This document shows positions 1 to 64,000 of a DNA stretch of 64,000 nucleotides, one piece after another; position 1 is the first letter of the stretch; every line of letters starts with the position of its first letter. Location: positions 1 to 64,000 of the forward strand of contig NZ_PEAY01000005.1 of the NCBI RefSeq assembly GCF_002807665.1, given 5' to 3'. A program made the position numbers and the translations under genes. The DNA is from Neoalteromonas facilis (GTDB lineage: Bacteria > Pseudomonadota > Gammaproteobacteria > Enterobacterales > Alteromonadaceae). Below the pieces are notes generated by a model. The model made no database searches. It saw nothing but the letters and a program-made list of their open reading frames with translations, and had not been told where the DNA came from.

Positions 1-176
1 GCTAATAACTCTATGACCTGATTAAGCGGATCATCAGGAGTATCTTCGGCTTCTTCAAGCAGACTTTCAATAAGTTCCAAGGCTTCTCTGTAATGTTGCT
101 CATCGACGATAAACAAATAAGGAGCCGCTGACTCCGCAAAATTGTGGCAGGCATCTTTAATAGCGAGAGCGGTCAT
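1..176 (-). CDS. higA: HigA-type antitoxin, N-terminal part (cut by window edge)
   Basis: The reading frame opens with ATG two bases after the HigB stop codon and runs off the left edge of the window after about 58 codons. The visible part is acidic and helical (MTALAIKDACHN..., then an ESLLEEAED stretch), as in the N-terminal half of HigA antitoxins; the helix-turn-helix expected further on lies outside the window. The call rests mostly on the toxin-first gene order and tight spacing typical of higBA. HigA proteins bind HigB and repress their own promoter. Confidence 0.65.
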   Translation of the reverse strand, partial: MTALAIKDACHNFAESAAPYLFIVDEQHYREALELIESLLEEAEDTPDDPLNQVIELL

Positions 177-178
177 AA

Positions 179-487
179 TTAACTTCCTCTGGCATAGCGT
201 TTACAAATTTTATCGTACCGAGCATGTGAAACGATATGTTTAACATAGATACGGTTTTGCACAAATTGGATAAAGGCGATAAGACGCAAGTGATTTCCGC
301 CTATGTCGATTACCCACCATTTATCTTCATATTTAAAATTGTCCAACGATGGAAACAATTTCCTCATTTCGTCTGGAGAGGAGAATTTCGCTTTACGTAG
401 CACATTATAAACATCCTCTATAGCCTGTTTCTGATTTGGGTACTCCTTTGCCGCGTCATTAAAGGGACGTTTAGAGATAATGTGCAT
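179..487 (-). CDS. higB: HigB-family mRNA interferase toxin
   Basis: The 102-aa product matches the HigB toxin family (RelE-like ribosome-dependent mRNA interferases of type II toxin-antitoxin systems). Visible features are the N-terminal MHIISKRPF strand, a central KWWVIDIGGNHLRL segment and the C-terminal IVSHARYDKI segment, where family members place conserved Asp, His and Tyr residues. I chose the ATG giving MHIISK because the family starts there; six residues upstream an alternative in-frame start exists. The antitoxin gene starts 2 bp downstream, so the two are co-translated. A palindrome over the promoter probably binds HigA. Confidence 0.85.
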   Translation of the reverse strand: MHIISKRPFNDAAKEYPNQKQAIEDVYNVLRKAKFSSPDEMRKLFPSLDNFKYEDKWWVIDIGGNHLRLIAFIQFVQNRIYVKHIVSHARYDKICKRYARGS

Positions 488-524
488 GCGAACTCCAATT
501 GACAATATGGCAACACTAACTCAT

Positions 525-541
525 GGTTGACAAAATGTCAA
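525..541. promoter_or_regulatory. Probable HigA operator overlapping the higBA promoter
   Basis: A perfect 7-bp inverted repeat GTTGACA/TGTCAAC with a 3-bp centre lies about 40 bp upstream of higB. Read toward higB, its distal arm contains a consensus -35 hexamer TTGACA, so a bound repressor would block RNA polymerase. No good -10 hexamer is obvious at ideal spacing. Confidence 0.45.
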
Positions 542-657
542 CTTCAGGAATAGACAAGCAGCCGACATTCACATTTTGGAATTTTTAATAGTGGATGATT
601 GCGGATCTTAGGTCTAGCTACTTGAGAATTGAGTGATCACTTTGCTTTGTAAGCGGA

Positions 658-697
658 CAGTTGAGAACGCCCAGCGCAGGCGGAGCCAGAGCGTAGA
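658..697 (-). repeat. Folded G+C-rich inverted repeat, possible degenerate attC site
   Basis: Immediately after the mntP stop codon, the minus strand carries a G+C-rich imperfect hairpin (ACGCTCTGG pairing with the GCGTT side) in A+T-rich surroundings. Position and form resemble the folded attC site that ends an integron gene cassette, but the terminal 7-bp core sites do not match consensus. It could equally be a decayed hairpin of other origin. Confidence 0.3.
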
Positions 698-698
698 A

Positions 699-1238
699 TC
701 AAAATACCAGAATTTTGAACCCGATCATAATAAGTATTGTACCGCCCAATAGCTCTGCCTTACTTTCAAGCCATGTTCCGCTCTTGGCACCTACAAAAAC
801 ACCAGCCAGGCTAAATATAAAAGTGGTAACACCAATAATTCCGCAAGCTAATAGTGGATTGACTTCAATTAGATTTAGTGTAAACCCAGCAGCCATAGCA
901 TCTACACTTGTAGCAATAGCCAAAATAAGCATTACTTTATGAGTAATTTGCGCAATATCTTCTTCTATGCCCTCACTTATAGCTTCATAAATCATTTTTC
1001 CACCAATAAGTAAAAGAAGAAAAAAAGCCACCCAATGTGCATAGTCCTCAACCCAACCAAGCACCCCTTTTCCGCCTAAGAAACCTATAAGGGGCATTAT
1101 TGCTTGAAATAGCCCAAAATATATTCCGGAGATCATTGCCAGAGAGCTAGTTTTCTTGAATCGCTTTGAACCAAGCCCTACAGAAACCGCAAATGCATCC
1201 ATGCTCAGTGCTACGGCCAGAATGAAAACTTCAATCAT
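699..1238 (-). CDS. mntP: Manganese efflux pump MntP
   Basis: The 179-aa integral membrane protein belongs to the MntP (YebN) family that exports Mn2+ across the inner membrane. It opens with a [13 protein letters not shown] segment carrying the conserved MDAFA motif, and the second half repeats it as [11 protein letters not shown], reflecting the family's internal duplication of three transmembrane helices each. Length is close to the E. coli protein (188 aa). The chosen ATG has a GGGA ribosome-binding site 8 bases upstream; an upstream TTG would add five residues. The mntP riboswitch (yybP-ykoY) was looked for upstream and not recognised; instead an attC-like fold lies there, suggesting a cassette-borne copy. 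Confidence 0.88.
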
Positions 1239-1274
1239 TAGAAAATCCCACAAATATTCTCGGAACCTGAACTC

Positions 1275-1333
1275 TAGTAACGCCGCGCTCAGGCGCGAAA
1301 CTTTGCTGCGTCGCTTGAAGTGTAATGTTAGAC
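1275..1333 (-). other. attC-like integron recombination site between cytochrome b561 and mntP
   Basis: On the minus strand the element begins with GTCTAAC, a perfect match to the attC core RYYYAAC, soon after the cytochrome b561 stop codon. It ends near GCGGCGTTACTAG about 20 bases before the mntP ribosome-binding site. The inner arms CTTCAAGCGACG and CGCGCCTGAG pair imperfectly around an unpaired centre, as in attC. The distal core GTTACTA deviates from GTTRRRY, so the site is probably decayed. Gene, fold, gene spacing is that of integron cassettes reading on this strand. Confidence 0.5.
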
Positions 1334-1350
1334 ATGCAGTGTGTAATTAT

Positions 1351-1884
1351 TCATAGCTCCGAAGGGCTCTCCTGATTACGCGTGGTGCGTAGTGTGTAGT
1401 GCCTGATTGCGCCGACGAAATGCAGCACAAGCAACGCCGGCAGCACATAAAGGCCGGCGTTTACGTGCAGCCATTCCATTGGCTCATGAATAATCGACAA
1501 ACTTTCTAAAGGTAGGCAAACAGAGAACCAATTGAAAACATTGATGCATTCGTTTTCTGTAAAAAGGTACATAGGGCCGGTAACGACCATGAGCACTAAC
1601 AGAAGTAATATTACTCTGTGAGTTACATACGCGATCCAGCGTTCCAATGCAGTCTTCCCGACATTTTCAGGAAATCCTTCATATAATCTGAATATTACGC
1701 GCCATGTGACGAAAAGAAACACAAAAAATCCCAAGGATACATGAATACCCAGAATATAATCCTCGATCACTTGTGATGGCGCGGCCGCCACTGCATAGCC
1801 CAGAACCAGCATCACAACGACAAGAAGAGCAGTTACCCAGTGGTTAACCGTAGAGACTGCAGAGTAGCGATTGTGATTCGTCAT
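1351..1884 (-). CDS. Cytochrome b561 family protein
   Basis: The 177-aa protein has four predicted transmembrane helices and the histidines expected of bacterial cytochrome b561 (di-haem electron carriers of the inner membrane): His in VNHWVTALL, His in LGIHVSLGF, His in WLHVNAGLY and His in LVLHFVGAIRHY. It probably passes electrons between a periplasmic partner and quinone. The start ATG follows GGAAGGA closely and lies about 20 bases after a GTTAGAC core, the layout of an integron cassette gene. No partner gene is adjacent. Confidence 0.8.
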   Translation of the reverse strand: MTNHNRYSAVSTVNHWVTALLVVVMLVLGYAVAAAPSQVIEDYILGIHVSLGFFVFLFVTWRVIFRLYEGFPENVGKTALERWIAYVTHRVILLLLVLMVVTGPMYLFTENECINVFNWFSVCLPLESLSIIHEPMEWLHVNAGLYVLPALLVLHFVGAIRHYTLRTTRNQESPSEL

Positions 1885-1902
1885 TTTTCCTTCCTAAGTG
1901 TT

Positions 1903-1909
1903 GTCTAAC
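1903..1909 (-). other. attC core site next to the IS110 remnant
   Basis: On the minus strand the 7-mer GTTAGAC (consensus GTTRRRY) sits upstream of the cytochrome b561 gene, where the end of the preceding cassette's attC would be. The rest of that attC is not seen; the sequence beyond it is the IS110-family remnant. Alone a 7-mer is weak evidence; its place in the series of folds supports it. Confidence 0.35.
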
Positions 1910-1914
1910 GAATG

Positions 1915-1993
1915 ATATGGACTCGCCACCTTTTCGGCATTGATGTGCCATAGTGAAATTGCGAGATTTCAAAATACGGTGGAGAGTCCATAT
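1915..1993. repeat. 16-bp inverted repeat pair of the IS110 remnant
   Basis: The arm ATATGGACTCGCCACC is repeated in inverted form as GGTGGAGAGTCCATAT with one mismatch, 47 bp further on. The inner copy ends at the transposase start codon. These may be the subterminal inverted repeats described for the IS1111 branch, though both lie on the 5' side of the gene here, so a rearranged or circular-junction-derived copy is possible. Confidence 0.6.
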
Positions 1994-2135
1994 GTCCTTA
2001 ATTAGAGTCGTTGGCATTGATTTAGCCAAACTAGTTTTTAGTATTCATGGAAGAAATCAGCATGGCAAGACAAAACTGCGAAAAACCATCAAAGGAAGCA
2101 AGTTGCTGGCAGAAGTGGCTAGACAGATAGACTGA
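1992..2135 (+). pseudogene. Truncated IS110-family transposase (N-terminus only)
   Basis: The 47-residue fragment contains VVGIDLAKLVFSIHG, the first catalytic-Asp motif of the DEDD (RuvC-like) domain of IS110 transposases, followed by the typical HGK..LRKT strand. A stop codon ends it where full-length members continue for about 300 residues, and no continuation was recognised downstream. It cannot encode an active enzyme. Confidence 0.75.
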
Positions 2136-2339
2136 CTAACGTCAGCTTTGCCTTTGATAGCAGTCGTTGAAACTTAAACACTCAGCGACTGCCGATTTGA
2201 GTGCAATTTTGGATTGATTGTAGAATTTGCCAATGTCGGCAATACGTACACAGCTGAAGAATGCCCTTGTATCGCAACAACAGACAAAGAGCGGACACTG
2301 AGCTTTGTTGGTTGGCATGGTTTAGAGCCATTCAACCAC

Positions 2340-2608
2340 TTCTTGCCCCCCAGTATTGCCATCATCTCAACTTCAACACCATTGAAGCGATAATAAACAC
2401 TGTCTGAACCGTGAGCGCAGCGTCTGTAACCCTGCCGAATATGCTCAACTTATTGATATGTAGTTGGATTACTCGCAATTTTTTCAAATGTCTGAAGAAA
2501 GCCTTCGAAATACTTATCTGCTTGGAATTCGCCAAATTTTACAAATCCATATGCATAAATTCTTTTGAGATCCTCTTTGGCATTCAACGATAACTTGTAG
2601 CTTTCCAT
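2340..2608 (-). pseudogene. parE: ParE-type toxin interrupted by a stop codon
   Basis: The ATG directly follows the ParD stop codon. The first 52 codons (MESYKLSLNAKEDLKRIY...) read as a ParE toxin, then a TAA at 2450-2452 interrupts it. The same frame resumes with VEHIRQGYRRCAHGSDSVYY and VEVEMMAILGG, which is the rest of the ParE fold up to the usual C-terminal MAILG motif. After that the sequence diverges. ParE toxins poison DNA gyrase; this copy should make only an inactive fragment. Confidence 0.75.
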
Positions 2609-2839
2609 TTATCGTTTTAACTCAGCCTTGAATTCTTTCAGCATGTCTTCAGGCGATTGGTCGATAAATCCACTTCTTTCTGCACTGACGAGCTTTTGAT
2701 TTATTTCCTCAGCGCGTCTGGCCCGACGAATCAAATCATTCACTAGCTCACTTTTGTTAGCATATTCTTGCGTATCTTCTACATGGCTTTTAAGCCACCC
2801 AGCATTTTTTTCAGTCAGAGTAATACTTTGACGAGGCAT
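2609..2839 (-). CDS. parD: ParD-family antitoxin
   Basis: The 76-aa protein starts MPRQSITLTEKNAGWLKSH, the ribbon-helix-helix DNA-binding region of ParD/CopG antitoxins, and ends in a charged tail (DMLKEFKAELKR) that wraps the toxin in the family. An upstream in-frame start would add 11 residues without the motif, so the internal ATG was chosen. It is intact while its downstream toxin gene is broken, and may now act only as an autorepressor. Confidence 0.82.
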   Translation of the reverse strand: MPRQSITLTEKNAGWLKSHVEDTQEYANKSELVNDLIRRARRAEEINQKLVSAERSGFIDQSPEDMLKEFKAELKR

Positions 2840-3017
2840 GATGTTAACTCCAATAGATACCACCTGGTGCAATGTTGCACCAGGCCTCTGTAAATGTCAG
2901 CATTTTGTAATAGGGAGATAACAAAAGCGGAAATAATCACCAGTTGAACTCAAGGTACACAGCAGTCTGTCAGATTCAGTTCCGCCTTGTTATCGAATAT
3001 GTCAGTTTAAGTCGAGA

Positions 3018-3047
3018 TTAATTCACATTATTTTAATTCACATTATT
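3018..3047. repeat. Tandem 15-bp direct repeat
   Basis: Two exact head-to-tail copies of TTAATTCACATTATT lie in the roughly 400-bp gene-free stretch between parD and the WYL gene. No gene was recognised in that stretch. Function unknown; could be a regulator site or replication slippage. Confidence 0.6.
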
Positions 3048-3066
3048 TAACCGCTGATTTAGGCGG

Positions 3067-3083
3067 TGTTGTAATTTACAACA
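3067..3083. repeat. Palindrome TGTTGTAA-T-TTACAACA (left copy)
   Basis: A perfect 8-bp inverted repeat with a one-base centre lies about 160 bp beyond the 3' end of the WYL gene. A close relative is found just outside the other end of the WYL/MazG gene cluster (7364-7385). It may be an operator or an element boundary. Confidence 0.5.
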
Positions 3084-3242
3084 AGTCGTACAACTCCATG
3101 ACTTTAGTATGGATTTCCCGACTCGCCCCCTCAAACTTTACCAAGATACTGATATATGGGGATAATTTTTATTTCACCCTTGGTGATTCATGCACACTTT
3201 GTGCAAAGAACCTTTAGACCACAGTACTATTTCCCTGTGGTT

Positions 3243-4376
3243 TCAATCTTCGTTGCGATTATTCTTAAAGGCCATTTCTTCAGGACTTTTGGATAATATA
3301 GACTCGTCACTTAAACCCTCTCCGCTGTATAATTCCTTCATTTTCTCGGCTCTTCTTCTCATTTCATTCACCAAAAAAATCGGCTCAATAACTTTTAAAG
3401 AATCACCGAATGACGATAAATAATTGGCAATATAGAAAACATCAGGACGGCCGTCGTTGAAGTGCTTGGGGATAGTGACTTGATCTTTCACCTTCCAAAC
3501 ATCTTTCGCAACTTCATGACAGTTCACAGCTTCACTGAAGCTACTACGAATAAGTAAATCCTTTACCCAGCTATGGCACTTAATAATAAGTTCATGAGTA
3601 GTCTCGAACTCACTTTTGTCAAGCTCGCGAAAGTGTTTGTCGTTTTCATAGGCAACATCCATCATCTTATCTATGCTGAAGTACTTTAGCGCGTCTTTAG
3701 TGTGCTCATATCCAAGTAATCGAGTTTGCCCAGATAAATAAAGAAGCTTTTGTGGTGATACAACGTTCATGCCTTCGAACTTAGCGTGAATAGATTCATA
3801 TTTGAACTTGATAACTCGTCTGTTCACAAGCGCATCAAACACTATATTGATCACCTTATGGAGACCCTCATCGAACTCTCTATGTGACATCGCTAGTCCA
3901 GTTGGAGAGTAATCTATTATGTCTGATAACTTCACTCCTTCTGTGTTTAGCTTCTCTTCGGCTAGCCTGAAGTCTTCTTCCAAACCACCTAGCAGCGATG
4001 ATGGCAAAAGCGTCGATAAATGTTTTTTGCTAAATTGTAACGCCAGAGCTCTTGGTGTCGTGATGATGAACTTTTCAATATAGATAGACTTGTCGACTTC
4101 GTCTGACCAGTAATACTGTGTGGCCTTTCCCGTTGACGATACTTTCACTAACCCTGTTGCATCTTCAGGGTCGTAAGTCTCTTCGACCATCTTTTTGCAT
4201 AGCCTTTCTATTTCCTTTTTAAAAGCACTGTCAGATTTTCCTTCCTGATGTTGAGGCGCTAAATAACTCACAATGTCAGGAAAATTAGTCTTGTTTGACT
4301 CTCCAACCGCAATTACAGACGCAATGTCAGCATTAATCTCAAACCGTTCAACTGAATTTCGAAATACCTTTGTCAT
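3243..4376 (-). CDS. WYL-domain transcriptional regulator
   Basis: The 377-aa protein has the sequence pattern of WYL-domain regulators. The WYL core lies around residues 185-290 (IKFKYESIHAKF, NVVSPQKLLYLSGQTRLLGYEH), and a C-terminal extension (WCX-like) follows; the N-terminal region is not an obvious winged helix but should bind DNA by analogy. WYL proteins commonly repress or sense nucleic-acid ligands in phage-defence loci. I chose the ATG preceded by AGGA rather than two upstream in-frame ATGs. It is divergent from, and about 70 bp away from, the small-protein/MazG operon, which it probably controls. Confidence 0.75.
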   Translation of the reverse strand: MTKVFRNSVERFEINADIASVIAVGESNKTNFPDIVSYLAPQHQEGKSDSAFKKEIERLCKKMVEETYDPEDATGLVKVSSTGKATQYYWSDEVDKSIYIEKFIITTPRALALQFSKKHLSTLLPSSLLGGLEEDFRLAEEKLNTEGVKLSDIIDYSPTGLAMSHREFDEGLHKVINIVFDALVNRRVIKFKYESIHAKFEGMNVVSPQKLLYLSGQTRLLGYEHTKDALKYFSIDKMMDVAYENDKHFRELDKSEFETTHELIIKCHSWVKDLLIRSSFSEAVNCHEVAKDVWKVKDQVTIPKHFNDGRPDVFYIANYLSSFGDSLKVIEPIFLVNEMRRRAEKMKELYSGEGLSDESILSKSPEEMAFKNNRNED

Positions 4377-4449
4377 GCGATCCTCACTGCGACACATTTT
4401 GTCCATGAACCATGGTTAACTAAATATATTCATAACTGGAGTTAAAACT

Positions 4450-4647
4450 ATGCAATATATTCGAGACAATCAAGGGATAGCGATTGGCAAGCTTTGGGTT
4501 CTGAATAACGGTAACAAACGCATATACTCTGCCAATGGGATATTACTAGGTTGGTATGATGCATCTAGTGACAGAACAATAGACGCAAAGACTGGCAGTT
4601 GGATGGGATTTGGCGATCAAACCATGCTTCTTTTAGCGCGCTGTTAA
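4450..4647 (+). CDS. Small hypothetical protein heading the MazG operon
   Basis: The 65-aa product is not assigned to a named family. It shows short beta-rich repeats with glycines and aromatic residues (KLWVLNNGNKRIYSANGILLGWYD, then DAKTGSWMGFGDQ), resembling short 'YSANGxLLGxYD' proteins of mobile regions. A GGAG ribosome-binding site sits 8 bases upstream. The next gene begins 13 bp after its stop, so it is the first gene of the operon. It could be a small effector or accessory; function unknown. Confidence 0.6.
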   Translation: MQYIRDNQGIAIGKLWVLNNGNKRIYSANGILLGWYDASSDRTIDAKTGSWMGFGDQTMLLLARC

Positions 4648-4660
4648 AATTGAGGTGAGT

Positions 4661-5407
4661 ATGGAGAAACTAACCAGTGATTACTTTTGCTTTTCGATCC
4701 CTCAATCTGTTCAAAGTGATGCAGCCTTACTTCTGGGCATGGCGGGGGTTTTAAACTCGGTTTCAGGACGATTTAAGCTCTTTATTAAGTCAATATATAT
4801 TGAACCAGGCGATCTACCTATGTTTGAGAACATTCAGCAGGTAGAAATGGTTGCCAAAGTGCTCGTTGATAATGCTGATTCATTAGTTGAATTCGCTGCA
4901 ATTGGCTCGCTCAGTCAATGCTATAACTACCTTGTGGTTCAGTTTTCTAGCTTCCTAAGCGAATATGAAGATTCGATTTACCTAATTACACACAAAATTC
5001 CCGTTCTGGAGGACCTTATGCAAAGTCAAACTACGAAATCAAATGAAAACATTAAAGTTGATTTGTCAGCACTTCAACATCAGGTAGATAAATGGATTAA
5101 GAGTGTGGGTGTTGACTATTTTAATGAACTCACCAATATGTCCAACCTAGTTGAAGAGGTAGGTGAGGTTGCACGATTAATTGGCAGAGAGTTCGGTCAA
5201 CAGAGTTTTAAACCGAATGAAAGGCCTGTCGATGTAAAAGGCGCGATTGCCGATGAACTGGCCGATGTATTGTTTGTCCTTACCTGTTTGGCCAACCAAA
5301 TGGATATCAACCTAAGTGAAGCATTCATCCGAAATATGGAGAAGAAGACCAACAGGGACGCTAACAGACACAAAAGCAATCCAGCTTTAAATGCTAAGGG
5401 TGATTGA
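4661..5407 (+). CDS. MazG-fold nucleotide pyrophosphohydrolase with extra N-terminal domain
   Basis: Residues from about 130 onward form a MazG/YpjD-type all-alpha NTP pyrophosphohydrolase domain: the EExxE motif is LVEEVGEVAR and the second metal motif ExxD is DELADVLFV, both intact. Such enzymes hydrolyse NTPs or dNTPs to NMP and pyrophosphate. The first roughly 120 residues are unrecognised and possibly helical. An internal ATG at 5018, preceded by a perfect GGAGG, could independently produce the 129-residue catalytic domain. I chose ATG 4661 (behind AGGT) over a GTG two codons earlier. The gene lies in an operon facing the WYL regulator. Confidence 0.75.
   Translation: MEKLTSDYFCFSIPQSVQSDAALLLGMAGVLNSVSGRFKLFIKSIYIEPGDLPMFENIQQVEMVAKVLVDNADSLVEFAAIGSLSQCYNYLVVQFSSFLSEYEDSIYLITHKIPVLEDLMQSQTTKSNENIKVDLSALQHQVDKWIKSVGVDYFNELTNMSNLVEEVGEVARLIGREFGQQSFKPNERPVDVKGAIADELADVLFVLTCLANQMDINLSEAFIRNMEKKTNRDANRHKSNPALNAKGD
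5009..5020 (+). promoter_or_regulatory. Strong internal ribosome-binding site and start codon inside the MazG gene
   Basis: GGAGG lies 5 bases before an in-frame ATG at codon 120, exactly at the junction between the unrecognised N-terminal part and the MazG catalytic domain. This is a better initiation signal than that of the full-length start, so two proteins may be made from one frame. Confidence 0.5.
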
Positions 5408-5408
5408 T

Positions 5409-5711
5409 ATGAAGTATGAACTTGCAATGTCAGTTATTAAACAGTGGGATACGCCTGAAATGTTTGATGATAAGTCTCTATTTGTGGAAATTAGCACCGC
5501 AATAGGCGTTGTGACGGGCAGCGAGGAGGGTCATAAGCATCTATCAGTTGACCAGAGCATTCTTATGGCACAGATTTGCAACGGCGCATTACAGGCAGTT
5601 ACAAACGCGGTTGAGAACGCCAGCGATAGCGACAAACCGCTGCTCATTGATACGCTCGGAGAGCTTATTGAATTTTCAGCTCTTTTTTCAAGCAAGAAAG
5701 AACAGCACTAA
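5409..5711 (+). CDS. Hypothetical 100-aa protein of the WYL/MazG operon
   Basis: The protein (MKYELAMSVIKQWDTPEMF...) is predicted mostly helical and acidic; I do not recognise a family. It begins one base after the MazG stop codon, within the same transcript, and ends with a charged KKEQH tail. Likely translationally coupled to the MazG gene. Could be a partner subunit or small immunity-like protein; this is speculation. Confidence 0.6.
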   Translation: MKYELAMSVIKQWDTPEMFDDKSLFVEISTAIGVVTGSEEGHKHLSVDQSILMAQICNGALQAVTNAVENASDSDKPLLIDTLGELIEFSALFSSKKEQH

Positions 5712-5969
5712 AATGTAGTTAAAAGGACGCTCCCAAGTGCTTGTCGATGTTAAACATTCACAAGCACACGTCATAACCATTTCAAGCGCCTTATCTCCAC
5801 TTTCCTCATAAGAACCATCAGCGTACGACACTCTATGTCCAGCGGATGTGCATAATCTTACTTGCCTCAACAGCACAATAGTTCTTTAACAATTTGGTCT
5901 CAATCAAAAAATTAGTATCCCCCAGCAACTGCTGGCTAAACATTAATTCAATTATGAGGGGTGAACTAT

Positions 5970-6668
5970 ATGAGTAAAACAAAATACGATATTTCCTGGT
6001 GGTACCCATCACTAGAAAGCTGGATTATTTCTAGTCTTGAAATGGTTTCCTTGTTCAATAACAGGTTAACTACTCAAGACTTTGAATCCAAGGAAAAAGC
6101 AAATGAGGCTCGCAATGTGTTTCACTCACTGCCCGAGATCAAAGATGGATATCAATTATCAGAAGGAGATTTAAAGCTGGTTAGAAAGTGTTGCGACATG
6201 ATTTATGAGAAAACATCCTTCCTCACCGTCCCAAAGGAAAAATGGAAATGCAAAGAAGATGGGCTAAATGGTTGGCGAACCCTCTTGTTAAAAGAACAGC
6301 TTACTAGGTTTAAAAAGCAACTGCCTTACTCGGTCGGCTTTATGCCCAAACCAATAGGTATTAGACCAACTCCAAGATTGGATAGGCCGGTTAATGATTA
6401 TCCAATCAACGACGACTTTATGCATGGAGTACTCAACACCTATGTGTACCCCAAAATGCAAAATGATAAAAAGCATTTAGTTAGACCTGAAGGGCGCTAT
6501 GAGTTGTTTGAACTGCTGAGTTTTTACTTTTTGTATTTCGAAAAAGCATCGAACGTGACGGGCTGGGAAAAGCAGAACCCAGCTGCAAATAAGTACATTA
6601 CGAACCAAATGCAAAAAATAAAGCTGATGTTGAATTCAGAGGCAACGAAGTCAACAAAACTTAACTAA
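5970..6668 (+). CDS. Hypothetical 232-aa protein of the WYL/MazG region
   Basis: The soluble protein begins MSKTKYDISWWYPSLESW after a GAGGGG ribosome-binding site; a GTG three codons upstream is the alternative start. It is rich in Trp, Tyr and Lys, has no signal peptide and no motif I recognise. A 258-bp gap separates it from the preceding gene, so it may have its own promoter; a gene on the same strand follows 27 bp later. No function can be stated. Confidence 0.6.
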   Translation: MSKTKYDISWWYPSLESWIISSLEMVSLFNNRLTTQDFESKEKANEARNVFHSLPEIKDGYQLSEGDLKLVRKCCDMIYEKTSFLTVPKEKWKCKEDGLNGWRTLLLKEQLTRFKKQLPYSVGFMPKPIGIRPTPRLDRPVNDYPINDDFMHGVLNTYVYPKMQNDKKHLVRPEGRYELFELLSFYFLYFEKASNVTGWEKQNPAANKYITNQMQKIKLMLNSEATKSTKLN

Positions 6669-6695
6669 CAAAAATTTTCTTTAAAGGAGTCTTAC

Positions 6696-7331
6696 ATGAA
6701 TATACAAGAATATACACTTCCAGCTCATAAACACATCCTTGCTGCCTGGGCTGCGAGCACAGCCGCTAATAACAGCACCAAATTCAGATTCAGTGTTGAG
6801 CTTGGAAAAAGACTTTTGATGCAATGCAACTTGAGTGAGACAGAATTTTTAGAGCGCATTAATCTCGTCCAAGAATTTACATCGCAAGAGGAATTTGACG
6901 CTTGGCACAACAGTTTCATTTTAGAAATGCTAGATGAGTCAAGAGTAAATGAAGTAATCACTAGGTTTAATCTTGAAAGCAAAAAATCGCTGGATTGTCG
7001 CAACTTCACTTATGGTATTGCAGCAAAGATGCTAAACGTTTACTTGAAGGTCTTCTTTTTGGGAGAGCTAGGAGCGAAAAAGTTCGCAGACTTTATTCAT
7101 CCGCCAATTGATCGACTGCTATTAGAGCAGTTGCGAAAAATAGACAAAGAACACTTCTCTTTTAAAAAGCATGACTTTCCGAATCACAAACTAAACTCTG
7201 GTGTGCCTGCATGGACGCAACTCGACAATAAGCAATACAGTCTAATTATTCAAAAAATTAAACAATATCTTGCTAACCAATCGGTAGAGGGAATGTGGCA
7301 AATCGAGTTTGCATGGCGGGGGCACCAATAA
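6696..7331 (+). CDS. Hypothetical 211-aa protein, conserved-looking family
   Basis: An AAAGGAG ribosome-binding site precedes the ATG. The middle of the protein, GIAAKMLNVYLKVFFLG followed by FIHPPIDRLLLEQL, resembles a motif I associate with uncharacterised proteins widespread in accessory regions (AAK.xNVYLK ... HPPID). No catalytic motif is evident. It ends the plus-strand cluster opposite the WYL gene; 32 bp later lies the right-hand TTGTTGTAA palindrome. Role unknown. Confidence 0.6.
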   Translation: MNIQEYTLPAHKHILAAWAASTAANNSTKFRFSVELGKRLLMQCNLSETEFLERINLVQEFTSQEEFDAWHNSFILEMLDESRVNEVITRFNLESKKSLDCRNFTYGIAAKMLNVYLKVFFLGELGAKKFADFIHPPIDRLLLEQLRKIDKEHFSFKKHDFPNHKLNSGVPAWTQLDNKQYSLIIQKIKQYLANQSVEGMWQIEFAWRGHQ

Positions 7332-7363
7332 CCACTCTTGCCGTTTCCAACGTAAACTAAACA

Positions 7364-7385
7364 TTGTTGTAATTTTTTACAACAA
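7364..7385. repeat. Palindrome TTGTTGTAA-tttt-TTACAACAA (right copy)
   Basis: A perfect 9-bp inverted repeat with a 4-base centre lies just after the last gene of the WYL/MazG cluster. It shares TGTTGTAA/TTACAACA with the palindrome at the other flank. It is A+T-rich and without a T-tract, so it is a poor terminator; it may be an operator or a boundary mark. Confidence 0.5.
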
Positions 7386-7488
7386 CTTGAGGTTGTCATG
7401 CTACCTTGACGGGAGCAGTAGTCTTGTTTGAACATCTACTACCGTTGAGCAGCCTAACTACAAAAGGGCGCTTTGATTAGTCAAGAGT

Positions 7489-7527
7489 GGTTGCGCGCGT
7501 TGCACTAACCAGTTTACGTGCGCAACC
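7489..7527. repeat. G+C-rich hairpin in the convergent gap
   Basis: GGTTGCGC and GCGCAACC form a perfect 8-bp stem around a 23-base loop, extended outward by TCAAG/CTTGA with a small bulge. It lies in the roughly 360-bp gene-free gap between two convergent gene groups, where nothing else but the AT palindrome was seen. No T-run follows, so a terminator is unproven. Confidence 0.4.
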
Positions 7528-7693
7528 CTTGATTCTCAACAAATCGATCCACTTGATTAACCTTATTTAACAGGAAGCACTTTCTCTTAACGACCATTAT
7601 TCGGATTGATGTTTTCGATGTTTCAAAATCATTAGGATATTTTTCACAAAATAAAGTTATTCAAAACTTACACAGACTGTATTTTCGTAATTC

Positions 7694-8896
7694 TTACCCA
7701 TTTGAAATATCTGATCCAATCATAAATAATGCAGCTTCAACGCTTCTCATTAGTTCTGAACGGTTCTCTTCTTCCCAAAGTTCGTAGAGTGAAGGCTCTA
7801 TTAATTCTGCTTGTAAAACCGACTCTTGAATAAGCCAATTAGCCATAATGTTGTGATGCGCTTGATTGGCAGGCTTTAACACACGGCTAAAAACTTTCTT
7901 ATTATTTATCGTTCGTCGCTTTTTATCGGATGTCGTAGATGTACCACAAGCAAAAATTTGGAGGGTTGATAACTCCTGCTTTTCCTCTCGATTAAATAGT
8001 CTTTCAGCAATCAATGTCATGGCAGCTGCCACACGAGAGTCCATTATCACGGACGCATTACAGATCAGTGAATAAACTTTGGTCATACCTGAATCCATTC
8101 TTAAATGACCATTTTCAAACTGTTCAATAGCATACTCATTCCCATCTAATATTCTTCGCGCAGTCTTTAATTTTTCTACAATGCATTTGTTGTCAAATGA
8201 ATCTAATAAAAATTTCACTGCCCCCCTATAGACTTCCCCCCATTCCAATGTTCTAAGGCTGAAATATAGTGCTTTAACTTCATCCTCTGAATCGATGCTT
8301 TCCTTCAGGCCTTGCGATAATGCATGCAACTGCGCTTTATTAGTTTCATAGTCACCATTCCACCAATATTCTTTCTTTGCGTGCAAAAGAGAACCGCAAC
8401 TCCACTTAGTTCCTTTTGCTCTACCCCAAGCCTTATCTTTTATATCAAATGAGTGCTCAAAACGTTTTTTATCCGCAATAAGAAGTGCCATTTCTCTCAC
8501 AAACTGAGATATCAGAGGGGATGTAATCAAAGTATCTTTATTCGACACTAGAGTATTTGACCGAGCAATAGAGCTAACCGTATTGCTCCTTCCCGGTCGA
8601 AGATTAAAACATTCACTGCCCTTTTCATCATCAATCAAAATGGTATAAGTACCTCTTTCTTCACCCTTTATGAATAATGCAGTGCTACCTCTTTTTACTG
8701 ATTCTCCAACCCTGTCTCCAGGTCCAATTGAATTATTTGAGAAAATTGTTTTGACCGTATTCGCGTCATACTTCTTACCATCAATAAGCCAAAACTCGTC
8801 ATGACCGAATTTTTCTGCTAGTTCCTTGAGAGTAAAAGTTGTATCCATTTTTCCGGCTTCGACTTCCGCTAATAAGTGCTGTCTGATATTACTCAT
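7694..8896 (-). CDS. Uncharacterised 400-aa protein
   Basis: The protein starts after AGGAT and has no signal peptide. The C-terminal part carries KVYSLICNASVIMDSRVAAAM and later the basic SDKKRRTINN loop, a layout seen in uncharacterised proteins with a helix-hairpin-like 'IxDSRVAAAL' segment. The N-terminal 100 residues include an ECFNLRPGRSN stretch. I cannot name a family. It is the last gene of the long minus-strand run that begins with a WYL regulator, 170 bp after the DUF2130 gene, so it may be a cargo gene on its own promoter. Confidence 0.6.
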   Translation of the reverse strand: MSNIRQHLLAEVEAGKMDTTFTLKELAEKFGHDEFWLIDGKKYDANTVKTIFSNNSIGPGDRVGESVKRGSTALFIKGEERGTYTILIDDEKGSECFNLRPGRSNTVSSIARSNTLVSNKDTLITSPLISQFVREMALLIADKKRFEHSFDIKDKAWGRAKGTKWSCGSLLHAKKEYWWNGDYETNKAQLHALSQGLKESIDSEDEVKALYFSLRTLEWGEVYRGAVKFLLDSFDNKCIVEKLKTARRILDGNEYAIEQFENGHLRMDSGMTKVYSLICNASVIMDSRVAAAMTLIAERLFNREEKQELSTLQIFACGTSTTSDKKRRTINNKKVFSRVLKPANQAHHNIMANWLIQESVLQAELIEPSLYELWEEENRSELMRSVEAALFMIGSDISNG

Positions 8897-9066
8897 TTGT
8901 ATATCCTTTCATAAATTAACCCACAGAGATTGGCTTGTTAATGTTATGAGCATCGCTTCTGAATAAAAGCAAATGTCGATGAACTAAACGATTTAGATAA
9001 ACTCAGTTACAACCCGCTTGTCCATCAAATACTCTCTTTGAATTAATAGTTTTGTAATGGTCATAG

Positions 9067-10362
9067 TTAACTTGATTTACCCGATTGTCCCAATTCCTCA
9101 AATTTTGCCGCCATTGTGGGGTTCTTACGAGTCAGTTTTTTGATCGTCACGTCTTGGGCCTTATCATTAGCCCAACGCAGGTTTCTGTCAGTACCTAGCA
9201 ATGCATCTTTTGTCTTTTGAAGATGGTCAATCGACTTATCAATTTCATCAATAGCCGTTTTGAATTTTCTAGACGCTAAATCATAGTTTTTGGCAAACGC
9301 CGTCTTAAATTGCTCTAAGTCGTTTTCGAAGTTGGTAATATCGATGTTTTGCGCACGCACCGCCTCTAACTCATTCTTATACCTCAGCGAGTTCATTGCT
9401 GCGTTCCTCAGCAAGGTAATGATAGGAATGAAAAATTGTGGGCGGATAACATACATCTTGGGATAGCGATGGAAAACATCGACAATCCCCCCGTTGTACA
9501 GCTCGCTTTCAGGTTCCAGCATTGAAACCAATACCGCATACTCACATCCTTTTTCATTCCTATCTTTATCTAATTTCTTGAAAAAATCTTCGTTCTTCTT
9601 TTTGTGGGCCGTTTCATCATTCTCGTTTTTCATTTCAAACATGATAGAAACAATCTCTGTGCCATTCTCATCGCTGTCACGAAAGATATAATCCCCCTTA
9701 CTTCCACCGCTAGCATCGTTGTCTTTTTCGAAGTAGGCTCGAGGGAATGCCATAGCTCTTATTCTTGAAAACTCTATTTCACAGTGTTGTTCAAGCGATT
9801 CCCCAACCATTTTTGTCGATAACCGCGCCTTCATATCTCTTAGTCGCTCAATCGCGTCATCGCGATCTTTTAACTGGGTCTCGTATTTTTCTTTTAATGA
9901 GGTTTCTGCCAGCTTTTTCTCAATCTCAGTTTTTTCAAGTTGGATCTTATAGTTGTCTCGCTCTTTTTCTAGTTGTGAAACAGCGGTATGAATCGCTAAC
10001 TGCTGCTCAGTTTGACTAGACTCAAGCTTGGACTTGAGCTTCTGAATTTCTAAATCTTTATCTTGCTCGATTTGGCGCAATGCCTCTGTCAGTTGCAACT
10101 TTTGATTTGTAGTCAAATTTTCAAGCTTGTTCTTTAATTCCTGCAGTTCAGCATCCTTTTCCGCAGCTTTCCTTTCCAGCTGAGTCGTAACCTGTTGTTT
10201 TGCAAGTTCGACGGCTGAATGCTTTTCCTTCTCTGCAAAAGACAAACGTTCTGCAAGCTGCTTATCAAAATCGTCATCGCGAACTTGTTTTAAAATATCC
10301 GCGTATCCCGCTTCATCAATTTTGAATGCTTTCCCGCAGTTCGGACATTTGATTTCTTGCAT
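9067..10362 (-). CDS. DUF2130-family coiled-coil protein with nuclease-like core
   Basis: The 431-aa protein begins with a zinc-ribbon-like [11 protein letters not shown], continues as a long Glu/Lys/Gln-rich coiled coil (about residues 35-190), and then has the DUF2130 region. There [12 protein letters not shown] and [10 protein letters not shown] supply the D...ExK spacing of a PD-(D/E)xK nuclease fold. DUF2130 proteins are often found in phage-defence islands, but their reaction is not established. AAGGATG precedes the ATG. The alpha/beta hydrolase gene ends 31 bp upstream, so the two are probably co-transcribed. Confidence 0.8.
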
Positions 10363-10393
10363 GTTTCATCCTTATCTCTTGTTCCAATATTGC

Positions 10394-10891
10394 TTACGTG
10401 CCTTTGCAAACAATAAGAAATTGATTGAATAATGGCTCTATCGTAGGGAGTGATGAACTTAGCGAATGGTCACCATCAATTAGATGCAGTGTCGTTTTAT
10501 TTTTCTCACCAAACTGGATGGAATGTTCAATGGGTATGACGGTATCAGACCAACCATGAACAATCTCCGTGTGACAGGTCTGCTTATAGTGCTGCACAGC
10601 GTAATTAGGCATGAAAAGGGCTGGAGCCAATAAAAACAAGCCTTTTGGATGCAATTCCATTGCATTCACTAAGCTCACATAGCCGCCCATACTGGAGCCG
10701 ACTAAAACAAAATCATCTGTTTCTTTTGCTAGGTAACTTGAGAGTATGTCTACTCGTTCGTCAGGGTTGTAAGTCAATGTGTAATCAATACTATCCACTT
10801 CAAACCCAGCAGATTTAGCAATCTCAGCCAAGCTTTTTATTTTGCTGCCCCATGGGCCGCTTTCCTTCCCGTGAGAAAAAATTACTTTCAC
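10394..10891 (-). CDS. Small alpha/beta hydrolase
   Basis: The 165-aa cytoplasmic protein has the catalytic triad layout of alpha/beta hydrolases: IFSHGKES (oxyanion HG), nucleophile Ser in VGSSMGGYVS, Asp in WSDTVIP and His in DGDHSL. It resembles small YqiA/YdeN-like esterases. It begins with GTG. Substrate unknown. Neighbours are defence-like genes on the same strand, so it may be a passenger or an effector. Confidence 0.75.
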   Translation of the reverse strand: MKVIFSHGKESGPWGSKIKSLAEIAKSAGFEVDSIDYTLTYNPDERVDILSSYLAKETDDFVLVGSSMGGYVSLVNAMELHPKGLFLLAPALFMPNYAVQHYKQTCHTEIVHGWSDTVIPIEHSIQFGEKNKTTLHLIDGDHSLSSSLPTIEPLFNQFLIVCKGT

Positions 10892-11027
10892 GATAGTGCT
10901 CTCATCTTAGTCTCCGTTTGTAAAAGTATTCTGCACACAGTAAACAAGCAGCCTTTGCTTTAGTGTCTTTCGCTTATATTCACTCGATTTGGCTTTAGCA
11001 AAGAACATAATATACAACGCTCGCTTT

Positions 11028-11288
11028 CTAGATGGACAACCATCGCTTCAAAGCTTTGTACCAATCTGGCTGATTAGCTAAGTTTCGCTCTTGTAGTAAC
11101 TTGTCCATTTGCAAATCTAGAGATTTGTACCAACTATCTTCGTATATTTGCTCATCTGTTCTCAGAAGCTTCAATCTATTTAGCCTCGATTGCTCTGTTA
11201 TGTGCTCATCTGTAAAACCAGCCCTTTTCATATTCCTCGGTACTATTTTAAGCAGCTGAATTCGTTGCTCATTGCTCAGGTGACGCAT
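11028..11288 (-). CDS. Hypothetical 86-aa protein
   Basis: A short, charged, helical protein (MRHLSNEQRIQLLKIVPRN...) with two Trp-Tyr-Lys segments near the C-terminus (SWYKSLDL, DWYKALKRWL). No family recognised. It sits in the minus-strand run with 130-bp gaps on both sides, room for its own promoter. Confidence 0.5.
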   Translation of the reverse strand: MRHLSNEQRIQLLKIVPRNMKRAGFTDEHITEQSRLNRLKLLRTDEQIYEDSWYKSLDLQMDKLLQERNLANQPDWYKALKRWLSI

Positions 11289-11418
11289 CTAAATTCTCTC
11301 TTTAACAGCATTAATCTGAGTATAGTTCTGCAAAAATATTAATTTACAACTTCGAACCTTAAAATTGCGTGACTTAACTGTATAGGCCTCATATTTACTT
11401 TTCATCACTTAACTTTAG

Positions 11419-12297
11419 TTAAGCGCGAACAGGCTCTATTGTTGCAACACGCCTAAATATCATTTTCGTTTCGTCACTGACACTGAGATCGGGTGTAAAA
11501 GTGCCAACATAGCGTAACAAGTTAAACCCTAAAGCATCCTTTGCTTTGGCAAAAACTATAGCTTTCCCGTTAGGTCTATCTTCTAGAGTTTTCTTTTGTT
11601 GCTCTATTGATTTAATTCCCTCTTCGTTTATTGCAACCTCTTCGATCACTTGGCCTTGTTCGGTTAAATTATTGTGCCACATACCGTGCTCGTAAAGTCG
11701 GGGAAACCACACCCAGTCTTCACTCCCATCAGGGATCTTCCAAGCGCCACGTTGATAGCCCCTACCTTTAAACCCGAAGCACTTCAATGCTTCTACTTGA
11801 GTCCTAAATGTTACATTGTCCTTAATCGAAACATAGCCTCGCTTGATGACGTTGGACGATAAATGCCTAGATTCAAAATCCCATCGAGCAAAAGAATTGC
11901 TTTTAACCGCTTTTGTTTTTAATTCTCTAAGATGGCGAACGAACTCGTCTATTTCAAAGCACAAACTTTCCATAGATTTTGTTTGCTCATCAGCCCCTAA
12001 GACTTTTATTCTGACAACCTCATGCCCAGTTATGTCTACGATATCTTGAGAACGTTTTTGGTCATTATCAATTTGATTCAGATGGAACGGCTCATCTATT
12101 TCTAAATGCAAATCAAACTGAGGGAAGAACAAGTCAGTTAGTGCTCGCTTCCCATTTGGACGGCGAACAAATTGTTGCGTCACAAATTCTATGTCTAGAT
12201 CATTTAATGAATGAAATATTCTAGAGATGATAAATAATTCCCATTTTTTACTGGAAACTTTCTGCAAGCTTCTAAGGATGTATTCTTGTTTATCCAT
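11419..12297 (-). CDS. PvuRts1I/AbaSI-like modification-dependent restriction endonuclease
   Basis: The 292-aa protein resembles the PvuRts1I/AbaSI family, which cut DNA near (glucosylated) 5-hydroxymethylcytosine. The N-terminal half is a Vsr-like nuclease fold: KWELFIISRIFHSL, QQFVRRPNGKRALTDLFFPQ and LEIDEPFH, with the metal-binding Asp and the ExDE..H motif. The C-terminal half (RGAWKIPDG, DWVWFPRLYEHGMWHNNL) fits the SRA-like reader that flips the modified base. I prefer the ATG start; a TTG eight codons upstream is possible. It lies just downstream of the AddA-like helicase and likely attacks T-even-like phage DNA. Confidence 0.65.
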   Translation of the reverse strand: MDKQEYILRSLQKVSSKKWELFIISRIFHSLNDLDIEFVTQQFVRRPNGKRALTDLFFPQFDLHLEIDEPFHLNQIDNDQKRSQDIVDITGHEVVRIKVLGADEQTKSMESLCFEIDEFVRHLRELKTKAVKSNSFARWDFESRHLSSNVIKRGYVSIKDNVTFRTQVEALKCFGFKGRGYQRGAWKIPDGSEDWVWFPRLYEHGMWHNNLTEQGQVIEEVAINEEGIKSIEQQKKTLEDRPNGKAIVFAKAKDALGFNLLRYVGTFTPDLSVSDETKMIFRRVATIEPVRA

Positions 12298-12439
12298 TCT
12301 TCTATTTAACGCTTTTAGCAATGTTTATGACGAGGCTCACCTTAACCGCTCTTGTGTTAATACACATATCTGAACGTACCTTCTCGAGCGAGATAAAGAA
12401 AAGGCCTCATTTTGTAATCGTTAATTTTATGGTGTGCAT

Positions 12440-15400
12440 CTACTCAAGTGGCAATGGAAGTAAACTTAAGGAGCCCTTTCTTATCCAATTGACACCAATA
12501 CCAATCACAGGTTTTGATTCATCTAGCATCTGCACATAGCTAAACAACTGAGAAAGATGCTTATCAATATCAGTAGTCTTATCCGTTTTGTGGTCAATAA
12601 TCCAATATCCGCTATCAGTTTTGATCAACAGATCAATGGTTCCAGATACGGTTTGACCATCACCATTTTTTGATAATACAGGCACCTCACAGAATGTTTC
12701 TAATGGTGATAGCGAATCTAACCAAGTTTTAAAATGATGAACCTGTGCAACTGATAGATCTTGGATATCTGTCTCTCTAATATCCTGAGGTAAAAGGCCT
12801 ACACATCGAGCCATCAAATTGGGATTTTTAATGCTCACTTCTAGACACTTGTGAAACCAATTACCTATTCGATTGGCTTCCCACCGTTCATCAAGACGAC
12901 TCAAGTCTATGGAAACACCATATGTAATGCATTTTGCAGCTATTTCACTTGTACTTGTTGAATGGTTCATTGATGGTGATACAACTGCAGGTTTGACTGA
13001 TAGTTTAAGGTGCTGCTTTGACAGGACTCTATTTGCAACCGATACATCTCGCAAGCTATCCGGTTTATCAACATAAATAGCTTCTACCTCATGGCACTCA
13101 AAAGTAGGCTTCTCAAAGACGCCTTTAATTAATGCCAAAATAGACAGGTCACAATCATTATCATAGTAAGGGAGGATGAGAGATTCTCTTGCCCTTGTAA
13201 GTGCTACATACGCCAGATTTCTCGTTGTAGATAAACTTCTAACTCTTAGCGAGCTTTTAAAATTTTCTTTTGTGGCTGAGTTTGCAAAGTCCATGAAGAA
13301 ACTAATGTAACTACTTTCCAACATCGTGTTTATATCGGAAGACTTATAGTCAAAGTTAATGTCCGGAAGCCGCGGAGCCCTATCTTTATGTAGATTTAAA
13401 ACCATAACAATAGGCCACTCGAGCCCCTTCGATTTGTGCCAAGTGCTCAAAACGATTGCATCTTCAGGTGAAGCTTCAACAGCCGGTAAATTCTTTATAG
13501 TGTCATCGTCAGAAGATTCACTTAACCACAAGATAAATGTGTTCAGATTCTTTCCATAAATTCCCATCGCTTCTAAAGATTCGGGCTGCAATGATTGAAA
13601 GCGCTCTGCTAAGCCTATAAACTTAATCATGTTGGCTCGCTGCTGTAAGTAATCAGATCGACTTTTCAGTTTCGTCCAAATATCTAGTCCTTCGATCGTA
13701 GCTTGAACAACTGATGGAATATCTGAATAGCGACAGCCCTTTGAAATTTGTCGAAGTTTATGAGTGACGTCTAAATCAAAGAATCGCTTCTCAAAAAATC
13801 CTGATAACAATTCATTTAATGAACCATTGGCATAATCAGATGTAACCAAATCGAGTATTGCAAAATGGTCCTGAGGGTTTGCTACATACTTCAATGCATT
13901 GGTAATCCAGTGCACTACCGTTTCTTCCATGAAACCGTCTTTGCCTAGTTTGGTCTCTAGTCCAAATTCATTTAAGACCTGAGAGAACTCCGATAGAACT
14001 TGATGAGTATCACCTAGTACCGCTATATCTGAAGGTCTAATTTTCCTCTTTTCTTTAGTATGCCGATCAGTAACAGGCTTTCCCGAATCAATAATCTCTT
14101 TTATGTGTTTAGCTAAGACATAATGGGCATCACTGCTCATTGAATATTTGTTCGTAGAGCGGTTGTCTGGGGCCCAATGTTCAGGATCAAAGACTAGCTT
14201 TTGTACTGCAGGGAAGTCTGACTTATAAGATGCCTCTTTTTTAACAAACAAATGATGATACTCTTCACCGTATAATTCATTGCCGATCTCATTAATGAAT
14301 TCCATAAGCTCCGGCGTGCTTCGCCAATTATTGGAGAGCTCTCTTACTACAACCTCTTCAGTCTCATTCCCTTTTGTTAAGATGCTTTGAAATAGTCTAG
14401 AGTCGGCACCTTGGAATCCCATGATCGATTGCTTCAAATCGCCTACTATAAGTGTCGGTATGCCTGCTTTTTCGAACTGATGAAGCAACGCAAACTGGAG
14501 AGGATTAGTATCCTGAAATTCATCAATTATAAGGAAATCAAATTTCCTTATAATTTCATTCTTCAACTCTTCGGAACCTAGGATACTGTGCGCCAAAGCA
14601 ACCATATCGTTAAAATCTATTAGGCCTGCATACTCCTTATCACAGTTGTAGATATCCAAAACTTCTAGAGCACCTTTCAATAGAGCTTCAATATGTGACA
14701 AAGCCTCCAATAGTGGGCCAGGATGTGCAGACAGTCTATCAGCCGCATCCCAGATGGCTTCGGCTAGATGCCTATCTGGCGATTTCTCAATTTTAGGGGC
14801 TCCTCCCATTTGAAGAGAAGTCCATACGCTCCAATCGGATTGAATATCAGATAAGTCTGTTGAGTACGCAGTTTCAATGAATTTTCTAGCGTAGCGGTTT
14901 GACCCCCACTCTTTCATAATGATATCCACGTCCGGCTTGTTATGTCTTAAGACCTGAATAGCGTTCCAGAGTGATAAATTTAAAGCGTCGGCGTCAGAAA
15001 TTATTGGTCCATAGATCATGGATAGATGATCTTTTGCGTCTTTGACCAAATTTTCTAATTCATTTTCACATCCTTTCCCAATTAAGCGCAGTTTATCTGT
15101 AACACTCAAAAGCTTTGTCCGAAATTTGTCTACAGCCCCCTCTGACTGGCTGCCTTTATAGCCATATTTTCTTAAATCGTTTACGACGGTTTCAATTACT
15201 TCAACTTGTTCCAAAGCAGAACGTATCAATTGCTTCTGTTCTGCTTCTATTAACTGTCTTGGATTTGGAGAAATGCCTTTTTCAAAGGCAAACCGCTTGA
15301 TCAACTCCAATCCAAACCCATGTATTGTTGAAATCGTCGATTCTTGTATTTTATTTGCCTGTTCAATAAGCCCTAGTTCAAGTAAGTCTCTTCTGATCCT

Positions 15401-15580
15401 TTCTTTCATCTCATTTGCAGCAGCATTGGTGAAAGTAACGGCTAGTATTTTATCTGCCCCTATCTCGCCGTTCTGTATGAGCTGTGTAACGCGTTGCATA
15501 ATGCTGAAAGTTTTACCTGCGCCGGCACCAGCCTTTATATATTCACCTTTCAATAGTTTCGAAGGATTTACGCTACTCAT
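12440..15580 (-). CDS. AddA/RecB-like UvrD-family helicase-nuclease
   Basis: The 1046-aa protein has superfamily 1 helicase motifs: Walker A AGAGAGKT (17-24), motif Ia AVTFTNAAANEMKER, motif II IIDEFQDTNP (351-360), motif III GDLKQSIMGFQGADS, a motif V region STWHKSKGLEW, and motif VI YVALTRARESL. The last 90 residues form a RecB-like nuclease domain (GTIDLL with Asp 983, then IIDHKTD with Asp 996 and Lys 998). Its start overlaps the stop of the AddB-like gene by 4 bp (ATGA), so they form a complex. AddAB-type enzymes process double-strand ends; whether this is the host repair enzyme or a defence copy is open, but context suggests defence. Confidence 0.82.
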   Translation of the reverse strand: MSSVNPSKLLKGEYIKAGAGAGKTFSIMQRVTQLIQNGEIGADKILAVTFTNAAANEMKERIRRDLLELGLIEQANKIQESTISTIHGFGLELIKRFAFEKGISPNPRQLIEAEQKQLIRSALEQVEVIETVVNDLRKYGYKGSQSEGAVDKFRTKLLSVTDKLRLIGKGCENELENLVKDAKDHLSMIYGPIISDADALNLSLWNAIQVLRHNKPDVDIIMKEWGSNRYARKFIETAYSTDLSDIQSDWSVWTSLQMGGAPKIEKSPDRHLAEAIWDAADRLSAHPGPLLEALSHIEALLKGALEVLDIYNCDKEYAGLIDFNDMVALAHSILGSEELKNEIIRKFDFLIIDEFQDTNPLQFALLHQFEKAGIPTLIVGDLKQSIMGFQGADSRLFQSILTKGNETEEVVVRELSNNWRSTPELMEFINEIGNELYGEEYHHLFVKKEASYKSDFPAVQKLVFDPEHWAPDNRSTNKYSMSSDAHYVLAKHIKEIIDSGKPVTDRHTKEKRKIRPSDIAVLGDTHQVLSEFSQVLNEFGLETKLGKDGFMEETVVHWITNALKYVANPQDHFAILDLVTSDYANGSLNELLSGFFEKRFFDLDVTHKLRQISKGCRYSDIPSVVQATIEGLDIWTKLKSRSDYLQQRANMIKFIGLAERFQSLQPESLEAMGIYGKNLNTFILWLSESSDDDTIKNLPAVEASPEDAIVLSTWHKSKGLEWPIVMVLNLHKDRAPRLPDINFDYKSSDINTMLESSYISFFMDFANSATKENFKSSLRVRSLSTTRNLAYVALTRARESLILPYYDNDCDLSILALIKGVFEKPTFECHEVEAIYVDKPDSLRDVSVANRVLSKQHLKLSVKPAVVSPSMNHSTSTSEIAAKCITYGVSIDLSRLDERWEANRIGNWFHKCLEVSIKNPNLMARCVGLLPQDIRETDIQDLSVAQVHHFKTWLDSLSPLETFCEVPVLSKNGDGQTVSGTIDLLIKTDSGYWIIDHKTDKTTDIDKHLSQLFSYVQMLDESKPVIGIGVNWIRKGSLSLLPLPLE

Positions 15581-18180
15581 TTGCTATCTCCTTCGCGTAA
15601 AAAGCGTTGAATCAAACTATTTTCTTCGATGGCAATTGGGTTAACACCTCGTTTTTTCCAAAGTTCTAAATCATCATGACTATTCAATTTAACCAAGCCA
15701 TTTGACAACTCTGATAAAGACTGTTCAACACACCTCCTCGCGTTGATAGATTGCTCATCTAGAGAACAATCTGGCGACAATAACTTGGCTATTCCGTTTG
15801 CAGCCTCTGAAATGTCAAGCACAAATGTCTGATCCTTCAGAATGTAGTAACCACTTTGAATGACGCAATTTCCAAACATTTGAGAATAAAGCTTTCTATA
15901 AATGAATGTTTGCAAATCATACCCTTTCGATAGTCGGCGAAAGCGCTCGTCTGACTTCGATCTTTTGTAGTCTAAAATTAAAACCTTGTTGTCTTTTGCT
16001 AAAACCGCATCACTAAACCCTTTTACTGGGATCCCCCATAATTCTCCGTGGAGCATAAGTTCTGCTTGATCAATCGACCATTTAGTTTCTGCTAACCATT
16101 TGCTGAAAACATCTAGAGCTTTCTTTATGTCTCGACTTAAGTTGATTCTATCCAAACGCCACTCCGGCCCCTTCAAGAATGGAGCTTCTATCTCAATAGC
16201 GTTAAAGAATAATTCTTCGTAGTAACTCTCAATATCCCTATTGCTCTGATACTCTTCAAACAACTCAAACACTTTGTGAGCAACTTTACCTTCCAAATTA
16301 GGATCTAACTTCTGAACCTTCCATGATCTATCTACAATTCCTTGCCGTTCCAGTAGCCAATATAGAGGTGAAATCACAAGTTTTTCGAGGCTACTGGGAG
16401 ATTCAGGCCTTGGGTTACCATCTTTGTCGACGTTTAGATGCAGTAGATTGCGCGAAAAGTTTAAGTCAGCATTAAGTCTATTTTCGCTTGCGATAATAGG
16501 TATCGTTTCCCAAGTGAAAAAGCTATCTTCAAGATCTGAAATTCCGTCAAATAGTGCTTTTGGATTGGCTTCTTTGGGCTCATAAAAACATAGTGTTAAG
16601 TCTAGGGTAATATCTCCTAATTGGATCACTGAACCATCTAAATCGAATTCACATGCAGTAGCGGTAATTGATTTCTTCGCTCTACTGATACTTCGTTTTA
16701 AAATGGACTTTCTCTTATCGAGCTCAGCTCCCAAATGAGCACCCAATCCTAAATCATGGTATTGCTGAAGATCAAAAACCGTACCTTTTATCAAGGCATT
16801 TTGGCTAAGTTGATAGTGACCATCATTCATGTGCATCCAAAATAGGTGGTCTACAGGAAAAGGCAAATCCTCCTCAGAATTAACCGCTAGCACCGCATCC
16901 AGATAAAAGCCTTTTTCGTCAGAGAGCGTTAAACTTTTAGCTTGTATTTTATTCAGCAATTTCGCACGTAGTTCATCAAATGAATGTTCAAAAGGCTCTT
17001 GATTGAGCTCCAAAATCGAATCGACTAACCGTTCCCAACGCGCATTAGTCATACCCGACTGATTATTATTACTCAAAAATGAACCAACATCGTTTAGCCA
17101 ACTTTTCAGTAAAGAAAGATCTTGGAAAGATTTAGTCAGACTATCGTAGAGTCCCGGTGCTATCTCATCTGCAATTTCTTTTGAGGCGCTATCTAGATTG
17201 AGAATACGTTCGAGTTTATTTGATGATGACCAAGGCATAAGAGGGTTACTTATCACAGATTTCAATGCCATTGGAGGTGCATTGTCATCTTGCAAACTTA
17301 TTAGGTCTCTTAAGAGTTGACTCTGCCAATCATAAACTTCCTCTCCCATCGGGAAATTGCTTATACAAACGCCTCTCTTTTGAAGAGCCATCACAAGAAA
17401 GTGCAAGTGTTTCATTTCTTTCGGATAAATAATGGCTATCTGCGATGCGTCTGTACCGGTACTGATTAACGAGGCAATTCGATTTGCTAAAACTTCAGCT
17501 TCTTCTTGCTGGTCTCTGCATGAAATGGCATAAAATTGCTCAGGTTTTGTAACAGTGCAATCTTGTACAAACAAACTATTTGCAACCTCATTGAATTGAG
17601 GTCCGCCTATCTCACTCATTTTCAAAAAAGCATCTTGAATTTCCTGTGAAGGGACTTGGCCCCCATCTGTAAGTCTATGCACTACATCCTTTTGCCATGG
17701 ATAAAGATGGACATTTTGATGTGTATGCAGAATAAGGTTTGCCAAAGACTCATTAAGAGGAATTGAAAACCAATCAAGAGAAATTTGATAGCTTCTGGGT
17801 TTGCTGGACAACGAGTTTATTAATCTAACAATATCGTTGAAATATCTCTGAGTTCGGTCATCGATATTCATAATTGGATTAACGGTTTGAGCGAGTGGTA
17901 ACCCATTAAGGACTAAAGAAATAGTCTCAGATAATGTCCGAATTACACTCTCTTCATCGACTCGTATGGACTTTGACCAGAATGCATCCGTAAGCATAAC
18001 GGCCTTTCTACGTAATTCTTCATCAAACTCATCTAAAGGCTCATCAAGGATCCAAAGCTCCTTTAGTACTTCTAGCAATGCATTGTAATTACCGACCTTA
18101 ACATTAAATACTTTTGAGTTAGCGAGTTCTCTTCTGACAAAATTGGCAGCAACAGGATCTGATACTAAAACAAATTCCAT
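15577..18180 (-). CDS. AddB-like PD-(D/E)xK nuclease subunit
   Basis: The 867-aa protein ends in a RecB-like nuclease domain: GFSDAVLA supplies the first Asp, LILDYKRS the D-x-K pair, and QTFIYRKLY the Gln-xxx-Tyr motif of AddB/RecB nucleases. The body resembles the inactive-helicase half of AddB; no intact Walker A was seen. I did not see the four-cysteine iron-sulfur cluster of Bacillus AddB. GGAG precedes the ATG. It is translationally coupled to the AddA-like gene. Both subunits therefore appear to carry a nuclease, as in AddAB. Confidence 0.75.
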   Translation of the reverse strand: MEFVLVSDPVAANFVRRELANSKVFNVKVGNYNALLEVLKELWILDEPLDEFDEELRRKAVMLTDAFWSKSIRVDEESVIRTLSETISLVLNGLPLAQTVNPIMNIDDRTQRYFNDIVRLINSLSSKPRSYQISLDWFSIPLNESLANLILHTHQNVHLYPWQKDVVHRLTDGGQVPSQEIQDAFLKMSEIGGPQFNEVANSLFVQDCTVTKPEQFYAISCRDQQEEAEVLANRIASLISTGTDASQIAIIYPKEMKHLHFLVMALQKRGVCISNFPMGEEVYDWQSQLLRDLISLQDDNAPPMALKSVISNPLMPWSSSNKLERILNLDSASKEIADEIAPGLYDSLTKSFQDLSLLKSWLNDVGSFLSNNNQSGMTNARWERLVDSILELNQEPFEHSFDELRAKLLNKIQAKSLTLSDEKGFYLDAVLAVNSEEDLPFPVDHLFWMHMNDGHYQLSQNALIKGTVFDLQQYHDLGLGAHLGAELDKRKSILKRSISRAKKSITATACEFDLDGSVIQLGDITLDLTLCFYEPKEANPKALFDGISDLEDSFFTWETIPIIASENRLNADLNFSRNLLHLNVDKDGNPRPESPSSLEKLVISPLYWLLERQGIVDRSWKVQKLDPNLEGKVAHKVFELFEEYQSNRDIESYYEELFFNAIEIEAPFLKGPEWRLDRINLSRDIKKALDVFSKWLAETKWSIDQAELMLHGELWGIPVKGFSDAVLAKDNKVLILDYKRSKSDERFRRLSKGYDLQTFIYRKLYSQMFGNCVIQSGYYILKDQTFVLDISEAANGIAKLLSPDCSLDEQSINARRCVEQSLSELSNGLVKLNSHDDLELWKKRGVNPIAIEENSLIQRFLREGDSK

Positions 18181-18255
18181 ACTAGATATGACTCCTTAAA
18201 TAAGCCGCATATTCTTTCCTTGAACATACTGTTGTAGAGGAATAACGCCTCACAA

Positions 18256-18519
18256 TCAACATATAGCGTCCCCATTGACAGGCTCGGCAACGATAACTAA
18301 CGCTTTAATTGATGGCTTTATCTTATATTCAATAACCCTAAATGGATGTCCATCAAACATAATCTCTGATATGAATTTGTTGTCCGATACTAGCGCTAAT
18401 ATCTCCTTGGACTGCATAAATCTGGGTGCTATAGAGCCGCCAAATTTTTTAAATTCAACATGAACTTTAATATCTCCAGAGTTAGAGAACATTTCTAAGT
18501 ATTCTTTAAACTTAAGCAT
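18256..18519 (-). CDS. Hypothetical 87-aa protein upstream of the AddAB-like genes
   Basis: A small soluble protein (MLKFKEYLEMFSNSGDIKVHVEF...) with alternating strands and a helix, and a good AGGATT ribosome-binding site. No family recognised. It lies 75 bp ahead of the AddB-like gene and after the WYL regulator, so it is probably part of the same transcript. Confidence 0.55.
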   Translation of the reverse strand: MLKFKEYLEMFSNSGDIKVHVEFKKFGGSIAPRFMQSKEILALVSDNKFISEIMFDGHPFRVIEYKIKPSIKALVIVAEPVNGDAIC

Positions 18520-18660
18520 GTTAATCCTATCGTTTCAGCAATCCGCTCTTCATGATGAGACTAAGATTAAACTCTAAAAGCGTCACATTGTGACGCAATT
18601 GAAAATAAAACTCGCTGCCAAAGAGTTTGGAAGTAATGACGCCAAATTTCTTGAAGGAGA

Positions 18661-19665
18661 TTAGGAATAACTCTCTAGTCCAATGACTAGTAAACGTTTG
18701 ACCTCATCTTTCAACATTTTAGGAGACAAGACTTTAATCATGTTTGCCCGACCAACTAGCCACCACAGCATCTCATCGGTGATCAATGCTTTGGCTCGTA
18801 CCATGTAAGTACCATCTTGATCGCTCAAAATATGTTGATCTTCTCCTATCTTCGTTTCATTAAAGTAAAAAATGAACTCGTCTTTAACCGCTAACTCTAT
18901 GGTTTCTAAATTGGTACTTCTTGGATAATCAAACATTCCTTGCTGCTCTGCGTAATGGGCCAAAGAAAAATCCTTATTTATCGCGGCAGACTCGCTTAGT
19001 AATTCAATAGAAATAAATCTATTTACGAAGTATTGCTTAACATCTCCCTTCTCATTCATCGCAACTAAGTAGATCCTAGCCCCCTTTACAGCTATCCCTA
19101 GGGGAGACAACACATAGCACTTGGGATTTCCGTTTCTGCGGTTGTATACAGCTTTGAATTTGTGCTGCTGGAAAACAGCTTGATATATAGACGCTAAGAT
19201 ATCTGGTTCGGCTGTAACATGATGAAAAAACGGCCCCGAATTGATATGAAGAATTTTGTCTCTCCAACCGTTTGCTTTAGAAGCCTGTGAATCGAGGATC
19301 CTCTCTGCACTATCAAAATACGGCTGTAGATCATTCAACAAGTGAGGAGGCAATAGAGGTGACAAATATTTTTGAGCTAAATGGAAAGTCAGTGCTACAT
19401 TGCTCGACATAGCTGGCAACGTTAAAAAAGCACATGATGTTGGCCAAAACCATGCGTGTTTTTTACCTATAGATTCATGTGTTATAGGGAAAAGTGACAT
19501 CGAAGAAAGAAAGTTAAGATCGCGTTGTATCATTCTCAGACTTGCATAAATACCGTCGTCTTCAAGTGATGCTTTTAACTCCTTCACCGTGACCGTCTGA
19601 GGGAAACGAGGAATCTTGCTCAAGATAAACCAAAATCGATTCATAGCTTCATGCGAACTAGACAT
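18661..19665 (-). CDS. WYL-domain transcriptional regulator with winged helix
   Basis: The 334-aa protein has an N-terminal winged helix (about 15-65: VTVKELKASLEDDGIYASLRMIQRDLNFLSS split over the usual DeoR-like pattern) and a WYL domain around residues 155-235, with YNRRNGNPKCYVLSPLGIAVKG, then RIYLVAMNEKGDVKQYFVNRF. GAGGGAG precedes the ATG. It is the first gene of the minus-strand run with the AddAB-like pair and endonuclease. WYL regulators often repress adjacent defence genes until a DNA-damage or nucleic-acid cue appears; that role is inferred. Confidence 0.82.
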   Translation of the reverse strand: MSSSHEAMNRFWFILSKIPRFPQTVTVKELKASLEDDGIYASLRMIQRDLNFLSSMSLFPITHESIGKKHAWFWPTSCAFLTLPAMSSNVALTFHLAQKYLSPLLPPHLLNDLQPYFDSAERILDSQASKANGWRDKILHINSGPFFHHVTAEPDILASIYQAVFQQHKFKAVYNRRNGNPKCYVLSPLGIAVKGARIYLVAMNEKGDVKQYFVNRFISIELLSESAAINKDFSLAHYAEQQGMFDYPRSTNLETIELAVKDEFIFYFNETKIGEDQHILSDQDGTYMVRAKALITDEMLWWLVGRANMIKVLSPKMLKDEVKRLLVIGLESYS

Positions 19666-19770
19666 GTTAACTCCCTCTAATATTTTTCTTCATTGTTTGC
19701 CGCTTCCTGCACGTCCGATTAAAGTTCACTTAATTAGTCTTTAAGGTCCGCACATTAAGAAACCTGGCTT

Positions 19771-19880
19771 AATGACCATTTAAATAGACTTAATTAGAAT
19801 ACACCTGTTCCACATGACTACGTTATGGGCATCCCATAATAGACAGCAATAAGTCCATTAAGATTGACCTAATGGCCATT
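19771..19880. promoter_or_regulatory. Paired palindromic sites between the WYL gene and hipB
   Basis: The perfect palindrome AATGGCCATT (19871-19880) and a one-base variant AATGACCATT (19771-19780) lie exactly 100 bp apart in the divergent gap. They share flanking TAA and TT. They may be operators for the WYL regulator or for HipB. The remaining gap is A+T-rich with several TTAATTA motifs. Confidence 0.4.
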
Positions 19881-19922
19881 CTTCGCTACCTTCAACACAA
19901 AATACCAATTTAATATACTTTT

Positions 19923-20240
19923 ATGAAGCGCAGAGGCGGAAAAGCAGTCAAACCAAATCCTATGCCTGATTTGACAGGCATGTTTTCCACAGGGCTTCTT
20001 GGCAAAGCGATTGCTGCTAAACGAACTGGCATGAAGCTACGCTTGATTGATGTCGCAACGACGCTTTCTATATCAAAACAAACATTAGTTAAAATTGAGA
20101 AAGGCGACGATAAGGTTAATTTTGCGATTTTACTAAAAGTCATGGAGTACTTAGGGCTCTCATTTCAAATAATTTCTGATGACTTAACTGACTCGCAAGA
20201 AAAAGTAAGTGACGAGGCTATACAAGATGACTGGTTCTAA
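19923..20240 (+). CDS. hipB: HipB-like antitoxin/repressor
   Basis: The 105-aa protein contains an Xre-type helix-turn-helix (about residues 27-85: IAAKRTGMKLRLIDVATTLSISKQTLVKIEKG split across helices) and a short acidic tail ending DDWF. In HipAB modules HipB binds and neutralises the kinase and represses the promoter. The gene overlaps the hipA start by 14 bp, indicating coupled translation. The divergent WYL gene shares its upstream region. Confidence 0.8.
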   Translation: MKRRGGKAVKPNPMPDLTGMFSTGLLGKAIAAKRTGMKLRLIDVATTLSISKQTLVKIEKGDDKVNFAILLKVMEYLGLSFQIISDDLTDSQEKVSDEAIQDDWF

Positions 20241-21609
20241 TTCATTAGATGTATTCATTGGCACTCGACTAAACAAAATAGCTACCCTGACTTTAGAATC
20301 TGCAACAGAATCTGAAATGTCACTGGTATATGAGCCGGGCTGGGTGAAAGAAGGCTTTGCATTTTCTCCTCATCTCCCCTTAGATGGAAAGTTCGACAGC
20401 AGAGCTGTTCGTAACTTTATTCAAAACCTTCTACCTGAAGGTCGCGGATTAGAGGAAATTACGTCCAATACAACTGTTTCAAAAAACAACGCCTTTGGTC
20501 TCATTAGAGTTATTGGTGCCGATACATCAGGGGCCATCTCATTTCGCCCTTTTAAATCTCCCCCTGTGGAAACGTCATTTCGAGCCGTATCAAAAGAAGA
20601 GCTGTCAGACAGGCTCAAGAAATTCAAATCAAGTGCAGCTTCGCTATCACAATGGGATGGAACGACTCGATTATCGGTTGCAGGCGTGCAAGATAAACTC
20701 AACTTTCTTGAGAGAAATGGTGAACTTGGGTTCGGAGAAGGTAACTTATGTTCAAATCGCATTTTTAAATTCGAAACCGGAAAGGTCCCTTTTATAGCCG
20801 TTAATGAGTTTTTCACCATGGCGTTGGCAAAAGAAGCAGGATTAGAGATTCCCCATATCGAACTCCGTGATTACGGTGGTGTAAGGACATTCGTGATAGA
20901 TCGCTTTGACCGCCAATGGACGCCTGACAAAGATGTAGTATTGCGACGACACGTAATTGATGGGTGTCAAGCGATAAACTTACCACCTTCTTATAAGTAT
21001 GAGAGACAACATGGTGATAGCGGAGATGGTGCATTCATTAGAGATGGCGCCTCATTTCCAAAGCTTTTCGGCATCAAAACATCGAATCAAGCAGCATACA
21101 AAACATCACTCATCAGATGGCTGATATTCAATGTGTTAAATCGAAACTATGATGCACACGGAAAAAACATTAGCTTTTTTATCAACCGTGCGGGAATGAA
21201 ACTAACGCCATTTTATGATTTAGTTAACATAGAAGCTCTGCTATGCGAGGTTGAAAAACAAAGTGGGGGAAATGCTAGTGAAGAAGCTGCACTTCGCAGC
21301 TATGCCATGTCCATCGGAGAGTATGAGCAGGGTGAGAAAGGTAATTTCACAAACCCTATTACCGCCTATGCATTAGCTGATTTTGCATCTTCCTTTGCTA
21401 TAAGCCCTGAACGCCTTCACCTGCTCATTACTCAACTAATAAGCAAAGTAGAGCTGGGGATCGAAAAAGCCAAGAGCCTAACCTTAAAATATGACCTTTC
21501 AGATCAAGAAAGCAAACATGTCGAACTCTGTGTCAGCATCGTTCAAAAGGCCATTGAGGAGTTAAAAGAAGAATCAAAGCAGATCACAGAAATGTTTCAA
21601 TTAATCTAA
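20227..21609 (+). CDS. hipA: HipA-like serine/threonine kinase toxin
   Basis: The 460-aa protein has the HipA architecture: N-terminal subdomain with NLLPEGRGLEE, a Gly-rich region DTSGAISFRP, SVAGVQDKL ahead of the ATP site, then the kinase catalytic motif NYDAHGKNISF (catalytic Asp and Asn) and LTPFYDLVN (metal-binding Asp). HipA phosphorylates glutamyl-tRNA synthetase in E. coli and causes growth arrest; the substrate here is unknown. I chose the ATG giving MTGSNSLDVF; a GTG-like start six codons earlier is possible. Catalytic residues look intact. Confidence 0.85.
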   Translation: MTGSNSLDVFIGTRLNKIATLTLESATESEMSLVYEPGWVKEGFAFSPHLPLDGKFDSRAVRNFIQNLLPEGRGLEEITSNTTVSKNNAFGLIRVIGADTSGAISFRPFKSPPVETSFRAVSKEELSDRLKKFKSSAASLSQWDGTTRLSVAGVQDKLNFLERNGELGFGEGNLCSNRIFKFETGKVPFIAVNEFFTMALAKEAGLEIPHIELRDYGGVRTFVIDRFDRQWTPDKDVVLRRHVIDGCQAINLPPSYKYERQHGDSGDGAFIRDGASFPKLFGIKTSNQAAYKTSLIRWLIFNVLNRNYDAHGKNISFFINRAGMKLTPFYDLVNIEALLCEVEKQSGGNASEEAALRSYAMSIGEYEQGEKGNFTNPITAYALADFASSFAISPERLHLLITQLISKVELGIEKAKSLTLKYDLSDQESKHVELCVSIVQKAIEELKEESKQITEMFQLI

Positions 21610-21682
21610 TTTAATACCTCTCAACTACGCTCAACAAGTCCGCATAAAGTGAAGTTGATGGACAAATTTATAGAGAGACAAG

Positions 21683-21844
21683 CTACTGACTTTTGTCTGC
21701 GTTAGGAGTGAATCGGAAATATCGTCGGCCTGTTTCCTTATCAACAGGACATATAACCTCTGTTAATAGAGCCAACACTAAAGGTCCAAGCAACATTACG
21801 ACTAGCCCGTAAACTTTCCATGCAGCAACATGCTCAACCCACAT
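21683..21844 (-). CDS. Small single-span membrane protein (53 aa)
   Basis: An unannotated-size gene: ATG preceded by GGAG, coding MWVEHVAAWKVYG, then a hydrophobic helix (LVVMLLGPLVLALLTEV) and a polar tail (CPVDKETGRRYFRFTPN). Composition and topology are coding-like. No family recognised. A second small gene lies 24 bp upstream on the same strand. Confidence 0.5.
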   Translation of the reverse strand: MWVEHVAAWKVYGLVVMLLGPLVLALLTEVICPVDKETGRRYFRFTPNADKSQ

Positions 21845-21868
21845 GCCGATAAACTCCTAGGTTTAAGG

Positions 21869-22054
21869 TCAATAGCCCAAAACCCGAATTGACTCTCCAT
21901 CGCCTAACGTCTCATAGGTCCAATTATTCTTTTCACAGCGCAGAGTAAAACGCTCAGCATCCAGCTGTTGGTCTTCTGTTAATACACCCCTCATTAACAA
22001 GGTGCTCAAAGATGTCCATAAATTCGATGATTTAATTGTGAATATTTCATTCAT
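21869..22054 (-). CDS. Hypothetical 61-aa protein
   Basis: A GAGGTG ribosome-binding site lies 6 bases before the ATG giving MNEIFTIKSSNLW. An upstream in-frame ATG would add a hydrophobic segment but has no ribosome-binding site. The product is soluble with one Cys and three Trp/Tyr residues near the end; unknown function. It and the next small gene occupy part of the 1-kb gap between hipA and the giant recombinase; the rest (22200-22470) shows no gene. Confidence 0.45.
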   Translation of the reverse strand: MNEIFTIKSSNLWTSLSTLLMRGVLTEDQQLDAERFTLRCEKNNWTYETLGDGESIRVLGY

Positions 22055-22476
22055 TTTCTTCACCTCTGAGATTAAGGATAACCCAAAGATCACAGTAAAA
22101 AAGATGAAATTTCGCTTGATTTTCGAACTCGCCATTAAAGCATTGAGTAATAAAGAATTAAATTTTTCACTCAGGCTTGGCAGCGAAGTTAACTCGTAAC
22201 GTCATCCCTACGAATGACCAAATTAAACATATCCAATTGATAATTATAGCTTTATCAGGCTTTCAATGCCGACTCGAATAATTAGCAAACTCTCTACTTC
22301 CATCGGTTTTTCTCTTGATTGCGAAAAAATTTCGGTTTCACCGCCAGTAAAGTGAAAAAAGTTCGCATTACTAATCTAAGGCCGCCAATGAAAGCAAATT
22401 GATGTTCAAAGAAAAAGCGTGGGGCCGGGAAAAAACCTGCGTCTACCAAAAATATTGACGTTTATTTGAGGTAACG

Positions 22477-22527
22477 TTGAAAAAAGCACTAAGCGAAGCC
22501 CAACTAGAAAATTATTTAACAAGCTAA
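22477..22527 (+). CDS. Tiny leader ORF (16 aa) ahead of the recombinase
   Basis: A TTG codon behind GAGG opens a 16-codon frame (MKKALSEAQLENYLTS) whose TAA overlaps the ATG of the next small ORF as TAATG. The chain of overlaps suggests a coupled leader, but so short a frame may be chance. Confidence 0.25.
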   Translation: MKKALSEAQLENYLTS

Positions 22528-22634
22528 TGGTAAAAGAGAGTTTATTCGGAAAGCAATGCGATGAGGACGACGAAAAGCAATCAGTCAGATTTAGTGGGGT
22601 ACTCAAAGTACTCGATTTGCCGGGGGGTTTATGA
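22527..22634 (+). CDS. 35-aa ORF overlapping the giant recombinase start
   Basis: The frame MVKESLFGKQCDEDDEKQ... ends in TGA that overlaps the ATG of the 1743-aa gene (ATGA). The last codons contain CCGGGGGG, which also provides the ribosome-binding site of the big gene, so reading this ORF would feed ribosomes to the recombinase. No family recognised. Confidence 0.4.
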   Translation: MVKESLFGKQCDEDDEKQSVRFSGVLKVLDLPGGL

Positions 22635-25600
22635 CCAACTTTCGTGATCGGCTGATCCTGCCTTTGTCGCATTATGCAGCCCCGGAATATAAAAAAGTGT
22701 TAGATAAACTAGAAGATACGCTAGGAATTGATCATCATTTTAAAGGTCGTTTTATTCTGGCTGAGCGACTAATTGAGTTGTTCAGCTTTGACTTAAACCA
22801 TTCTGAATCGCTTCAATCGATAAAAAAAGAGACGCTTTGTGCATTAAAAAGTGTGTTAGAAGATGATCAGTATAGTACGCCCCCGACGCACTCCTACAAT
22901 AAACAAAATCTAATTAGTGGTACTAAAATACGCTATCCAGTTCCGGCCTTAATTTTCGCGAAACTCGAACTAATAGGGGACTCTAAACATAAATATGAGT
23001 TGGGACTGACGAAATTACTCTGTGACTTACTTTGCGCCTCAATATTTCGACACAACTTAGAACTTGTGAACTTCGCATACGATATACGCTCGTTTATCAG
23101 TGACAGAGCATGCTCGCCTCTCCCCCTCGCGTGGTATGCCCAAATAGGCTGCGATAGGGAAGATTTAAATAAAGCTATTGATAAAGCGAATAGAGCAACA
23201 GAAAACGGCAACCTTAATAGCAAGGAAAAAAGGTTCATCAAAGTTCTTATAAGGCTATTTGACGTTCATCTCGAAATTCTGTCACAAAGCGATGCCCCCC
23301 AAAATGGCCTCCTCGACAATTCAAAAGGAAGCGAAATTGATCACGAAAAAAGTTCTAAGCATTGGATACAGAAGTGTCAATTTCTAACGCCGAATGACTA
23401 TAGAAGATTAACTGCCATTGAAAGAAAACACTTTGTAAGTGCATTAGTCTCGGCGTTAAAGGGCGACTGTGATTCTGAACGAAATTCAGCCGGCTTATTA
23501 TTTATCTCGTATTTAACAGGTCAATATCTTGAGGATGTATTTAACTTTAAAAAAAGCACTACGGGTGAAATCACAGAGCATGGTCTTTATAGAAGAAAAA
23601 TTAGTAGGCCTGTTGATGGTTACACACCAGATTTTAAGACACCTTCCCAACTCGCAGTTGCAGATGAAGTGTTATTACCTTTCCCTGAGTTTCTGCAAGA
23701 ATGGCTTGCTCACATTCCCGTTCGAAAACAATGCATTCTAAATAGCTTATTCAAAGGCAAAGAGGACGCAACCGAAGGTATTAAAAGGTTACTCCGAAAG
23801 ATTCGCAAATTTCCTCAATGTCAGCGGATCAAAATGGACAAAGTACCAGCTGCCCTGCATCTAGAACTTCAGCTACTTTATAGGGATGAGAGTCTAAGCT
23901 TTTTGCTGGCAAGTAAACCTTCGCAGGCACACGCATATCTTGGTTACTATGTTTCTCATGAAATACAAAGACTTAAAGAGGCATATAATAAGGCCACGCA
24001 GAACCTTTTAACTGAAGATTTCTATGTACCGTCAGATCCAAACCCACTTAGCGAAAGTTGCGACGCCAAAATAGTCACGCTTCCTCACCCGTCGAGAAAC
24101 GACATCGATTGTCTAAGAAAGTCAATTCTTAATGAAATCTCGTTGGCCAAAGACTGCAAAAATATCATCGAGATACATAATCGATATACTGACTATTGTC
24201 TGTCCTTGTTGTTTTTGGCCACAGGGCATCGCCCCGTCGAAGATCCGTTTGGCAGCCTAGAGCAAATCGATTTAGAGAATGGCCTAATCGCCATTTCAGA
24301 CAAATCAACTTCTGCTTCTTCGATTTGGCGCATTGCGGCGCTTAGCAATTCAGCTGTTAAACAAGTCGAGTATTATCTTTCGTATCTAAAAGCGCTTCCG
24401 AGCAAGTTGTTTGAAAATCAAGCTCTCAGAAATCTGGCCCATAAACTTGAAGCAGCTTTAAGCGAGAAGAGCTCAAATTTCCCACTTTTCTTTTACTTAG
24501 ATGATGCTAACCCACATCAATTTATCTCAATTACACAAAAAATATTAAAGGAACAATTTAAGAATTACTGGCGATGGCCTGTTAATTTCACTAGGCATAT
24601 TCTAGCCACAGAGCTCATGAAATTATTACCCAGCGGTGATCTGGTTAAAATTCAACTGGGTCACATATACGGCCCCCAGCACCCTTTTGGCGTTCGCTCA
24701 ACTATCTCTTGTCTTGATGCACTTAATATTATTAGGCCTTGTATAGAATCATTCTTACTCGAACACGATTGGAGGCCAATTGTAAGTCCTATACGTAAAA
24801 CGACATCTTTACCTAAGCTCGCGCAGCCAATCCAAGATCCCAAACGGAAACTCGGCTATGAAAAGCGACAAAAAGTAAGCGAGATGAACAAGGCAGCCGC
24901 CAGACATCACTTAAAGCAAACAATAGTCGAGCATTTTCACAAACGAAAAATCAGTCAACTTAACGTTGATGAATTGACGTTTTTAGAAGAGCTTTATGTA
25001 ACAAAAAGGGACAAACAGAAATTAACACAACGCTGCTTAGCGAAGATCCGCAAAGAGTTGGCGCTAAGACTTTCAAAAACACGCGAATTTGCCAGCGCTC
25101 GTTCTGAGGCAACTCCATTTTCTGCCTTAACACTTAAATATTACGCCGACGCCCAAAGCTTAAGATCTCAATTTTTGTCCTATCTCAACAAACAATCTCT
25201 GAGTGATATTGAACTTTACACTCGTCTCGCTGAGATAACAGTTTCTGCAGCCTTGTTGGGGGGGATGTCTTATGAACCTTTTATACAAAGGCTCCCTTCG
25301 ATGTTAAACACGTCTCTATTTAAGATAGATGACAGTATCATCATCGATTTTACGCAATGCTCTGATGACCCGGAATATCGTTATCAGTGGAGCGCTGACG
25401 CCATAACTTCCGGCCTAATCCTCGCATATCTAAAAATAACTAACGGAAAGTCCTATCGATTCTCAACGTCAAAATTTACTAAAGCGTTATCTCAACTTTT
25501 ATTGTCTCTACACGTAAAGGCTAATTATCCCAGTTCTTACCTCGCTCATTCAGCGAACTGCCTTGCCATCATAGAGCTGCCAGGATGCTTACGAGGCTAT

Positions 25601-27862
25601 ACGAATCGAACGTACCTAACAGCGAGTTTACCGCTCAAAGTAGTAACACGTTTATCAAGTGACCAATCACTGGCACATGAAAATATTAAAGAAGAATTAG
25701 CACGCAAACGAAACTTCACAAAGTTGCCATTAATACTTTCTGGGAAAAACACTGGCAAAAACTTGCTCTGCCTAAAAAAGGATTTAAGAAAGATAAACAA
25801 AGATATTAGCTCTCTAGCATTTGCGGGAAACGAAAAACGCGACGTAAAGCAAAAGAATCACCTCCTTAATGCGATTAATGAACTTTTTACCTCTGAAAAT
25901 AATTGGTCACTTCAAGCAGGTTTGGTAGCCGACTACGCACTATCGATGATTAAAAATGGTACCAAAGCTACTTCAGACCCTGCATATTCAACGGTGAGAC
26001 AATATTTAGGTACCATCATTAAAGTCCTTTTACCGCTAGACGAAAGGCCAATTGGCGTCGATCTCTTTCAACAAAATGCCGTGTTCTGGGAAGAAGTTTA
26101 TTGTGATGCATTAAGTCGAACTAGCGGTAAAAGTAAGGACGTCATGTGCACCGTGATTAAAGCCTTCCATGGTCTATTGTGCGAGAGCTACGGTTTCGAA
26201 GATATTGAGTGGAGCATTATCTTTGCTGCTGCGCAGAGCTCAAGTATTCCATTCAATATCGACGCGAATTTTATTTCTGAGAGCGAATATCTAGATCTAA
26301 TTGCCACTTTAAGTACTCTTGACTTTATTGACGAGCACGAGCGCTTACAACTGATAGCGCTTGTCGTTTTAGGCTATCGCGCTGCACTTCGCTATTTTGA
26401 AGCCTTTGGCCTATTGGCACGAGATGTCATCGACAATGAATGTCTCGAAATACTTATTCAGCAAAACATCATTCGCGGACTCAAAAGCGAAAACGGAAAG
26501 CGGGCATTTGTCAGCAATGAGTCTCTTCACGATGTCGAAAAACAAGCGTTAGAAGCGTTAATTATCTCAAAGATTGCAGAAAGAGAACGAGATGAATTAA
26601 CGCCACTCTTCAACAGCCAAAATGCTGTTGGCAGACAGTTAATATCGCCATCACGAACCATAGACATAATTCATAAGTGCCTACGCGGTATAACCGGCGA
26701 CGGATCGCTAAGGTTTCACCACTTCAGGCATAGCTATGTTGGTCGACAATTTTCGCAGAAATTTGAGTCACTACGAGAAGCATACGGCAAACAAGATATT
26801 GAAAATTTCAATACAAACATTTATCCGCTTAGACACATAGCGACCGCAGTTGGCCACTCAGACGAGTTAACGACACTCACTTCTTACACGCATTGTCATA
26901 GCGAACTTTTAAGAAATACTCTTACCGATTTTTCAAGTCATTTAACTGACGCTGGGCGAGACTATTGCCTTGCCAATAAAAGTGGCGCTGCGCTTAAACG
27001 AAGAAGTCGAGGAAACAAAAGCGAGTCATTTTCCGCATTGACAATAAACAAAAGGGTTTCGAAGCTTATCTCAACGCCACCATTTGAGACTCAAAAAAAA
27101 AGAGAAGTAACACAGGCTGGCCTTGATTTGAACGTTGCACATACTGAAGTGACGCTGATAGGCATCGCAAACAAGCTGCTTTGGTACTCACAATCTGCCA
27201 TCAACGCGAGCGCTATCGAAAACTGTAGCATGAATCGTTTCTTTGACAGCCATTCGGTCTTTGATGCTGCTGCTCAAGTAGAAATCAACTCCGGTTTTTC
27301 TATCTATAACCTCTTTCAAAAACAAAATGATGCTCTTAGCTATTCAGAAGCACATGATGTCGTTTCACATTTTAATAGAGAAGCTGAAACTCGCTTTTAT
27401 AAAGCACTAGAAAATCTTCAAAATTGCGATTGCCTTGACAAAAAGTTAAAGGACTTAAATCACGCATTAAACTTGTGGGTAGATACTTTTGATTTTGATA
27501 GTCAAACCAATTTGGTATTAAACGCAGCGGACGCAACAAGCCTGAAAGTGCTATTTGAATTCATCAAGAGCAATGTCGAACTAAGCGTCAAATTTAGCCA
27601 ACCAACCATCAAAGACACCTGGCCAGCTGCTTTCCTAAGCGATGTTGTGACGACTGTTGGAAAACTACCTGCTCGGACGGCAAAAATTAAAGCCCTACAG
27701 CAAATGATGGCGTCACTCAAAATCAACGCACTGTCAGACCGGCGACTTATCCACCGCGTCATCTTCATTCTAAACATTTACTTAAAGCTCATAACGTCAA
27801 GTGAGTCGATGATGAGTGAGCAAATTTCAAACAACTATATACAACTAAGGATTAAAAAATGA
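22631..27862 (+). CDS. Giant protein with two tyrosine-recombinase-like cores
   Basis: The 1743-aa protein carries two regions resembling tyrosine recombinase catalytic domains. The central one (about 520-690) has ATGHRPVEDP (Arg 534), NFTRHILATEL (the HxxR histidine is Asn 652) and IQLGHIYG, but no well-placed Tyr, so it looks degenerate. The second (about 1235-1425) appears complete: Arg 1254 in RYFEAFGL, a basic hairpin GLKSENGKR, HHFRHSY (His 1363, Arg 1366), VGHS (His 1409) and SYTH (Tyr 1419). Most site-specific integrases are 300-450 aa. It overlaps an upstream small ORF and a downstream 299-aa gene by 4 bp each. It probably mobilises the surrounding genes; the N-terminal 500 and C-terminal 300 residues are unassigned. 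Confidence 0.75.
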   Translation: MTNFRDRLILPLSHYAAPEYKKVLDKLEDTLGIDHHFKGRFILAERLIELFSFDLNHSESLQSIKKETLCALKSVLEDDQYSTPPTHSYNKQNLISGTKIRYPVPALIFAKLELIGDSKHKYELGLTKLLCDLLCASIFRHNLELVNFAYDIRSFISDRACSPLPLAWYAQIGCDREDLNKAIDKANRATENGNLNSKEKRFIKVLIRLFDVHLEILSQSDAPQNGLLDNSKGSEIDHEKSSKHWIQKCQFLTPNDYRRLTAIERKHFVSALVSALKGDCDSERNSAGLLFISYLTGQYLEDVFNFKKSTTGEITEHGLYRRKISRPVDGYTPDFKTPSQLAVADEVLLPFPEFLQEWLAHIPVRKQCILNSLFKGKEDATEGIKRLLRKIRKFPQCQRIKMDKVPAALHLELQLLYRDESLSFLLASKPSQAHAYLGYYVSHEIQRLKEAYNKATQNLLTEDFYVPSDPNPLSESCDAKIVTLPHPSRNDIDCLRKSILNEISLAKDCKNIIEIHNRYTDYCLSLLFLATGHRPVEDPFGSLEQIDLENGLIAISDKSTSASSIWRIAALSNSAVKQVEYYLSYLKALPSKLFENQALRNLAHKLEAALSEKSSNFPLFFYLDDANPHQFISITQKILKEQFKNYWRWPVNFTRHILATELMKLLPSGDLVKIQLGHIYGPQHPFGVRSTISCLDALNIIRPCIESFLLEHDWRPIVSPIRKTTSLPKLAQPIQDPKRKLGYEKRQKVSEMNKAAARHHLKQTIVEHFHKRKISQLNVDELTFLEELYVTKRDKQKLTQRCLAKIRKELALRLSKTREFASARSEATPFSALTLKYYADAQSLRSQFLSYLNKQSLSDIELYTRLAEITVSAALLGGMSYEPFIQRLPSMLNTSLFKIDDSIIIDFTQCSDDPEYRYQWSADAITSGLILAYLKITNGKSYRFSTSKFTKALSQLLLSLHVKANYPSSYLAHSANCLAIIELPGCLRGYTNRTYLTASLPLKVVTRLSSDQSLAHENIKEELARKRNFTKLPLILSGKNTGKNLLCLKKDLRKINKDISSLAFAGNEKRDVKQKNHLLNAINELFTSENNWSLQAGLVADYALSMIKNGTKATSDPAYSTVRQYLGTIIKVLLPLDERPIGVDLFQQNAVFWEEVYCDALSRTSGKSKDVMCTVIKAFHGLLCESYGFEDIEWSIIFAAAQSSSIPFNIDANFISESEYLDLIATLSTLDFIDEHERLQLIALVVLGYRAALRYFEAFGLLARDVIDNECLEILIQQNIIRGLKSENGKRAFVSNESLHDVEKQALEALIISKIAERERDELTPLFNSQNAVGRQLISPSRTIDIIHKCLRGITGDGSLRFHHFRHSYVGRQFSQKFESLREAYGKQDIENFNTNIYPLRHIATAVGHSDELTTLTSYTHCHSELLRNTLTDFSSHLTDAGRDYCLANKSGAALKRRSRGNKSESFSALTINKRVSKLISTPPFETQKKREVTQAGLDLNVAHTEVTLIGIANKLLWYSQSAINASAIENCSMNRFFDSHSVFDAAAQVEINSGFSIYNLFQKQNDALSYSEAHDVVSHFNREAETRFYKALENLQNCDCLDKKLKDLNHALNLWVDTFDFDSQTNLVLNAADATSLKVLFEFIKSNVELSVKFSQPTIKDTWPAAFLSDVVTTVGKLPARTAKIKALQQMMASLKINALSDRRLIHRVIFILNIYLKLITSSESMMSEQISNNYIQLRIKK

Positions 27863-28758
27863 ATCACCGAATGCATCATCTGATCAGCATACACGAATGC
27901 AATATTTCTGAATTAAACGGCAATCTAAGTTGGTCCCCAGTCGACGAAAGAACCCAGAAGGCTGCACGCGAACATCTAGAAAATATCAGAGCAGCTTTGT
28001 TCTCAAAATTTTCAACTAAGATAAACGACAACATGGTTATTTTCACAATCATCAAGGAGATAAAGAAAGACAGCAACTCACTTCAATTATCGCTCATCGC
28101 ACAGACACGAAATATGAACATGCCGCAGAAGACCTGGTTAAACATAATGCAAGAGTGTGAAAGCATGATCCAATCTAGTTTAGATGCGGTGGCTGATTTG
28201 GCTGATAGCCCAAATATTGATTCCATCGAAGTAAAAATAAAAAACCTTGCTCAACAGAACCTACTCGATACTGACAGCAGCATCAAAACAAAAGAATTAG
28301 CGGTCTCAAATAACACCGAAGCTAGAATATTAAAGTCGTTCCTCAAATTCAGCCGAAACCTACCCGAACGAGCGACTCAATGCGATCTCAACGGAGTGAC
28401 ATTGACAATCCCGCGCCTTGCCAACAGCACGCCAGAAATCGTAAGCGCAGAAACTATTACTCATATAGCCTACGTTAATGGCATGATCTGGAGTGACACG
28501 CACGTTAAATTGTCAAAAGCGACATGTAACGATTTTCTGATTCCGAGGGACCGAACAGTTACCTATGAAGAATCTATTAAATGTGAACTATTGGATTTAG
28601 AACGAAATAACAGCGGAAAGCCAGTTAAACTCAAATTAGTCGTCGAAACTGACAACTTAAATAATAGGAGAATTAGTCATGTAGCGGACATAGTAGAAGT
28701 CATCGAAAATAACTTAAGCTCTGATAAGTTTGATGATCTTTTTATTGATGACGAATGA
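27859..28758 (+). CDS. Hypothetical partner of the giant recombinase (299 aa)
   Basis: The soluble protein begins inside the stop region of the recombinase gene (ATGA overlap), so it is translationally coupled to it. The middle is helical (about 60-170), the end is strand-rich and acidic (DKFDDLFIDDE). I recognise no family or catalytic motif. By position it is likely a recombination directionality factor or structural accessory; that is inference. Confidence 0.65.
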   Translation: MNHRMHHLISIHECNISELNGNLSWSPVDERTQKAAREHLENIRAALFSKFSTKINDNMVIFTIIKEIKKDSNSLQLSLIAQTRNMNMPQKTWLNIMQECESMIQSSLDAVADLADSPNIDSIEVKIKNLAQQNLLDTDSSIKTKELAVSNNTEARILKSFLKFSRNLPERATQCDLNGVTLTIPRLANSTPEIVSAETITHIAYVNGMIWSDTHVKLSKATCNDFLIPRDRTVTYEESIKCELLDLERNNSGKPVKLKLVVETDNLNNRRISHVADIVEVIENNLSSDKFDDLFIDDE

Positions 28759-28859
28759 CTACAGTGTGGGACGCCTTGTAGGCAAATTGAACGTGAGTGA
28801 GACTCTAGATTTAAAGGCTACTGTCAAAAAAGATCTAATAAAGAATAAAAAAGAGAGTG

Positions 28860-28889
28860 ATCAGCAAACAGCAAGCTAGGTTTGCTGAT
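28860..28889. terminator. Hairpin between convergent genes, possible bidirectional terminator
   Basis: ATCAGCAAAC and GTTTGCTGAT form a perfect 10-bp stem around a 10-base loop at the junction of two convergent genes, overlapping the last codons of the minus-strand one. There is no clear T-run on either side, so termination would be inefficient or factor-assisted. Confidence 0.4.
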
Positions 28890-29292
28890 GATGCAACATT
28901 TCTAAAGCATTTATTCGTTTAAAGACTTCATACAGATTAGCCATCGAGCCTTCGACCATCAGCGACAAGGGCGTGCGGCCATTGAAAAATGGATTGTGGT
29001 TTTCCATGTTAACAAATCCGTAAATATTTTTCGGATTTTCAAACACCGTCCTGAGTGAAGCATGAATATTCAGAACATAGCTCGCGCGATCGGCCTGGTC
29101 TCTACTCAACCTCACGATTTCTTTACGCTTGACTCGATTGATAGTCGCAGTCGATACACCCAATATGCTTGACATCTGCGCCGGCGTTGCATTCCATTTT
29201 CTTAAGACATTTATTGCGACATGAAGCCCTTTTGATAACTGTTCGGGAGAGGCAGCTTCTTCGGTTTGTGTATTAGCTATTATTGTATTCAT
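28876..29292 (-). CDS. Orphan Xre/MbcA/ParS-family antitoxin-like protein
   Basis: The 138-aa protein has an N-terminal helix-turn-helix (KWNATPAQMSSILGVSTATI) and the C-terminal toxin-binding motif of the MbcA/ParS/Xre family (NPFFNGRTPLSLMVEGSM, then LYEVFKRINAL). Such proteins normally precede a RES-domain toxin that degrades NAD+, but downstream lies only a convergent gene. It may be an orphan antitoxin that counteracts RES toxins elsewhere, or a stand-alone regulator. Confidence 0.75.
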   Translation of the reverse strand: MNTIIANTQTEEAASPEQLSKGLHVAINVLRKWNATPAQMSSILGVSTATINRVKRKEIVRLSRDQADRASYVLNIHASLRTVFENPKNIYGFVNMENHNPFFNGRTPLSLMVEGSMANLYEVFKRINALEMLHHQQT

Positions 29293-29427
29293 ATAACCCT
29301 GTTACGACGCGCGCTAACGCTCACTAAAGAGTTAGTGAGTTTGTGATTTTCGTATTTTTAAATTTAGTACCTATTCGCTAAAAGTTAAACTCAAATGTAA
29401 GCAAAAGAAAAACAGGAATAACCAGTA

Positions 29428-29445
29428 TGGACATCTAGACGTCCA
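29428..29445. promoter_or_regulatory. 18-bp near-palindrome in a divergent gap
   Basis: TGGACATCTAGACGTCCA is an 18-bp palindrome with one mismatched pair, in the 317-bp gap between the orphan antitoxin and the next plus-strand gene. It could be the operator for the antitoxin-like regulator. Nothing else was recognised in the gap. Confidence 0.35.
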
Positions 29446-29609
29446 CATGTTAACTTAATATCTGATCAATCAAACATTAAGAGTAAGTCGCCAGACTTCA
29501 CCAACCTGTTCTCGTCGAATAAGGTGGTTTCCATCAAACATGATGGGATGTGTCCTAAATATAGGAAAATGGAAAAGGCGATGTGCTCATGCAAAAGGAA
29601 ACACTAAGC

Positions 29610-29891
29610 ATGAATCTATATCTAGTCATTTTTCAACGCGGTAATGATAAAGTTACTCAGTTCGTTGTATCAGAGAAAGAGAGTTATATCCGTCGATATG
29701 TAGAACAGCATAAACCCGACGTGTCGATACTTGGAATATTGTCAGGTATTAAACACGCGCGAGGAATAAGCACAATTCAAAAGTCAATGCTCAAGCCTGT
29801 AGAGAAAAAGGAAGTTTCAAAAGATAAAGCCTTTGTGATTGTTGGCGGGCTGAATACGTTGCGTCCGAAACCAAGGAGCCATAATGAGTAA
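29610..29891 (+). CDS. Hypothetical 93-aa protein before the nucleotidase
   Basis: The protein (MNLYLVIFQRGNDKVTQFVVS...) has a strand-rich N-terminus and a basic tail; no family recognised. It overlaps the start of the deoxyribonucleotidase gene by 8 bp, so the two form a coupled unit. In-frame ATGs lie 7 and 9 codons upstream; the chosen start begins at the hydrophobic first strand. Confidence 0.5.
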   Translation: MNLYLVIFQRGNDKVTQFVVSEKESYIRRYVEQHKPDVSILGILSGIKHARGISTIQKSMLKPVEKKEVSKDKAFVIVGGLNTLRPKPRSHNE

Positions 29892-30408
29892 TCAAATGAA
29901 AAGGAAACTAACAGTTTATGTCGACATGGACAATGTACTAGTCGACTTCCCGTCAGCCTTTCCTAAGCTACCTCCCGAGATACTGAAGAAGTATGACAAT
30001 CGACTTGATGAAGTAGAAGGGATCTTCAGTTTAATGGAGCCTATTGAGGGTGCGATTGATTCTTTCAATGAATTATCGACAATCTGCGATACCTATATCC
30101 TGTCCACATCCCCATGGGAGAACCCATCAGCATGGTCAGATAAATTATTATGGGTTAAGAAACACTTAGGTAAAGCAGCATATAAAAGACTCATTTTGAG
30201 TCACAACAAGCATCTAAATGAGGGCGACTATTTAATCGATGATAGAACCGCCAACGGAGCAGATCGATTCAAAGGCACTCACATTCACTTTGGTAAAGAA
30301 GAATTCCCAAATTGGCATTCAGTTATGAAACATATGCGACATGTTGCAAATGGAGGGCTGAATATTAATGACGCTCAATGCCTTTTAACGAGAAAACCTG
30401 AGGATTAG
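29884..30408 (+). CDS. 5'(3')-deoxyribonucleotidase-like HAD phosphatase
   Basis: The 174-aa protein has the HAD motif I VYVDMDNVLVDF (nucleophile Asp and acid/base Asp), motif II STSPW, Lys in KRLILSHNKH and motif III YLIDDRTANG. This matches the NT5C family that dephosphorylates deoxyribonucleoside 5'-monophosphates. An AAGGAG lies before the ATG inside the preceding gene. Such enzymes are common in phages and mobile islands, where they adjust dNTP pools; here its use is unknown. Confidence 0.82.
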   Translation: MSNQMKRKLTVYVDMDNVLVDFPSAFPKLPPEILKKYDNRLDEVEGIFSLMEPIEGAIDSFNELSTICDTYILSTSPWENPSAWSDKLLWVKKHLGKAAYKRLILSHNKHLNEGDYLIDDRTANGADRFKGTHIHFGKEEFPNWHSVMKHMRHVANGGLNINDAQCLLTRKPED

Positions 30409-30632
30409 AAGCCATCGCTATTTTTATGCTGAGGTTTAGTTGTAAGTGAGGCCGCTAATTTTCGTCTAGCTTCAGCACACTCTTCCTTCGTAACGCCGCT
30501 AGCCCATACTGATCCCCAAAATTCCTCCTGTGTTGGTCTACGTTTTTTATCGATGAGGTCCTGAGGCATATCATAAATCGGAGCATTTGAGGCAGATTGT
30601 CGAGATGTTTTGATGAACTGATACATTGACAT
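30405..30632 (-). CDS. Hypothetical 75-aa protein
   Basis: A small, charged protein (MSMYQFIKTSRQSASNAP...) containing RPTQEEFWGSVWASGVTKEEC; no family recognised. It converges with the nucleotidase gene and overlaps its end by 4 bp. Confidence 0.5.
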   Translation of the reverse strand: MSMYQFIKTSRQSASNAPIYDMPQDLIDKKRRPTQEEFWGSVWASGVTKEECAEARRKLAASLTTKPQHKNSDGF

Positions 30633-30669
30633 TCACTCTCTTCCCAAGATTAAAGTCAGGGCAAATCGT

Positions 30670-30849
30670 CTAAGTGACTTCTTTAGAAAGCCTTTTTTGA
30701 CTTGAACCTTCACTCTTCACAACTGTGCTAGGGTGTTCGGCGAGTCCTGAGATACACATTCCATCGGATGACATAATACAAAAGAAGTCTCTGTAGTAGA
30801 TATCATAATCCTCGTTTGAAGATTTTGGCTTAGGCAGCGCTTTCTCCAT
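30670..30849 (-). CDS. Possible 59-aa protein
   Basis: An ATG-initiated frame (MEKALPKPKSSNEDYDIYYRD...) with plausible composition and two Cys residues around an SSDGMC segment. It lies just upstream of the 75-aa gene on the same strand. No family and only a weak ribosome-binding site, so the call is tentative. Confidence 0.35.
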   Translation of the reverse strand: MEKALPKPKSSNEDYDIYYRDFFCIMSSDGMCISGLAEHPSTVVKSEGSSQKRLSKEVT

Positions 30850-31068
30850 TGTGTGTAATCCATCAAAAATTAAATTCAGGAACAGTGTAAATATAGCACT
30901 AGTCTTCTTTTAATAATTTTTAATACCAATATCATAATGGTAACTTTGCTTTATCATGTAAACTTAAACAATATATGATGAATTGCGGAACGATTTTCCT
31001 TGCCATTTATCTACCTAGGCGAAAAATTACTCGGCCCAAAATTGAAACACCAGAAAGGATTCTGCTTC

Positions 31069-32091
31069 ATGAAACGCCCACGGATCATCATTCTACTATC
31101 AATCCTCATTTCATTAGTCGCACATTCAAATGAAATAAGAGGTGAAAGCCTCATCAATAAGTCGGCGCCATGTTTCAAAGGTGTTTTTGCAGATCATGAA
31201 AGCTGGAAAGAACAACTAATGAAGGGGCGCGAAGGTGAAGATAGAGCCAAGCGAGAGGCCGCATTTGATGCCGCATTCCCTAAAAGTACATTTGAATACT
31301 ATCGAGACAATCTCGACTGCAAGACGATCATATACAAAGTGGATGGCTTTGACATAAACGGCTACTACATGTTTAGCAAAACAGGGCAAGAGAAAAAGCC
31401 GGTGCTCATTGTTAACCGAGGTGGTAACGGATTTTTTGGCTCCTGGAACTTTGGTAGTGTGATGATGCTGCTAATGCCTTTTGCCGATGCAGGTTATGCT
31501 GTTATCGCTAGCAACTATCGGGGCAACCTTAGAGGCGAGATGAATCTAAAATTCAATAAAGGAGTTGATGAGTTCGGCGGCTCTGATATTCGCGACGTTT
31601 TAAGTCTGATATCCATCATTGATGAAATGCCCAACACCAATAAGCAGGACATATCTATGTTAGGTATCAGCCGAGGTGGCATGCAATCATTGGTAGCTGC
31701 TAGTCAGACAGAGCGGGTAAAGGCAGTAGTCACACTCGCCGGCATTTCTGATCTTTGGCTAATGGAAGAGAGAGACGATAATTTTGCAACCATGTTGAAA
31801 AAGCGTATCCAATATACCGACGAAACAAAAGACAACGAATTTCACAAACGGTCACCCGCTCGATGGTATGGCGAAGTCGGACACGCACCACCTGTGTTAA
31901 TTATTCACGGCGATAAAGATGAGCGCGTGGATATTAGAAACGCGTATCGTTTAGCAGAGCAGTTAAAGAAATCAGATGTGCCATATGAATTCATGATCAT
32001 TGATGGAGCGAAGCACAACCTGCCTTCTTATTGGCCAAGCTTGTTGCCCAAAATTGATGAATACCTAAAGGCCATCAGTTTTAGCGAATGA
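31069..32091 (+). CDS. Secreted alpha/beta hydrolase (prolyl-oligopeptidase-like)
   Basis: The 340-aa protein has an N-terminal signal peptide (MKRPRIIILLSILISLVAHS). The hydrolase fold follows: NRGGNG near the oxyanion loop, nucleophile Ser in LGISRGGMQS, Asp in IHGDKDERVD and His in DGAKHNLPS, as in S9/dienelactone-hydrolase-like enzymes. I chose the ATG behind AAAGGA that starts the signal peptide; 23 more codons upstream are in frame. Periplasmic or exported; substrate unknown. Confidence 0.8.
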   Translation: MKRPRIIILLSILISLVAHSNEIRGESLINKSAPCFKGVFADHESWKEQLMKGREGEDRAKREAAFDAAFPKSTFEYYRDNLDCKTIIYKVDGFDINGYYMFSKTGQEKKPVLIVNRGGNGFFGSWNFGSVMMLLMPFADAGYAVIASNYRGNLRGEMNLKFNKGVDEFGGSDIRDVLSLISIIDEMPNTNKQDISMLGISRGGMQSLVAASQTERVKAVVTLAGISDLWLMEERDDNFATMLKKRIQYTDETKDNEFHKRSPARWYGEVGHAPPVLIIHGDKDERVDIRNAYRLAEQLKKSDVPYEFMIIDGAKHNLPSYWPSLLPKIDEYLKAISFSE

Positions 32092-32208
32092 GAAGCACCA
32101 CTTGCCACTGGCTTTCAAACTCGTCATCAAAACACGTATTCGCGCGATGCAATTGACCTACAAGCTCAATTCTATGTAGTATGAAACTAGAAATGCAGAG
32201 GATTTAAT

Positions 32209-32337
32209 ATGCCAGAACAAGCACAGAAGGTATTGGCTAGAGCCAGCGCACTTGCATCTGCAGCCAGAGCCAAAGCTTTGATAAAAGAAAGTAGAGAGCG
32301 TAATCAGCGTAAACAAAAAGCGAACGAGCAAAGCTAA
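32209..32337 (+). CDS. Small basic Ala/Lys/Gln-rich peptide (42 aa)
   Basis: ATG behind AGAGG opens a frame coding MPEQAQKVLARASALASAA followed by a Lys/Arg/Gln-rich helix. The composition suggests an amphipathic, positively charged helix. No family recognised. Good ribosome-binding site but short, so moderate confidence. Confidence 0.4.
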   Translation: MPEQAQKVLARASALASAARAKALIKESRERNQRKQKANEQS

Positions 32338-32374
32338 CAACGTTTTTGCATACCGTTGAAAAAGAGCAACCCAG

Positions 32375-33139
32375 CTAAAAATCAATAGCGATGTTGCAAG
32401 CCTTCATCATCCGGCCCACTACGCGCCTTTCAGATGAATGATAAGACAGACCGTATTTATTCATTATTAGTTGATAACGCTTTAGGTAATCACATCGATA
32501 TGAGTGATTGGGCGGCATCCAGTCTGCAGGTCCTTTTGCTCCCTTCTCCTGATTAGTATTGTCTTCGACAGGTATAAGATTCAGAGGATCATTGGCAAAT
32601 TGTTCTTTTAAACTAGGAGACCACGCATAAGCGCCACGCGAGTGAGCAGCGGCTAAAGGAACAATGTGGTCAATATCAACATCGGAAGCTTTCGTCCACG
32701 TTTTGTCTGTATAAGGGTCATACCATTTACCCGTTTTTACAGTACATGCCTTTGCGTTCGTAAATGTCACCTCTACCTGAGAGGTCGAAATGAGAATTTC
32801 CTGACGAGTATTCTGGCAATCTCCATCAAAATCTGACCAATGCTTGTAATCATTCCGGTCATAGAGAGTAACAAAATCTCGTCCTTCGATGATAGCGTCA
32901 TTGGTTGCATCCTCTACCATATCAGCGGCTGACTTTGACGGGACATACCCCTTCGGTAATCGTCCTCCTGCTTCTATGCAGGCTTCTACGCTTTTAAATG
33001 TAACCTTGTTACTCGTCTTTGCATACCATGGTGAATCGGGAGGGTGACATATTCCAGAGCGAGATTGCTTTACCACTCCAAATGTACTTGAAGAAAAGCA
33101 AATCAACATTAAAGCAATCAGTAATGCTTGTGTATTCAT
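32375..33139 (-). CDS. Secreted HNH-family nuclease (DUF1524/GmrSD-C-like)
   Basis: The 254-aa protein has a signal peptide (MNTQALLIALMLICFSSSTFG) and a C-terminal HNH domain: DVDIDHIVPLAAAHSRGA provides the catalytic His, with DPLNLIPVEDNTNQEKG (Asn) and WMPPNHSYRCDYLKRY after it. This is the arrangement of exported DUF1524 nucleases. It probably degrades extracellular or periplasmic DNA for scavenging or defence. No immunity gene is adjacent; the small plus-strand peptide lies about 40 bp beyond its end. Confidence 0.8.
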   Translation of the reverse strand: MNTQALLIALMLICFSSSTFGVVKQSRSGICHPPDSPWYAKTSNKVTFKSVEACIEAGGRLPKGYVPSKSAADMVEDATNDAIIEGRDFVTLYDRNDYKHWSDFDGDCQNTRQEILISTSQVEVTFTNAKACTVKTGKWYDPYTDKTWTKASDVDIDHIVPLAAAHSRGAYAWSPSLKEQFANDPLNLIPVEDNTNQEKGAKGPADWMPPNHSYRCDYLKRYQLIMNKYGLSYHSSERRVVGRMMKACNIAIDF

Positions 33140-33229
33140 GTGTGCTCCATGAGCCTAAATAAGATGCTATCTATTTATCAGGTATGCTTGCATCATAGTA
33201 TGGGATCCGAAAGTACAAAGCTTAGGAAT

Positions 33230-33889
33230 CTATTCCTTCACCACTGGGTAACTAGCCTCTCCCCATACCACGTCAGTACTATCTAGCATTATTTCTATAG
33301 TGTAAGGCACAAACTTAGCTAGGAAATTAACAGCATCTCTCTTTTGGTCGATGTTTACTTTACTATCCCAAGTTGCACCCCCGTGTATCATTTGATTTCT
33401 AAGGGTGTATAGCCGTGAGAAAATGATGCCTAGGACTGCAGCAGTATCTTTGTTACCTAGAGCCTTACTAGCGGAGGATTTCGAAGCATCAAATTCTTCT
33501 TGCCACTTTTCTTTAGTTTTTTCACCGCGCTGAAAGTCCCAAAATCCGGCATGCACAAATTTGTTGTTCAACAACATTCGAATCGAAGATGTGAACTCCC
33601 TCCAAACCAGATCCGATAATCGGCTTTGATTGTCCAGCTCACACAACCGAGACAAAAAATTTCGAAAGGTCTCTTGCTCAGAAAACAATTTATTGTCATG
33701 GATCTGATGCGCATATGCTGAGTTAAAAGCGATCCATAAAAAAATGAACTTAGCATCTAAATCATCCACTTCCGCCTCTGCTCTCTTCAGCCAACTGAGT
33801 GCTCGATGGACTCTTAACGCGAGATTCTCACTATGCCCATCTCGCTCTGCTCGTTGTCGAGCTTTAAGTTTACTATGGCTTATTATCAT
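33230..33889 (-). CDS. HEPN-domain protein, probable RNase
   Basis: The 219-aa all-helical protein carries RNQMIHGGATW near residues 165-175, the R-x4-H signature of HEPN ribonucleases, and the IFLWIAFNSAYA helix typical of a HEPN subgroup. HEPN proteins often cut RNA as toxins or abortive-infection effectors. It follows the NYN-domain gene by 21 bp, so the two putative RNA-processing proteins are co-transcribed. A GTG/ATG choice at the start is not critical; the first Met follows a basic stretch. Confidence 0.68.
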   Translation of the reverse strand: MIISHSKLKARQRAERDGHSENLALRVHRALSWLKRAEAEVDDLDAKFIFLWIAFNSAYAHQIHDNKLFSEQETFRNFLSRLCELDNQSRLSDLVWREFTSSIRMLLNNKFVHAGFWDFQRGEKTKEKWQEEFDASKSSASKALGNKDTAAVLGIIFSRLYTLRNQMIHGGATWDSKVNIDQKRDAVNFLAKFVPYTIEIMLDSTDVVWGEASYPVVKE

Positions 33890-33910
33890 GCGAACTTCCC
33901 AACAGTTTAA

Positions 33911-34633
33911 TTAAGAACTAGAGCGACTCGATTTTGTAATCAGCTGAAATTCAAGACCTGAATTTTTTGTGTTACGCGTTTTATATCTATCGGGATGCAA
34001 CTCAAAAAAGTCCGACAACTTCTTTAGGCCATAGCTTCTAGTATCAAAATCAGATTTCAAGCGTTTGAGGTACTTTCCAACTTCACCTAATTTCGCCCAA
34101 CCAGCTTCATCACGATAATTTTGCCAAGCTTGATGCATCAGTTGCCACAACTCTTTATCCGCTTCGATATTTTCGCTGATATTGCTTTCTGGTGACTCAT
34201 TTAAACCTAAGTTTTCTAAAGCAATAAAGTCCCCACATGCATTCTTAAATGAACTAGGAGTTGATGATTTGCCTACACCAATAACGTAAATCTCAGACTC
34301 TCTTAAGCGCGTCGCTAAACTAGTGAAATCACTATCACTTGAGATGATTGCGAATGAATCAAACCGCTCACTGTACAGCAAATCCATCGCATCAATAATC
34401 ATAAGTGCATCTGTGGAATTTTTACCCACGGTATAAGAAAACTGTTGCTTTGCCTGTATGGCAAGCTCATTTAATGGCTTCTTCCAGTTCTTAAGGTGAT
34501 CGGAAGAAAAATCTCCATATGCACGTTTGACTATTATTTGGCCAAAGGACGAAAGTTCTTCGATGATAAGAGAGAGTTTGGAATGTGGGGTGTTCTCAGA
34601 GTCTATAAGTACCGCTAACTTCCTGTTTGCCAT
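33911..34633 (-). CDS. NYN-domain putative RNase with LOTUS/OST-HTH domain
   Basis: The 240-aa protein starts with a NYN (PIN-like) domain: AVLIDSENTP, DALMIIDAMDLL and AIISSDSDFTSLATRLRE hold the conserved acidic residues. Residues 160-240 fit an OST-HTH/LOTUS RNA-binding domain (WAKLGEVGKYLKRL ... DFFELHPDRYK). LabA/NYN-LOTUS proteins occur widely and bind or cut RNA. I chose the ATG giving MANRKLAVLID; five more residues are possible upstream. It is the first gene of the two-gene unit with the HEPN protein. Confidence 0.82.
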   Translation of the reverse strand: MANRKLAVLIDSENTPHSKLSLIIEELSSFGQIIVKRAYGDFSSDHLKNWKKPLNELAIQAKQQFSYTVGKNSTDALMIIDAMDLLYSERFDSFAIISSDSDFTSLATRLRESEIYVIGVGKSSTPSSFKNACGDFIALENLGLNESPESNISENIEADKELWQLMHQAWQNYRDEAGWAKLGEVGKYLKRLKSDFDTRSYGLKKLSDFFELHPDRYKTRNTKNSGLEFQLITKSSRSSS

Positions 34634-34816
34634 GTCGATTCCTTTCAAAGTAACCCTTTGATACTAGCTCCTAACGTTGAGTTTGGTCAAACTAGTCCAT
34701 TGTCTTTTATTGACTGCCTATCCTTAAACAGATTCTGTTACATTTCTTCGCTATCCTCGAACCACAAATCATATATGATATACGAATAATAAACTACGGA
34801 TTAAATATAAAATTTT

Positions 34817-35458
34817 ATGGTCATTGATAAGTCTCTTCGAGACAAAGTGAAAGACTCACTGATGAATGAGTTGTTTACAGGCGAACTAAAGCCTGGTCAA
34901 AAGATAAATATTGCGGCATTGGCAAGGCATTTAGGAGTTAGTCCAACGCCCGTCAGAGAGTCATTGTTTGGTTTGTCTGAGCGCGGGATTTTAAAATTTG
35001 CCAATAATGTGGGGTTTAGTTTAAATGAATATTCTTTTGAAACCGCTGCAGAGTGTTATCAGCTGTTAAGTAGCCTTGAAGGAATGGCTTTAAAAATGTC
35101 TGAGGAGTTCTCTTCGCGAGAGGTTTTCAAATTAAACGAACTGCTGATGCGCCTTGAATTTGAGGCATCTACAAAATCAGTTTCTTTCGAGACCTTATCC
35201 TCATTTGAAAACGCTCTAATAAGCAAATGTAGAAATAAGCTATTAAAGCGTACTTGCAATGAGCTTAGATATATTGCTTTTCCTTATGAGCACTTAGTCT
35301 TGTCTTCCGTTGATGATTTGAAGGTGGCGTTCGACGCTCACAAAGAAATTGTCAGGCTGATTGAAAATGGCAAGTTTCTTATGGCTTCAAGTCTTTTGGC
35401 AAACTCTTGGCAGTCTTGCTTACCGTATTTAAAAGGTCTTTTAGAGAAGGATGTTTAA
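34817..35458 (+). CDS. GntR-family transcriptional regulator
   Basis: The 213-aa protein has the GntR winged helix (about 15-70: PGQKINIAALARHLGVSPTPVRESL split as helix and recognition helix) and a helical C-terminal FCD-like ligand domain. Its TAA overlaps the ATG of the following peptidase gene (TAATG), so the pair is translationally coupled and the regulator likely controls it. A TCATATATGATATACGA motif about 45 bp upstream may be its operator. Confidence 0.82.
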   Translation: MVIDKSLRDKVKDSLMNELFTGELKPGQKINIAALARHLGVSPTPVRESLFGLSERGILKFANNVGFSLNEYSFETAAECYQLLSSLEGMALKMSEEFSSREVFKLNELLMRLEFEASTKSVSFETLSSFENALISKCRNKLLKRTCNELRYIAFPYEHLVLSSVDDLKVAFDAHKEIVRLIENGKFLMASSLLANSWQSCLPYLKGLLEKDV

Positions 35459-37449
35459 TGAAAACATTAGTACTTTTTACCTTTACCGCATTGCTTTTTC
35501 AGACCGCCTATTCAAGAGACGTTGTCTCTGAAATTCACTGGGTTGAGGATGTTAACACTCTTTATGCTCATCTCGAGAAGGAGCATGCTAATTTCTATCA
35601 TTCCGCAAATGAAGTCGAATTGAGAAAAGCATTTGACGTGGCCAAGGAAGCTAAAGATCCTGAACTACGACGTATAATGCTAGCACAAGCGCTAGCTAAG
35701 GTTGGTGACGGCCATACTCTGCTGCCCTTGATTGACCTTCCAATAGATACAGGGATGAATTTTCAATATCTCCCTGTCCAATTTAAGCAGTTTGACGATG
35801 GACTTTATATTGTCTCTGCGTCCACATCTCACTCTGCTCTCATTGGCCAAAAGGTCGTAAAATTCGGTGGGGACTCAGTTTCAGCAGTACTTTCTAGAAT
35901 TAAGCAGTTGATTTCAAAAGACAACCCATTTTGGGAAGCAGACATAGCGAATTACTATCTAAGCAATGTATCCCTCGTGAATTGGGCATTAGGTGGCAAA
36001 ACAGACGCGACAACTAGTTTGACGCTGCTCAATGATAAAGGGCAGGAATTCATTGTCTTGTTTGAAAAGGAAGAGTACCTGCATTCTATTCAATGGATTA
36101 AGTCTTATTTTGTAAAAGATTCAGATGATCCTGAGTGGGTCAATACAAAAATTGAGAAGCCTGTGGCGAGCTGTAGTGACAACTATTGTAAAGTTATTAT
36201 TCCCCATACAAAAATCATGTATATAGAAATTAAAGCGCTTCGTGATGATGACCTGGTATTTTCCGAGTTCGTCGATGGCATATTTCAAGACATTGAGAGT
36301 CAACGAATTGAAAAAATGATCGTTGATATCAGGCTGAATAGAGGTGGAAATGGGAGCAAAAGATGGCCACTTATCTACAAGCTCGCTACACACGAAATTA
36401 ACAACCCAAAAGATCTGGTCGTTTTGACGTCGTCAAGAGTATTCTCCGCGGGAATGATGCTGGCTACAGATCTTGAACAGCATACTAAGGCGACTTTTAT
36501 TGGCGAAAATACTGGCAGCAGCCCTAATCATTACGGCGAAACAAATGTGTTTCAATTGCCTCATAGCAAAATATCCGTTCTATATTCGAGTCTCTATTGG
36601 CAGAACTCTCGTCCGAACGACGATAGAATATCGATAGAGCCTGATATCCATATCGATAATTCAAGTAAGTTGTTTTTTTCAGGGATAGATGAAGCTATCA
36701 ATATTGCAATCAATTATCTGAGCGCGGATAAAGCAGAATATAATGACCAATTGTCAATGGTCGGCAGTATGTTGCTTTACGAGAAATCAAATCTTGACGG
36801 AAGTAACTCAGGGAATATCGCGGTGTACCATCACGATAACTATAATATTGAATCTTTTAAGTGGCGCGTAGGTAGTGCGCATGCAACGATTGTGCGAGCA
36901 AAAATGAATCCATCCACTTTAATCGTTGACAAGTTTGACGCTTCCCGGATGGACAATTTAGGTAAAGAAACGCATTCGCTGAGCTTGACAACCAGTGCTA
37001 GTAATACACTCGACGTTACTATCGGAGAAAACCACCAATACTTAAAGACTTATGGCTTACCCTGGCACAGTTATGATTTTGATTTTGCTAGCCTAGGATA
37101 TATATACCCCCATTTAAAATCTAAAGAAACCTATTCTTTCGAGATAAATGATTTCGATCTGACTGCTAGGCCTATAGCATTGAAAAAGTTTGGGCGCGTT
37201 GATATGAAGTTTCTGGGAATAGAAGAATATAAATCATTTGAAACGCGAAAATACTCGATTGATGGACTCGGATTAAATAATAAAGGAGGAGAAATTTGGT
37301 TTGAAGAGAAAACGGGGACACTGGTTGCATTTGCAATAGCCAAACCGGACGAACCAGGTTACGTCTCAGGGAAACTTGAATTGAAATCGATTACTCAAAT
37401 GTCGCCTTCAGAGTGGAGTAACTTTAAGGTGAACTCATTGAATCAGTGA
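35458..37449 (+). CDS. Secreted S41-like peptidase
   Basis: The 663-aa protein has a signal peptide (MKTLVLFTFTALLFQTAYS) and a peptidase S41 (tail-specific protease) core: KVGDGHTLLPL in the N-terminal cap, IVDIRLNRGGNG, SSRVFSAGMMLATDLE with the nucleophile Ser, and GENTGSSPNHYGE. The C-terminal 200 residues are strand-rich and may be a separate beta domain. It probably acts in the periplasm on peptides. It is coupled to a GntR regulator, an unusual partner for an S41 peptidase. Confidence 0.78.
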   Translation: MKTLVLFTFTALLFQTAYSRDVVSEIHWVEDVNTLYAHLEKEHANFYHSANEVELRKAFDVAKEAKDPELRRIMLAQALAKVGDGHTLLPLIDLPIDTGMNFQYLPVQFKQFDDGLYIVSASTSHSALIGQKVVKFGGDSVSAVLSRIKQLISKDNPFWEADIANYYLSNVSLVNWALGGKTDATTSLTLLNDKGQEFIVLFEKEEYLHSIQWIKSYFVKDSDDPEWVNTKIEKPVASCSDNYCKVIIPHTKIMYIEIKALRDDDLVFSEFVDGIFQDIESQRIEKMIVDIRLNRGGNGSKRWPLIYKLATHEINNPKDLVVLTSSRVFSAGMMLATDLEQHTKATFIGENTGSSPNHYGETNVFQLPHSKISVLYSSLYWQNSRPNDDRISIEPDIHIDNSSKLFFSGIDEAINIAINYLSADKAEYNDQLSMVGSMLLYEKSNLDGSNSGNIAVYHHDNYNIESFKWRVGSAHATIVRAKMNPSTLIVDKFDASRMDNLGKETHSLSLTTSASNTLDVTIGENHQYLKTYGLPWHSYDFDFASLGYIYPHLKSKETYSFEINDFDLTARPIALKKFGRVDMKFLGIEEYKSFETRKYSIDGLGLNNKGGEIWFEEKTGTLVAFAIAKPDEPGYVSGKLELKSITQMSPSEWSNFKVNSLNQ

Positions 37450-37477
37450 GTTACCTATATTATTAGATGGATTAGGA

Positions 37478-37688
37478 ATGCGTATAGTTATAGGCGTGAG
37501 TTTGCTTTTACTAATATTTACGAGTGTAGCGGCAAACCACAAGAATCATAATCATATTCACGGTTATGATTGTGGGCATAGTACTGAGTGCGGGCACGAT
37601 TCATTTATACTATAGAAAGGTTGAATATAACCATGACGGTCACTACCATAACCAAGGCGATTCACGCTTTCACGAAACACACAGTTAA
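37478..37688 (+). pseudogene. His/Cys-rich secreted peptide, apparently frameshifted
   Basis: The first frame codes a signal-like MRIVIGVSLLLLIFTSVAA followed by NHKNHNHIHGYDCGHSTECG, then stops at 37613-37615. A +1 frame continues the same composition (EYNHDGHYHNQGDSRFHETHS) to a stop at 37686. The His/Cys-rich mature part would bind metals such as Zn, Cu or Ni. The two halves suggest a single-base frameshift in a longer peptide; a working 45-aa peptide is the alternative. Confidence 0.45.
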
Positions 37689-37744
37689 ATGATTTGCGTG
37701 GCCTGCTAATTTCATACCGGTTGCAAAGATATATAGAAAGACAA

Positions 37745-38329
37745 CTAAAGACCAGAACACCAGTTATTCTCACCTTGAACGAGTCGATAGGCAATCTGAT
37801 AGCGCTCCGCCTTTTCAATCAACCAATTCTTCAAAATGATAGCGCTCTGAGACAAGTTTTCCTGACGCACATCTCCTGTGTGATAGAGCAGAATTGGACG
37901 ATAATTTCCCGTTTCTGAGTTCAATTCAAAGGCATAATAAAAAAAATGTCCCGAATCGAAACATTCGAATGATTCCTCAGAAAGTTCACCCAACTTTGCA
38001 TCATTAACAAGAGCAAGCTGGTAATCAAATAACGTTGTGTCTATGGTTTCTTCATAAACCGGCAGCACTTCGAAATAGTCGCGTAGTTGTTGCTGTGTTA
38101 ATTCCTCTTTATAGAGAATGCTATCCAATCCAATGTTACTGATGTTATAGGTGAACAGCTCCCCTTCACCGTTGATATAAAAGCCTTTTTTTTGTTCAGA
38201 CCAACCATAATTTTCAAATATGACCGCAAAGGTATATTCCCCAAAAGTGATTTCAGGATCATTATGTTCACTATCACATCCACTTAGCGCGGCGACCAAG
38301 CACATTATACATAGCAATTTCTTAAACAT
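37745..38329 (-). CDS. Putative lipoprotein
   Basis: The 194-aa protein has a lipoprotein signal with lipobox ALSGC (acylated Cys about residue 18). The mature part is Tyr/Glu-rich with strands and four further Cys; no family recognised. The ATG giving MFKKLLCIMC was chosen over one four codons upstream. Membrane-anchored, facing the periplasm; role unknown. Confidence 0.7.
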   Translation of the reverse strand: MFKKLLCIMCLVAALSGCDSEHNDPEITFGEYTFAVIFENYGWSEQKKGFYINGEGELFTYNISNIGLDSILYKEELTQQQLRDYFEVLPVYEETIDTTLFDYQLALVNDAKLGELSEESFECFDSGHFFYYAFELNSETGNYRPILLYHTGDVRQENLSQSAIILKNWLIEKAERYQIAYRLVQGENNWCSGL

Positions 38330-38341
38330 TGATTTCTCCAT

Positions 38342-38838
38342 TTTGTTTGTTAAAAACGAGGATTTATCGGGCTTTTAGATGTTTTTCTGATTGGCTAAAC
38401 ACATTCAATTATGGCGCTGATAGAAGAATTTGATTGTACTCATACGAAGTGGTCAGCTTATCGAATCAGAAATGACATTTTGTTAATAACCTCGATAGGA
38501 CTCGCTTATTTGAAGCATGAAGACACTCACTGGCAACCGCAAATAGGTGCCTGCAGAGAGTTATTCTTGTAGAAAATACATAACAAGCGATAACTGCTGA
38601 TGTCTTCAAAATGATCTAGGTGCGGCTCATGAACAATCTTTAGACAAATCAGTTAAGCATGGTTGGTCAATGTGACGAACTTTACGAATGCCGTGACGAA
38701 TCCGTAATTTGCCCATTTATTTGAATATATGAAATACCTAAACTAAAGCAGAGTAAAGACAGCGTTGACCGTTCTTTATCTCTACACAAATTTGGGGCGC
38801 TCGCCTTAGTCACGTAAATCATATTCATAAGGTGAAAA
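38342..38838. other. Gene-poor intergenic region upstream of the halogenase
   Basis: About 500 bp without a convincing gene. A 53-codon frame at 38411-38572 (plus) lacks a ribosome-binding site and a recognised family. The halogenase ribosome-binding site (AAGGTG) lies at the right end. Nothing else was seen. Confidence 0.5.
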
Positions 38839-40359
38839 ATGCTTCGAGATAAATTAAACATTGTAATTCTCGGTGGTGGAACTGCAGGGTGGATGACTGC
38901 TAATTTAATGGCGGCCAGATGGAAGGATAAAAATATCCAACTTATCTTGGTTGAATCTCCTGATGTTAGTGTTGTTGGAGTTGGAGAGGGCTCCACTCCG
39001 TCAATGCAAAACTTTTTCCAAGAAATTGGCGTAGCAGAATCAGAGTGGATGTCAGAATGCAATGCCACCTATAAAAACGGCATTACCTTTGAAAGTTGGT
39101 CTTCAATGCCTGGCTTTGAAAAATATTGCCACCCGTTTCCATCTCAAATGGATAAATTTACCTTTCCTCAGTTTGACTTGAACTGCCAAATGAGACGTCA
39201 CAACTTTGATGTGGATGCCCATCCAGACCGATTTTTTCTAGGGTCTTACCTTTCCCAAAATTGTAAAAGTCCAAAAGCAAACTATGCCTTTCCGTTTGAC
39301 CACCCCCATGGCTATCATTTTGACGCAGGTTTACTGGGCAACTTTCTTAGAAAGAAGGCGGTACAACGCAAGGTTACTCATTTAAAAAAACATGTTGAGC
39401 GCGTCAATCTGAAGGAAAATGGCGATATTGCAAGTCTAGACTTTAGAGGAGGGGGCACACTTAAAGGGGATTTTTTTGTTGATTGCTCCGGTTTTTCAGG
39501 ACTTTTAATGCAAAAGACCTTAAAGGTGCCCTATGTCACTTTGGATAAAGTACTTTTCAATGATACCGCCATCGTAATGACGACTCCCGTTGACCTGCAA
39601 AATTTGCCGTCACAGACAAAAAGCACGGCGTTGAAATATGGCTGGGCATGGAATATTCCGTTAACTAGCAGGATCGGCAACGGTTATGTGTTCAGTTCTC
39701 GCTATTGCACGCAAGACGAAGCAGAAATCGAATTCAGACAACATTTGGGACTGCTAGATGCTAATGTTGAGTTTCGCAGCGTAAAATGGAAGCAAGGACG
39801 GTTAAAGCACAACTGGAGTCACAACTGTTTGGCCGTTGGTCTATCCCAAGGATTCCTAGAGCCAATTGAGGCCATGGCTTTACATCTGGTTTACCACAGT
39901 GTTGGGCATTTCATTACTGAGTTTGAAAGGGGCAACTTTACCAATCAACATCAGACGCAGTACAACCGATTAATTGAAAGCGCGTTTGATGGCGTGGCCG
40001 ATTATATCGTAGCCCATTATCGCTTAAACTCGCGCCGCGATACCGACTATTGGCGAGACAATGCTGCCAATCCAAATATCAGCGATTCATATAGAGCTAT
40101 AGTACAAAGCTGGTTTGGAGCTTCGCAAAATAGTCTAGCTGATGAAGTAGCACGTTATGACACAAGCCGATATTTTCCTTTGGAATCATGGCTGATCCTC
40201 TTTGCCGGCTATGGTGTATTTCCGCCCCAAGAGCAAGTCAAGCCCTTGTATAAGGGGATGCAATCTACAGATATGCGAGCACTTGATGACTTCATCAAGC
40301 GATGTGCTTCGAATTTTGATACGCATCTAACTGCTGTTTCAACCCTAAACTTGCAGTAA
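38839..40359 (+). CDS. Flavin-dependent tryptophan halogenase family protein
   Basis: The 506-aa protein has the FAD-binding GGGTAGWM motif (16-23 region), GVGEGSTPS, a lysine in CNATYKNGITFESW at the place of the catalytic Lys of PrnA-type halogenases, and the family WxWxIP motif as GWAWNIPL. FLEPIEAMAL is also typical. These enzymes chlorinate or brominate aromatic rings with FADH2 supplied by a reductase. In Alteromonadales such genes are commonly beside TonB receptors, as here, where the substrate may be an imported molecule rather than tryptophan. Confidence 0.85.
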   Translation: MLRDKLNIVILGGGTAGWMTANLMAARWKDKNIQLILVESPDVSVVGVGEGSTPSMQNFFQEIGVAESEWMSECNATYKNGITFESWSSMPGFEKYCHPFPSQMDKFTFPQFDLNCQMRRHNFDVDAHPDRFFLGSYLSQNCKSPKANYAFPFDHPHGYHFDAGLLGNFLRKKAVQRKVTHLKKHVERVNLKENGDIASLDFRGGGTLKGDFFVDCSGFSGLLMQKTLKVPYVTLDKVLFNDTAIVMTTPVDLQNLPSQTKSTALKYGWAWNIPLTSRIGNGYVFSSRYCTQDEAEIEFRQHLGLLDANVEFRSVKWKQGRLKHNWSHNCLAVGLSQGFLEPIEAMALHLVYHSVGHFITEFERGNFTNQHQTQYNRLIESAFDGVADYIVAHYRLNSRRDTDYWRDNAANPNISDSYRAIVQSWFGASQNSLADEVARYDTSRYFPLESWLILFAGYGVFPPQEQVKPLYKGMQSTDMRALDDFIKRCASNFDTHLTAVSTLNLQ

Positions 40360-40530
40360 GTTTTTAGCCTTTCATATAAAGCCAGCAATCACTTTGGATT
40401 AGTATCCATTGGTCATGCATAGTCCTCTCGGCGGCTTTTACACGCGTTTGCATTGATCTAGCTCGCTAATCTTAGTTAAAAGTTAAAATGTTGGCTTAAT
40501 CGAAATAATGCGTTAGCAGATTACTTAACT

Positions 40531-40591
40531 GCTTGTTATATCCCACAAATTGCTTGTTATACCCCATAACCTGATTGCTTTATCCCATAAC
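40531..40591. repeat. Three imperfect direct repeats upstream of the TonB receptor gene
   Basis: GCTTGTTATATCCCA, GCTTGTTATACCCCATAAC and GCTTTATCCCATAAC lie at 21- and 25-bp steps, about 100 bp before the receptor start. Such in-phase direct repeats fit a regulator that binds as tandem dimers, for example the LytTR regulator encoded downstream. Function is inferred only. Confidence 0.5.
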
Positions 40592-40687
40592 CCCCGTAGC
40601 AGTAATTAGCCCTGATAGTGTCGCAAAATCGGCACTTGTACCCGCCGATAAAGAAAATCACAAAAATACTTTCAGGGAGTTTTTCAA

Positions 40688-43600
40688 ATGAGAGAAACCA
40701 CATTTAAGCGCAGCATGGCTGCATTGGCAGTGGCTACGTCCTTTGGGCTATCCATGCCTTCAGCACTGCACGCTCAAGAGCAAGAACAAGAAGAAAACTT
40801 AGAATTAGAAAAAATTACTGTCACTGGTAGTCGTGTTCGTCGTGATGAATTTGCCTCACCTTCACCGATTCAGGTGATTAGTGTTGTCGATGCAAAGCGC
40901 GCAGGTATCACTAATGTGGCTGACATGCTTCAGCGAATCTCGCTAGTCAATGGTACCCAAATTGACAACACCATTAATACCAACTCAGGCAACTCAAATG
41001 CGACAGAAGCACCTCCTGCCGGTGGGGTTGGCTCTGTAAATGTGGGTTTGCGCGGTCTGGGGGCAGAGAGAACCTTGGTATTACTCAACGGCACTCGCCT
41101 TGGCGCATCAGGAGTACGCGGAGCTCCCTCTCAGCCTGATATGAGTCTGATTCCTTTGGATATGGTTGATAGGGTCGAAGTACTATCAGATTCAGCATCG
41201 GCAGTTTATGGTGCAGATGCGGTAGCGGGTGTTATTAATATTATCTTAAAGCAATCGTTTGATGGTTTTCAGATAAGTGCTGATGTGTCGACACCGTCCG
41301 ATGATGGGGGTGAAGAAAGGCAACTGTCATTTGTAACCGGTGGAGAAGGTGAGCGATTCAAATTTATCTTTGGAGGTGAATTTTATGAACGTGAACGTAT
41401 TACGCTAGGCTCTAGAATTGACTGTATCAAGCGAAGAGAGATAAATGCAGAAACCGGTGAGGTGTACGAATACTGTTACAATGGCTTCCCCGATAATGCC
41501 GTTCTTTCAACCACTGCTGATAGCGGTAGCATTTGGAATTTTTATACACCAGGTCAATCCAACCTAATTAATCCATTGACAGGTCAACCTGTTGATAACT
41601 TTAGTACATCGGAGAACATTCCTGATGTGTGGAGTGACCGTTATTCGTTCTTAGGTGAGCAAAGCGGTCTTGATCGGTTTAGACTCAATCCTGATTACAA
41701 CGACAATAACGACCGTCTGGCAAGTGACTTAGTATCCCCGACAACACGATTTTCACTGATGTCCAGTGGTACTTATTTCCCTGAGTGGGGTGAAGCCAAC
41801 AACATTGCCATCTCGTTCGACACTTCCTATTTTCATCGTCACTTGACCAATCGAGCTTCAACGGAACAGATTTATCCAGGGGTGCCAGCACTTATTCCTC
41901 AAGAAAATGAGCAGGGTAATATTATGCTCAACGATGATGGTTCTAGAGTGATGGTGGCCAACCCACTAAATCCGTTCGGTACAGATGCGCTACCGATTTA
42001 TACAATCGACAATAAAAAACAAACGCGCGACGTAGAATTGGATCATTTCCGCTTTAGCACAGGAATTTCAGGTGACCTACCTGGCGAGTGGGCTAAAGAT
42101 AATTTTTGGAATTTCAATGTTAATTTAAGCTATGACAGAGGAGACGGCGCTGCAAGTCAGCCGCTCATAGATGAGCGCAACTTCATTTTTGCATTAGAAA
42201 CTTTACGCTTAGATTCTGATGGAAATCTAAAGTGTGGCGTGCCCATTATAGCCAACAACCCTTGGGGTGGCATCATTAGCGCGCAGGATTGTGTTGTCGT
42301 AGACTTCTTAAATCAAAGCTTGTTTGGCAACAGTAACGGCAGCACAGGTGCTCTATCTGACGAAGCCGCAGCATACTTAATCGGTGAGCGTGTCAATAGA
42401 ACCGTGGTAACACAATCCCTGCTGTCAGGTTATGTATCAGGCGATTTATTTTCCTTTGAAAATGGCGGTGCGGCAAGTTTAGTACTCGGTGTTGAATCAC
42501 GTCGTGATGCAATTGATTCTCAAGTAGATTTCCTTGGTGCTAATGGTCTTTTAGTCGCCGAGGACCCAGGTACTGAAGGCGTTACAGCAGGCGCAAGAAC
42601 AATAAATGAGATTTTTGGTGAAATTAGTCTTCCAGTTCTCCGTGAAGTGGAAGGAGCCCACGAATTGACAGTGGACTTAGCGATGCGTTACACCGATGAG
42701 TCTAACTTCGGTTCAGAAAGTACAGAACGTGTACGTATCACCTATTCTCCATTAGATTGGATTTCACTAAGTGCTGCTTATGGTACTTCATTCAGAACGC
42801 CAAACTTACGTGAGCAATACTTGGGGGATCAATTCGGCGGAGAAAGCGGCGGTATTGATCCTTGTAATGCCTCACCTTATTTGTCTGGTGAACCGGCTGT
42901 ATATGACCCTTCTTTGGATACACGCAGCCAAGTGACTTTGGACAACTGTGTGCTAAGTGGGGCTAACCCGTTTGTTCTAGGTACAACAGGTTCAACCAAT
43001 ATCCCAATTAGAGTGGGTGGTTCAGTAGACTCGCTACTTCCTGAGACATCAGACCAAACTACGCTTACCTTAAAAGCAACGCCAATTAGTAATGAAGATT
43101 TGAGTTTTGATTTCTCTGTGACCTATTTTGATATTCAAATAGAAAACACAATTCAGCAACAATCTGCTGCATTTATTATGACCCGTTGTTTTGAGGACCT
43201 GCCGGGTTTGGCCAGCCCGTTCTGTAATAATGTTGGCCCCAGAAATCCAAACCTTGGAGAGTCTACTCGTTTTATTAGTAGTGTTGACGCTTCTTTTGTG
43301 AACATTGGGGAAGAAACCTCTAAGGGGTACGACATCAACACTCGTTTGGGCTTAAATTTCGACGACTATGACATTGTATGGACAGTGCAAGCCACTATTC
43401 AGGATGAGAGAAGCCAAACAATCATTAAAGATGAAGCTTTACCTAATGGTGGTAAAGATGACTTTGTTGGCACTTTTGGTACACCTGAACTTCGATTAGT
43501 TACTCAACTGAGCGTCAACATGGGAGACTTCACTTTGGCCTATAGTGGTCGCTTTATCGATGAAACCAGCGTCTTTATTCGTGATCTGGCCGGTTCCAGC

Positions 43601-43885
43601 AGCAATTGCTTAGCTAGGAACGCAGGACAAAGTGCAGCGACGATTATAGGTGACCCAACTGTATACCGAGACTGTGTAGCAGAATCGGCATATTATTCGG
43701 ATATATCTCTGACGTGGACACCTAATGAAAGCTTTAGCACGACAGCAGGTATTAGAAACTTTACCGATGAGCAACCAGCACAAGTTTCGTCTGGTTTAGG
43801 CAATGATCGTGGTGGCAGAATGACAGGCTCGGGCTATGATCAAGTTGGCAGAACTATGTTTTTGTCGGCTAAATATAAGTTTTAA
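40688..43885 (+). CDS. TonB-dependent outer-membrane receptor
   Basis: The 1065-aa protein has a signal peptide ending SALHAQ, a TonB-box-like LEKITVTGSRV, a plug domain (VEVLSDSASAVYGADAVAGVINI) and a long beta-barrel ending in the aromatic KYKF typical of outer-membrane proteins. GGGAG precedes the ATG. It probably imports a ligand related to the adjacent halogenase; the ligand cannot be read from sequence. A terminator follows. Confidence 0.9.
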   Translation: MRETTFKRSMAALAVATSFGLSMPSALHAQEQEQEENLELEKITVTGSRVRRDEFASPSPIQVISVVDAKRAGITNVADMLQRISLVNGTQIDNTINTNSGNSNATEAPPAGGVGSVNVGLRGLGAERTLVLLNGTRLGASGVRGAPSQPDMSLIPLDMVDRVEVLSDSASAVYGADAVAGVINIILKQSFDGFQISADVSTPSDDGGEERQLSFVTGGEGERFKFIFGGEFYERERITLGSRIDCIKRREINAETGEVYEYCYNGFPDNAVLSTTADSGSIWNFYTPGQSNLINPLTGQPVDNFSTSENIPDVWSDRYSFLGEQSGLDRFRLNPDYNDNNDRLASDLVSPTTRFSLMSSGTYFPEWGEANNIAISFDTSYFHRHLTNRASTEQIYPGVPALIPQENEQGNIMLNDDGSRVMVANPLNPFGTDALPIYTIDNKKQTRDVELDHFRFSTGISGDLPGEWAKDNFWNFNVNLSYDRGDGAASQPLIDERNFIFALETLRLDSDGNLKCGVPIIANNPWGGIISAQDCVVVDFLNQSLFGNSNGSTGALSDEAAAYLIGERVNRTVVTQSLLSGYVSGDLFSFENGGAASLVLGVESRRDAIDSQVDFLGANGLLVAEDPGTEGVTAGARTINEIFGEISLPVLREVEGAHELTVDLAMRYTDESNFGSESTERVRITYSPLDWISLSAAYGTSFRTPNLREQYLGDQFGGESGGIDPCNASPYLSGEPAVYDPSLDTRSQVTLDNCVLSGANPFVLGTTGSTNIPIRVGGSVDSLLPETSDQTTLTLKATPISNEDLSFDFSVTYFDIQIENTIQQQSAAFIMTRCFEDLPGLASPFCNNVGPRNPNLGESTRFISSVDASFVNIGEETSKGYDINTRLGLNFDDYDIVWTVQATIQDERSQTIIKDEALPNGGKDDFVGTFGTPELRLVTQLSVNMGDFTLAYSGRFIDETSVFIRDLAGSSSNCLARNAGQSAATIIGDPTVYRDCVAESAYYSDISLTWTPNESFSTTAGIRNFTDEQPAQVSSGLGNDRGGRMTGSGYDQVGRTMFLSAKYKF

Positions 43886-43927
43886 GTGGCATAGATACAG
43901 GACTAGCTTTATTTAACACTTAATCTA

Positions 43928-43959
43928 AAGACCCATAGCTATTTAGTCGTGGGTCTTTT
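43928..43959 (+). terminator. Rho-independent terminator after the TonB receptor
   Basis: AAGACCCA and TGGGTCTT form a stem around a 14-base loop, followed by TTATTTT. It lies 43 bp after the receptor stop codon. Confidence 0.75.
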
Positions 43960-44240
43960 ATTTTCAGTCTTTAACCCCCCTCCTATGGCGGTGAGGGTCG
44001 TTTGTCCAGCACTAAGCCCATATGGTGTCTATGCTAAATACTCACTCAGGTTATCTTTTTGAGCGGCTGACAACGTATTGAGCCCAATGACTCGAATTTA
44101 ATTCGCCCCAAAATATGCTTTACTCGTCCCTACTGATGTGCAGTCTGACACATAATTGTGCATTCTCAGAGTTGCTGAATATGATGAACATCTTATTTCT
44201 GAAACTAGTGTATCGATTAATATATGTCAGGTAATTACGC

Positions 44241-44957
44241 ATGATCCGTTGTGTTATCGTAGAAGACGAAGAAATGGCGATTGACCGATTGCATCGAGAG
44301 ATTAAAAAGCGACCGGGATGGGAAGTCGTCGCTATTTGTCAGGACTACAATCATGCGGAACAAACATTGTTCTCTGTAGAACCAGATGTATGTTTTATGG
44401 ACATCAGTATTATTGCCGGCAGTGGCATGGCGCTAGCGAAAAAATTACGCCATTCCCTGACCACTAAGTGGATATTTTCCACTGCTTATGACGAATATGC
44501 AATAGATGCTTTCGAAATCGATGCACTGGGTTATCTACTCAAACCTTATGAAAACTCTAAGCTCATACATTTATTGAAGAAGGCAGAGGCCCAGTTAGCT
44601 GACGCCGAAAATAGAGAGCAGTCACATTCTTCGTTTCTTGCAGTTAAGTCAATTGGTGAAGTATGCCTAGTAGACTTTCAGGACATTATGTGGATTAAGG
44701 GCGCATCAAATTACGTAGAGTTGCACTGTGAAAATAAAGTCCATCTGCATCGAGCAACCTTTTCAGCTATTGAGCAACGGCTACCGACAAAAAAATTTGT
44801 TCGAGTGCACCGATCGTCAATGGTCAATTTAGATTATGTGCAGAAAATTGGCAGTGAACTGGGACGTTACTCGCTGGTGATAATGAAAAATGGCGACGAA
44901 GTGCGGATAAGTCATGCACACAAAAGCGAATTGTTTCAGTTATTAAATATCGAGTGA
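44241..44957 (+). CDS. LytTR-family response regulator
   Basis: The 238-aa protein has a receiver domain (VEDEEMAID acidic pocket, phospho-acceptor Asp in VCFMDISI, Lys in YLLKPYE) and a C-terminal LytTR DNA-binding domain (VCLVDFQDIMWIKGASNYVEL, FVRVHRSSMVNLDYV). It precedes its sensor kinase by 4 bp. LytTR regulators bind direct repeats; the tandem repeats before the TonB receptor are candidate sites. Confidence 0.88.
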   Translation: MIRCVIVEDEEMAIDRLHREIKKRPGWEVVAICQDYNHAEQTLFSVEPDVCFMDISIIAGSGMALAKKLRHSLTTKWIFSTAYDEYAIDAFEIDALGYLLKPYENSKLIHLLKKAEAQLADAENREQSHSSFLAVKSIGEVCLVDFQDIMWIKGASNYVELHCENKVHLHRATFSAIEQRLPTKKFVRVHRSSMVNLDYVQKIGSELGRYSLVIMKNGDEVRISHAHKSELFQLLNIE

Positions 44958-44961
44958 CCCT

Positions 44962-46059
44962 ATGGTTAATTATCTTGTTTTCTCAAATATGCAACGTCGA
45001 CAGCTGTACTGGATGCTACAAGGTTTAGGGTGGCTTTGTTATGCGTTGATATTTGTCTGGGACAATATTTTCTTTAATTACCAAAGTAATACTCCATGCA
45101 TGACGACTATTATGGTCTTTACGCTATTTAGTATTAGTGGACTGATGTGTACTATCTTCATGCGTTACATATATAAGCGTCTTGATACATCTCATCGATA
45201 CCGTTTTCTGCTCATATGTTTTCTATTGACCCTTATTATTTCATTGTTGTGGACCGGCGCAAAAAATGCATTCATGTGGTATACATTGTTTCCTGCTCAT
45301 GCAGTTAAATGGGAAACTGGGGAATTACCTTTCTATGCTATCTTCTTTAATTATTCCAATTCGTTTTTCATTTTGCTGGTTTGGACAGCTGGTTATTTTA
45401 GTATCAAAACTCATTTTTACATGTTGGAGCAAACTAAAAGGCACGCAGCGATTGAAACCGACAGTCAGCGTTCAAAGTTCCAGTTGTTACGTTATCAACT
45501 CAATCCTCATTTCTTATTTAACTCTTTAAACGCGGCTTCAAATCTCGCATTGCGCGGTGATGGGGAGAAGACAAGTCAAGTTTTGGCTAGTTTAGCCAGT
45601 TTCTTACGTTTCACTTTGGATATTTCGACTGATGATAAGATGCCTTTGAAACAAGATTTTGCAGTAATGCAAAAATACCTTGAAGTAGAAAAGCTTCGTT
45701 TTGGCGAGCGTTTAGTCGTCAATTGGAATGTTAGTTACGATGCTGAATCGTGTTTGGTCCCTAGCTTTCTAATTCAGCCTCTAATCGAGAATGCAATTAA
45801 ACATGCAGTATCCAATAAGTTGAATCCCACTATTTTAAATATATCGGCTAGCGTAGTGCAGCAAAATTTGCAGATCCGTCTCGCAGACGATGGACTACTC
45901 ACATCATTACAATATATCAATGACAGTAGTGGCGTCGGAGTAGTGAATATTAGAAAGCGTCTCGCACTATATTATGGTGATAAGGCGTCACTCGACTTCG
46001 AGATCAATGATCCGCACGGCCTTATCTGCACAATAATCATTCCTATTGATGATCAATAA
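44962..46059 (+). CDS. LytS-like sensor histidine kinase
   Basis: The 365-aa protein has four N-terminal transmembrane helices and a cytoplasmic His_kinase domain: LRYQLNPHFLFNSLNAASNL contains the phospho-accepting His, followed by the N-box VPSFLIQPLIENAIKHAV and G-box DDGLL, with GVGVVNIRKRL. It phosphorylates the LytTR regulator encoded just upstream. An ATG eight codons downstream is an alternative start. No extracytoplasmic sensor domain is visible. Confidence 0.87.
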   Translation: MVNYLVFSNMQRRQLYWMLQGLGWLCYALIFVWDNIFFNYQSNTPCMTTIMVFTLFSISGLMCTIFMRYIYKRLDTSHRYRFLLICFLLTLIISLLWTGAKNAFMWYTLFPAHAVKWETGELPFYAIFFNYSNSFFILLVWTAGYFSIKTHFYMLEQTKRHAAIETDSQRSKFQLLRYQLNPHFLFNSLNAASNLALRGDGEKTSQVLASLASFLRFTLDISTDDKMPLKQDFAVMQKYLEVEKLRFGERLVVNWNVSYDAESCLVPSFLIQPLIENAIKHAVSNKLNPTILNISASVVQQNLQIRLADDGLLTSLQYINDSSGVGVVNIRKRLALYYGDKASLDFEINDPHGLICTIIIPIDDQ

Positions 46060-46232
46060 TTCGAAGGTTTGAAGGAAAATTGCAATAGTTGCAAGCACCG
46101 ATGTTTGTTTTCCTTGACGAACAATTCATCCCTTAAAATGTAAGATTCGAATCATTATATCCTGTTTGTAAATGCTTTTATTTAAGATAAGTCCATAGTC
46201 TAGAAATTCCTCCCTGGATCTTTAGACTTTGC

Positions 46233-46271
46233 GGCAGGTGTATTGTGTGTGGTACACCTGCCTTTTTTTTT
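46233..46271 (+). terminator. Strong rho-independent terminator
   Basis: GGCAGGTGTA and TACACCTGCC form a perfect 10-bp stem with a 10-base loop, followed by nine T residues. It closes the two-component operon. The remaining roughly 190 bp before the next gene hold only a probable promoter region. Confidence 0.9.
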
Positions 46272-46458
46272 GCTTTAACAAAGTTTAAGCCTGAACTGTA
46301 TTAATCGGTCAGTTCTTTGCACAAATATCGTTTGCAGACATTCCTTATCGCATGAAAAGAGACGTTTACATACTGGTATGCTGCATTGGTCACACAGATT
46401 CTAAATGCCACTCTAGCACCTCTACAATCGATGTCACCTAATAAAAGGGGTATCGACT

Positions 46459-46779
46459 ATGAAGGCATTAATTAAACCAACACTAATAGGAATATCAATG
46501 GCAGCAAGCGTCGTAAGCGCACCTGCTTGGGCTGAAATGGATAAACAGAGCGAAAAGGTAGCTGTCAGGCTATGTGAAAACATAAAATATAGTTCGAAAT
46601 TTGAATTGCGCAGGATACTTAAGAGATACAGACTCAGCGTCAGAACGATTAATGAAAAACTAGTTTGCAATGGTTTGACGCCAATTGAATTTGCGAGCCT
46701 GAATAGCAACAATGAAACACTAGCCCTGCTGAACAAAGATAAAACTAATTCTAGCCTTGCAATGGTAAAGAAGCAGTAA
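46459..46779 (+). CDS. DUF3718-family exported protein
   Basis: The 106-aa protein has a signal peptide (ending APAWA) and the DUF3718 pattern VAVRLCENIKYSSKFELRRI ... VCNGLTPIEFA with two Cys that may pair. This family is typical of Alteromonadales and has no known function. AAGGGG precedes the ATG. Confidence 0.8.
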   Translation: MKALIKPTLIGISMAASVVSAPAWAEMDKQSEKVAVRLCENIKYSSKFELRRILKRYRLSVRTINEKLVCNGLTPIEFASLNSNNETLALLNKDKTNSSLAMVKKQ

Positions 46780-47036
46780 ACAGACGAATGGTGGGTGGTG
46801 ACCATAGCTAAAAATGAGCGAGGTCACCAGTCTATTTATAGTATTTTGGCTTCAACGACACATTACATGAAAGCCATACAGAATGAGTTGGACATGAGGT
46901 TTTGCCTTTTTGACAGATCTGTCTAAGTTAGAACTGCCTCTGGATCGGCCGACATTTTCCAATCTTAATGAAGCTCGACTTAAATCTCTAGCCTTGAACG
47001 CGACTTGTAAGGAGCGGATTTTAAAAGGATAGCTAC

Positions 47037-48368
47037 ATGCTTAATAAGCTAAAAAAAATGGCTTGGATAACGACTTGCCTATTCGTGCATAGTGCTAACG
47101 CTTTCTCACAAATTTCAGGTCTTGATGAGATATATGCCGCATATTCCAATCACGATTTATTCGAAGGGCAGGTACTTGTCGCGCAAAATAATCAAATCCT
47201 TTTTACCAATTCAAGGATCCAAGATACTCCTGCCGTGTTTGAAATAGGCTCTCTTGCCAAGCAATTTACTGCTGTTCTGATATTAAAGTTAAAAAATAAA
47301 CAAAAGTTGTCACTTTCAGATACCGTTGAAATGCATGTAAAAGATTTTAAAAACACAGCGGTTGGAAAAGTCACAATAGAACAGTTGCTCAAGCATGAAA
47401 GTGGTTTACCAAGAGATTTCGTTTCTATTGATGAACGAAAGTGCTTTCAAAGCATGAACTCGGAAACGCGTGGCCGACTCCTTTCAGTACTAGAGGTTAG
47501 CGACTCAACAAGGCGTAATTATTCAAACGCTGGGTATGCGTTACTCGCTCATATGATTGAAATAATAACAAAAAGGCGTTTTCAGGAAGTCATGCGTACT
47601 GAACTTTTAAAACCTGCAAAACTTGAATATACCGGAGTGTTAACTCCTCAAAAGCCTGCTGGGTACCATAATGCCCATATCCAACTGCACAATAAAATAC
47701 TTTTACAACCATATCAGCAACAAGCATATGCGATAGGCCACGGAGCTATGTATTCGTCTGTGAATGACCTCTATCATTGGATTCAACAATTGCTGCGCTT
47801 CGAGGTCGTACCTAAGGACGACATCGAATATATGATGAGCCATAATATTGGCCTTTTTAAGTACACTTATGATTGGCCTCAAAATAAAGGTGAAAAAGGC
47901 CAAGCATTTACGCACAGTGGCAGCAATGAAGCGTTTGCGGCCAATTTATCTGTATATCTTAATCATGACTTAGTTGTTATATCTCTTGCGAATCAACAGC
48001 CGGCTGAAATCAATTCTCTATACAATCAACTTGCGAATCACGTATTGGGCATGACCGAATCATTGCCTTATGAAAATTTTCAAATGAATCTCTACAAGAT
48101 ACTTTTTGAAGAAGGAAAGGCTGCCGCAAAAGAACATTTCAAAAGAGCCGAGAACGCTCAAAGGTGGGATATCCCAAGTCCAGGGGAAATAAACAAAATG
48201 GGTTACTTATATTTGCAAAACGACTTCTACCAATCCGCTGTTGATATTTTTCAATTCTTAGTAGAAATTTATCCACAATATAAAAATGGCGAAGATAGTT
48301 TAAAGGAAGCGTTAGCAATCAAGCAAAAAGGCCCAGCGAAAACTCATCCATACATTTCAAGAAAGTAA
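47037..48368 (+). CDS. Periplasmic serine hydrolase (beta-lactamase class C/AmpH-like)
   Basis: The 443-aa protein has a signal peptide (cut near ANAFS), the SxxK motif in FEIGSLAKQFTA and the YxN motif in NYSNAGYAL; HSGSNEAF fits the third motif (HxG). The C-terminal 110 residues are helical and may be TPR-like (YLQNDFYQSAVDIFQFLVE). It likely hydrolyses peptides or esters; resistance function cannot be inferred. Confidence 0.82.
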   Translation: MLNKLKKMAWITTCLFVHSANAFSQISGLDEIYAAYSNHDLFEGQVLVAQNNQILFTNSRIQDTPAVFEIGSLAKQFTAVLILKLKNKQKLSLSDTVEMHVKDFKNTAVGKVTIEQLLKHESGLPRDFVSIDERKCFQSMNSETRGRLLSVLEVSDSTRRNYSNAGYALLAHMIEIITKRRFQEVMRTELLKPAKLEYTGVLTPQKPAGYHNAHIQLHNKILLQPYQQQAYAIGHGAMYSSVNDLYHWIQQLLRFEVVPKDDIEYMMSHNIGLFKYTYDWPQNKGEKGQAFTHSGSNEAFAANLSVYLNHDLVVISLANQQPAEINSLYNQLANHVLGMTESLPYENFQMNLYKILFEEGKAAAKEHFKRAENAQRWDIPSPGEINKMGYLYLQNDFYQSAVDIFQFLVEIYPQYKNGEDSLKEALAIKQKGPAKTHPYISRK

Positions 48369-48720
48369 TTTGTTTTTGCGAGTTTTAATAAGCTTCACAT
48401 CATAGTTATCATTCTTCCCAATAGCTTAAAATGATCTCAAGATAAATCTTTGGATCTGAGGGAGCTTCTATAAATTCACGGCCGCCAGCGACTGCTATCT
48501 TAAACTAGCGGTTTAAAAGGTAAAAAACTGGCAGGTAACTATATGGCAAGTTCAAATTGCATGAACGAGAATTCTACTACTCAAAATGTCAATGACCGCT
48601 GCACATATGAAGTAATTGTTTAGAGGCTATTCCTGCTTCTACATATGCGTAATAATGCTTTTGATATGCTTTCTTTTTGGAATGCCCAAATACTTTGCTA
48701 GTATTTTCTAATGAACTGTA
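48369..48720. other. Gap at the left side of the integrative element
   Basis: About 350 bp with no convincing gene, tRNA or clear repeat. A left attachment site would be expected hereabouts, because the host-like genes end and the integrase module begins on the opposite strand, but I cannot pick one without a repeat search. Confidence 0.4.
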
Positions 48721-48846
48721 ATGAGTATTCTTATGACTGAAGGAACGTTCGTTTTTTTGGTTTTGATGGGCTTTTTGACCTTGATGTTCTCTGGTGCGGC
48801 GCTATATGCCCACTTTAAAATTAAACTTAAACCCAGAAAAAAATAA
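48721..48846 (+). CDS. Possible small membrane peptide (37-41 aa)
   Basis: The frame codes one hydrophobic helix (FVFLVLMGFLTLMFSGAAL) followed by a basic tail KIKLKPRKK. Two in-frame ATGs, at 48721 and 48733, lack a good ribosome-binding site. It converges with the KfrA-like gene. Tentative. Confidence 0.35.
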   Translation: MSILMTEGTFVFLVLMGFLTLMFSGAALYAHFKIKLKPRKK

Positions 48847-48854
48847 TCACAATT

Positions 48855-49421
48855 CTATTTCTGTGCATTCGTTTTTGTCTGCGGTTTACTATCAATTGCT
48901 GAAAAGACCGAAAGGCGGCCCTTCAATTCTGCATTCTCCACTAATAACTTGGCATTTTGCTCTGCTAGCACCCGTAACTCATTTTGAAGTTCGTCCACAT
49001 CTTGCTCTAGCGCATTGATAGATTTGTCAGCATCTAATTCAGCTTCCGTGTATTTCTCTATTTTGTCGCGATAAGACTTTTCAATCGCCAAAGCGCGCTT
49101 TTCTTGAATAGCCTGACTATGCATGTACGCTTCAATAGTGAGTTGCTCAATTGCGTCTGTCACTCTTTCCATCAAGTGTGATGCATTCTTTGCATAATCA
49201 TCTGGAAGTGAATCAAAAGTCAGTTCTTGTGTTTTAGTTGGCAGTAACTGTTGATGGCGCTTCGAGTCAAATGTTTCCCAAACAGATTTGATCCTTAATA
49301 GACCACCTCTATAGCCTAAATGCGCCCTGATAGCACCGGGATTTGGTCGCTTACCAATCGCCTCTAGTTCCATACCCGCTTGGATAATAGACTTTTCAGA
49401 CACTTCTGCGTGGCGAGCCAT
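48855..49421 (-). CDS. KfrA-like DNA-binding coiled-coil protein
   Basis: The 188-aa protein has an N-terminal DNA-binding region (SEKSIIQAGMELEAIGKRPNPGAIRAHLG split as helix-turn-helix) as in KfrA proteins of plasmids, and a coiled coil from about residue 110 (ALEQDVDELQNEL). KfrA proteins bind DNA and help segregation or regulation. It lies last in the minus-strand integrase module. Confidence 0.72.
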   Translation of the reverse strand: MARHAEVSEKSIIQAGMELEAIGKRPNPGAIRAHLGYRGGLLRIKSVWETFDSKRHQQLLPTKTQELTFDSLPDDYAKNASHLMERVTDAIEQLTIEAYMHSQAIQEKRALAIEKSYRDKIEKYTEAELDADKSINALEQDVDELQNELRVLAEQNAKLLVENAELKGRLSVFSAIDSKPQTKTNAQK

Positions 49422-49476
49422 AGGTTAATTCCTTTAATTTAATTAATTTGTTGCCTAAAAATAGATAACCGCTTTC

Positions 49477-50325
49477 TTACCGTTGCAATACTAACGTTTG
49501 AGAAAGATGTTGTGCAGACTGAGTGAAAGGTCTCGTGCATAAACGACTTTTCAAATGACTATCTCCAAGCATTACTGCCAATGTTCTAGCCTCTTGCGGA
49601 TTTGTTTTCTCTAGCTCGACCAAGGCAGGGGCACAAATACGCATGGTTAACTCTCTGCAGGATAATAAGAAGCCCAAACTTGCTAGTCGTGCATCGTGTG
49701 TAAACATAAGGCATTTACCTATGTCATACAGCAAGCCAACGGCAATTGCGATATCGCCGCTGATACAAATCATATGCCGGCTATCTAATAATGATTGAGC
49801 TAGAGTTACTATGTCAGAGAGCAAACTCTTCGCATTATTATCATTTAAACAAACATCTGTTGGGCATTTTAAAAGTTTAATCCCCACATCTTCTGACAAT
49901 ACAATGCCAATTACGAATCGCTTTAGAGATTCGCACCTAATCAATGACAACAGCGTGACCATTTTAATGAGTGAATGCTGATCTCTACAAACTCGCATAG
50001 GCAGTTGCTGGATATCATTAAAACCACTTTGTTTCGAAGACACTGATTGAATGTACTTGCAGCATAGAAATGAACCTTTTAACCCTCGCTCAAATCTAGC
50101 TTCAATATGTACTAATGAGTTAGGAGATAATTTACCGTGAATACAAGACGCATCTCTGCAATATACAACTTGAGAGCCTGTTAAATCATCAATTTGCATT
50201 CTTGCGTAGGCATTTCCCTGCCTATCAAGCTTGGTCACAAAACTTGTTAAAAAATAAACACCTTTAAATCGACTCATCAACCCAATGCTTTTGAGAGGGG
50301 CATATTTGATTTGCTTAGTTATCAT
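49477..50325 (-). CDS. OB-fold protein with degenerate HD-like domain
   Basis: The N-terminal third (FKGVYFLTSFVTKLDRQGNA, then ARMQIDDLTGSQVVYC) fits an OB-fold of the YhaM/TraI type. The rest resembles an HD phosphohydrolase domain, but the key HD is YD in GLLYDIGKCLMF, so catalysis is doubtful. It overlaps the integrase stop by 11 bp and belongs to the mobility operon. It might bind single-stranded DNA or RNA. Its name in databases cannot be checked here. Confidence 0.55.
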   Translation of the reverse strand: MITKQIKYAPLKSIGLMSRFKGVYFLTSFVTKLDRQGNAYARMQIDDLTGSQVVYCRDASCIHGKLSPNSLVHIEARFERGLKGSFLCCKYIQSVSSKQSGFNDIQQLPMRVCRDQHSLIKMVTLLSLIRCESLKRFVIGIVLSEDVGIKLLKCPTDVCLNDNNAKSLLSDIVTLAQSLLDSRHMICISGDIAIAVGLLYDIGKCLMFTHDARLASLGFLLSCRELTMRICAPALVELEKTNPQEARTLAVMLGDSHLKSRLCTRPFTQSAQHLSQTLVLQR

Positions 50326-51496
50326 CGCCAGTATTTCCTAATACACGAGAAAACAATACGTTGGCTGCGGAGCCATCTTTTCTGGTTAAATTGGGTACGT
50401 AGCGCGAATACACTCGAAATAGCATCTCTGTATTGGTGTGACCCATTTGCTTCGCTATCCACTCTGGAGACTCGCCAGCCGCCAACCACAGCGTCGCCGC
50501 AGTGTGCCTCATCTGATAAGGATTGCGTTTTGGAATACCTAGACTGCGCAATAACGGATACCAGACTCTCTTAGTGACGGCATTGTGATCTAATGGCTTT
50601 CCTGCTTTGTTGACAAAAACAAACTGATACTGACCTGTCCTGGACTTCATTGATATGAAAGCGTTATATACAGCTTCGCTCATATCAATCTCGCGTTGAC
50701 TGGAGTCTGTTTTAGTGTATCCAATTTGACCTTGAACGATGGTCTGGCGAATCAAAATCTGTTTTTTGGCCAAATCAACAAACTTCCACTGCAGACCATC
50801 TATTTCACTTGTTCTCATTCCCGTAAAAAAGCGGATGAGGAAGTATTCGTAGAAATCAGACCGACATACAGTTAGGACTTTGTTAATTTCGTCTGGGGTA
50901 AATGGACTTATGTCAGATTTTGGGACTTTTAAAGGTTTGATTTGGCGATGAGGGTTCTTAAAGTTGAACCTTTCTGCCGCCTCGGCAAATATAGCTTTTG
51001 CAATTTTCATATGACGGTTTATATGAGAAGGCGATAGAGAACTACCATCCTTCTTTTTAATGCCACATAAATGTTGCCTGAAATCGAGCAATTGCTCTTT
51101 AGATATTTCGTTTATCGGTAATCCTCTGAAGTAAACCGATAACCGGCCAAACACTATATTAGAAACGGTTGAAGTATAAGTATTGCTCCATTGAACACAT
51201 TGCTCTTCGAACCATTTATTTGCAAAGCGGTCGAAACTAGGCACTTCAATGATATCTCTGGCGATTACTTTTGCCGTGCGCTCGAGCTTCTTAAGTTGCT
51301 TACTATAAGGGAAGGTCGTCGCATAATCGAATTGCCCAAGTAAAATCTCTGCTTGGATTTTATCAAGTAACGCTTGTAAGCGTTTTCTATTTGCTGGCGT
51401 ATCTGTTAGGTCAGTTTGTTCTCGACAGCGCAAATTCCTGAAACGAAAGTCCAAGTACAGCTTACCGGTCTCTTTTCTGACGTTTATGCTAGGCAT
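50315..51496 (-). CDS. int: Tyrosine-type site-specific integrase
   Basis: The 393-aa protein has an arm-binding N-terminus (MPSINVRKETGKLYLDFRF), a core-binding domain and the catalytic domain with Arg in TGMRTSEIDGL, HxxR as QMRHTAATLW, MGHTNTEM and a Tyr in RVYSRYVP. I placed the start at MPSINV because the upstream in-frame residues are unlike the family and overlap the preceding gene. It follows an excisionase-like gene (8-bp overlap). It should move the 48.8-64+ kb element. Confidence 0.87.
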   Translation of the reverse strand: MPSINVRKETGKLYLDFRFRNLRCREQTDLTDTPANRKRLQALLDKIQAEILLGQFDYATTFPYSKQLKKLERTAKVIARDIIEVPSFDRFANKWFEEQCVQWSNTYTSTVSNIVFGRLSVYFRGLPINEISKEQLLDFRQHLCGIKKKDGSSLSPSHINRHMKIAKAIFAEAAERFNFKNPHRQIKPLKVPKSDISPFTPDEINKVLTVCRSDFYEYFLIRFFTGMRTSEIDGLQWKFVDLAKKQILIRQTIVQGQIGYTKTDSSQREIDMSEAVYNAFISMKSRTGQYQFVFVNKAGKPLDHNAVTKRVWYPLLRSLGIPKRNPYQMRHTAATLWLAAGESPEWIAKQMGHTNTEMLFRVYSRYVPNLTRKDGSAANVLFSRVLGNTGDDN

Positions 51497-51728
51497 GCCC
51501 GACTCCACCGTTGGCCATTGGGATTGCCATCGCCTGCTTTGAAAACTTGCACATATCACGCTTGATCGCATCCCAGTCATATAGAATTTTCCGGCCGCCA
51601 AATGGACGAATGTAGTGAATACCTTCAATCAAAACTGAATCCTTTAACTGCTCGCGAATGGTGCGACAGTCGTACTTGATCATATTTGACAGTTCTGCTG
51701 TCGTTAAGAAATTTGACGTTAATTGCAT
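51489..51728 (-). CDS. Excisionase/AlpA-like helix-turn-helix protein
   Basis: The 79-aa protein has the short winged-helix pattern of phage excisionases and AlpA-like proteins (FLTTAELSNMIKYDCRTIREQL, then GGRKILYDWDAI, written here in two pieces). It lies at the head of the mobility operon and overlaps the integrase start. It likely controls excision or int expression. Confidence 0.7.
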   Translation of the reverse strand: MQLTSNFLTTAELSNMIKYDCRTIREQLKDSVLIEGIHYIRPFGGRKILYDWDAIKRDMCKFSKQAMAIPMANGGVGHA

Positions 51729-51790
51729 CGCATTTACCTCTGCTAAGTGATATTGTAAACAGCAAATAGATATTCAAAAATTCAATTTGC

Positions 51791-51860
51791 CATCCTGAAT
51801 AACATTATGCATCGCAAAATGCATCTGTCAATGGCTTTTTGCTATTCTGGATGACATTAA
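51791..51860. promoter_or_regulatory. Operator-like repeats between the excisionase and Xre genes
   Basis: CATCCTGAATA and TATTCTGGATG form an inverted repeat with one mismatch; each also begins a direct repeat CTGAATAACATTATG/CTGGATGACATTAAG. Between them ATGCATC occurs twice 12 bp apart. The divergent promoters of the mobility operon and the Xre cassette lie here, so these are likely repressor sites. Confidence 0.5.
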
Positions 51861-51882
51861 GTCATTTACGAGGTTAAACGGT

Positions 51883-52086
51883 GTGATTAGGTGTCATTTA
51901 GCTCGCTTAATGGGCGAAAAAAAGATGAAGATCATGGATGTGGCTAGAGAAACTGGCTTAAATCGGAATACAGTCACCTTGCTCTACAAAGAGACAGCCC
52001 AGCGGATAGAGCTGGATGCAATCGATAGATTATGCACATTATTTGATTGTGAAATATCTGACTTACTAGAGAAGGTTAAAGATTAA
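51883..52086 (+). CDS. Xre-family (Cro/CI-like) repressor
   Basis: The 67-aa protein is a single helix-turn-helix (MKIMDVARETGLNRNTVTLLY, written to the motif only as ARETGLNRNTVT) followed by LCTLFDCEISDLL, the small YozG-like repressor form. It starts with GTG behind GAGG. It lies 60 bp before the methyltransferase and likely controls that cassette and perhaps the divergent mobility genes. Confidence 0.8.
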   Translation: MIRCHLARLMGEKKMKIMDVARETGLNRNTVTLLYKETAQRIELDAIDRLCTLFDCEISDLLEKVKD

Positions 52087-52146
52087 GCCAGTCAAAGATG
52101 TTTTGCTCAAAGCTGGTTCACTTAAACGTAAAAATACAGTGTTAGA

Positions 52147-52758
52147 ATGCAATCTATAGACATATATTCTGCACTTGCAGATTCATTTGCTCAGCAATAT
52201 GAGTTAGTTAGCTTTGAATCTGTTCACAAAGATTGGTTGCACTTAATACCTGCAGTAGGTATTGCATTGGATGTTGGGGCTGGCTCTGGCAGAGATGCAG
52301 CATATTTGGTGAAGCAGGGGTTAAAGGTGGTTGCCGTTGAGCCCGCCAAGAAATTGAGACACCTAGCGCAAAAGCTCCATCAAGGACAAGATATCCAATG
52401 GATGGATGATAGATTACCAGACTTGAAGTCCGTAAGAGAGCTTTCGTTTAATTTTGACATCATATTGCTTAGTGCTGTTTGGATGCATTTAAGACAAGAT
52501 GAACGCGACATAGCACTGAAAAGCCTTAATGAGCTGCTTGATTCAAATGGCTTGATAGTTATCACTTTGCGTCATGGCAGTTCTCCCGATGAGAGAGTAA
52601 TGTACCCCGTATCAAGAATCGAAATCTTTGAAATTATTGAGAGACTAAACTTACCCCTTTGTGAATTGACCTTTGAGACAAGTACAAGTGATGCCCTTGG
52701 TAGAGATAATGTTAAATGGGAAACCGTTGTATTAAAGAGAAATTGCATGGATTGCTAG
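52147..52758 (+). CDS. Class I SAM-dependent methyltransferase
   Basis: The 203-aa protein has motif I ALDVGAGSGRDAAYL, the acidic VVAVEPAK loop, and post-motifs IILLSAVWMHL and NGLIVITLRHG. This is a Rossmann methyltransferase of the UbiE/small-molecule or protein type, without a DNA-methylase catalytic DPPY/NPPF or PC motif. The HNH gene starts one base after its stop, so the two are coupled. Substrate unknown. Confidence 0.82.
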   Translation: MQSIDIYSALADSFAQQYELVSFESVHKDWLHLIPAVGIALDVGAGSGRDAAYLVKQGLKVVAVEPAKKLRHLAQKLHQGQDIQWMDDRLPDLKSVRELSFNFDIILLSAVWMHLRQDERDIALKSLNELLDSNGLIVITLRHGSSPDERVMYPVSRIEIFEIIERLNLPLCELTFETSTSDALGRDNVKWETVVLKRNCMDC

Positions 52759-52759
52759 A

Positions 52760-53782
52760 ATGACAGTAACTCACAAGCGACAAATAGAATTCATTTCTTA
52801 CATTCAAAGGCTTCTTAAGGAGGGTGATTTCACATCTACGTACAAGTTTGCATTTTTACACGCTTTAGCTGACATTTGTATTGAACAAAAATTGGGGCTA
52901 AATGACGCCCGATTGAAAGTTTCCCTTAGCGATATTGCAGAAAGGATCATTAGTCTATATTGGCAGCATTCTCAACCATTTTTTGCTAAGAAAGTTGGAA
53001 ATGAATTTGTGCTGCTTCAGAACCACGGCAAGCAAGCAAAACTGGTTTCAGAGCTTCAAACCTTAAGGCAGCTTGGTATTAAAAACTTTTCTCAGGCAAA
53101 ATCATCCAGCCATTGGCATCAATTGTATCTCACGACAATAAAGACTCTGAAGGACGGTCCATTATGGAGACTTCAGATATTATCTAAAGAAGAAGATTGT
53201 TTTCTTTACCCCCACATAAAGAATCGTAACTACATAGAACTAAACAGTGGCATTGCCCATTGCTTCAGATTGTTTCATGACATAGTGATAACTCTTGCTA
53301 GATTAGGATGGATTAACAAAATATCTAACATTGCCAGCAACCAAAAAGTAATTGGCCGAAGTGGAGAACTAAATGACTTTTTATTTGGCTCCAGCAGGAA
53401 CTCTCTATTGCCTGCAAAAAATGTTCTTATGGAAATTCAAAAGAATCTGTGCTTTTACTGTAAAAAGCCTTTAAGAGAGTCGCCAGAGGTCGACCACTTC
53501 ATTCCTTTCTCACAGTACAGCAATGATCTAGGTCACAATTTCGTATTGACTCATAAAATTTGCAACCACAATAAGCGAGATTATCTAGCAGCTCCAGAGC
53601 ATCGTTCAAACTGGGAAGAACAGAATTTAGTTAAACACGAGAAAACCATAGTAACGTCTTTATCAAGCTTTTATGAATGTAACGCAGAACGCTCTATTCT
53701 TATTGCTGACTGGGCTTACAATATGGCGTATCGTAATGGCAATAAATTTTGGCTTAAGGCAACGGATATTTTTGTTTCTTGA
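52760..53782 (+). CDS. HNH endonuclease
   Basis: The 340-aa protein has a C-terminal HNH domain: CFYCKKPL with a CxxC zinc pair, EVDHFIPFSQ with the catalytic His, and HKICNHNKRD closing the fold. The first 230 residues are helical and unrecognised and may sense a ligand or target. With Xre and methyltransferase genes in front it forms a three-gene cassette of a kind common in defence regions. Whether it cuts DNA, and when, is unknown. Confidence 0.82.
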   Translation: MTVTHKRQIEFISYIQRLLKEGDFTSTYKFAFLHALADICIEQKLGLNDARLKVSLSDIAERIISLYWQHSQPFFAKKVGNEFVLLQNHGKQAKLVSELQTLRQLGIKNFSQAKSSSHWHQLYLTTIKTLKDGPLWRLQILSKEEDCFLYPHIKNRNYIELNSGIAHCFRLFHDIVITLARLGWINKISNIASNQKVIGRSGELNDFLFGSSRNSLLPAKNVLMEIQKNLCFYCKKPLRESPEVDHFIPFSQYSNDLGHNFVLTHKICNHNKRDYLAAPEHRSNWEEQNLVKHEKTIVTSLSSFYECNAERSILIADWAYNMAYRNGNKFWLKATDIFVS

Positions 53783-53872
53783 TACACTAAAATGAGCCTC
53801 GAACGGATTCCAACCCGTAATTCGCTTAGTATAGGCACTAACTTCTTTGGTTATCCGAAAAATTTAGAAGTA

Positions 53873-55948
53873 TTAAAGCTTGATGTCTAGACGAACAAGC
53901 GCCGATTTGAGAGCGTTTCTTTCAGCTTTACTCAAATTAATATTGCCAACCTCTAACTTTCTTAGTGCAGACATGTTTTTTGGAGAAGCGATTCCCTTTG
54001 ACTCAATTGATGCCTTTATTGCTCTTGCCTGTGGCACAAGTTCTGCGAGTTTAACCTCGACGTCTAAATCTTTATTCCGTTTTTCTTCTCTTCTACCCGA
54101 CTTTAAATCGTAGTTAAATTGAGTAATCGATACTCCAAAATCTTTTTGAATCTTGTCACTTGGTTTCCCAGCATTGTCTCTCACCGAATTTTCCCAACAC
54201 CAAAGCTTTTTAGCAAACTCACCTATATTCCTGACTTCCGGTGGTGGTTTTTTTAGAATCTCTGCTACTTTAATCGCGACACATTGCATCCAAAGCAAAA
54301 GCTCATGTGGTACGGCTTGCTCTTCCCAAATCATATCCAAATTTATTTGATGACCTGACTTTCTAAATCCGTCTGCACAAGCAGCAATAGTGTATGTGAC
54401 AATTTGAGCTTTGTATCCTCGATCGGCTTTATACCAATCAGATTTATTTATACTCTTATCTAATTCAATGAACAAAATTGCTTTAGCAATAACTCTTTTA
54501 TACCAAGTTTCATTTAAAGCTAAGCTATTCCCTGAAGCCATTTTCTTTAGCTCATCCGCATATTTAAGGAAGCATTTTTGCGCGCCCATTGAAACGATAT
54601 GAGGAAGGCCATCGAATGAAAACTCATACTTAGCTAAATCAGTCTTCACGATTAAGTGATCTTTGGGATATTCAAGCTCTTTCTTTTTCCTTTCCGATGC
54701 ACTTTTGTACGCAAACATGCTCCTATACTGACCTCTTGATCTCTCGTAGAACCACTTAACCACATGTAAATGTCCGGCTTTCTGTGGTGGAGTGACGCTT
54801 TCAGAAAGTCTCTGGATCTGTATTTGAACAGGACTATTAGAAGCTAGATCTGCAAGAGAAACCTTATTCTGAGTATTAGCGTACTCAGAGATTTTTGGGA
54901 CTACGGTTTCAATTCTACCTTCATCAATTACACTCAACTTAACTTGCACGTAAACTTTAGATAAATCCTTATTCATGCTGTCTCGAGCGTATAGTAGGGA
55001 TGCTGTTGTTTGACCGCCGTTTACTATTTGAAAGTTTTTTATTGAGTTAATAACAAGCTTTCCGCTCATTTGACTATCTATCGAAACCTCGGAAGCCGTA
55101 GCAGTAACTCCATTATTGTATGCTAGAAACATCTCTGGCTCATTGGATATAGTCTTTAAAATGCCTTTATTAACGTTGGTTCGGGCTTGTAAATATGTAC
55201 GCACATTCTGCTCTAACAATCGGTTCCCATACACAGCGAAAACTTCAGCTAAAACAGAGCCCGGTATAGTAAAGAGGTATGAGGAATATTTATTCTCCCC
55301 TATTTCCGGAGACAAGCAGTCAACTCCTCCACCAAAGTCACCGGCAAAATCAACTTCAATTGGTTCCGATCCAGTTGAAGAAATGACATGGAATCTCTCC
55401 AGATCGATTACATTTACATGCAGTACCTTATTGCCTACGAGCCTAGTTTCAAAAACGTTCTTTCTAGTTTTTAAGTATCCATTGGTGAAAATAACAACTC
55501 TTATGCGTGTGATTCTATCGTAGTGTTGCCTTATTAGAAGACTTAATTGGAATTCAGGATCTTCCTCTTCAAGAGAGTTGAAATGATTATCATCATGTAC
55601 TTTTTTTAAAAAACGCTCGGCATAATCTACTGACTGGTCAATGTGCTTAGCGTTAATGGAAGGCATTTCAGACTCCTGATAGTAATCACAGACTACTAAA
55701 TATAAATCGCCAGAGTCTTTATCTTCTCCTTCAACAATATCAAATGAATATCCATCTATTCTGTATTTCGGCGTTCCTTCAAACCTTATTGGGCTGTACT
55801 CTAAGTCTGGCGTATCGCCATTTTCAGCAGCAATCTGTCCATATATGTTGAAGAATTGTGTAACCTCAAAGTCGTGCTCAGCCAAGCTTCCTATTTTAAT
55901 CTCTTGAGCTAATTGGTGATACTCTTCTTCTAATAACTTATTTGCCAT
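53873..55948 (-). CDS. AIPR-family protein (abortive-infection phage-resistance type)
   Basis: The 691-aa protein has AIPR-family motifs: FLAYNNGVTATASE and NFQIVNGGQTTASLLYAR in the centre. The N-terminal region DGYSFDIVEGEDKDSG, then LYLVVCDYYQ, resembles a PD-(D/E)xK core in which the usual Lys is not seen. It is the last gene of the paraMORC restriction operon and overlaps the DUF4420 gene by 11 bp. AIPR proteins occur in such operons; their action is not well defined. Confidence 0.82.
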   Translation of the reverse strand: MANKLLEEEYHQLAQEIKIGSLAEHDFEVTQFFNIYGQIAAENGDTPDLEYSPIRFEGTPKYRIDGYSFDIVEGEDKDSGDLYLVVCDYYQESEMPSINAKHIDQSVDYAERFLKKVHDDNHFNSLEEEDPEFQLSLLIRQHYDRITRIRVVIFTNGYLKTRKNVFETRLVGNKVLHVNVIDLERFHVISSTGSEPIEVDFAGDFGGGVDCLSPEIGENKYSSYLFTIPGSVLAEVFAVYGNRLLEQNVRTYLQARTNVNKGILKTISNEPEMFLAYNNGVTATASEVSIDSQMSGKLVINSIKNFQIVNGGQTTASLLYARDSMNKDLSKVYVQVKLSVIDEGRIETVVPKISEYANTQNKVSLADLASNSPVQIQIQRLSESVTPPQKAGHLHVVKWFYERSRGQYRSMFAYKSASERKKKELEYPKDHLIVKTDLAKYEFSFDGLPHIVSMGAQKCFLKYADELKKMASGNSLALNETWYKRVIAKAILFIELDKSINKSDWYKADRGYKAQIVTYTIAACADGFRKSGHQINLDMIWEEQAVPHELLLWMQCVAIKVAEILKKPPPEVRNIGEFAKKLWCWENSVRDNAGKPSDKIQKDFGVSITQFNYDLKSGRREEKRNKDLDVEVKLAELVPQARAIKASIESKGIASPKNMSALRKLEVGNINLSKAERNALKSALVRLDIKL

Positions 55949-56906
55949 TTAACATCCTTTTTAGATCACTGTCGGAAATGAGGTATTTACTAAGCAACGA
56001 GCAATCAATCTCATATGATACAGAACGTATTCCTTGCGCAACATTTGATGGAACCAGCCTTGGAAAATCACTTTCTACCGAGTAAGCTTCCACACCTAAA
56101 AAAGTGTAAGTGGATTCCACATAGTTGCTGTCTGGATCATAGCCCAATAGATAAAGCTTTCTCCAGAAGTCGCTTTTCTCTGGAGAGTGTGGTTTCAATA
56201 AGAATAAAATTTGCTCCACGAGGCTGCTGAGTGATACGCCTGTATCGGACTTTGAGAACTGATAGCGTGATACTACCAACCGTCTTTCAACTGTATCCAA
56301 CTGATCCAAAGATGAGATTTTTAATGCATTCTTGCTTGTTGCCAGCGATGCTTTAACTTCTATCGATATAGCACCTAAAGAAATATCTCTAGCGTCGCCA
56401 TCTGGTCCTCTCCATCCTGCAATTGCCGTTGAATTTGACACCAACTTTTGCTTTAGAATATCTTTTAGAAATGACAACTCTCCTAATAAACCAAGTTGCT
56501 GCGCTAGAGATAAACCCTTGCGAAATCTTTCCTGTAAAAGGTCTGCCCATCTGTTCAGGCGATTAATAAAAATATCTGCAGCTCCAGCTTTTGTGCGCGC
56601 ATTTGAAGAAGCATTTACAAGATCAAATGCAATTGCTGAAAAAAGATCTTTAAGGTCATTGTTTTCTAAAACCATATTTAGTTCGTAAACTCTCGGCAGT
56701 ACATTCAAACCTAATCTAATGTTTTCGAACTCTGGTAGGTCAACATCATCAAAAATTGGCTCTTCAGAACGCAGCTTTAATTGCCTACAACCTGTTTCAG
56801 AATAGCCTATAAGTAAGTCCAACGCGTGATCAGCAGCGATTCTAGTTGTTATGTTTTTGCGAAGCGGTAGTTCAATGTCATCCCATTTTTGAGAAAAATC
56901 AATCAT
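55938..56906 (-). CDS. DUF4420 PD-(D/E)xK nuclease of the restriction operon
   Basis: The 322-aa protein has AGWRGPDGDARDISLG, then ISIEVKASLATSKNALKIS, which give the D...ExK metal site of the PD-(D/E)xK fold in the DUF4420 family. This should be the DNA-cutting subunit. It overlaps the Z1 ATPase gene by 8 bp and the AIPR gene by 11 bp, consistent with a complex. Confidence 0.82.
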   Translation of the reverse strand: MIDFSQKWDDIELPLRKNITTRIAADHALDLLIGYSETGCRQLKLRSEEPIFDDVDLPEFENIRLGLNVLPRVYELNMVLENNDLKDLFSAIAFDLVNASSNARTKAGAADIFINRLNRWADLLQERFRKGLSLAQQLGLLGELSFLKDILKQKLVSNSTAIAGWRGPDGDARDISLGAISIEVKASLATSKNALKISSLDQLDTVERRLVVSRYQFSKSDTGVSLSSLVEQILFLLKPHSPEKSDFWRKLYLLGYDPDSNYVESTYTFLGVEAYSVESDFPRLVPSNVAQGIRSVSYEIDCSLLSKYLISDSDLKRMLNGK

Positions 56907-59658
56907 TGTCTACTACCACGTCATCATCTTCTTCATTTTGAGAGACTTCTCTCAACTGCTCAATTAGTCGCACAGTTGCTGCATACAGCTTTTCCTTCGG
57001 TCTAAACTCTGTTGAAGTAAACCCAAGACTAAGACTAACAACAGGTACTTCAGCTGATAACGAGATATCACTATTATCCTTCGTCGAATACTGAAATATA
57101 TGAACTAGCAAGATCGGTTGCCTCCTGCAATTCAGAATAGCTCTAGGATCCTTTATTGATTCGTCTGGATTGCTGTTCCTCAGGTCTGAGATTTGCCGTC
57201 TGATTTCACCCAAATCCTCTCCCCAAACGAGATCAGTGAATGGTAAGTCAGCTACAACATTCTTTTCAGTTGCTTTCAAATTCCCGCTACTTTCCACTTT
57301 TACACCGTTAAAGCGTTGGCGACAAAAAGCCCTGACACTAATAGTACTTAACGGAAAGTTGATTCGAGGCCCATGAACACCACGGGGGTTAGAAGCATAG
57401 GGAATAGCTACCGTCCATTTCTCTCCACCGGCATACGAGTTTGCTCGGTCTCTTATATAAGTACTTAACAAAGACTCACTGTCACTCATCTTTATGAAAT
57501 CAGTCTGTGGTAAATCAAACACTCTCACTAAATCAGCGATTTCTGAAGCGTCGACACCCTCCCAAATTAAAGCTCCATTGCTCTCATTATATGTATCTTT
57601 ATAGTCTCTCATGAGATGAGATTGAAATTGGGCGATCCTCTTGAAATGCTGATGGTTTACATCTGCATCGTCATAAAACTCGTATGCTTGAACGTGTTTT
57701 TCTTGATAGTCGGCAGCCAGCCTGATCGGCTCAGCCGTTCTCATTTTGTTCGCGGCAGTTATCGCTATACCAGTTGGGCTTTCACGCACCTTCAAGCCGA
57801 ACTCTATTGGAGCTTTCTTGAGCTTTTCCATTCTAATCAAGTCTTCTCTGAGTTCCTCCACAGACTCACTAACCTCTTCAAAATGACTAATCATTTCTTC
57901 AGTCAGATGAATTCTACATAAACTCTCATGGCCCAAACGATATCCAAACCACCTACCTAGCTGAAGAAGTGTGTCGCCGGCTCCTACATTTCTGAGTACA
58001 TAGGATACCGCCAAGCCCTCTAGAGTTAACCCTCTGGCCAATGCAAGGCCACCTACAGCGATGACGTGCAGAGGCTCTTTTCTGGACGAATAATCTAACG
58101 TTTTTCCACGCATATTTACCAAGGAGACCTCGATGGGGATAATTGCTGGCACAAGATTTTGCCTAATTTTCTCCCACGAATATCCTGTAAAAGTCTTGTA
58201 TTCAGCAGACCAAACTTCATGGATGCCTTTTAAAACCTCTGAAACCTCCCATCTGGGGCTATTTGCCCAACTCTTGGCATGCTCTCCCGCTGTATCCACC
58301 AAATCTTCAACAAGGTCATAAATTTGCTTCTGAACTGCATTAAACCTACTGACATTAATCATCATTGAGCTATGTCTGTCAGATTCACCATCAAGGATCC
58401 TTATCGCTCTAAAAATCAAGAATTCAAAGACTGATTTAATTAAGCTTTCTGGTAGCTCAGAAACGGAGTGAGTTGATCTATGGGATACTGGAAGAAGATC
58501 TTGGTAGTCATTAGGTATAACTCTAATGCAGTCCTCTCGATATCTACCATCTTCTGAAAACAGCTCTCTGGCACCAATATAATTGGTAGGCGGTTCAAGG
58601 GATTTAATAAAGTGTTTTGGGAAGAGATTATCCCCCAACATTTCATTATTTGATTCAGGATGAATAAAAATATTGGCGAAGGGTGTTGCTGTATACCCTA
58701 TATACGAAGTTCTTCTAGCACATTGAAGTAATTGCCGAATTCGTTCATTTGTCCGCGTAACGCTTGTTTCACTATCTGTAGTATTGACTGTAGCGTTATC
58801 AGCTTCGTCGTCTATTATCAGCATTGGCCCGTCTAACTTCTTGCCTTCAATCAAGCTAGACAACCACTCTATCAACCTCTCTAAGACCCCAACGTGTTTT
58901 TTTGTAACGAACAAAACTGGGTCGGCAAAGTTACCTTCTTGCGCACCATAACTTCTCAAGGCATTTATGTTGACATCTCTAAGCTGAGTAGTACCCTGGA
59001 AAGGAGACCGAAATCTATATCCTTCCTCTCCGCTCAATACTCTTGCTACTGGATAATATTCATTATTAACCTCATCCCCCAGAGAAGACTTACCAGCAAA
59101 TGTCATGTCTAACCTCTCCTGAGTCTGTTTCCTTAAGGAGTTGGTAAGTCCTGCTAATACAATTATTATCCTATATCCTGCATCCGCAGCTTTAGTGATC
59201 AACGCAGAATAATTTGTTGTTTTCCCTGACTGAACATGGCCCATGACTAGACCGCGTCGATCCCAATCACCATCCTCATTGGGATCACCGAGATAATCCA
59301 TTACTTCATCTGTTACTTCATCTGTTGCACGAATTGCGTCTTTGGGAAGAGTCGTGTAGTCGATCCAGTATTTGTGCAATCTACGCCAATAATAACTTGT
59401 GAACTCACTATCTACCTTTCTTTGTGGGTACCAAGACTTATAGTCAACAACTAGTGAATGCCCATTGGAACCTTTCGCCCAAAAATACTCTTCCAAATGC
59501 TTTACAAGCCGCTCCTTAGCTTGACCGTTGAGCAAAGTGGAAATACCTGATTCATTTTCAACAAAATTTTCAACAAACCCTTCAGGCACTGTAGGGCGAC
59601 CTTGGATGACATTTTCAATTTCAGTTCTTATAAAATTTAGAGAAGCTTCAAAATCCAT
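56899..59658 (-). CDS. Z1-domain superfamily 2 ATPase
   Basis: The 919-aa protein has helicase motifs: Walker A VMGHVQSGKTTNY (138-150), motif II MLIIDDEADNATVN, motif III YIGYTATPFANIF and motifs V/VI ALARGLTLEGLAV and LLQLGRWFGYR. These are diagnostic of the Z1 family, which occurs in restriction operons with MORC-like ATPases and may translocate on DNA. It starts 3 bp after the GHKL gene's stop. Confidence 0.88.
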   Translation of the reverse strand: MDFEASLNFIRTEIENVIQGRPTVPEGFVENFVENESGISTLLNGQAKERLVKHLEEYFWAKGSNGHSLVVDYKSWYPQRKVDSEFTSYYWRRLHKYWIDYTTLPKDAIRATDEVTDEVMDYLGDPNEDGDWDRRGLVMGHVQSGKTTNYSALITKAADAGYRIIIVLAGLTNSLRKQTQERLDMTFAGKSSLGDEVNNEYYPVARVLSGEEGYRFRSPFQGTTQLRDVNINALRSYGAQEGNFADPVLFVTKKHVGVLERLIEWLSSLIEGKKLDGPMLIIDDEADNATVNTTDSETSVTRTNERIRQLLQCARRTSYIGYTATPFANIFIHPESNNEMLGDNLFPKHFIKSLEPPTNYIGARELFSEDGRYREDCIRVIPNDYQDLLPVSHRSTHSVSELPESLIKSVFEFLIFRAIRILDGESDRHSSMMINVSRFNAVQKQIYDLVEDLVDTAGEHAKSWANSPRWEVSEVLKGIHEVWSAEYKTFTGYSWEKIRQNLVPAIIPIEVSLVNMRGKTLDYSSRKEPLHVIAVGGLALARGLTLEGLAVSYVLRNVGAGDTLLQLGRWFGYRLGHESLCRIHLTEEMISHFEEVSESVEELREDLIRMEKLKKAPIEFGLKVRESPTGIAITAANKMRTAEPIRLAADYQEKHVQAYEFYDDADVNHQHFKRIAQFQSHLMRDYKDTYNESNGALIWEGVDASEIADLVRVFDLPQTDFIKMSDSESLLSTYIRDRANSYAGGEKWTVAIPYASNPRGVHGPRINFPLSTISVRAFCRQRFNGVKVESSGNLKATEKNVVADLPFTDLVWGEDLGEIRRQISDLRNSNPDESIKDPRAILNCRRQPILLVHIFQYSTKDNSDISLSAEVPVVSLSLGFTSTEFRPKEKLYAATVRLIEQLREVSQNEEDDDVVVDND

Positions 59659-59661
59659 GGT

Positions 59662-61140
59662 TCATTCCAAAATGTTGGTTGCGTTATTTCGAACATACTC
59701 TTCAACAAATATCCAGTGACTTGCAAATGGTTCAACTGGCCTTAGATACTCGAGAAAATTCTTCAATTTATGAGGGGCTGAATGCGACTGTACATAACTG
59801 ACTAATGCATGCATTACCAGGCTTTCAAAATCTTCTTCATTAGTGATTGTTTGGTTTAGTTCACCTTTCGAAGCATCACTAATAAACGTATCTGTAGGAA
59901 AATAAGACTCTAGCAAAGTCAACACGCTTTCTATGTCAAACTCTTCTGCTTCATCTCTTGTATGATTGATCAAACTGACCAACAAAGGGTGTTCTCTGTT
60001 AATCGTATATTTAATTTGACCATTTCTGACAATGCGATTCCATACCGGACTCCTATCTAGAGTGCGAACAACTACCCCCTTTTTTCGGTGAACTGAATGT
60101 GAACGCCTATTGAACTTCTTCACGATGTGGCGCAAGTGCGTTTTTAGTTCATTTGGTAATTGTGCTCCAGACTTGTCCAATGTGATTCGCCAGTCATGAT
60201 CAACACTATTAGGTAAGTCAACTTGGATTCGAGTTAATTGTGATATATCCCGGTGTGGAATTAACTTAAACCACGTACCATGTATAATGAGACGTTTATT
60301 TCTATAAACGTAAAATCCTTGGTTCTTTATCATTCCTTCAGCACCGCCCAAGAGTCTTTGTTCTTGCTGGGTTAACTTTGAAAAATGAGGTAAGACGAAT
60401 GGTTGAAGCGAGATTTTCTCAGAATTAGCCATCACGATTGATTCTTTATCCATGCATTGTGTTGCTGGATGGGTTTTCAAGAAAGGATCAATTGTGGGAA
60501 GAGCAGTACCATTTATCTTAATTGTCAATTTTTTCGACGAATCACCCAGCAAATACCTGTGAAAAACCAGAGCTAAGCTTTCTATAGATGTTGAAATTAA
60601 GTGGGTGAGAGCATTCTCAAATGGCTCATGACCAGAATTTTGGAGCAAGCGATCCGTTCTTTCCCAACGTACTTCCGTTCCCGAATCGGTCGTAGGTGAT
60701 ATATCTAAGATGTCGAGGGCTTCATCATTTTCGTAATAATCCATTCCCCAATCGGTTATATCATCTATATCCCAGCCAGCAGCAACAATTCCTTCTCTCG
60801 TCCAAGACACTACTTTCATTACTCTTGATTGTGACAATGATGCTGATTTCATGCCCCATCCAAATCGACCTAAATCATCCTGACTTCGCTCTTCTTCTGG
60901 ATGACTGCTAGCTGGCTTCATTGCTTTTTTAAGCTCGTCGCCAGTCATTCCGCACCCGTCGTCTCTTATAGTAACAATGACATCGCCATCGACAGGTAAA
61001 AAATTGATATCAACCTCGGATGCTTTGGCCTTTATAGAGTTGTCGATCAAATCAGCAAGAGCGGCTGAGAGGTTATAGTTTCCGAAGCTTCTTGCTGTCG
61101 CCATCAGTGCACTTGAGTCTGGCGGATTACTGATTCTCAT
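59662..61140 (-). CDS. GHKL (MORC/MutL-like) ATPase of the restriction operon
   Basis: The 492-aa protein has the GHKL nucleotide-binding fold: N-box ALADLIDNSIKA (27-38), G1 box RDDGCGM (59-65) and G2 box GRFGWGMKSASLSQ (91-104). The N-box Glu of MutL is Asp here. Proteins of this type with a Z1 ATPase, nuclease and C5 methylase are the paraMORC systems. I chose ATG giving MRISNPPDSS. It probably loads or clamps on DNA to control the nuclease. Confidence 0.87.
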   Translation of the reverse strand: MRISNPPDSSALMATARSFGNYNLSAALADLIDNSIKAKASEVDINFLPVDGDVIVTIRDDGCGMTGDELKKAMKPASSHPEEERSQDDLGRFGWGMKSASLSQSRVMKVVSWTREGIVAAGWDIDDITDWGMDYYENDEALDILDISPTTDSGTEVRWERTDRLLQNSGHEPFENALTHLISTSIESLALVFHRYLLGDSSKKLTIKINGTALPTIDPFLKTHPATQCMDKESIVMANSEKISLQPFVLPHFSKLTQQEQRLLGGAEGMIKNQGFYVYRNKRLIIHGTWFKLIPHRDISQLTRIQVDLPNSVDHDWRITLDKSGAQLPNELKTHLRHIVKKFNRRSHSVHRKKGVVVRTLDRSPVWNRIVRNGQIKYTINREHPLLVSLINHTRDEAEEFDIESVLTLLESYFPTDTFISDASKGELNQTITNEEDFESLVMHALVSYVQSHSAPHKLKNFLEYLRPVEPFASHWIFVEEYVRNNATNILE

Positions 61141-61173
61141 TGATATCCTTTTCTTGTATTTAAGTAGTTTCAA

Positions 61174-61438
61174 GAAAGCACTTTGCGATGACTTAAGCAG
61201 TGCTCCCTCTTAGCTACTTTCCCTATAAAAAACAGACTGATAAGTGGATCTTTAAAACTTAGTATAAGAGTCATTAATTGTCCACCAAGACGAACGTTAA
61301 TTTTTGACCGGCTCCTACTATTAGTACCATTCGCCCGATGACATAGAAATATGACCAACCTCAGCGATTAATGCAGTGATACCAGAAAACTTGATAAATA
61401 ATGAAGTTATTTTCAACTCTGAGGCTTATTTCTGTCAG
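61174..61438. other. Intergenic region within the restriction operon
   Basis: About 265 bp between the methylase and the ATPase genes. No gene or strong terminator seen; it is long enough for a separate promoter of the nuclease half, which would allow methylation before cutting. Confidence 0.4.
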
Positions 61439-62740
61439 TTAAGCAACATAGCGCTTCTCTTCAACAAGCTTCATAAAGCTGACCATGCTATCTGCCACTG
61501 CTGATATCACATTAATACATACTGAATTACCAAACTGCTTGTATATCTGTCCTTTTGACACGGCATCTACGATATAATTTTCAGGAAATCCCTGTAGTCT
61601 GGCACATTCTCTGGGGGTCAGCTTTCGGGGGTTTTTGCCAAGTTCTGACTGATCAATCAGGATTTCAGAACCGTCTTTGTAATATCTTGCACTGATCGTA
61701 CTTGTATATTCACTATCAGCGTTAAACAAAGAATAACCAAAACCATTACCTTTCTCCAAATGCTCAGCCTTCCTCTTTTGATGCCCCTCCCACAACTTAT
61801 CGGAAATGGTAAACTTGTCATCTGCCGCACTAATTTCTTTTAGATCTTCTAATATAGTCCCGACCCTTGTTTTAGTTTTTGGCGGAACAGGCCACCTAAA
61901 CATAGATTTGATATCACTTTCCGAATAAAAGTCTTTGTCAAAACCTATTAAAAAAACACGCTCTCTATTCTGTGGAACACCAAAATCAGCCGCTCTAAGC
62001 ACTTTAAAATCTACCCAATAATTCAGCTTTTCTGATAACGCATGTCTGGCTTCATCACTCAGAGGGATATCCTGCGGCATTTCTGTTTCATTTTCCCCTC
62101 TCAAAATTGCCATTATGGTCTTTAATGTACGGCCTTTATCATGCCCTTTAAGTTGCTTAACATTTTCTAGTAAAAACGCTTTTGGGCGTTTTTCAACTAA
62201 TATCCTTTGAATTTCAAAGAACATTGTTCCCCGAGTATCATTAAAGCCTTTCTTTAAACCAGCCTGACTAAATGCCTGACATGGGAAGCCGCCAAGTAAA
62301 ACATCATGATCAGGTATATCGGTTGCTCTGATCATAGTGATATCACCGTTCGGCATCTCTCCAAAATTTGCAAGATAAGTCTTTTGGGCAAATTTATCCC
62401 ACTCTGATGTAAATACGCATTTTCCTCCAAGATTCTGGAACGGTAAACGAATGCCCCCGATGCCAGCAAACAAATCTATGAAACGAAAAGCAGGATCTAA
62501 TTGTTCAGAATAGAAAGGGGCACTTCTTTTAGCTCTATGCAACTCATCTTCCAGAGCTAGTATTTGAGCAACTTTCTTTGCGGATGGTTTGTGTTCACCG
62601 GTCTCCCACCCCCTGATGGTTCTTTCACCTTGTGTTCCGAGTCCCAATAGATTCGCAAATTCGGTTCTACCGAGGCCAAGCTTCTCACGTATACATTTGA
62701 TTTGGTTATGATTATCATTGGACGGATTTTTATGTTTCAT
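61439..62740 (-). CDS. C5-cytosine DNA methyltransferase with N-terminal helix-turn-helix
   Basis: The 433-aa protein has an Xre-like helix-turn-helix (14-62; GRTEFANLLGLGTQGERTIRG) fused to a C5 methylase: motif I FRFIDLFAGIGGI (86-97), motif IV GGFPCQAFSQAG with catalytic Cys 154, motif VI FLLENVKQL, motif VIII QNRERVFLIG and motif X QFGNSV. The HTH probably lets it regulate its own operon. Target sequence cannot be read. I chose ATG giving MKHKNP; a longer upstream frame starts with a hydrophobic stretch unlike methylases. It is divergent from the McrB-like gene. Confidence 0.9.
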   Translation of the reverse strand: MKHKNPSNDNHNQIKCIREKLGLGRTEFANLLGLGTQGERTIRGWETGEHKPSAKKVAQILALEDELHRAKRSAPFYSEQLDPAFRFIDLFAGIGGIRLPFQNLGGKCVFTSEWDKFAQKTYLANFGEMPNGDITMIRATDIPDHDVLLGGFPCQAFSQAGLKKGFNDTRGTMFFEIQRILVEKRPKAFLLENVKQLKGHDKGRTLKTIMAILRGENETEMPQDIPLSDEARHALSEKLNYWVDFKVLRAADFGVPQNRERVFLIGFDKDFYSESDIKSMFRWPVPPKTKTRVGTILEDLKEISAADDKFTISDKLWEGHQKRKAEHLEKGNGFGYSLFNADSEYTSTISARYYKDGSEILIDQSELGKNPRKLTPRECARLQGFPENYIVDAVSKGQIYKQFGNSVCINVISAVADSMVSFMKLVEEKRYVA

Positions 62741-62819
62741 ATCCACGCTCAACTTATCCGGTTTTAAACCCGGCCAAGTTATCACTGTATGAATGATCAG
62801 GCAATAGGAAAGTAGCAAA

Positions 62820-64000
62820 ATGTTGAAAAAAACACGGATAGACCAGTTTACGGAAGAATGCAAAGGGCTTAGGAGTGAAATGAGTCTTAATTACAGAAAT
62901 GTAAGCCCATCATTTGAGTTTTCTAATACCGGTCGTCGAGGAACTAAGTATTTTACAATAACTTTAGTTGAGCTATTAACAACACTAAAAGATATAAGAA
63001 CAAATCTGAGCCAATATGAAGCTGCAAAAGACTATGTCGAAGGCAGAATGCGGGACTTGTTTTCTCAAACTATTACGAGCAAAACTATCAATGCTTTATC
63101 AACAGTTCAGACTCTCCCACTCTTTAGTTTGCTGAATAAAGTTATATACGTTGCCAATGGTTTGGATTCAGCATTCAACGAAAAGCGATTAAACTTAAAT
63201 GCCGATTTAATCGAAAATGCGATCTTATATATTGAATCGCAGATTCCTGACAATGATGCATATTTGGAAAGCATTTCTAAAGTTCATACAACAAGTAACT
63301 CCGGTGGCGAAAACATTATTTATTACGGTGCTCCCGGCGTTGGGAAAAGCTATCAAATCGATCAACGATGCAATTTAGATAACTCCATAAGAACAGTATT
63401 TCACCCAGATTCACAATATAGCGATTTTACCGGATGCCTAAAGCCTACAATGTTAGGAGAAAATGTAGTCTATGAGTTCAGACCTGGGCCTTTTACTCTT
63501 GCGTTTATAAAGGCGTCACTAGCTCCGGAAAAAATGTTTTATTTGGTGATAGAAGAAATAAACAGAGCCTCTTCTGCCGCTGTTTTCGGAGAGTTGTTTC
63601 AACTTTTAGATAGATCGGCCAGTGGTGAGAGTTGCTATGAAATAACTCTTGCAGATCCTGACATGGTTGCATTTATAAATGAAAAGGCCCCAAGCGCACT
63701 AAATGGCAATAATATAAAAATCCCTTCGAACTTATCTTTATACGCCACTATGAATAGCAGTGATCAAGCTGTCATGCCGATGGATACGGCATTTAAAAGA
63801 CGCTGGAAATTTGAGTATGTTCCTATTGATTTCAGCGAATGTCCTCATGGGGACATAGAGATTCCTATGGACGCTGCAGCACCCATAGTAACCACTTGGA
63901 AGAATCTGGCCGAATCTATAAATGAAGTTCTCGAGGCTGAGGAGATCCCAGAAGATCGCTTGTTGGGGCCTTGGTTCATGAAAGAAAGTGAGTTGGATAG
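62820..64000 (+). CDS. mcrB: McrB-like AAA+ NTPase, N-terminal part (cut by window edge)
   Basis: The frame runs off the right edge after about 393 codons. It carries an AAA+ core: Walker A YYGAPGVGKSYQI (168-180), Walker B FYLVIEEINRASS, sensor NLSLYATMNSSDQAVM and DTAFKRRWKFEY, the McrB signature. McrB moves on DNA with the McrC nuclease to cut at methylated cytosines. The first 160 residues are a different, helical domain in place of the usual McrB target-recognition domain. mcrC should lie downstream, outside the window. Confidence 0.85.
   Translation, partial: MLKKTRIDQFTEECKGLRSEMSLNYRNVSPSFEFSNTGRRGTKYFTITLVELLTTLKDIRTNLSQYEAAKDYVEGRMRDLFSQTITSKTINALSTVQTLPLFSLLNKVIYVANGLDSAFNEKRLNLNADLIENAILYIESQIPDNDAYLESISKVHTTSNSGGENIIYYGAPGVGKSYQIDQRCNLDNSIRTVFHPDSQYSDFTGCLKPTMLGENVVYEFRPGPFTLAFIKASLAPEKMFYLVIEEINRASSAAVFGELFQLLDRSASGESCYEITLADPDMVAFINEKAPSALNGNNIKIPSNLSLYATMNSSDQAVMPMDTAFKRRWKFEYVPIDFSECPHGDIEIPMDAAAPIVTTWKNLAESINEVLEAEEIPEDRLLGPWFMKESELD

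Follow-up and report, generated by a model that had tools for sequence, protein, structure and literature searches.

It is an open question how islands of the SE (strand-biased circularizing integrative element) and GInt types recombine, and which part their catalytically silent proteins of recombinase fold play in it. At the locus described here a silent and an active recombinase appear to share a single polypeptide, and the silent site is conserved at nearly every residue. The locus stands in the window, the whole stretch of 64,000 bases that was analysed (G000:C19:1-64000, from a genome of 3.9 Mb), and encodes a giant protein of 1743 aa. From our comparisons we consider it likely that this giant unites in one covalent chain the recombinase subunits Y and Z of an integrative-element mobility module, X-Y-Z, working as proposed below, and that the fused pair contributes to the movement of a genomic island.

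Layout of the locus and fusion of two genes

The locus and the two recombinase cores of its giant comprise the following features:

22477-22527, + strand: 16-codon ORF starting from TTG, with a TAATG junction to the 35-aa ORF
22527-22634, + strand: 35-aa leader ORF, overlapping the giant by ATGA, in the position of gene X of split relatives
22631-27862, + strand: giant fused Y-Z recombinase-fold protein, 1743 aa
24095-24763, + strand: Y core (residues ~489-711), tyrosine-recombinase fold, with R534, K558, N652, R655, H678 and S690
25988-26950, + strand: Z core (residues ~1120-1440), with R1254, K1285, H1363, R1366, H1409 and Y1419 all present
27859-28758, + strand: 299-aa partner ORF, overlapping the giant by ATGA

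The first-pass annotation had described ORFs of 35, 1743 and 299 aa joined by 4-bp overlaps, and inspection of the sequence bore this out at every coordinate, the giant sharing 4 bases (ATGA) with the leader and again with the partner. The start that it gave for the locus, 22477, is the TTG of the 16-codon ORF. When the bases of the window were shuffled 20 times, the longest stop-free run to arise had 233 codons, against 1743 in the giant.

Profiles were built from 16 split Y genes and from 15 split Z genes, no fused protein being included in either. The Y profile matched residues 235-717 of the giant (E 1.1e-62) and the Z profile residues 744-1454 (E 4.7e-45), with hardly any linker separating the two. 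Since profiles of split genes match its two successive parts, the giant is, by this sequence comparison, Y and Z fused end to end; in most of the relatives found, Y and Z are separate genes and usually adjacent. Five fused proteins of 1680-1800 aa were recovered across four genomes or plasmids, all open and two of them in the genome of the window. The split-gene Y and Z profiles matched the other four likewise, although these are merely 13-18% identical to the halves of the window giant:

G000:C1: second fused giant of the window's genome, on contig C1, 1712 aa, followed by a 250-aa gene
G457: fused giant, 1800 aa
G420:C5: fused giant, 1763 aa
A. ursingii WP_004986494.1: fused giant, 1680 aa

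A tree did not reject a single fused clade (AU p 0.22), nor did it reject several origins of the fusion.

The window protein had matches in 11 of 369 genomes of the class and the C1 giant in 6 of 98 relatives, the own genome being counted in both. In most of the relatives examined, Y (470-908 aa) and Z (732-1206 aa) are neighbouring genes preceded by a smaller gene X. Examples are plasmid p1 of Ketogulonicigenium vulgare, with genes of 141, 738, 1014 and 248 aa in which Y-Z and Z-W overlap by 4 bases, and further split modules in Vibrio cyclitrophicus pLMG21359 and Acinetobacter johnsonii; the module genes of all three bear the labels hypothetical protein, integrase or tyrosine-type recombinase. 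A scan for close relatives with the giant gave no match among viral contigs or phage records and 21 pattern matches among genome contigs, none of which was confirmed. Sequences of solved structures gave four matches, none a recombinase and all with E > 0.7.

The leader and the partner had also been read as coupled parts of the module; by sequence, neither is a conserved part. Gene X, which we define by its position upstream of Y, measures 141-234 aa in 15 tabulated split loci (in L042 the longest ORF has 381 aa); of the 17 upstream ORFs in the table, only 8 match another by sequence, in three small groups. Directly upstream of the window giant there is no X-sized gene, only short ORFs. Relatives of the 299-aa partner were sought in 274 genomes, where the sole match was its own genome; a downstream gene of 250-268 aa follows three of the four other fused giants, with sequences unrelated to the partner.

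The missing X and the orphan partner could mark a mobility gene in decay, in which a frameshift or loss of a stop in an immobile element joined the two genes and left a protein that is now inert. Broken copies do occur among the relatives (G268 has a stop, and in G161 the N-terminal part is split), and neither a tRNA nor element ends were found in the window. We nevertheless regard decay as unlikely, given 1743 open codons, Z catalytic residues that are all intact and a conserved Y pocket that is intact as well, together with the other fused proteins, which have stayed open at such low identity to the window halves.

Active sites of the two cores

Catalytic columns were read from alignments of 21 Y halves and 20 Z halves. 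R1254, K1285, R1366, H1409 and Y1419 of the Z core are present in all 20 halves, and H1363, the histidine of the HxxR motif, in 17, the other three having tyrosine. The Y core keeps R534, K558, R655 and H678 in 21 of 21 halves; asparagine (N652) replaces the first histidine of HxxR in 19 of 21, and serine (S690) occupies the column of the nucleophilic tyrosine in 20 of 21. The same invariant columns appear in the search tool's own alignments. On this reading of the columns the Y core seems to have lost its nucleophilic tyrosine while the rest of its active site was kept, and that remainder is, as judged from the alignments, under strong constraint. Four of the 21 sequences do have a tyrosine immediately before the Y-half serine; in the C1 giant one precedes it by two residues, and in two sequences one follows it by two. 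The model of Y has pLDDT < 50 at residues 681-683 and 685-692, in the loop around S690. Because tyrosines stand nearby and the model is least sure in that very loop, loss of the nucleophile is to be taken as a result of alignment.

The first-pass annotation had described the central core as degenerate and the C-terminal one as apparently complete, and profile matches, catalytic columns and predicted folds agree with it. The XerA model matches residues 505-602 with E 6.6e-7, at 29 bits against a curated cut-off of 220, and a PHROGs integrase matches residues 1166-1455 (E 2.6e-10); Pfam returned no match in the giant at E up to 1. Structures were predicted for both halves of the giant, and their cores match Xer/Cre folds. 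The proposed structural check of the two regions thus came out in favour of recombinases, with the tyrosine-recombinase catalytic-domain fold predicted in the Z core and in the Y core alike. Foldseek with the Y model gave no match under E 0.001. The Z core shares both fold and catalytic residues with Xer/Cre-type recombinases and the Y core shares the fold; the giant differs from these enzymes in holding two cores in one 1743-aa chain, one of them apparently without a nucleophile.

Signs of mobility in relatives and surroundings of the giant

A search by tblastn with the Z protein of V. cyclitrophicus picked up relatives in 193 plasmid records, of which 190 come from Acinetobacter; in the rows inspected the Acinetobacter relatives carried either no annotation or one of only three labels, hypothetical protein, integrase and tyrosine-type recombinase. 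Copies of the p3ABAYE module start sharply near one base (query 2704-2708 in H108-H112). This left end is shared by eight Acinetobacter records, which place it in six different flanks, one flank being common to three of the eight; one record has a variant end. No clean empty site was found among the Acinetobacter plasmids compared. Two candidates were rejected: CP151079 (L077) is a deletion that retains the 3' end of Z, and CP119240 (L078) diverges adjoining an IS66 gene. The Acinetobacter ends, when sought in the window, gave nothing convincing (two left-end matches, each with 7 mismatches in 25).

Three of the five fused giants lie near tRNA-Met. Four tRNA-Met genes in tandem end 0.75 kb before the start of the G457 giant, a tRNA-Met gene lies ~5 kb from the G420:C5 giant with the integrase in between, and a tRNA-Met remnant lies 0.4 kb from the C1 giant. 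A scan of the window found neither a tRNA gene nor a remnant, 11 Acinetobacter stretches including that of A. ursingii had no tRNA gene, and most split loci scanned had none either, the sole exception (L047) having tRNA-Val.

Further along, beyond the DNA that follows the module, the window holds a second pair of genes:

49477-50325, - strand: 282-aa protein without a Pfam match, grouped by BLAST with the HD/TraI_2-like neighbours of the arm-type integrase in relatives
50315-51628, - strand: arm-type tyrosine integrase (Arm-DNA-bind_2 and Phage_integrase), convergent to the giant

Such an arm-type integrase stands beside the module in 10 of 27 clustered stretches, and the HD/TraI_2-like partner gene in 6 of 27. 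Thirteen module-bearing genomes hold 16 arm-type integrases, 11 of which lie within ~23 kb of a module, where a rough model (15-16 modules, with a distance limit chosen after seeing the data) would expect about 0.28-0.29. Nine of these 11 are convergent to the module and two are not; the remaining five integrases stand 63 kb away or on a different contig. An arm-type integrase is absent from 2 of the 13 genomes, and none is annotated near several Acinetobacter modules, for which the PLSDB gene tables are incomplete. The integrase of the window is a candidate for the other end of the element. Giant and integrase are 22 kb apart within ~72.7 kb of variable DNA, and because of this distance they could belong to different elements.

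The extent of that variable DNA comes from a comparison in which window positions 2120-2257 and contig positions from 74983 match stretches of G001:C1 only ~350 bases apart there, the intervening 72.7 kb (defence genes, giant and integrase pair) having no counterpart at that place. We treat this as a lead and not as a border, because the left anchor is only 138 bases long and is partly repeated in G001. The right-flank DNA (51600-64000) had no match in three genomes of the same genus, an empty answer that weighs little. Exact 11-mers common to 51500-52400 and 18500-22700 amounted to one A-rich 12-mer, and neither ends nor bounding repeats, nor a target duplication or an empty site, came to light for an element in the window. 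The mobility role put forward by the first-pass annotation draws its support from relatives, through the sharp left end, the linkage to arm-type integrases and tRNA-Met.

Genes to the left of the giant include a PvuRts1-type restriction enzyme, a RecB/UvrD-like helicase-nuclease, WYL and HipA, and two genes on this side are:

19923-20240, + strand: HTH gene
20209-21609, + strand: HipA-type gene

The K. vulgare plasmid and some Acinetobacter plasmids likewise carry HipA/HTH genes close to the module.

The suggestion that the cargo includes these defence genes is not supported: the giant separates them from the linked integrase, which is 22 kb off on its other side. Their presence would fit a giant that belongs to a defence island as a stable protein, DNA-binding or linked to defence, outside any mobile element. 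We consider such a role very improbable: the catalytic site of Z is conserved, and the settings of relatives vary, with a sharp left end, integrases alongside or tRNA-Met close by.

Proposed mechanism and relation to known elements

In the mechanism that we propose, Z would cut and rejoin DNA through Y1419, and Y would bind the second half-site and grip the scissile phosphate without forming a covalent bond. As Y could not form such a bond, a Y/Z synapse would exchange one strand pair only. The fusion would fix Y:Z at one to one, and the arm-type integrase at the far end may supply or complete site choice and excision. The DNA between giant and integrase (~28.8-49.4 kb) would be the most likely cargo. 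Alternatively, the silent Y pocket may accept a tyrosine from a neighbouring Z, as in Flp, whose active site takes its tyrosine from the neighbouring subunit. A single chain fixes the stoichiometry, and the role of a silent subunit becomes testable with one protein.

Exchange of a single strand pair has been proposed for SEs (PMC10214605), and SE (intA-tfp-intB-srap) and GInt (ginABCD) are among the known systems closest to the module. A strand-biased circle and the lack of an empty site are marks of SEs. We set these apart by their published layout, the comparison being made without their sequences. According to the available description of SEs, they share with our module an operon that holds a large complete tyrosine recombinase and a recombinase-fold partner, a position at one end of the island and few target sites (PMC10214605). 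GInts are described as three adjacent integrase genes with a small HLH protein, imperfect direct repeats at both ends being a further mark of them, and have in common with the module several recombinase genes per operon, one of them degenerate, and variable cargo (PMC5385486).

The module could then be a divergent SE or GInt, in which Y is the counterpart of Tfp or GinC and Z that of the large integrase, the other components having been relocated or exchanged. Both systems, as described, likewise pair complete recombinases with a partner that keeps the fold and lacks catalytic residues (PMC10214605, PMC5385486), and an ordinary integrase accompanies the module at a distance in most genomes tested. 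That distance is also where the module departs from the published SE layout, since its operon consists of two recombinase-fold genes, sometimes fused, with no adjacent ordinary integrase in the window or its relatives, and the distant integrase often comes with an HD-family gene. The order intA-tfp-intB with srap was not found, and in place of ginABCD there are two large genes or one fusion. The silent subunits differ as well: Tfp is described as having none of the RHRY residues (PMC10214605) and GinC as lacking the first arginine (PMC5385486), whereas Y keeps that arginine in 21 of 21 halves and, with both arginines, the lysine and the histidine (R-K-R-H) in place, lacks the tyrosine. A divergent SE or GInt accordingly seems to us doubtful, somewhat more so than decay. 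Because the module has the gene arrangement of neither SEs nor GInts, and the silent subunit retains residues reportedly missing from theirs, we place the Y-Z pair as a variant among multi-recombinase integrative elements. No published description of such a module was found among the open-licence papers searched, and the available text of a survey of tyrosine recombinases (PMC8138268) does not contain the words fusion, inactive or two catalytic domains.

Membership of two further groups was rejected. RIT elements are described as having three recombinases, of 315-410 aa in the archetype and all with the catalytic tyrosine (PMC10214605), and the module proteins differ in size, with Y lacking that tyrosine. 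The gamma-mobile-trio (GmtY-GmtZ-GmtX) is, from its partial description, also a trio of two recombinase-type proteins and a third protein, on islands that reportedly carry many defence genes, and differs in gene order and sizes. No NCBIfam Gmt model matched the module proteins tested, whereas a control locus matched all three models, and a local hhalign profile comparison with four loci gave nothing significant apart from a weak recombinase signal, the Z core against GmtY (E 0.0014).

Second fused giant and tRNA-Met remnants

The genome of the window encodes a second fused giant of 1712 aa on another contig (L004:11514-16652, minus strand, on G000:C1), which shares 22-26% identity with the window giant across matched parts and has a 250-aa gene downstream of it (L004:10418-11170, minus strand). 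This 1712-aa giant is adjoined by a tRNA-Met remnant (L004:17077-17111), and another remnant lies in a second genome (L036:17895-17920, on contig G420:C5, which encodes its own fused giant). Both remnants lack the inner part of the tRNA: in the former, tRNA positions 33-44 are joined to 55-77, and in the latter, positions 33-46 stand next to 65-77. The two could be products of recombination. Units of ~60 bases that include a tRNA-Met tail recur with a period of 126 bases at L036:18038-18475, some 5 kb from the G420:C5 giant.

Module surroundings on Acinetobacter plasmids

On four Acinetobacter plasmids (L095:13714-15650; L079, L080 and L085), the right side of the module faces a umuDC-type operon, possibly a preferred site.

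Other features of the window

Features of the window
11419-19665, minus strand: candidate defence cluster
28876-29292, minus strand: Xre/ParS-type antitoxin gene
29469-29582, plus strand: aptamer of a SAM-I/IV riboswitch (score 55.6 bits, E 2e-6)

Positions 1906-2297 contain short stretches also repeated across same-genus genomes, one of which we take to be an IS110-like transposase fragment; the counterpart of another in the same-genus genome G001 adjoins an integrase-type frame containing a stop. Within the candidate defence cluster, the gene for a PvuRts1/SRA-type modified-base restriction enzyme stands beside a gene for a UvrD helicase that also carries a RecB-like nuclease domain, the gene for a PDDEXK protein of 867 aa, and a WYL gene. 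The antitoxin gene has a relative with 65% identity in one same-genus genome, and no recognised toxin partner was found among the neighbouring genes scanned. The aptamer precedes an ORF of 102 aa and a 5'-nucleotidase-like gene.
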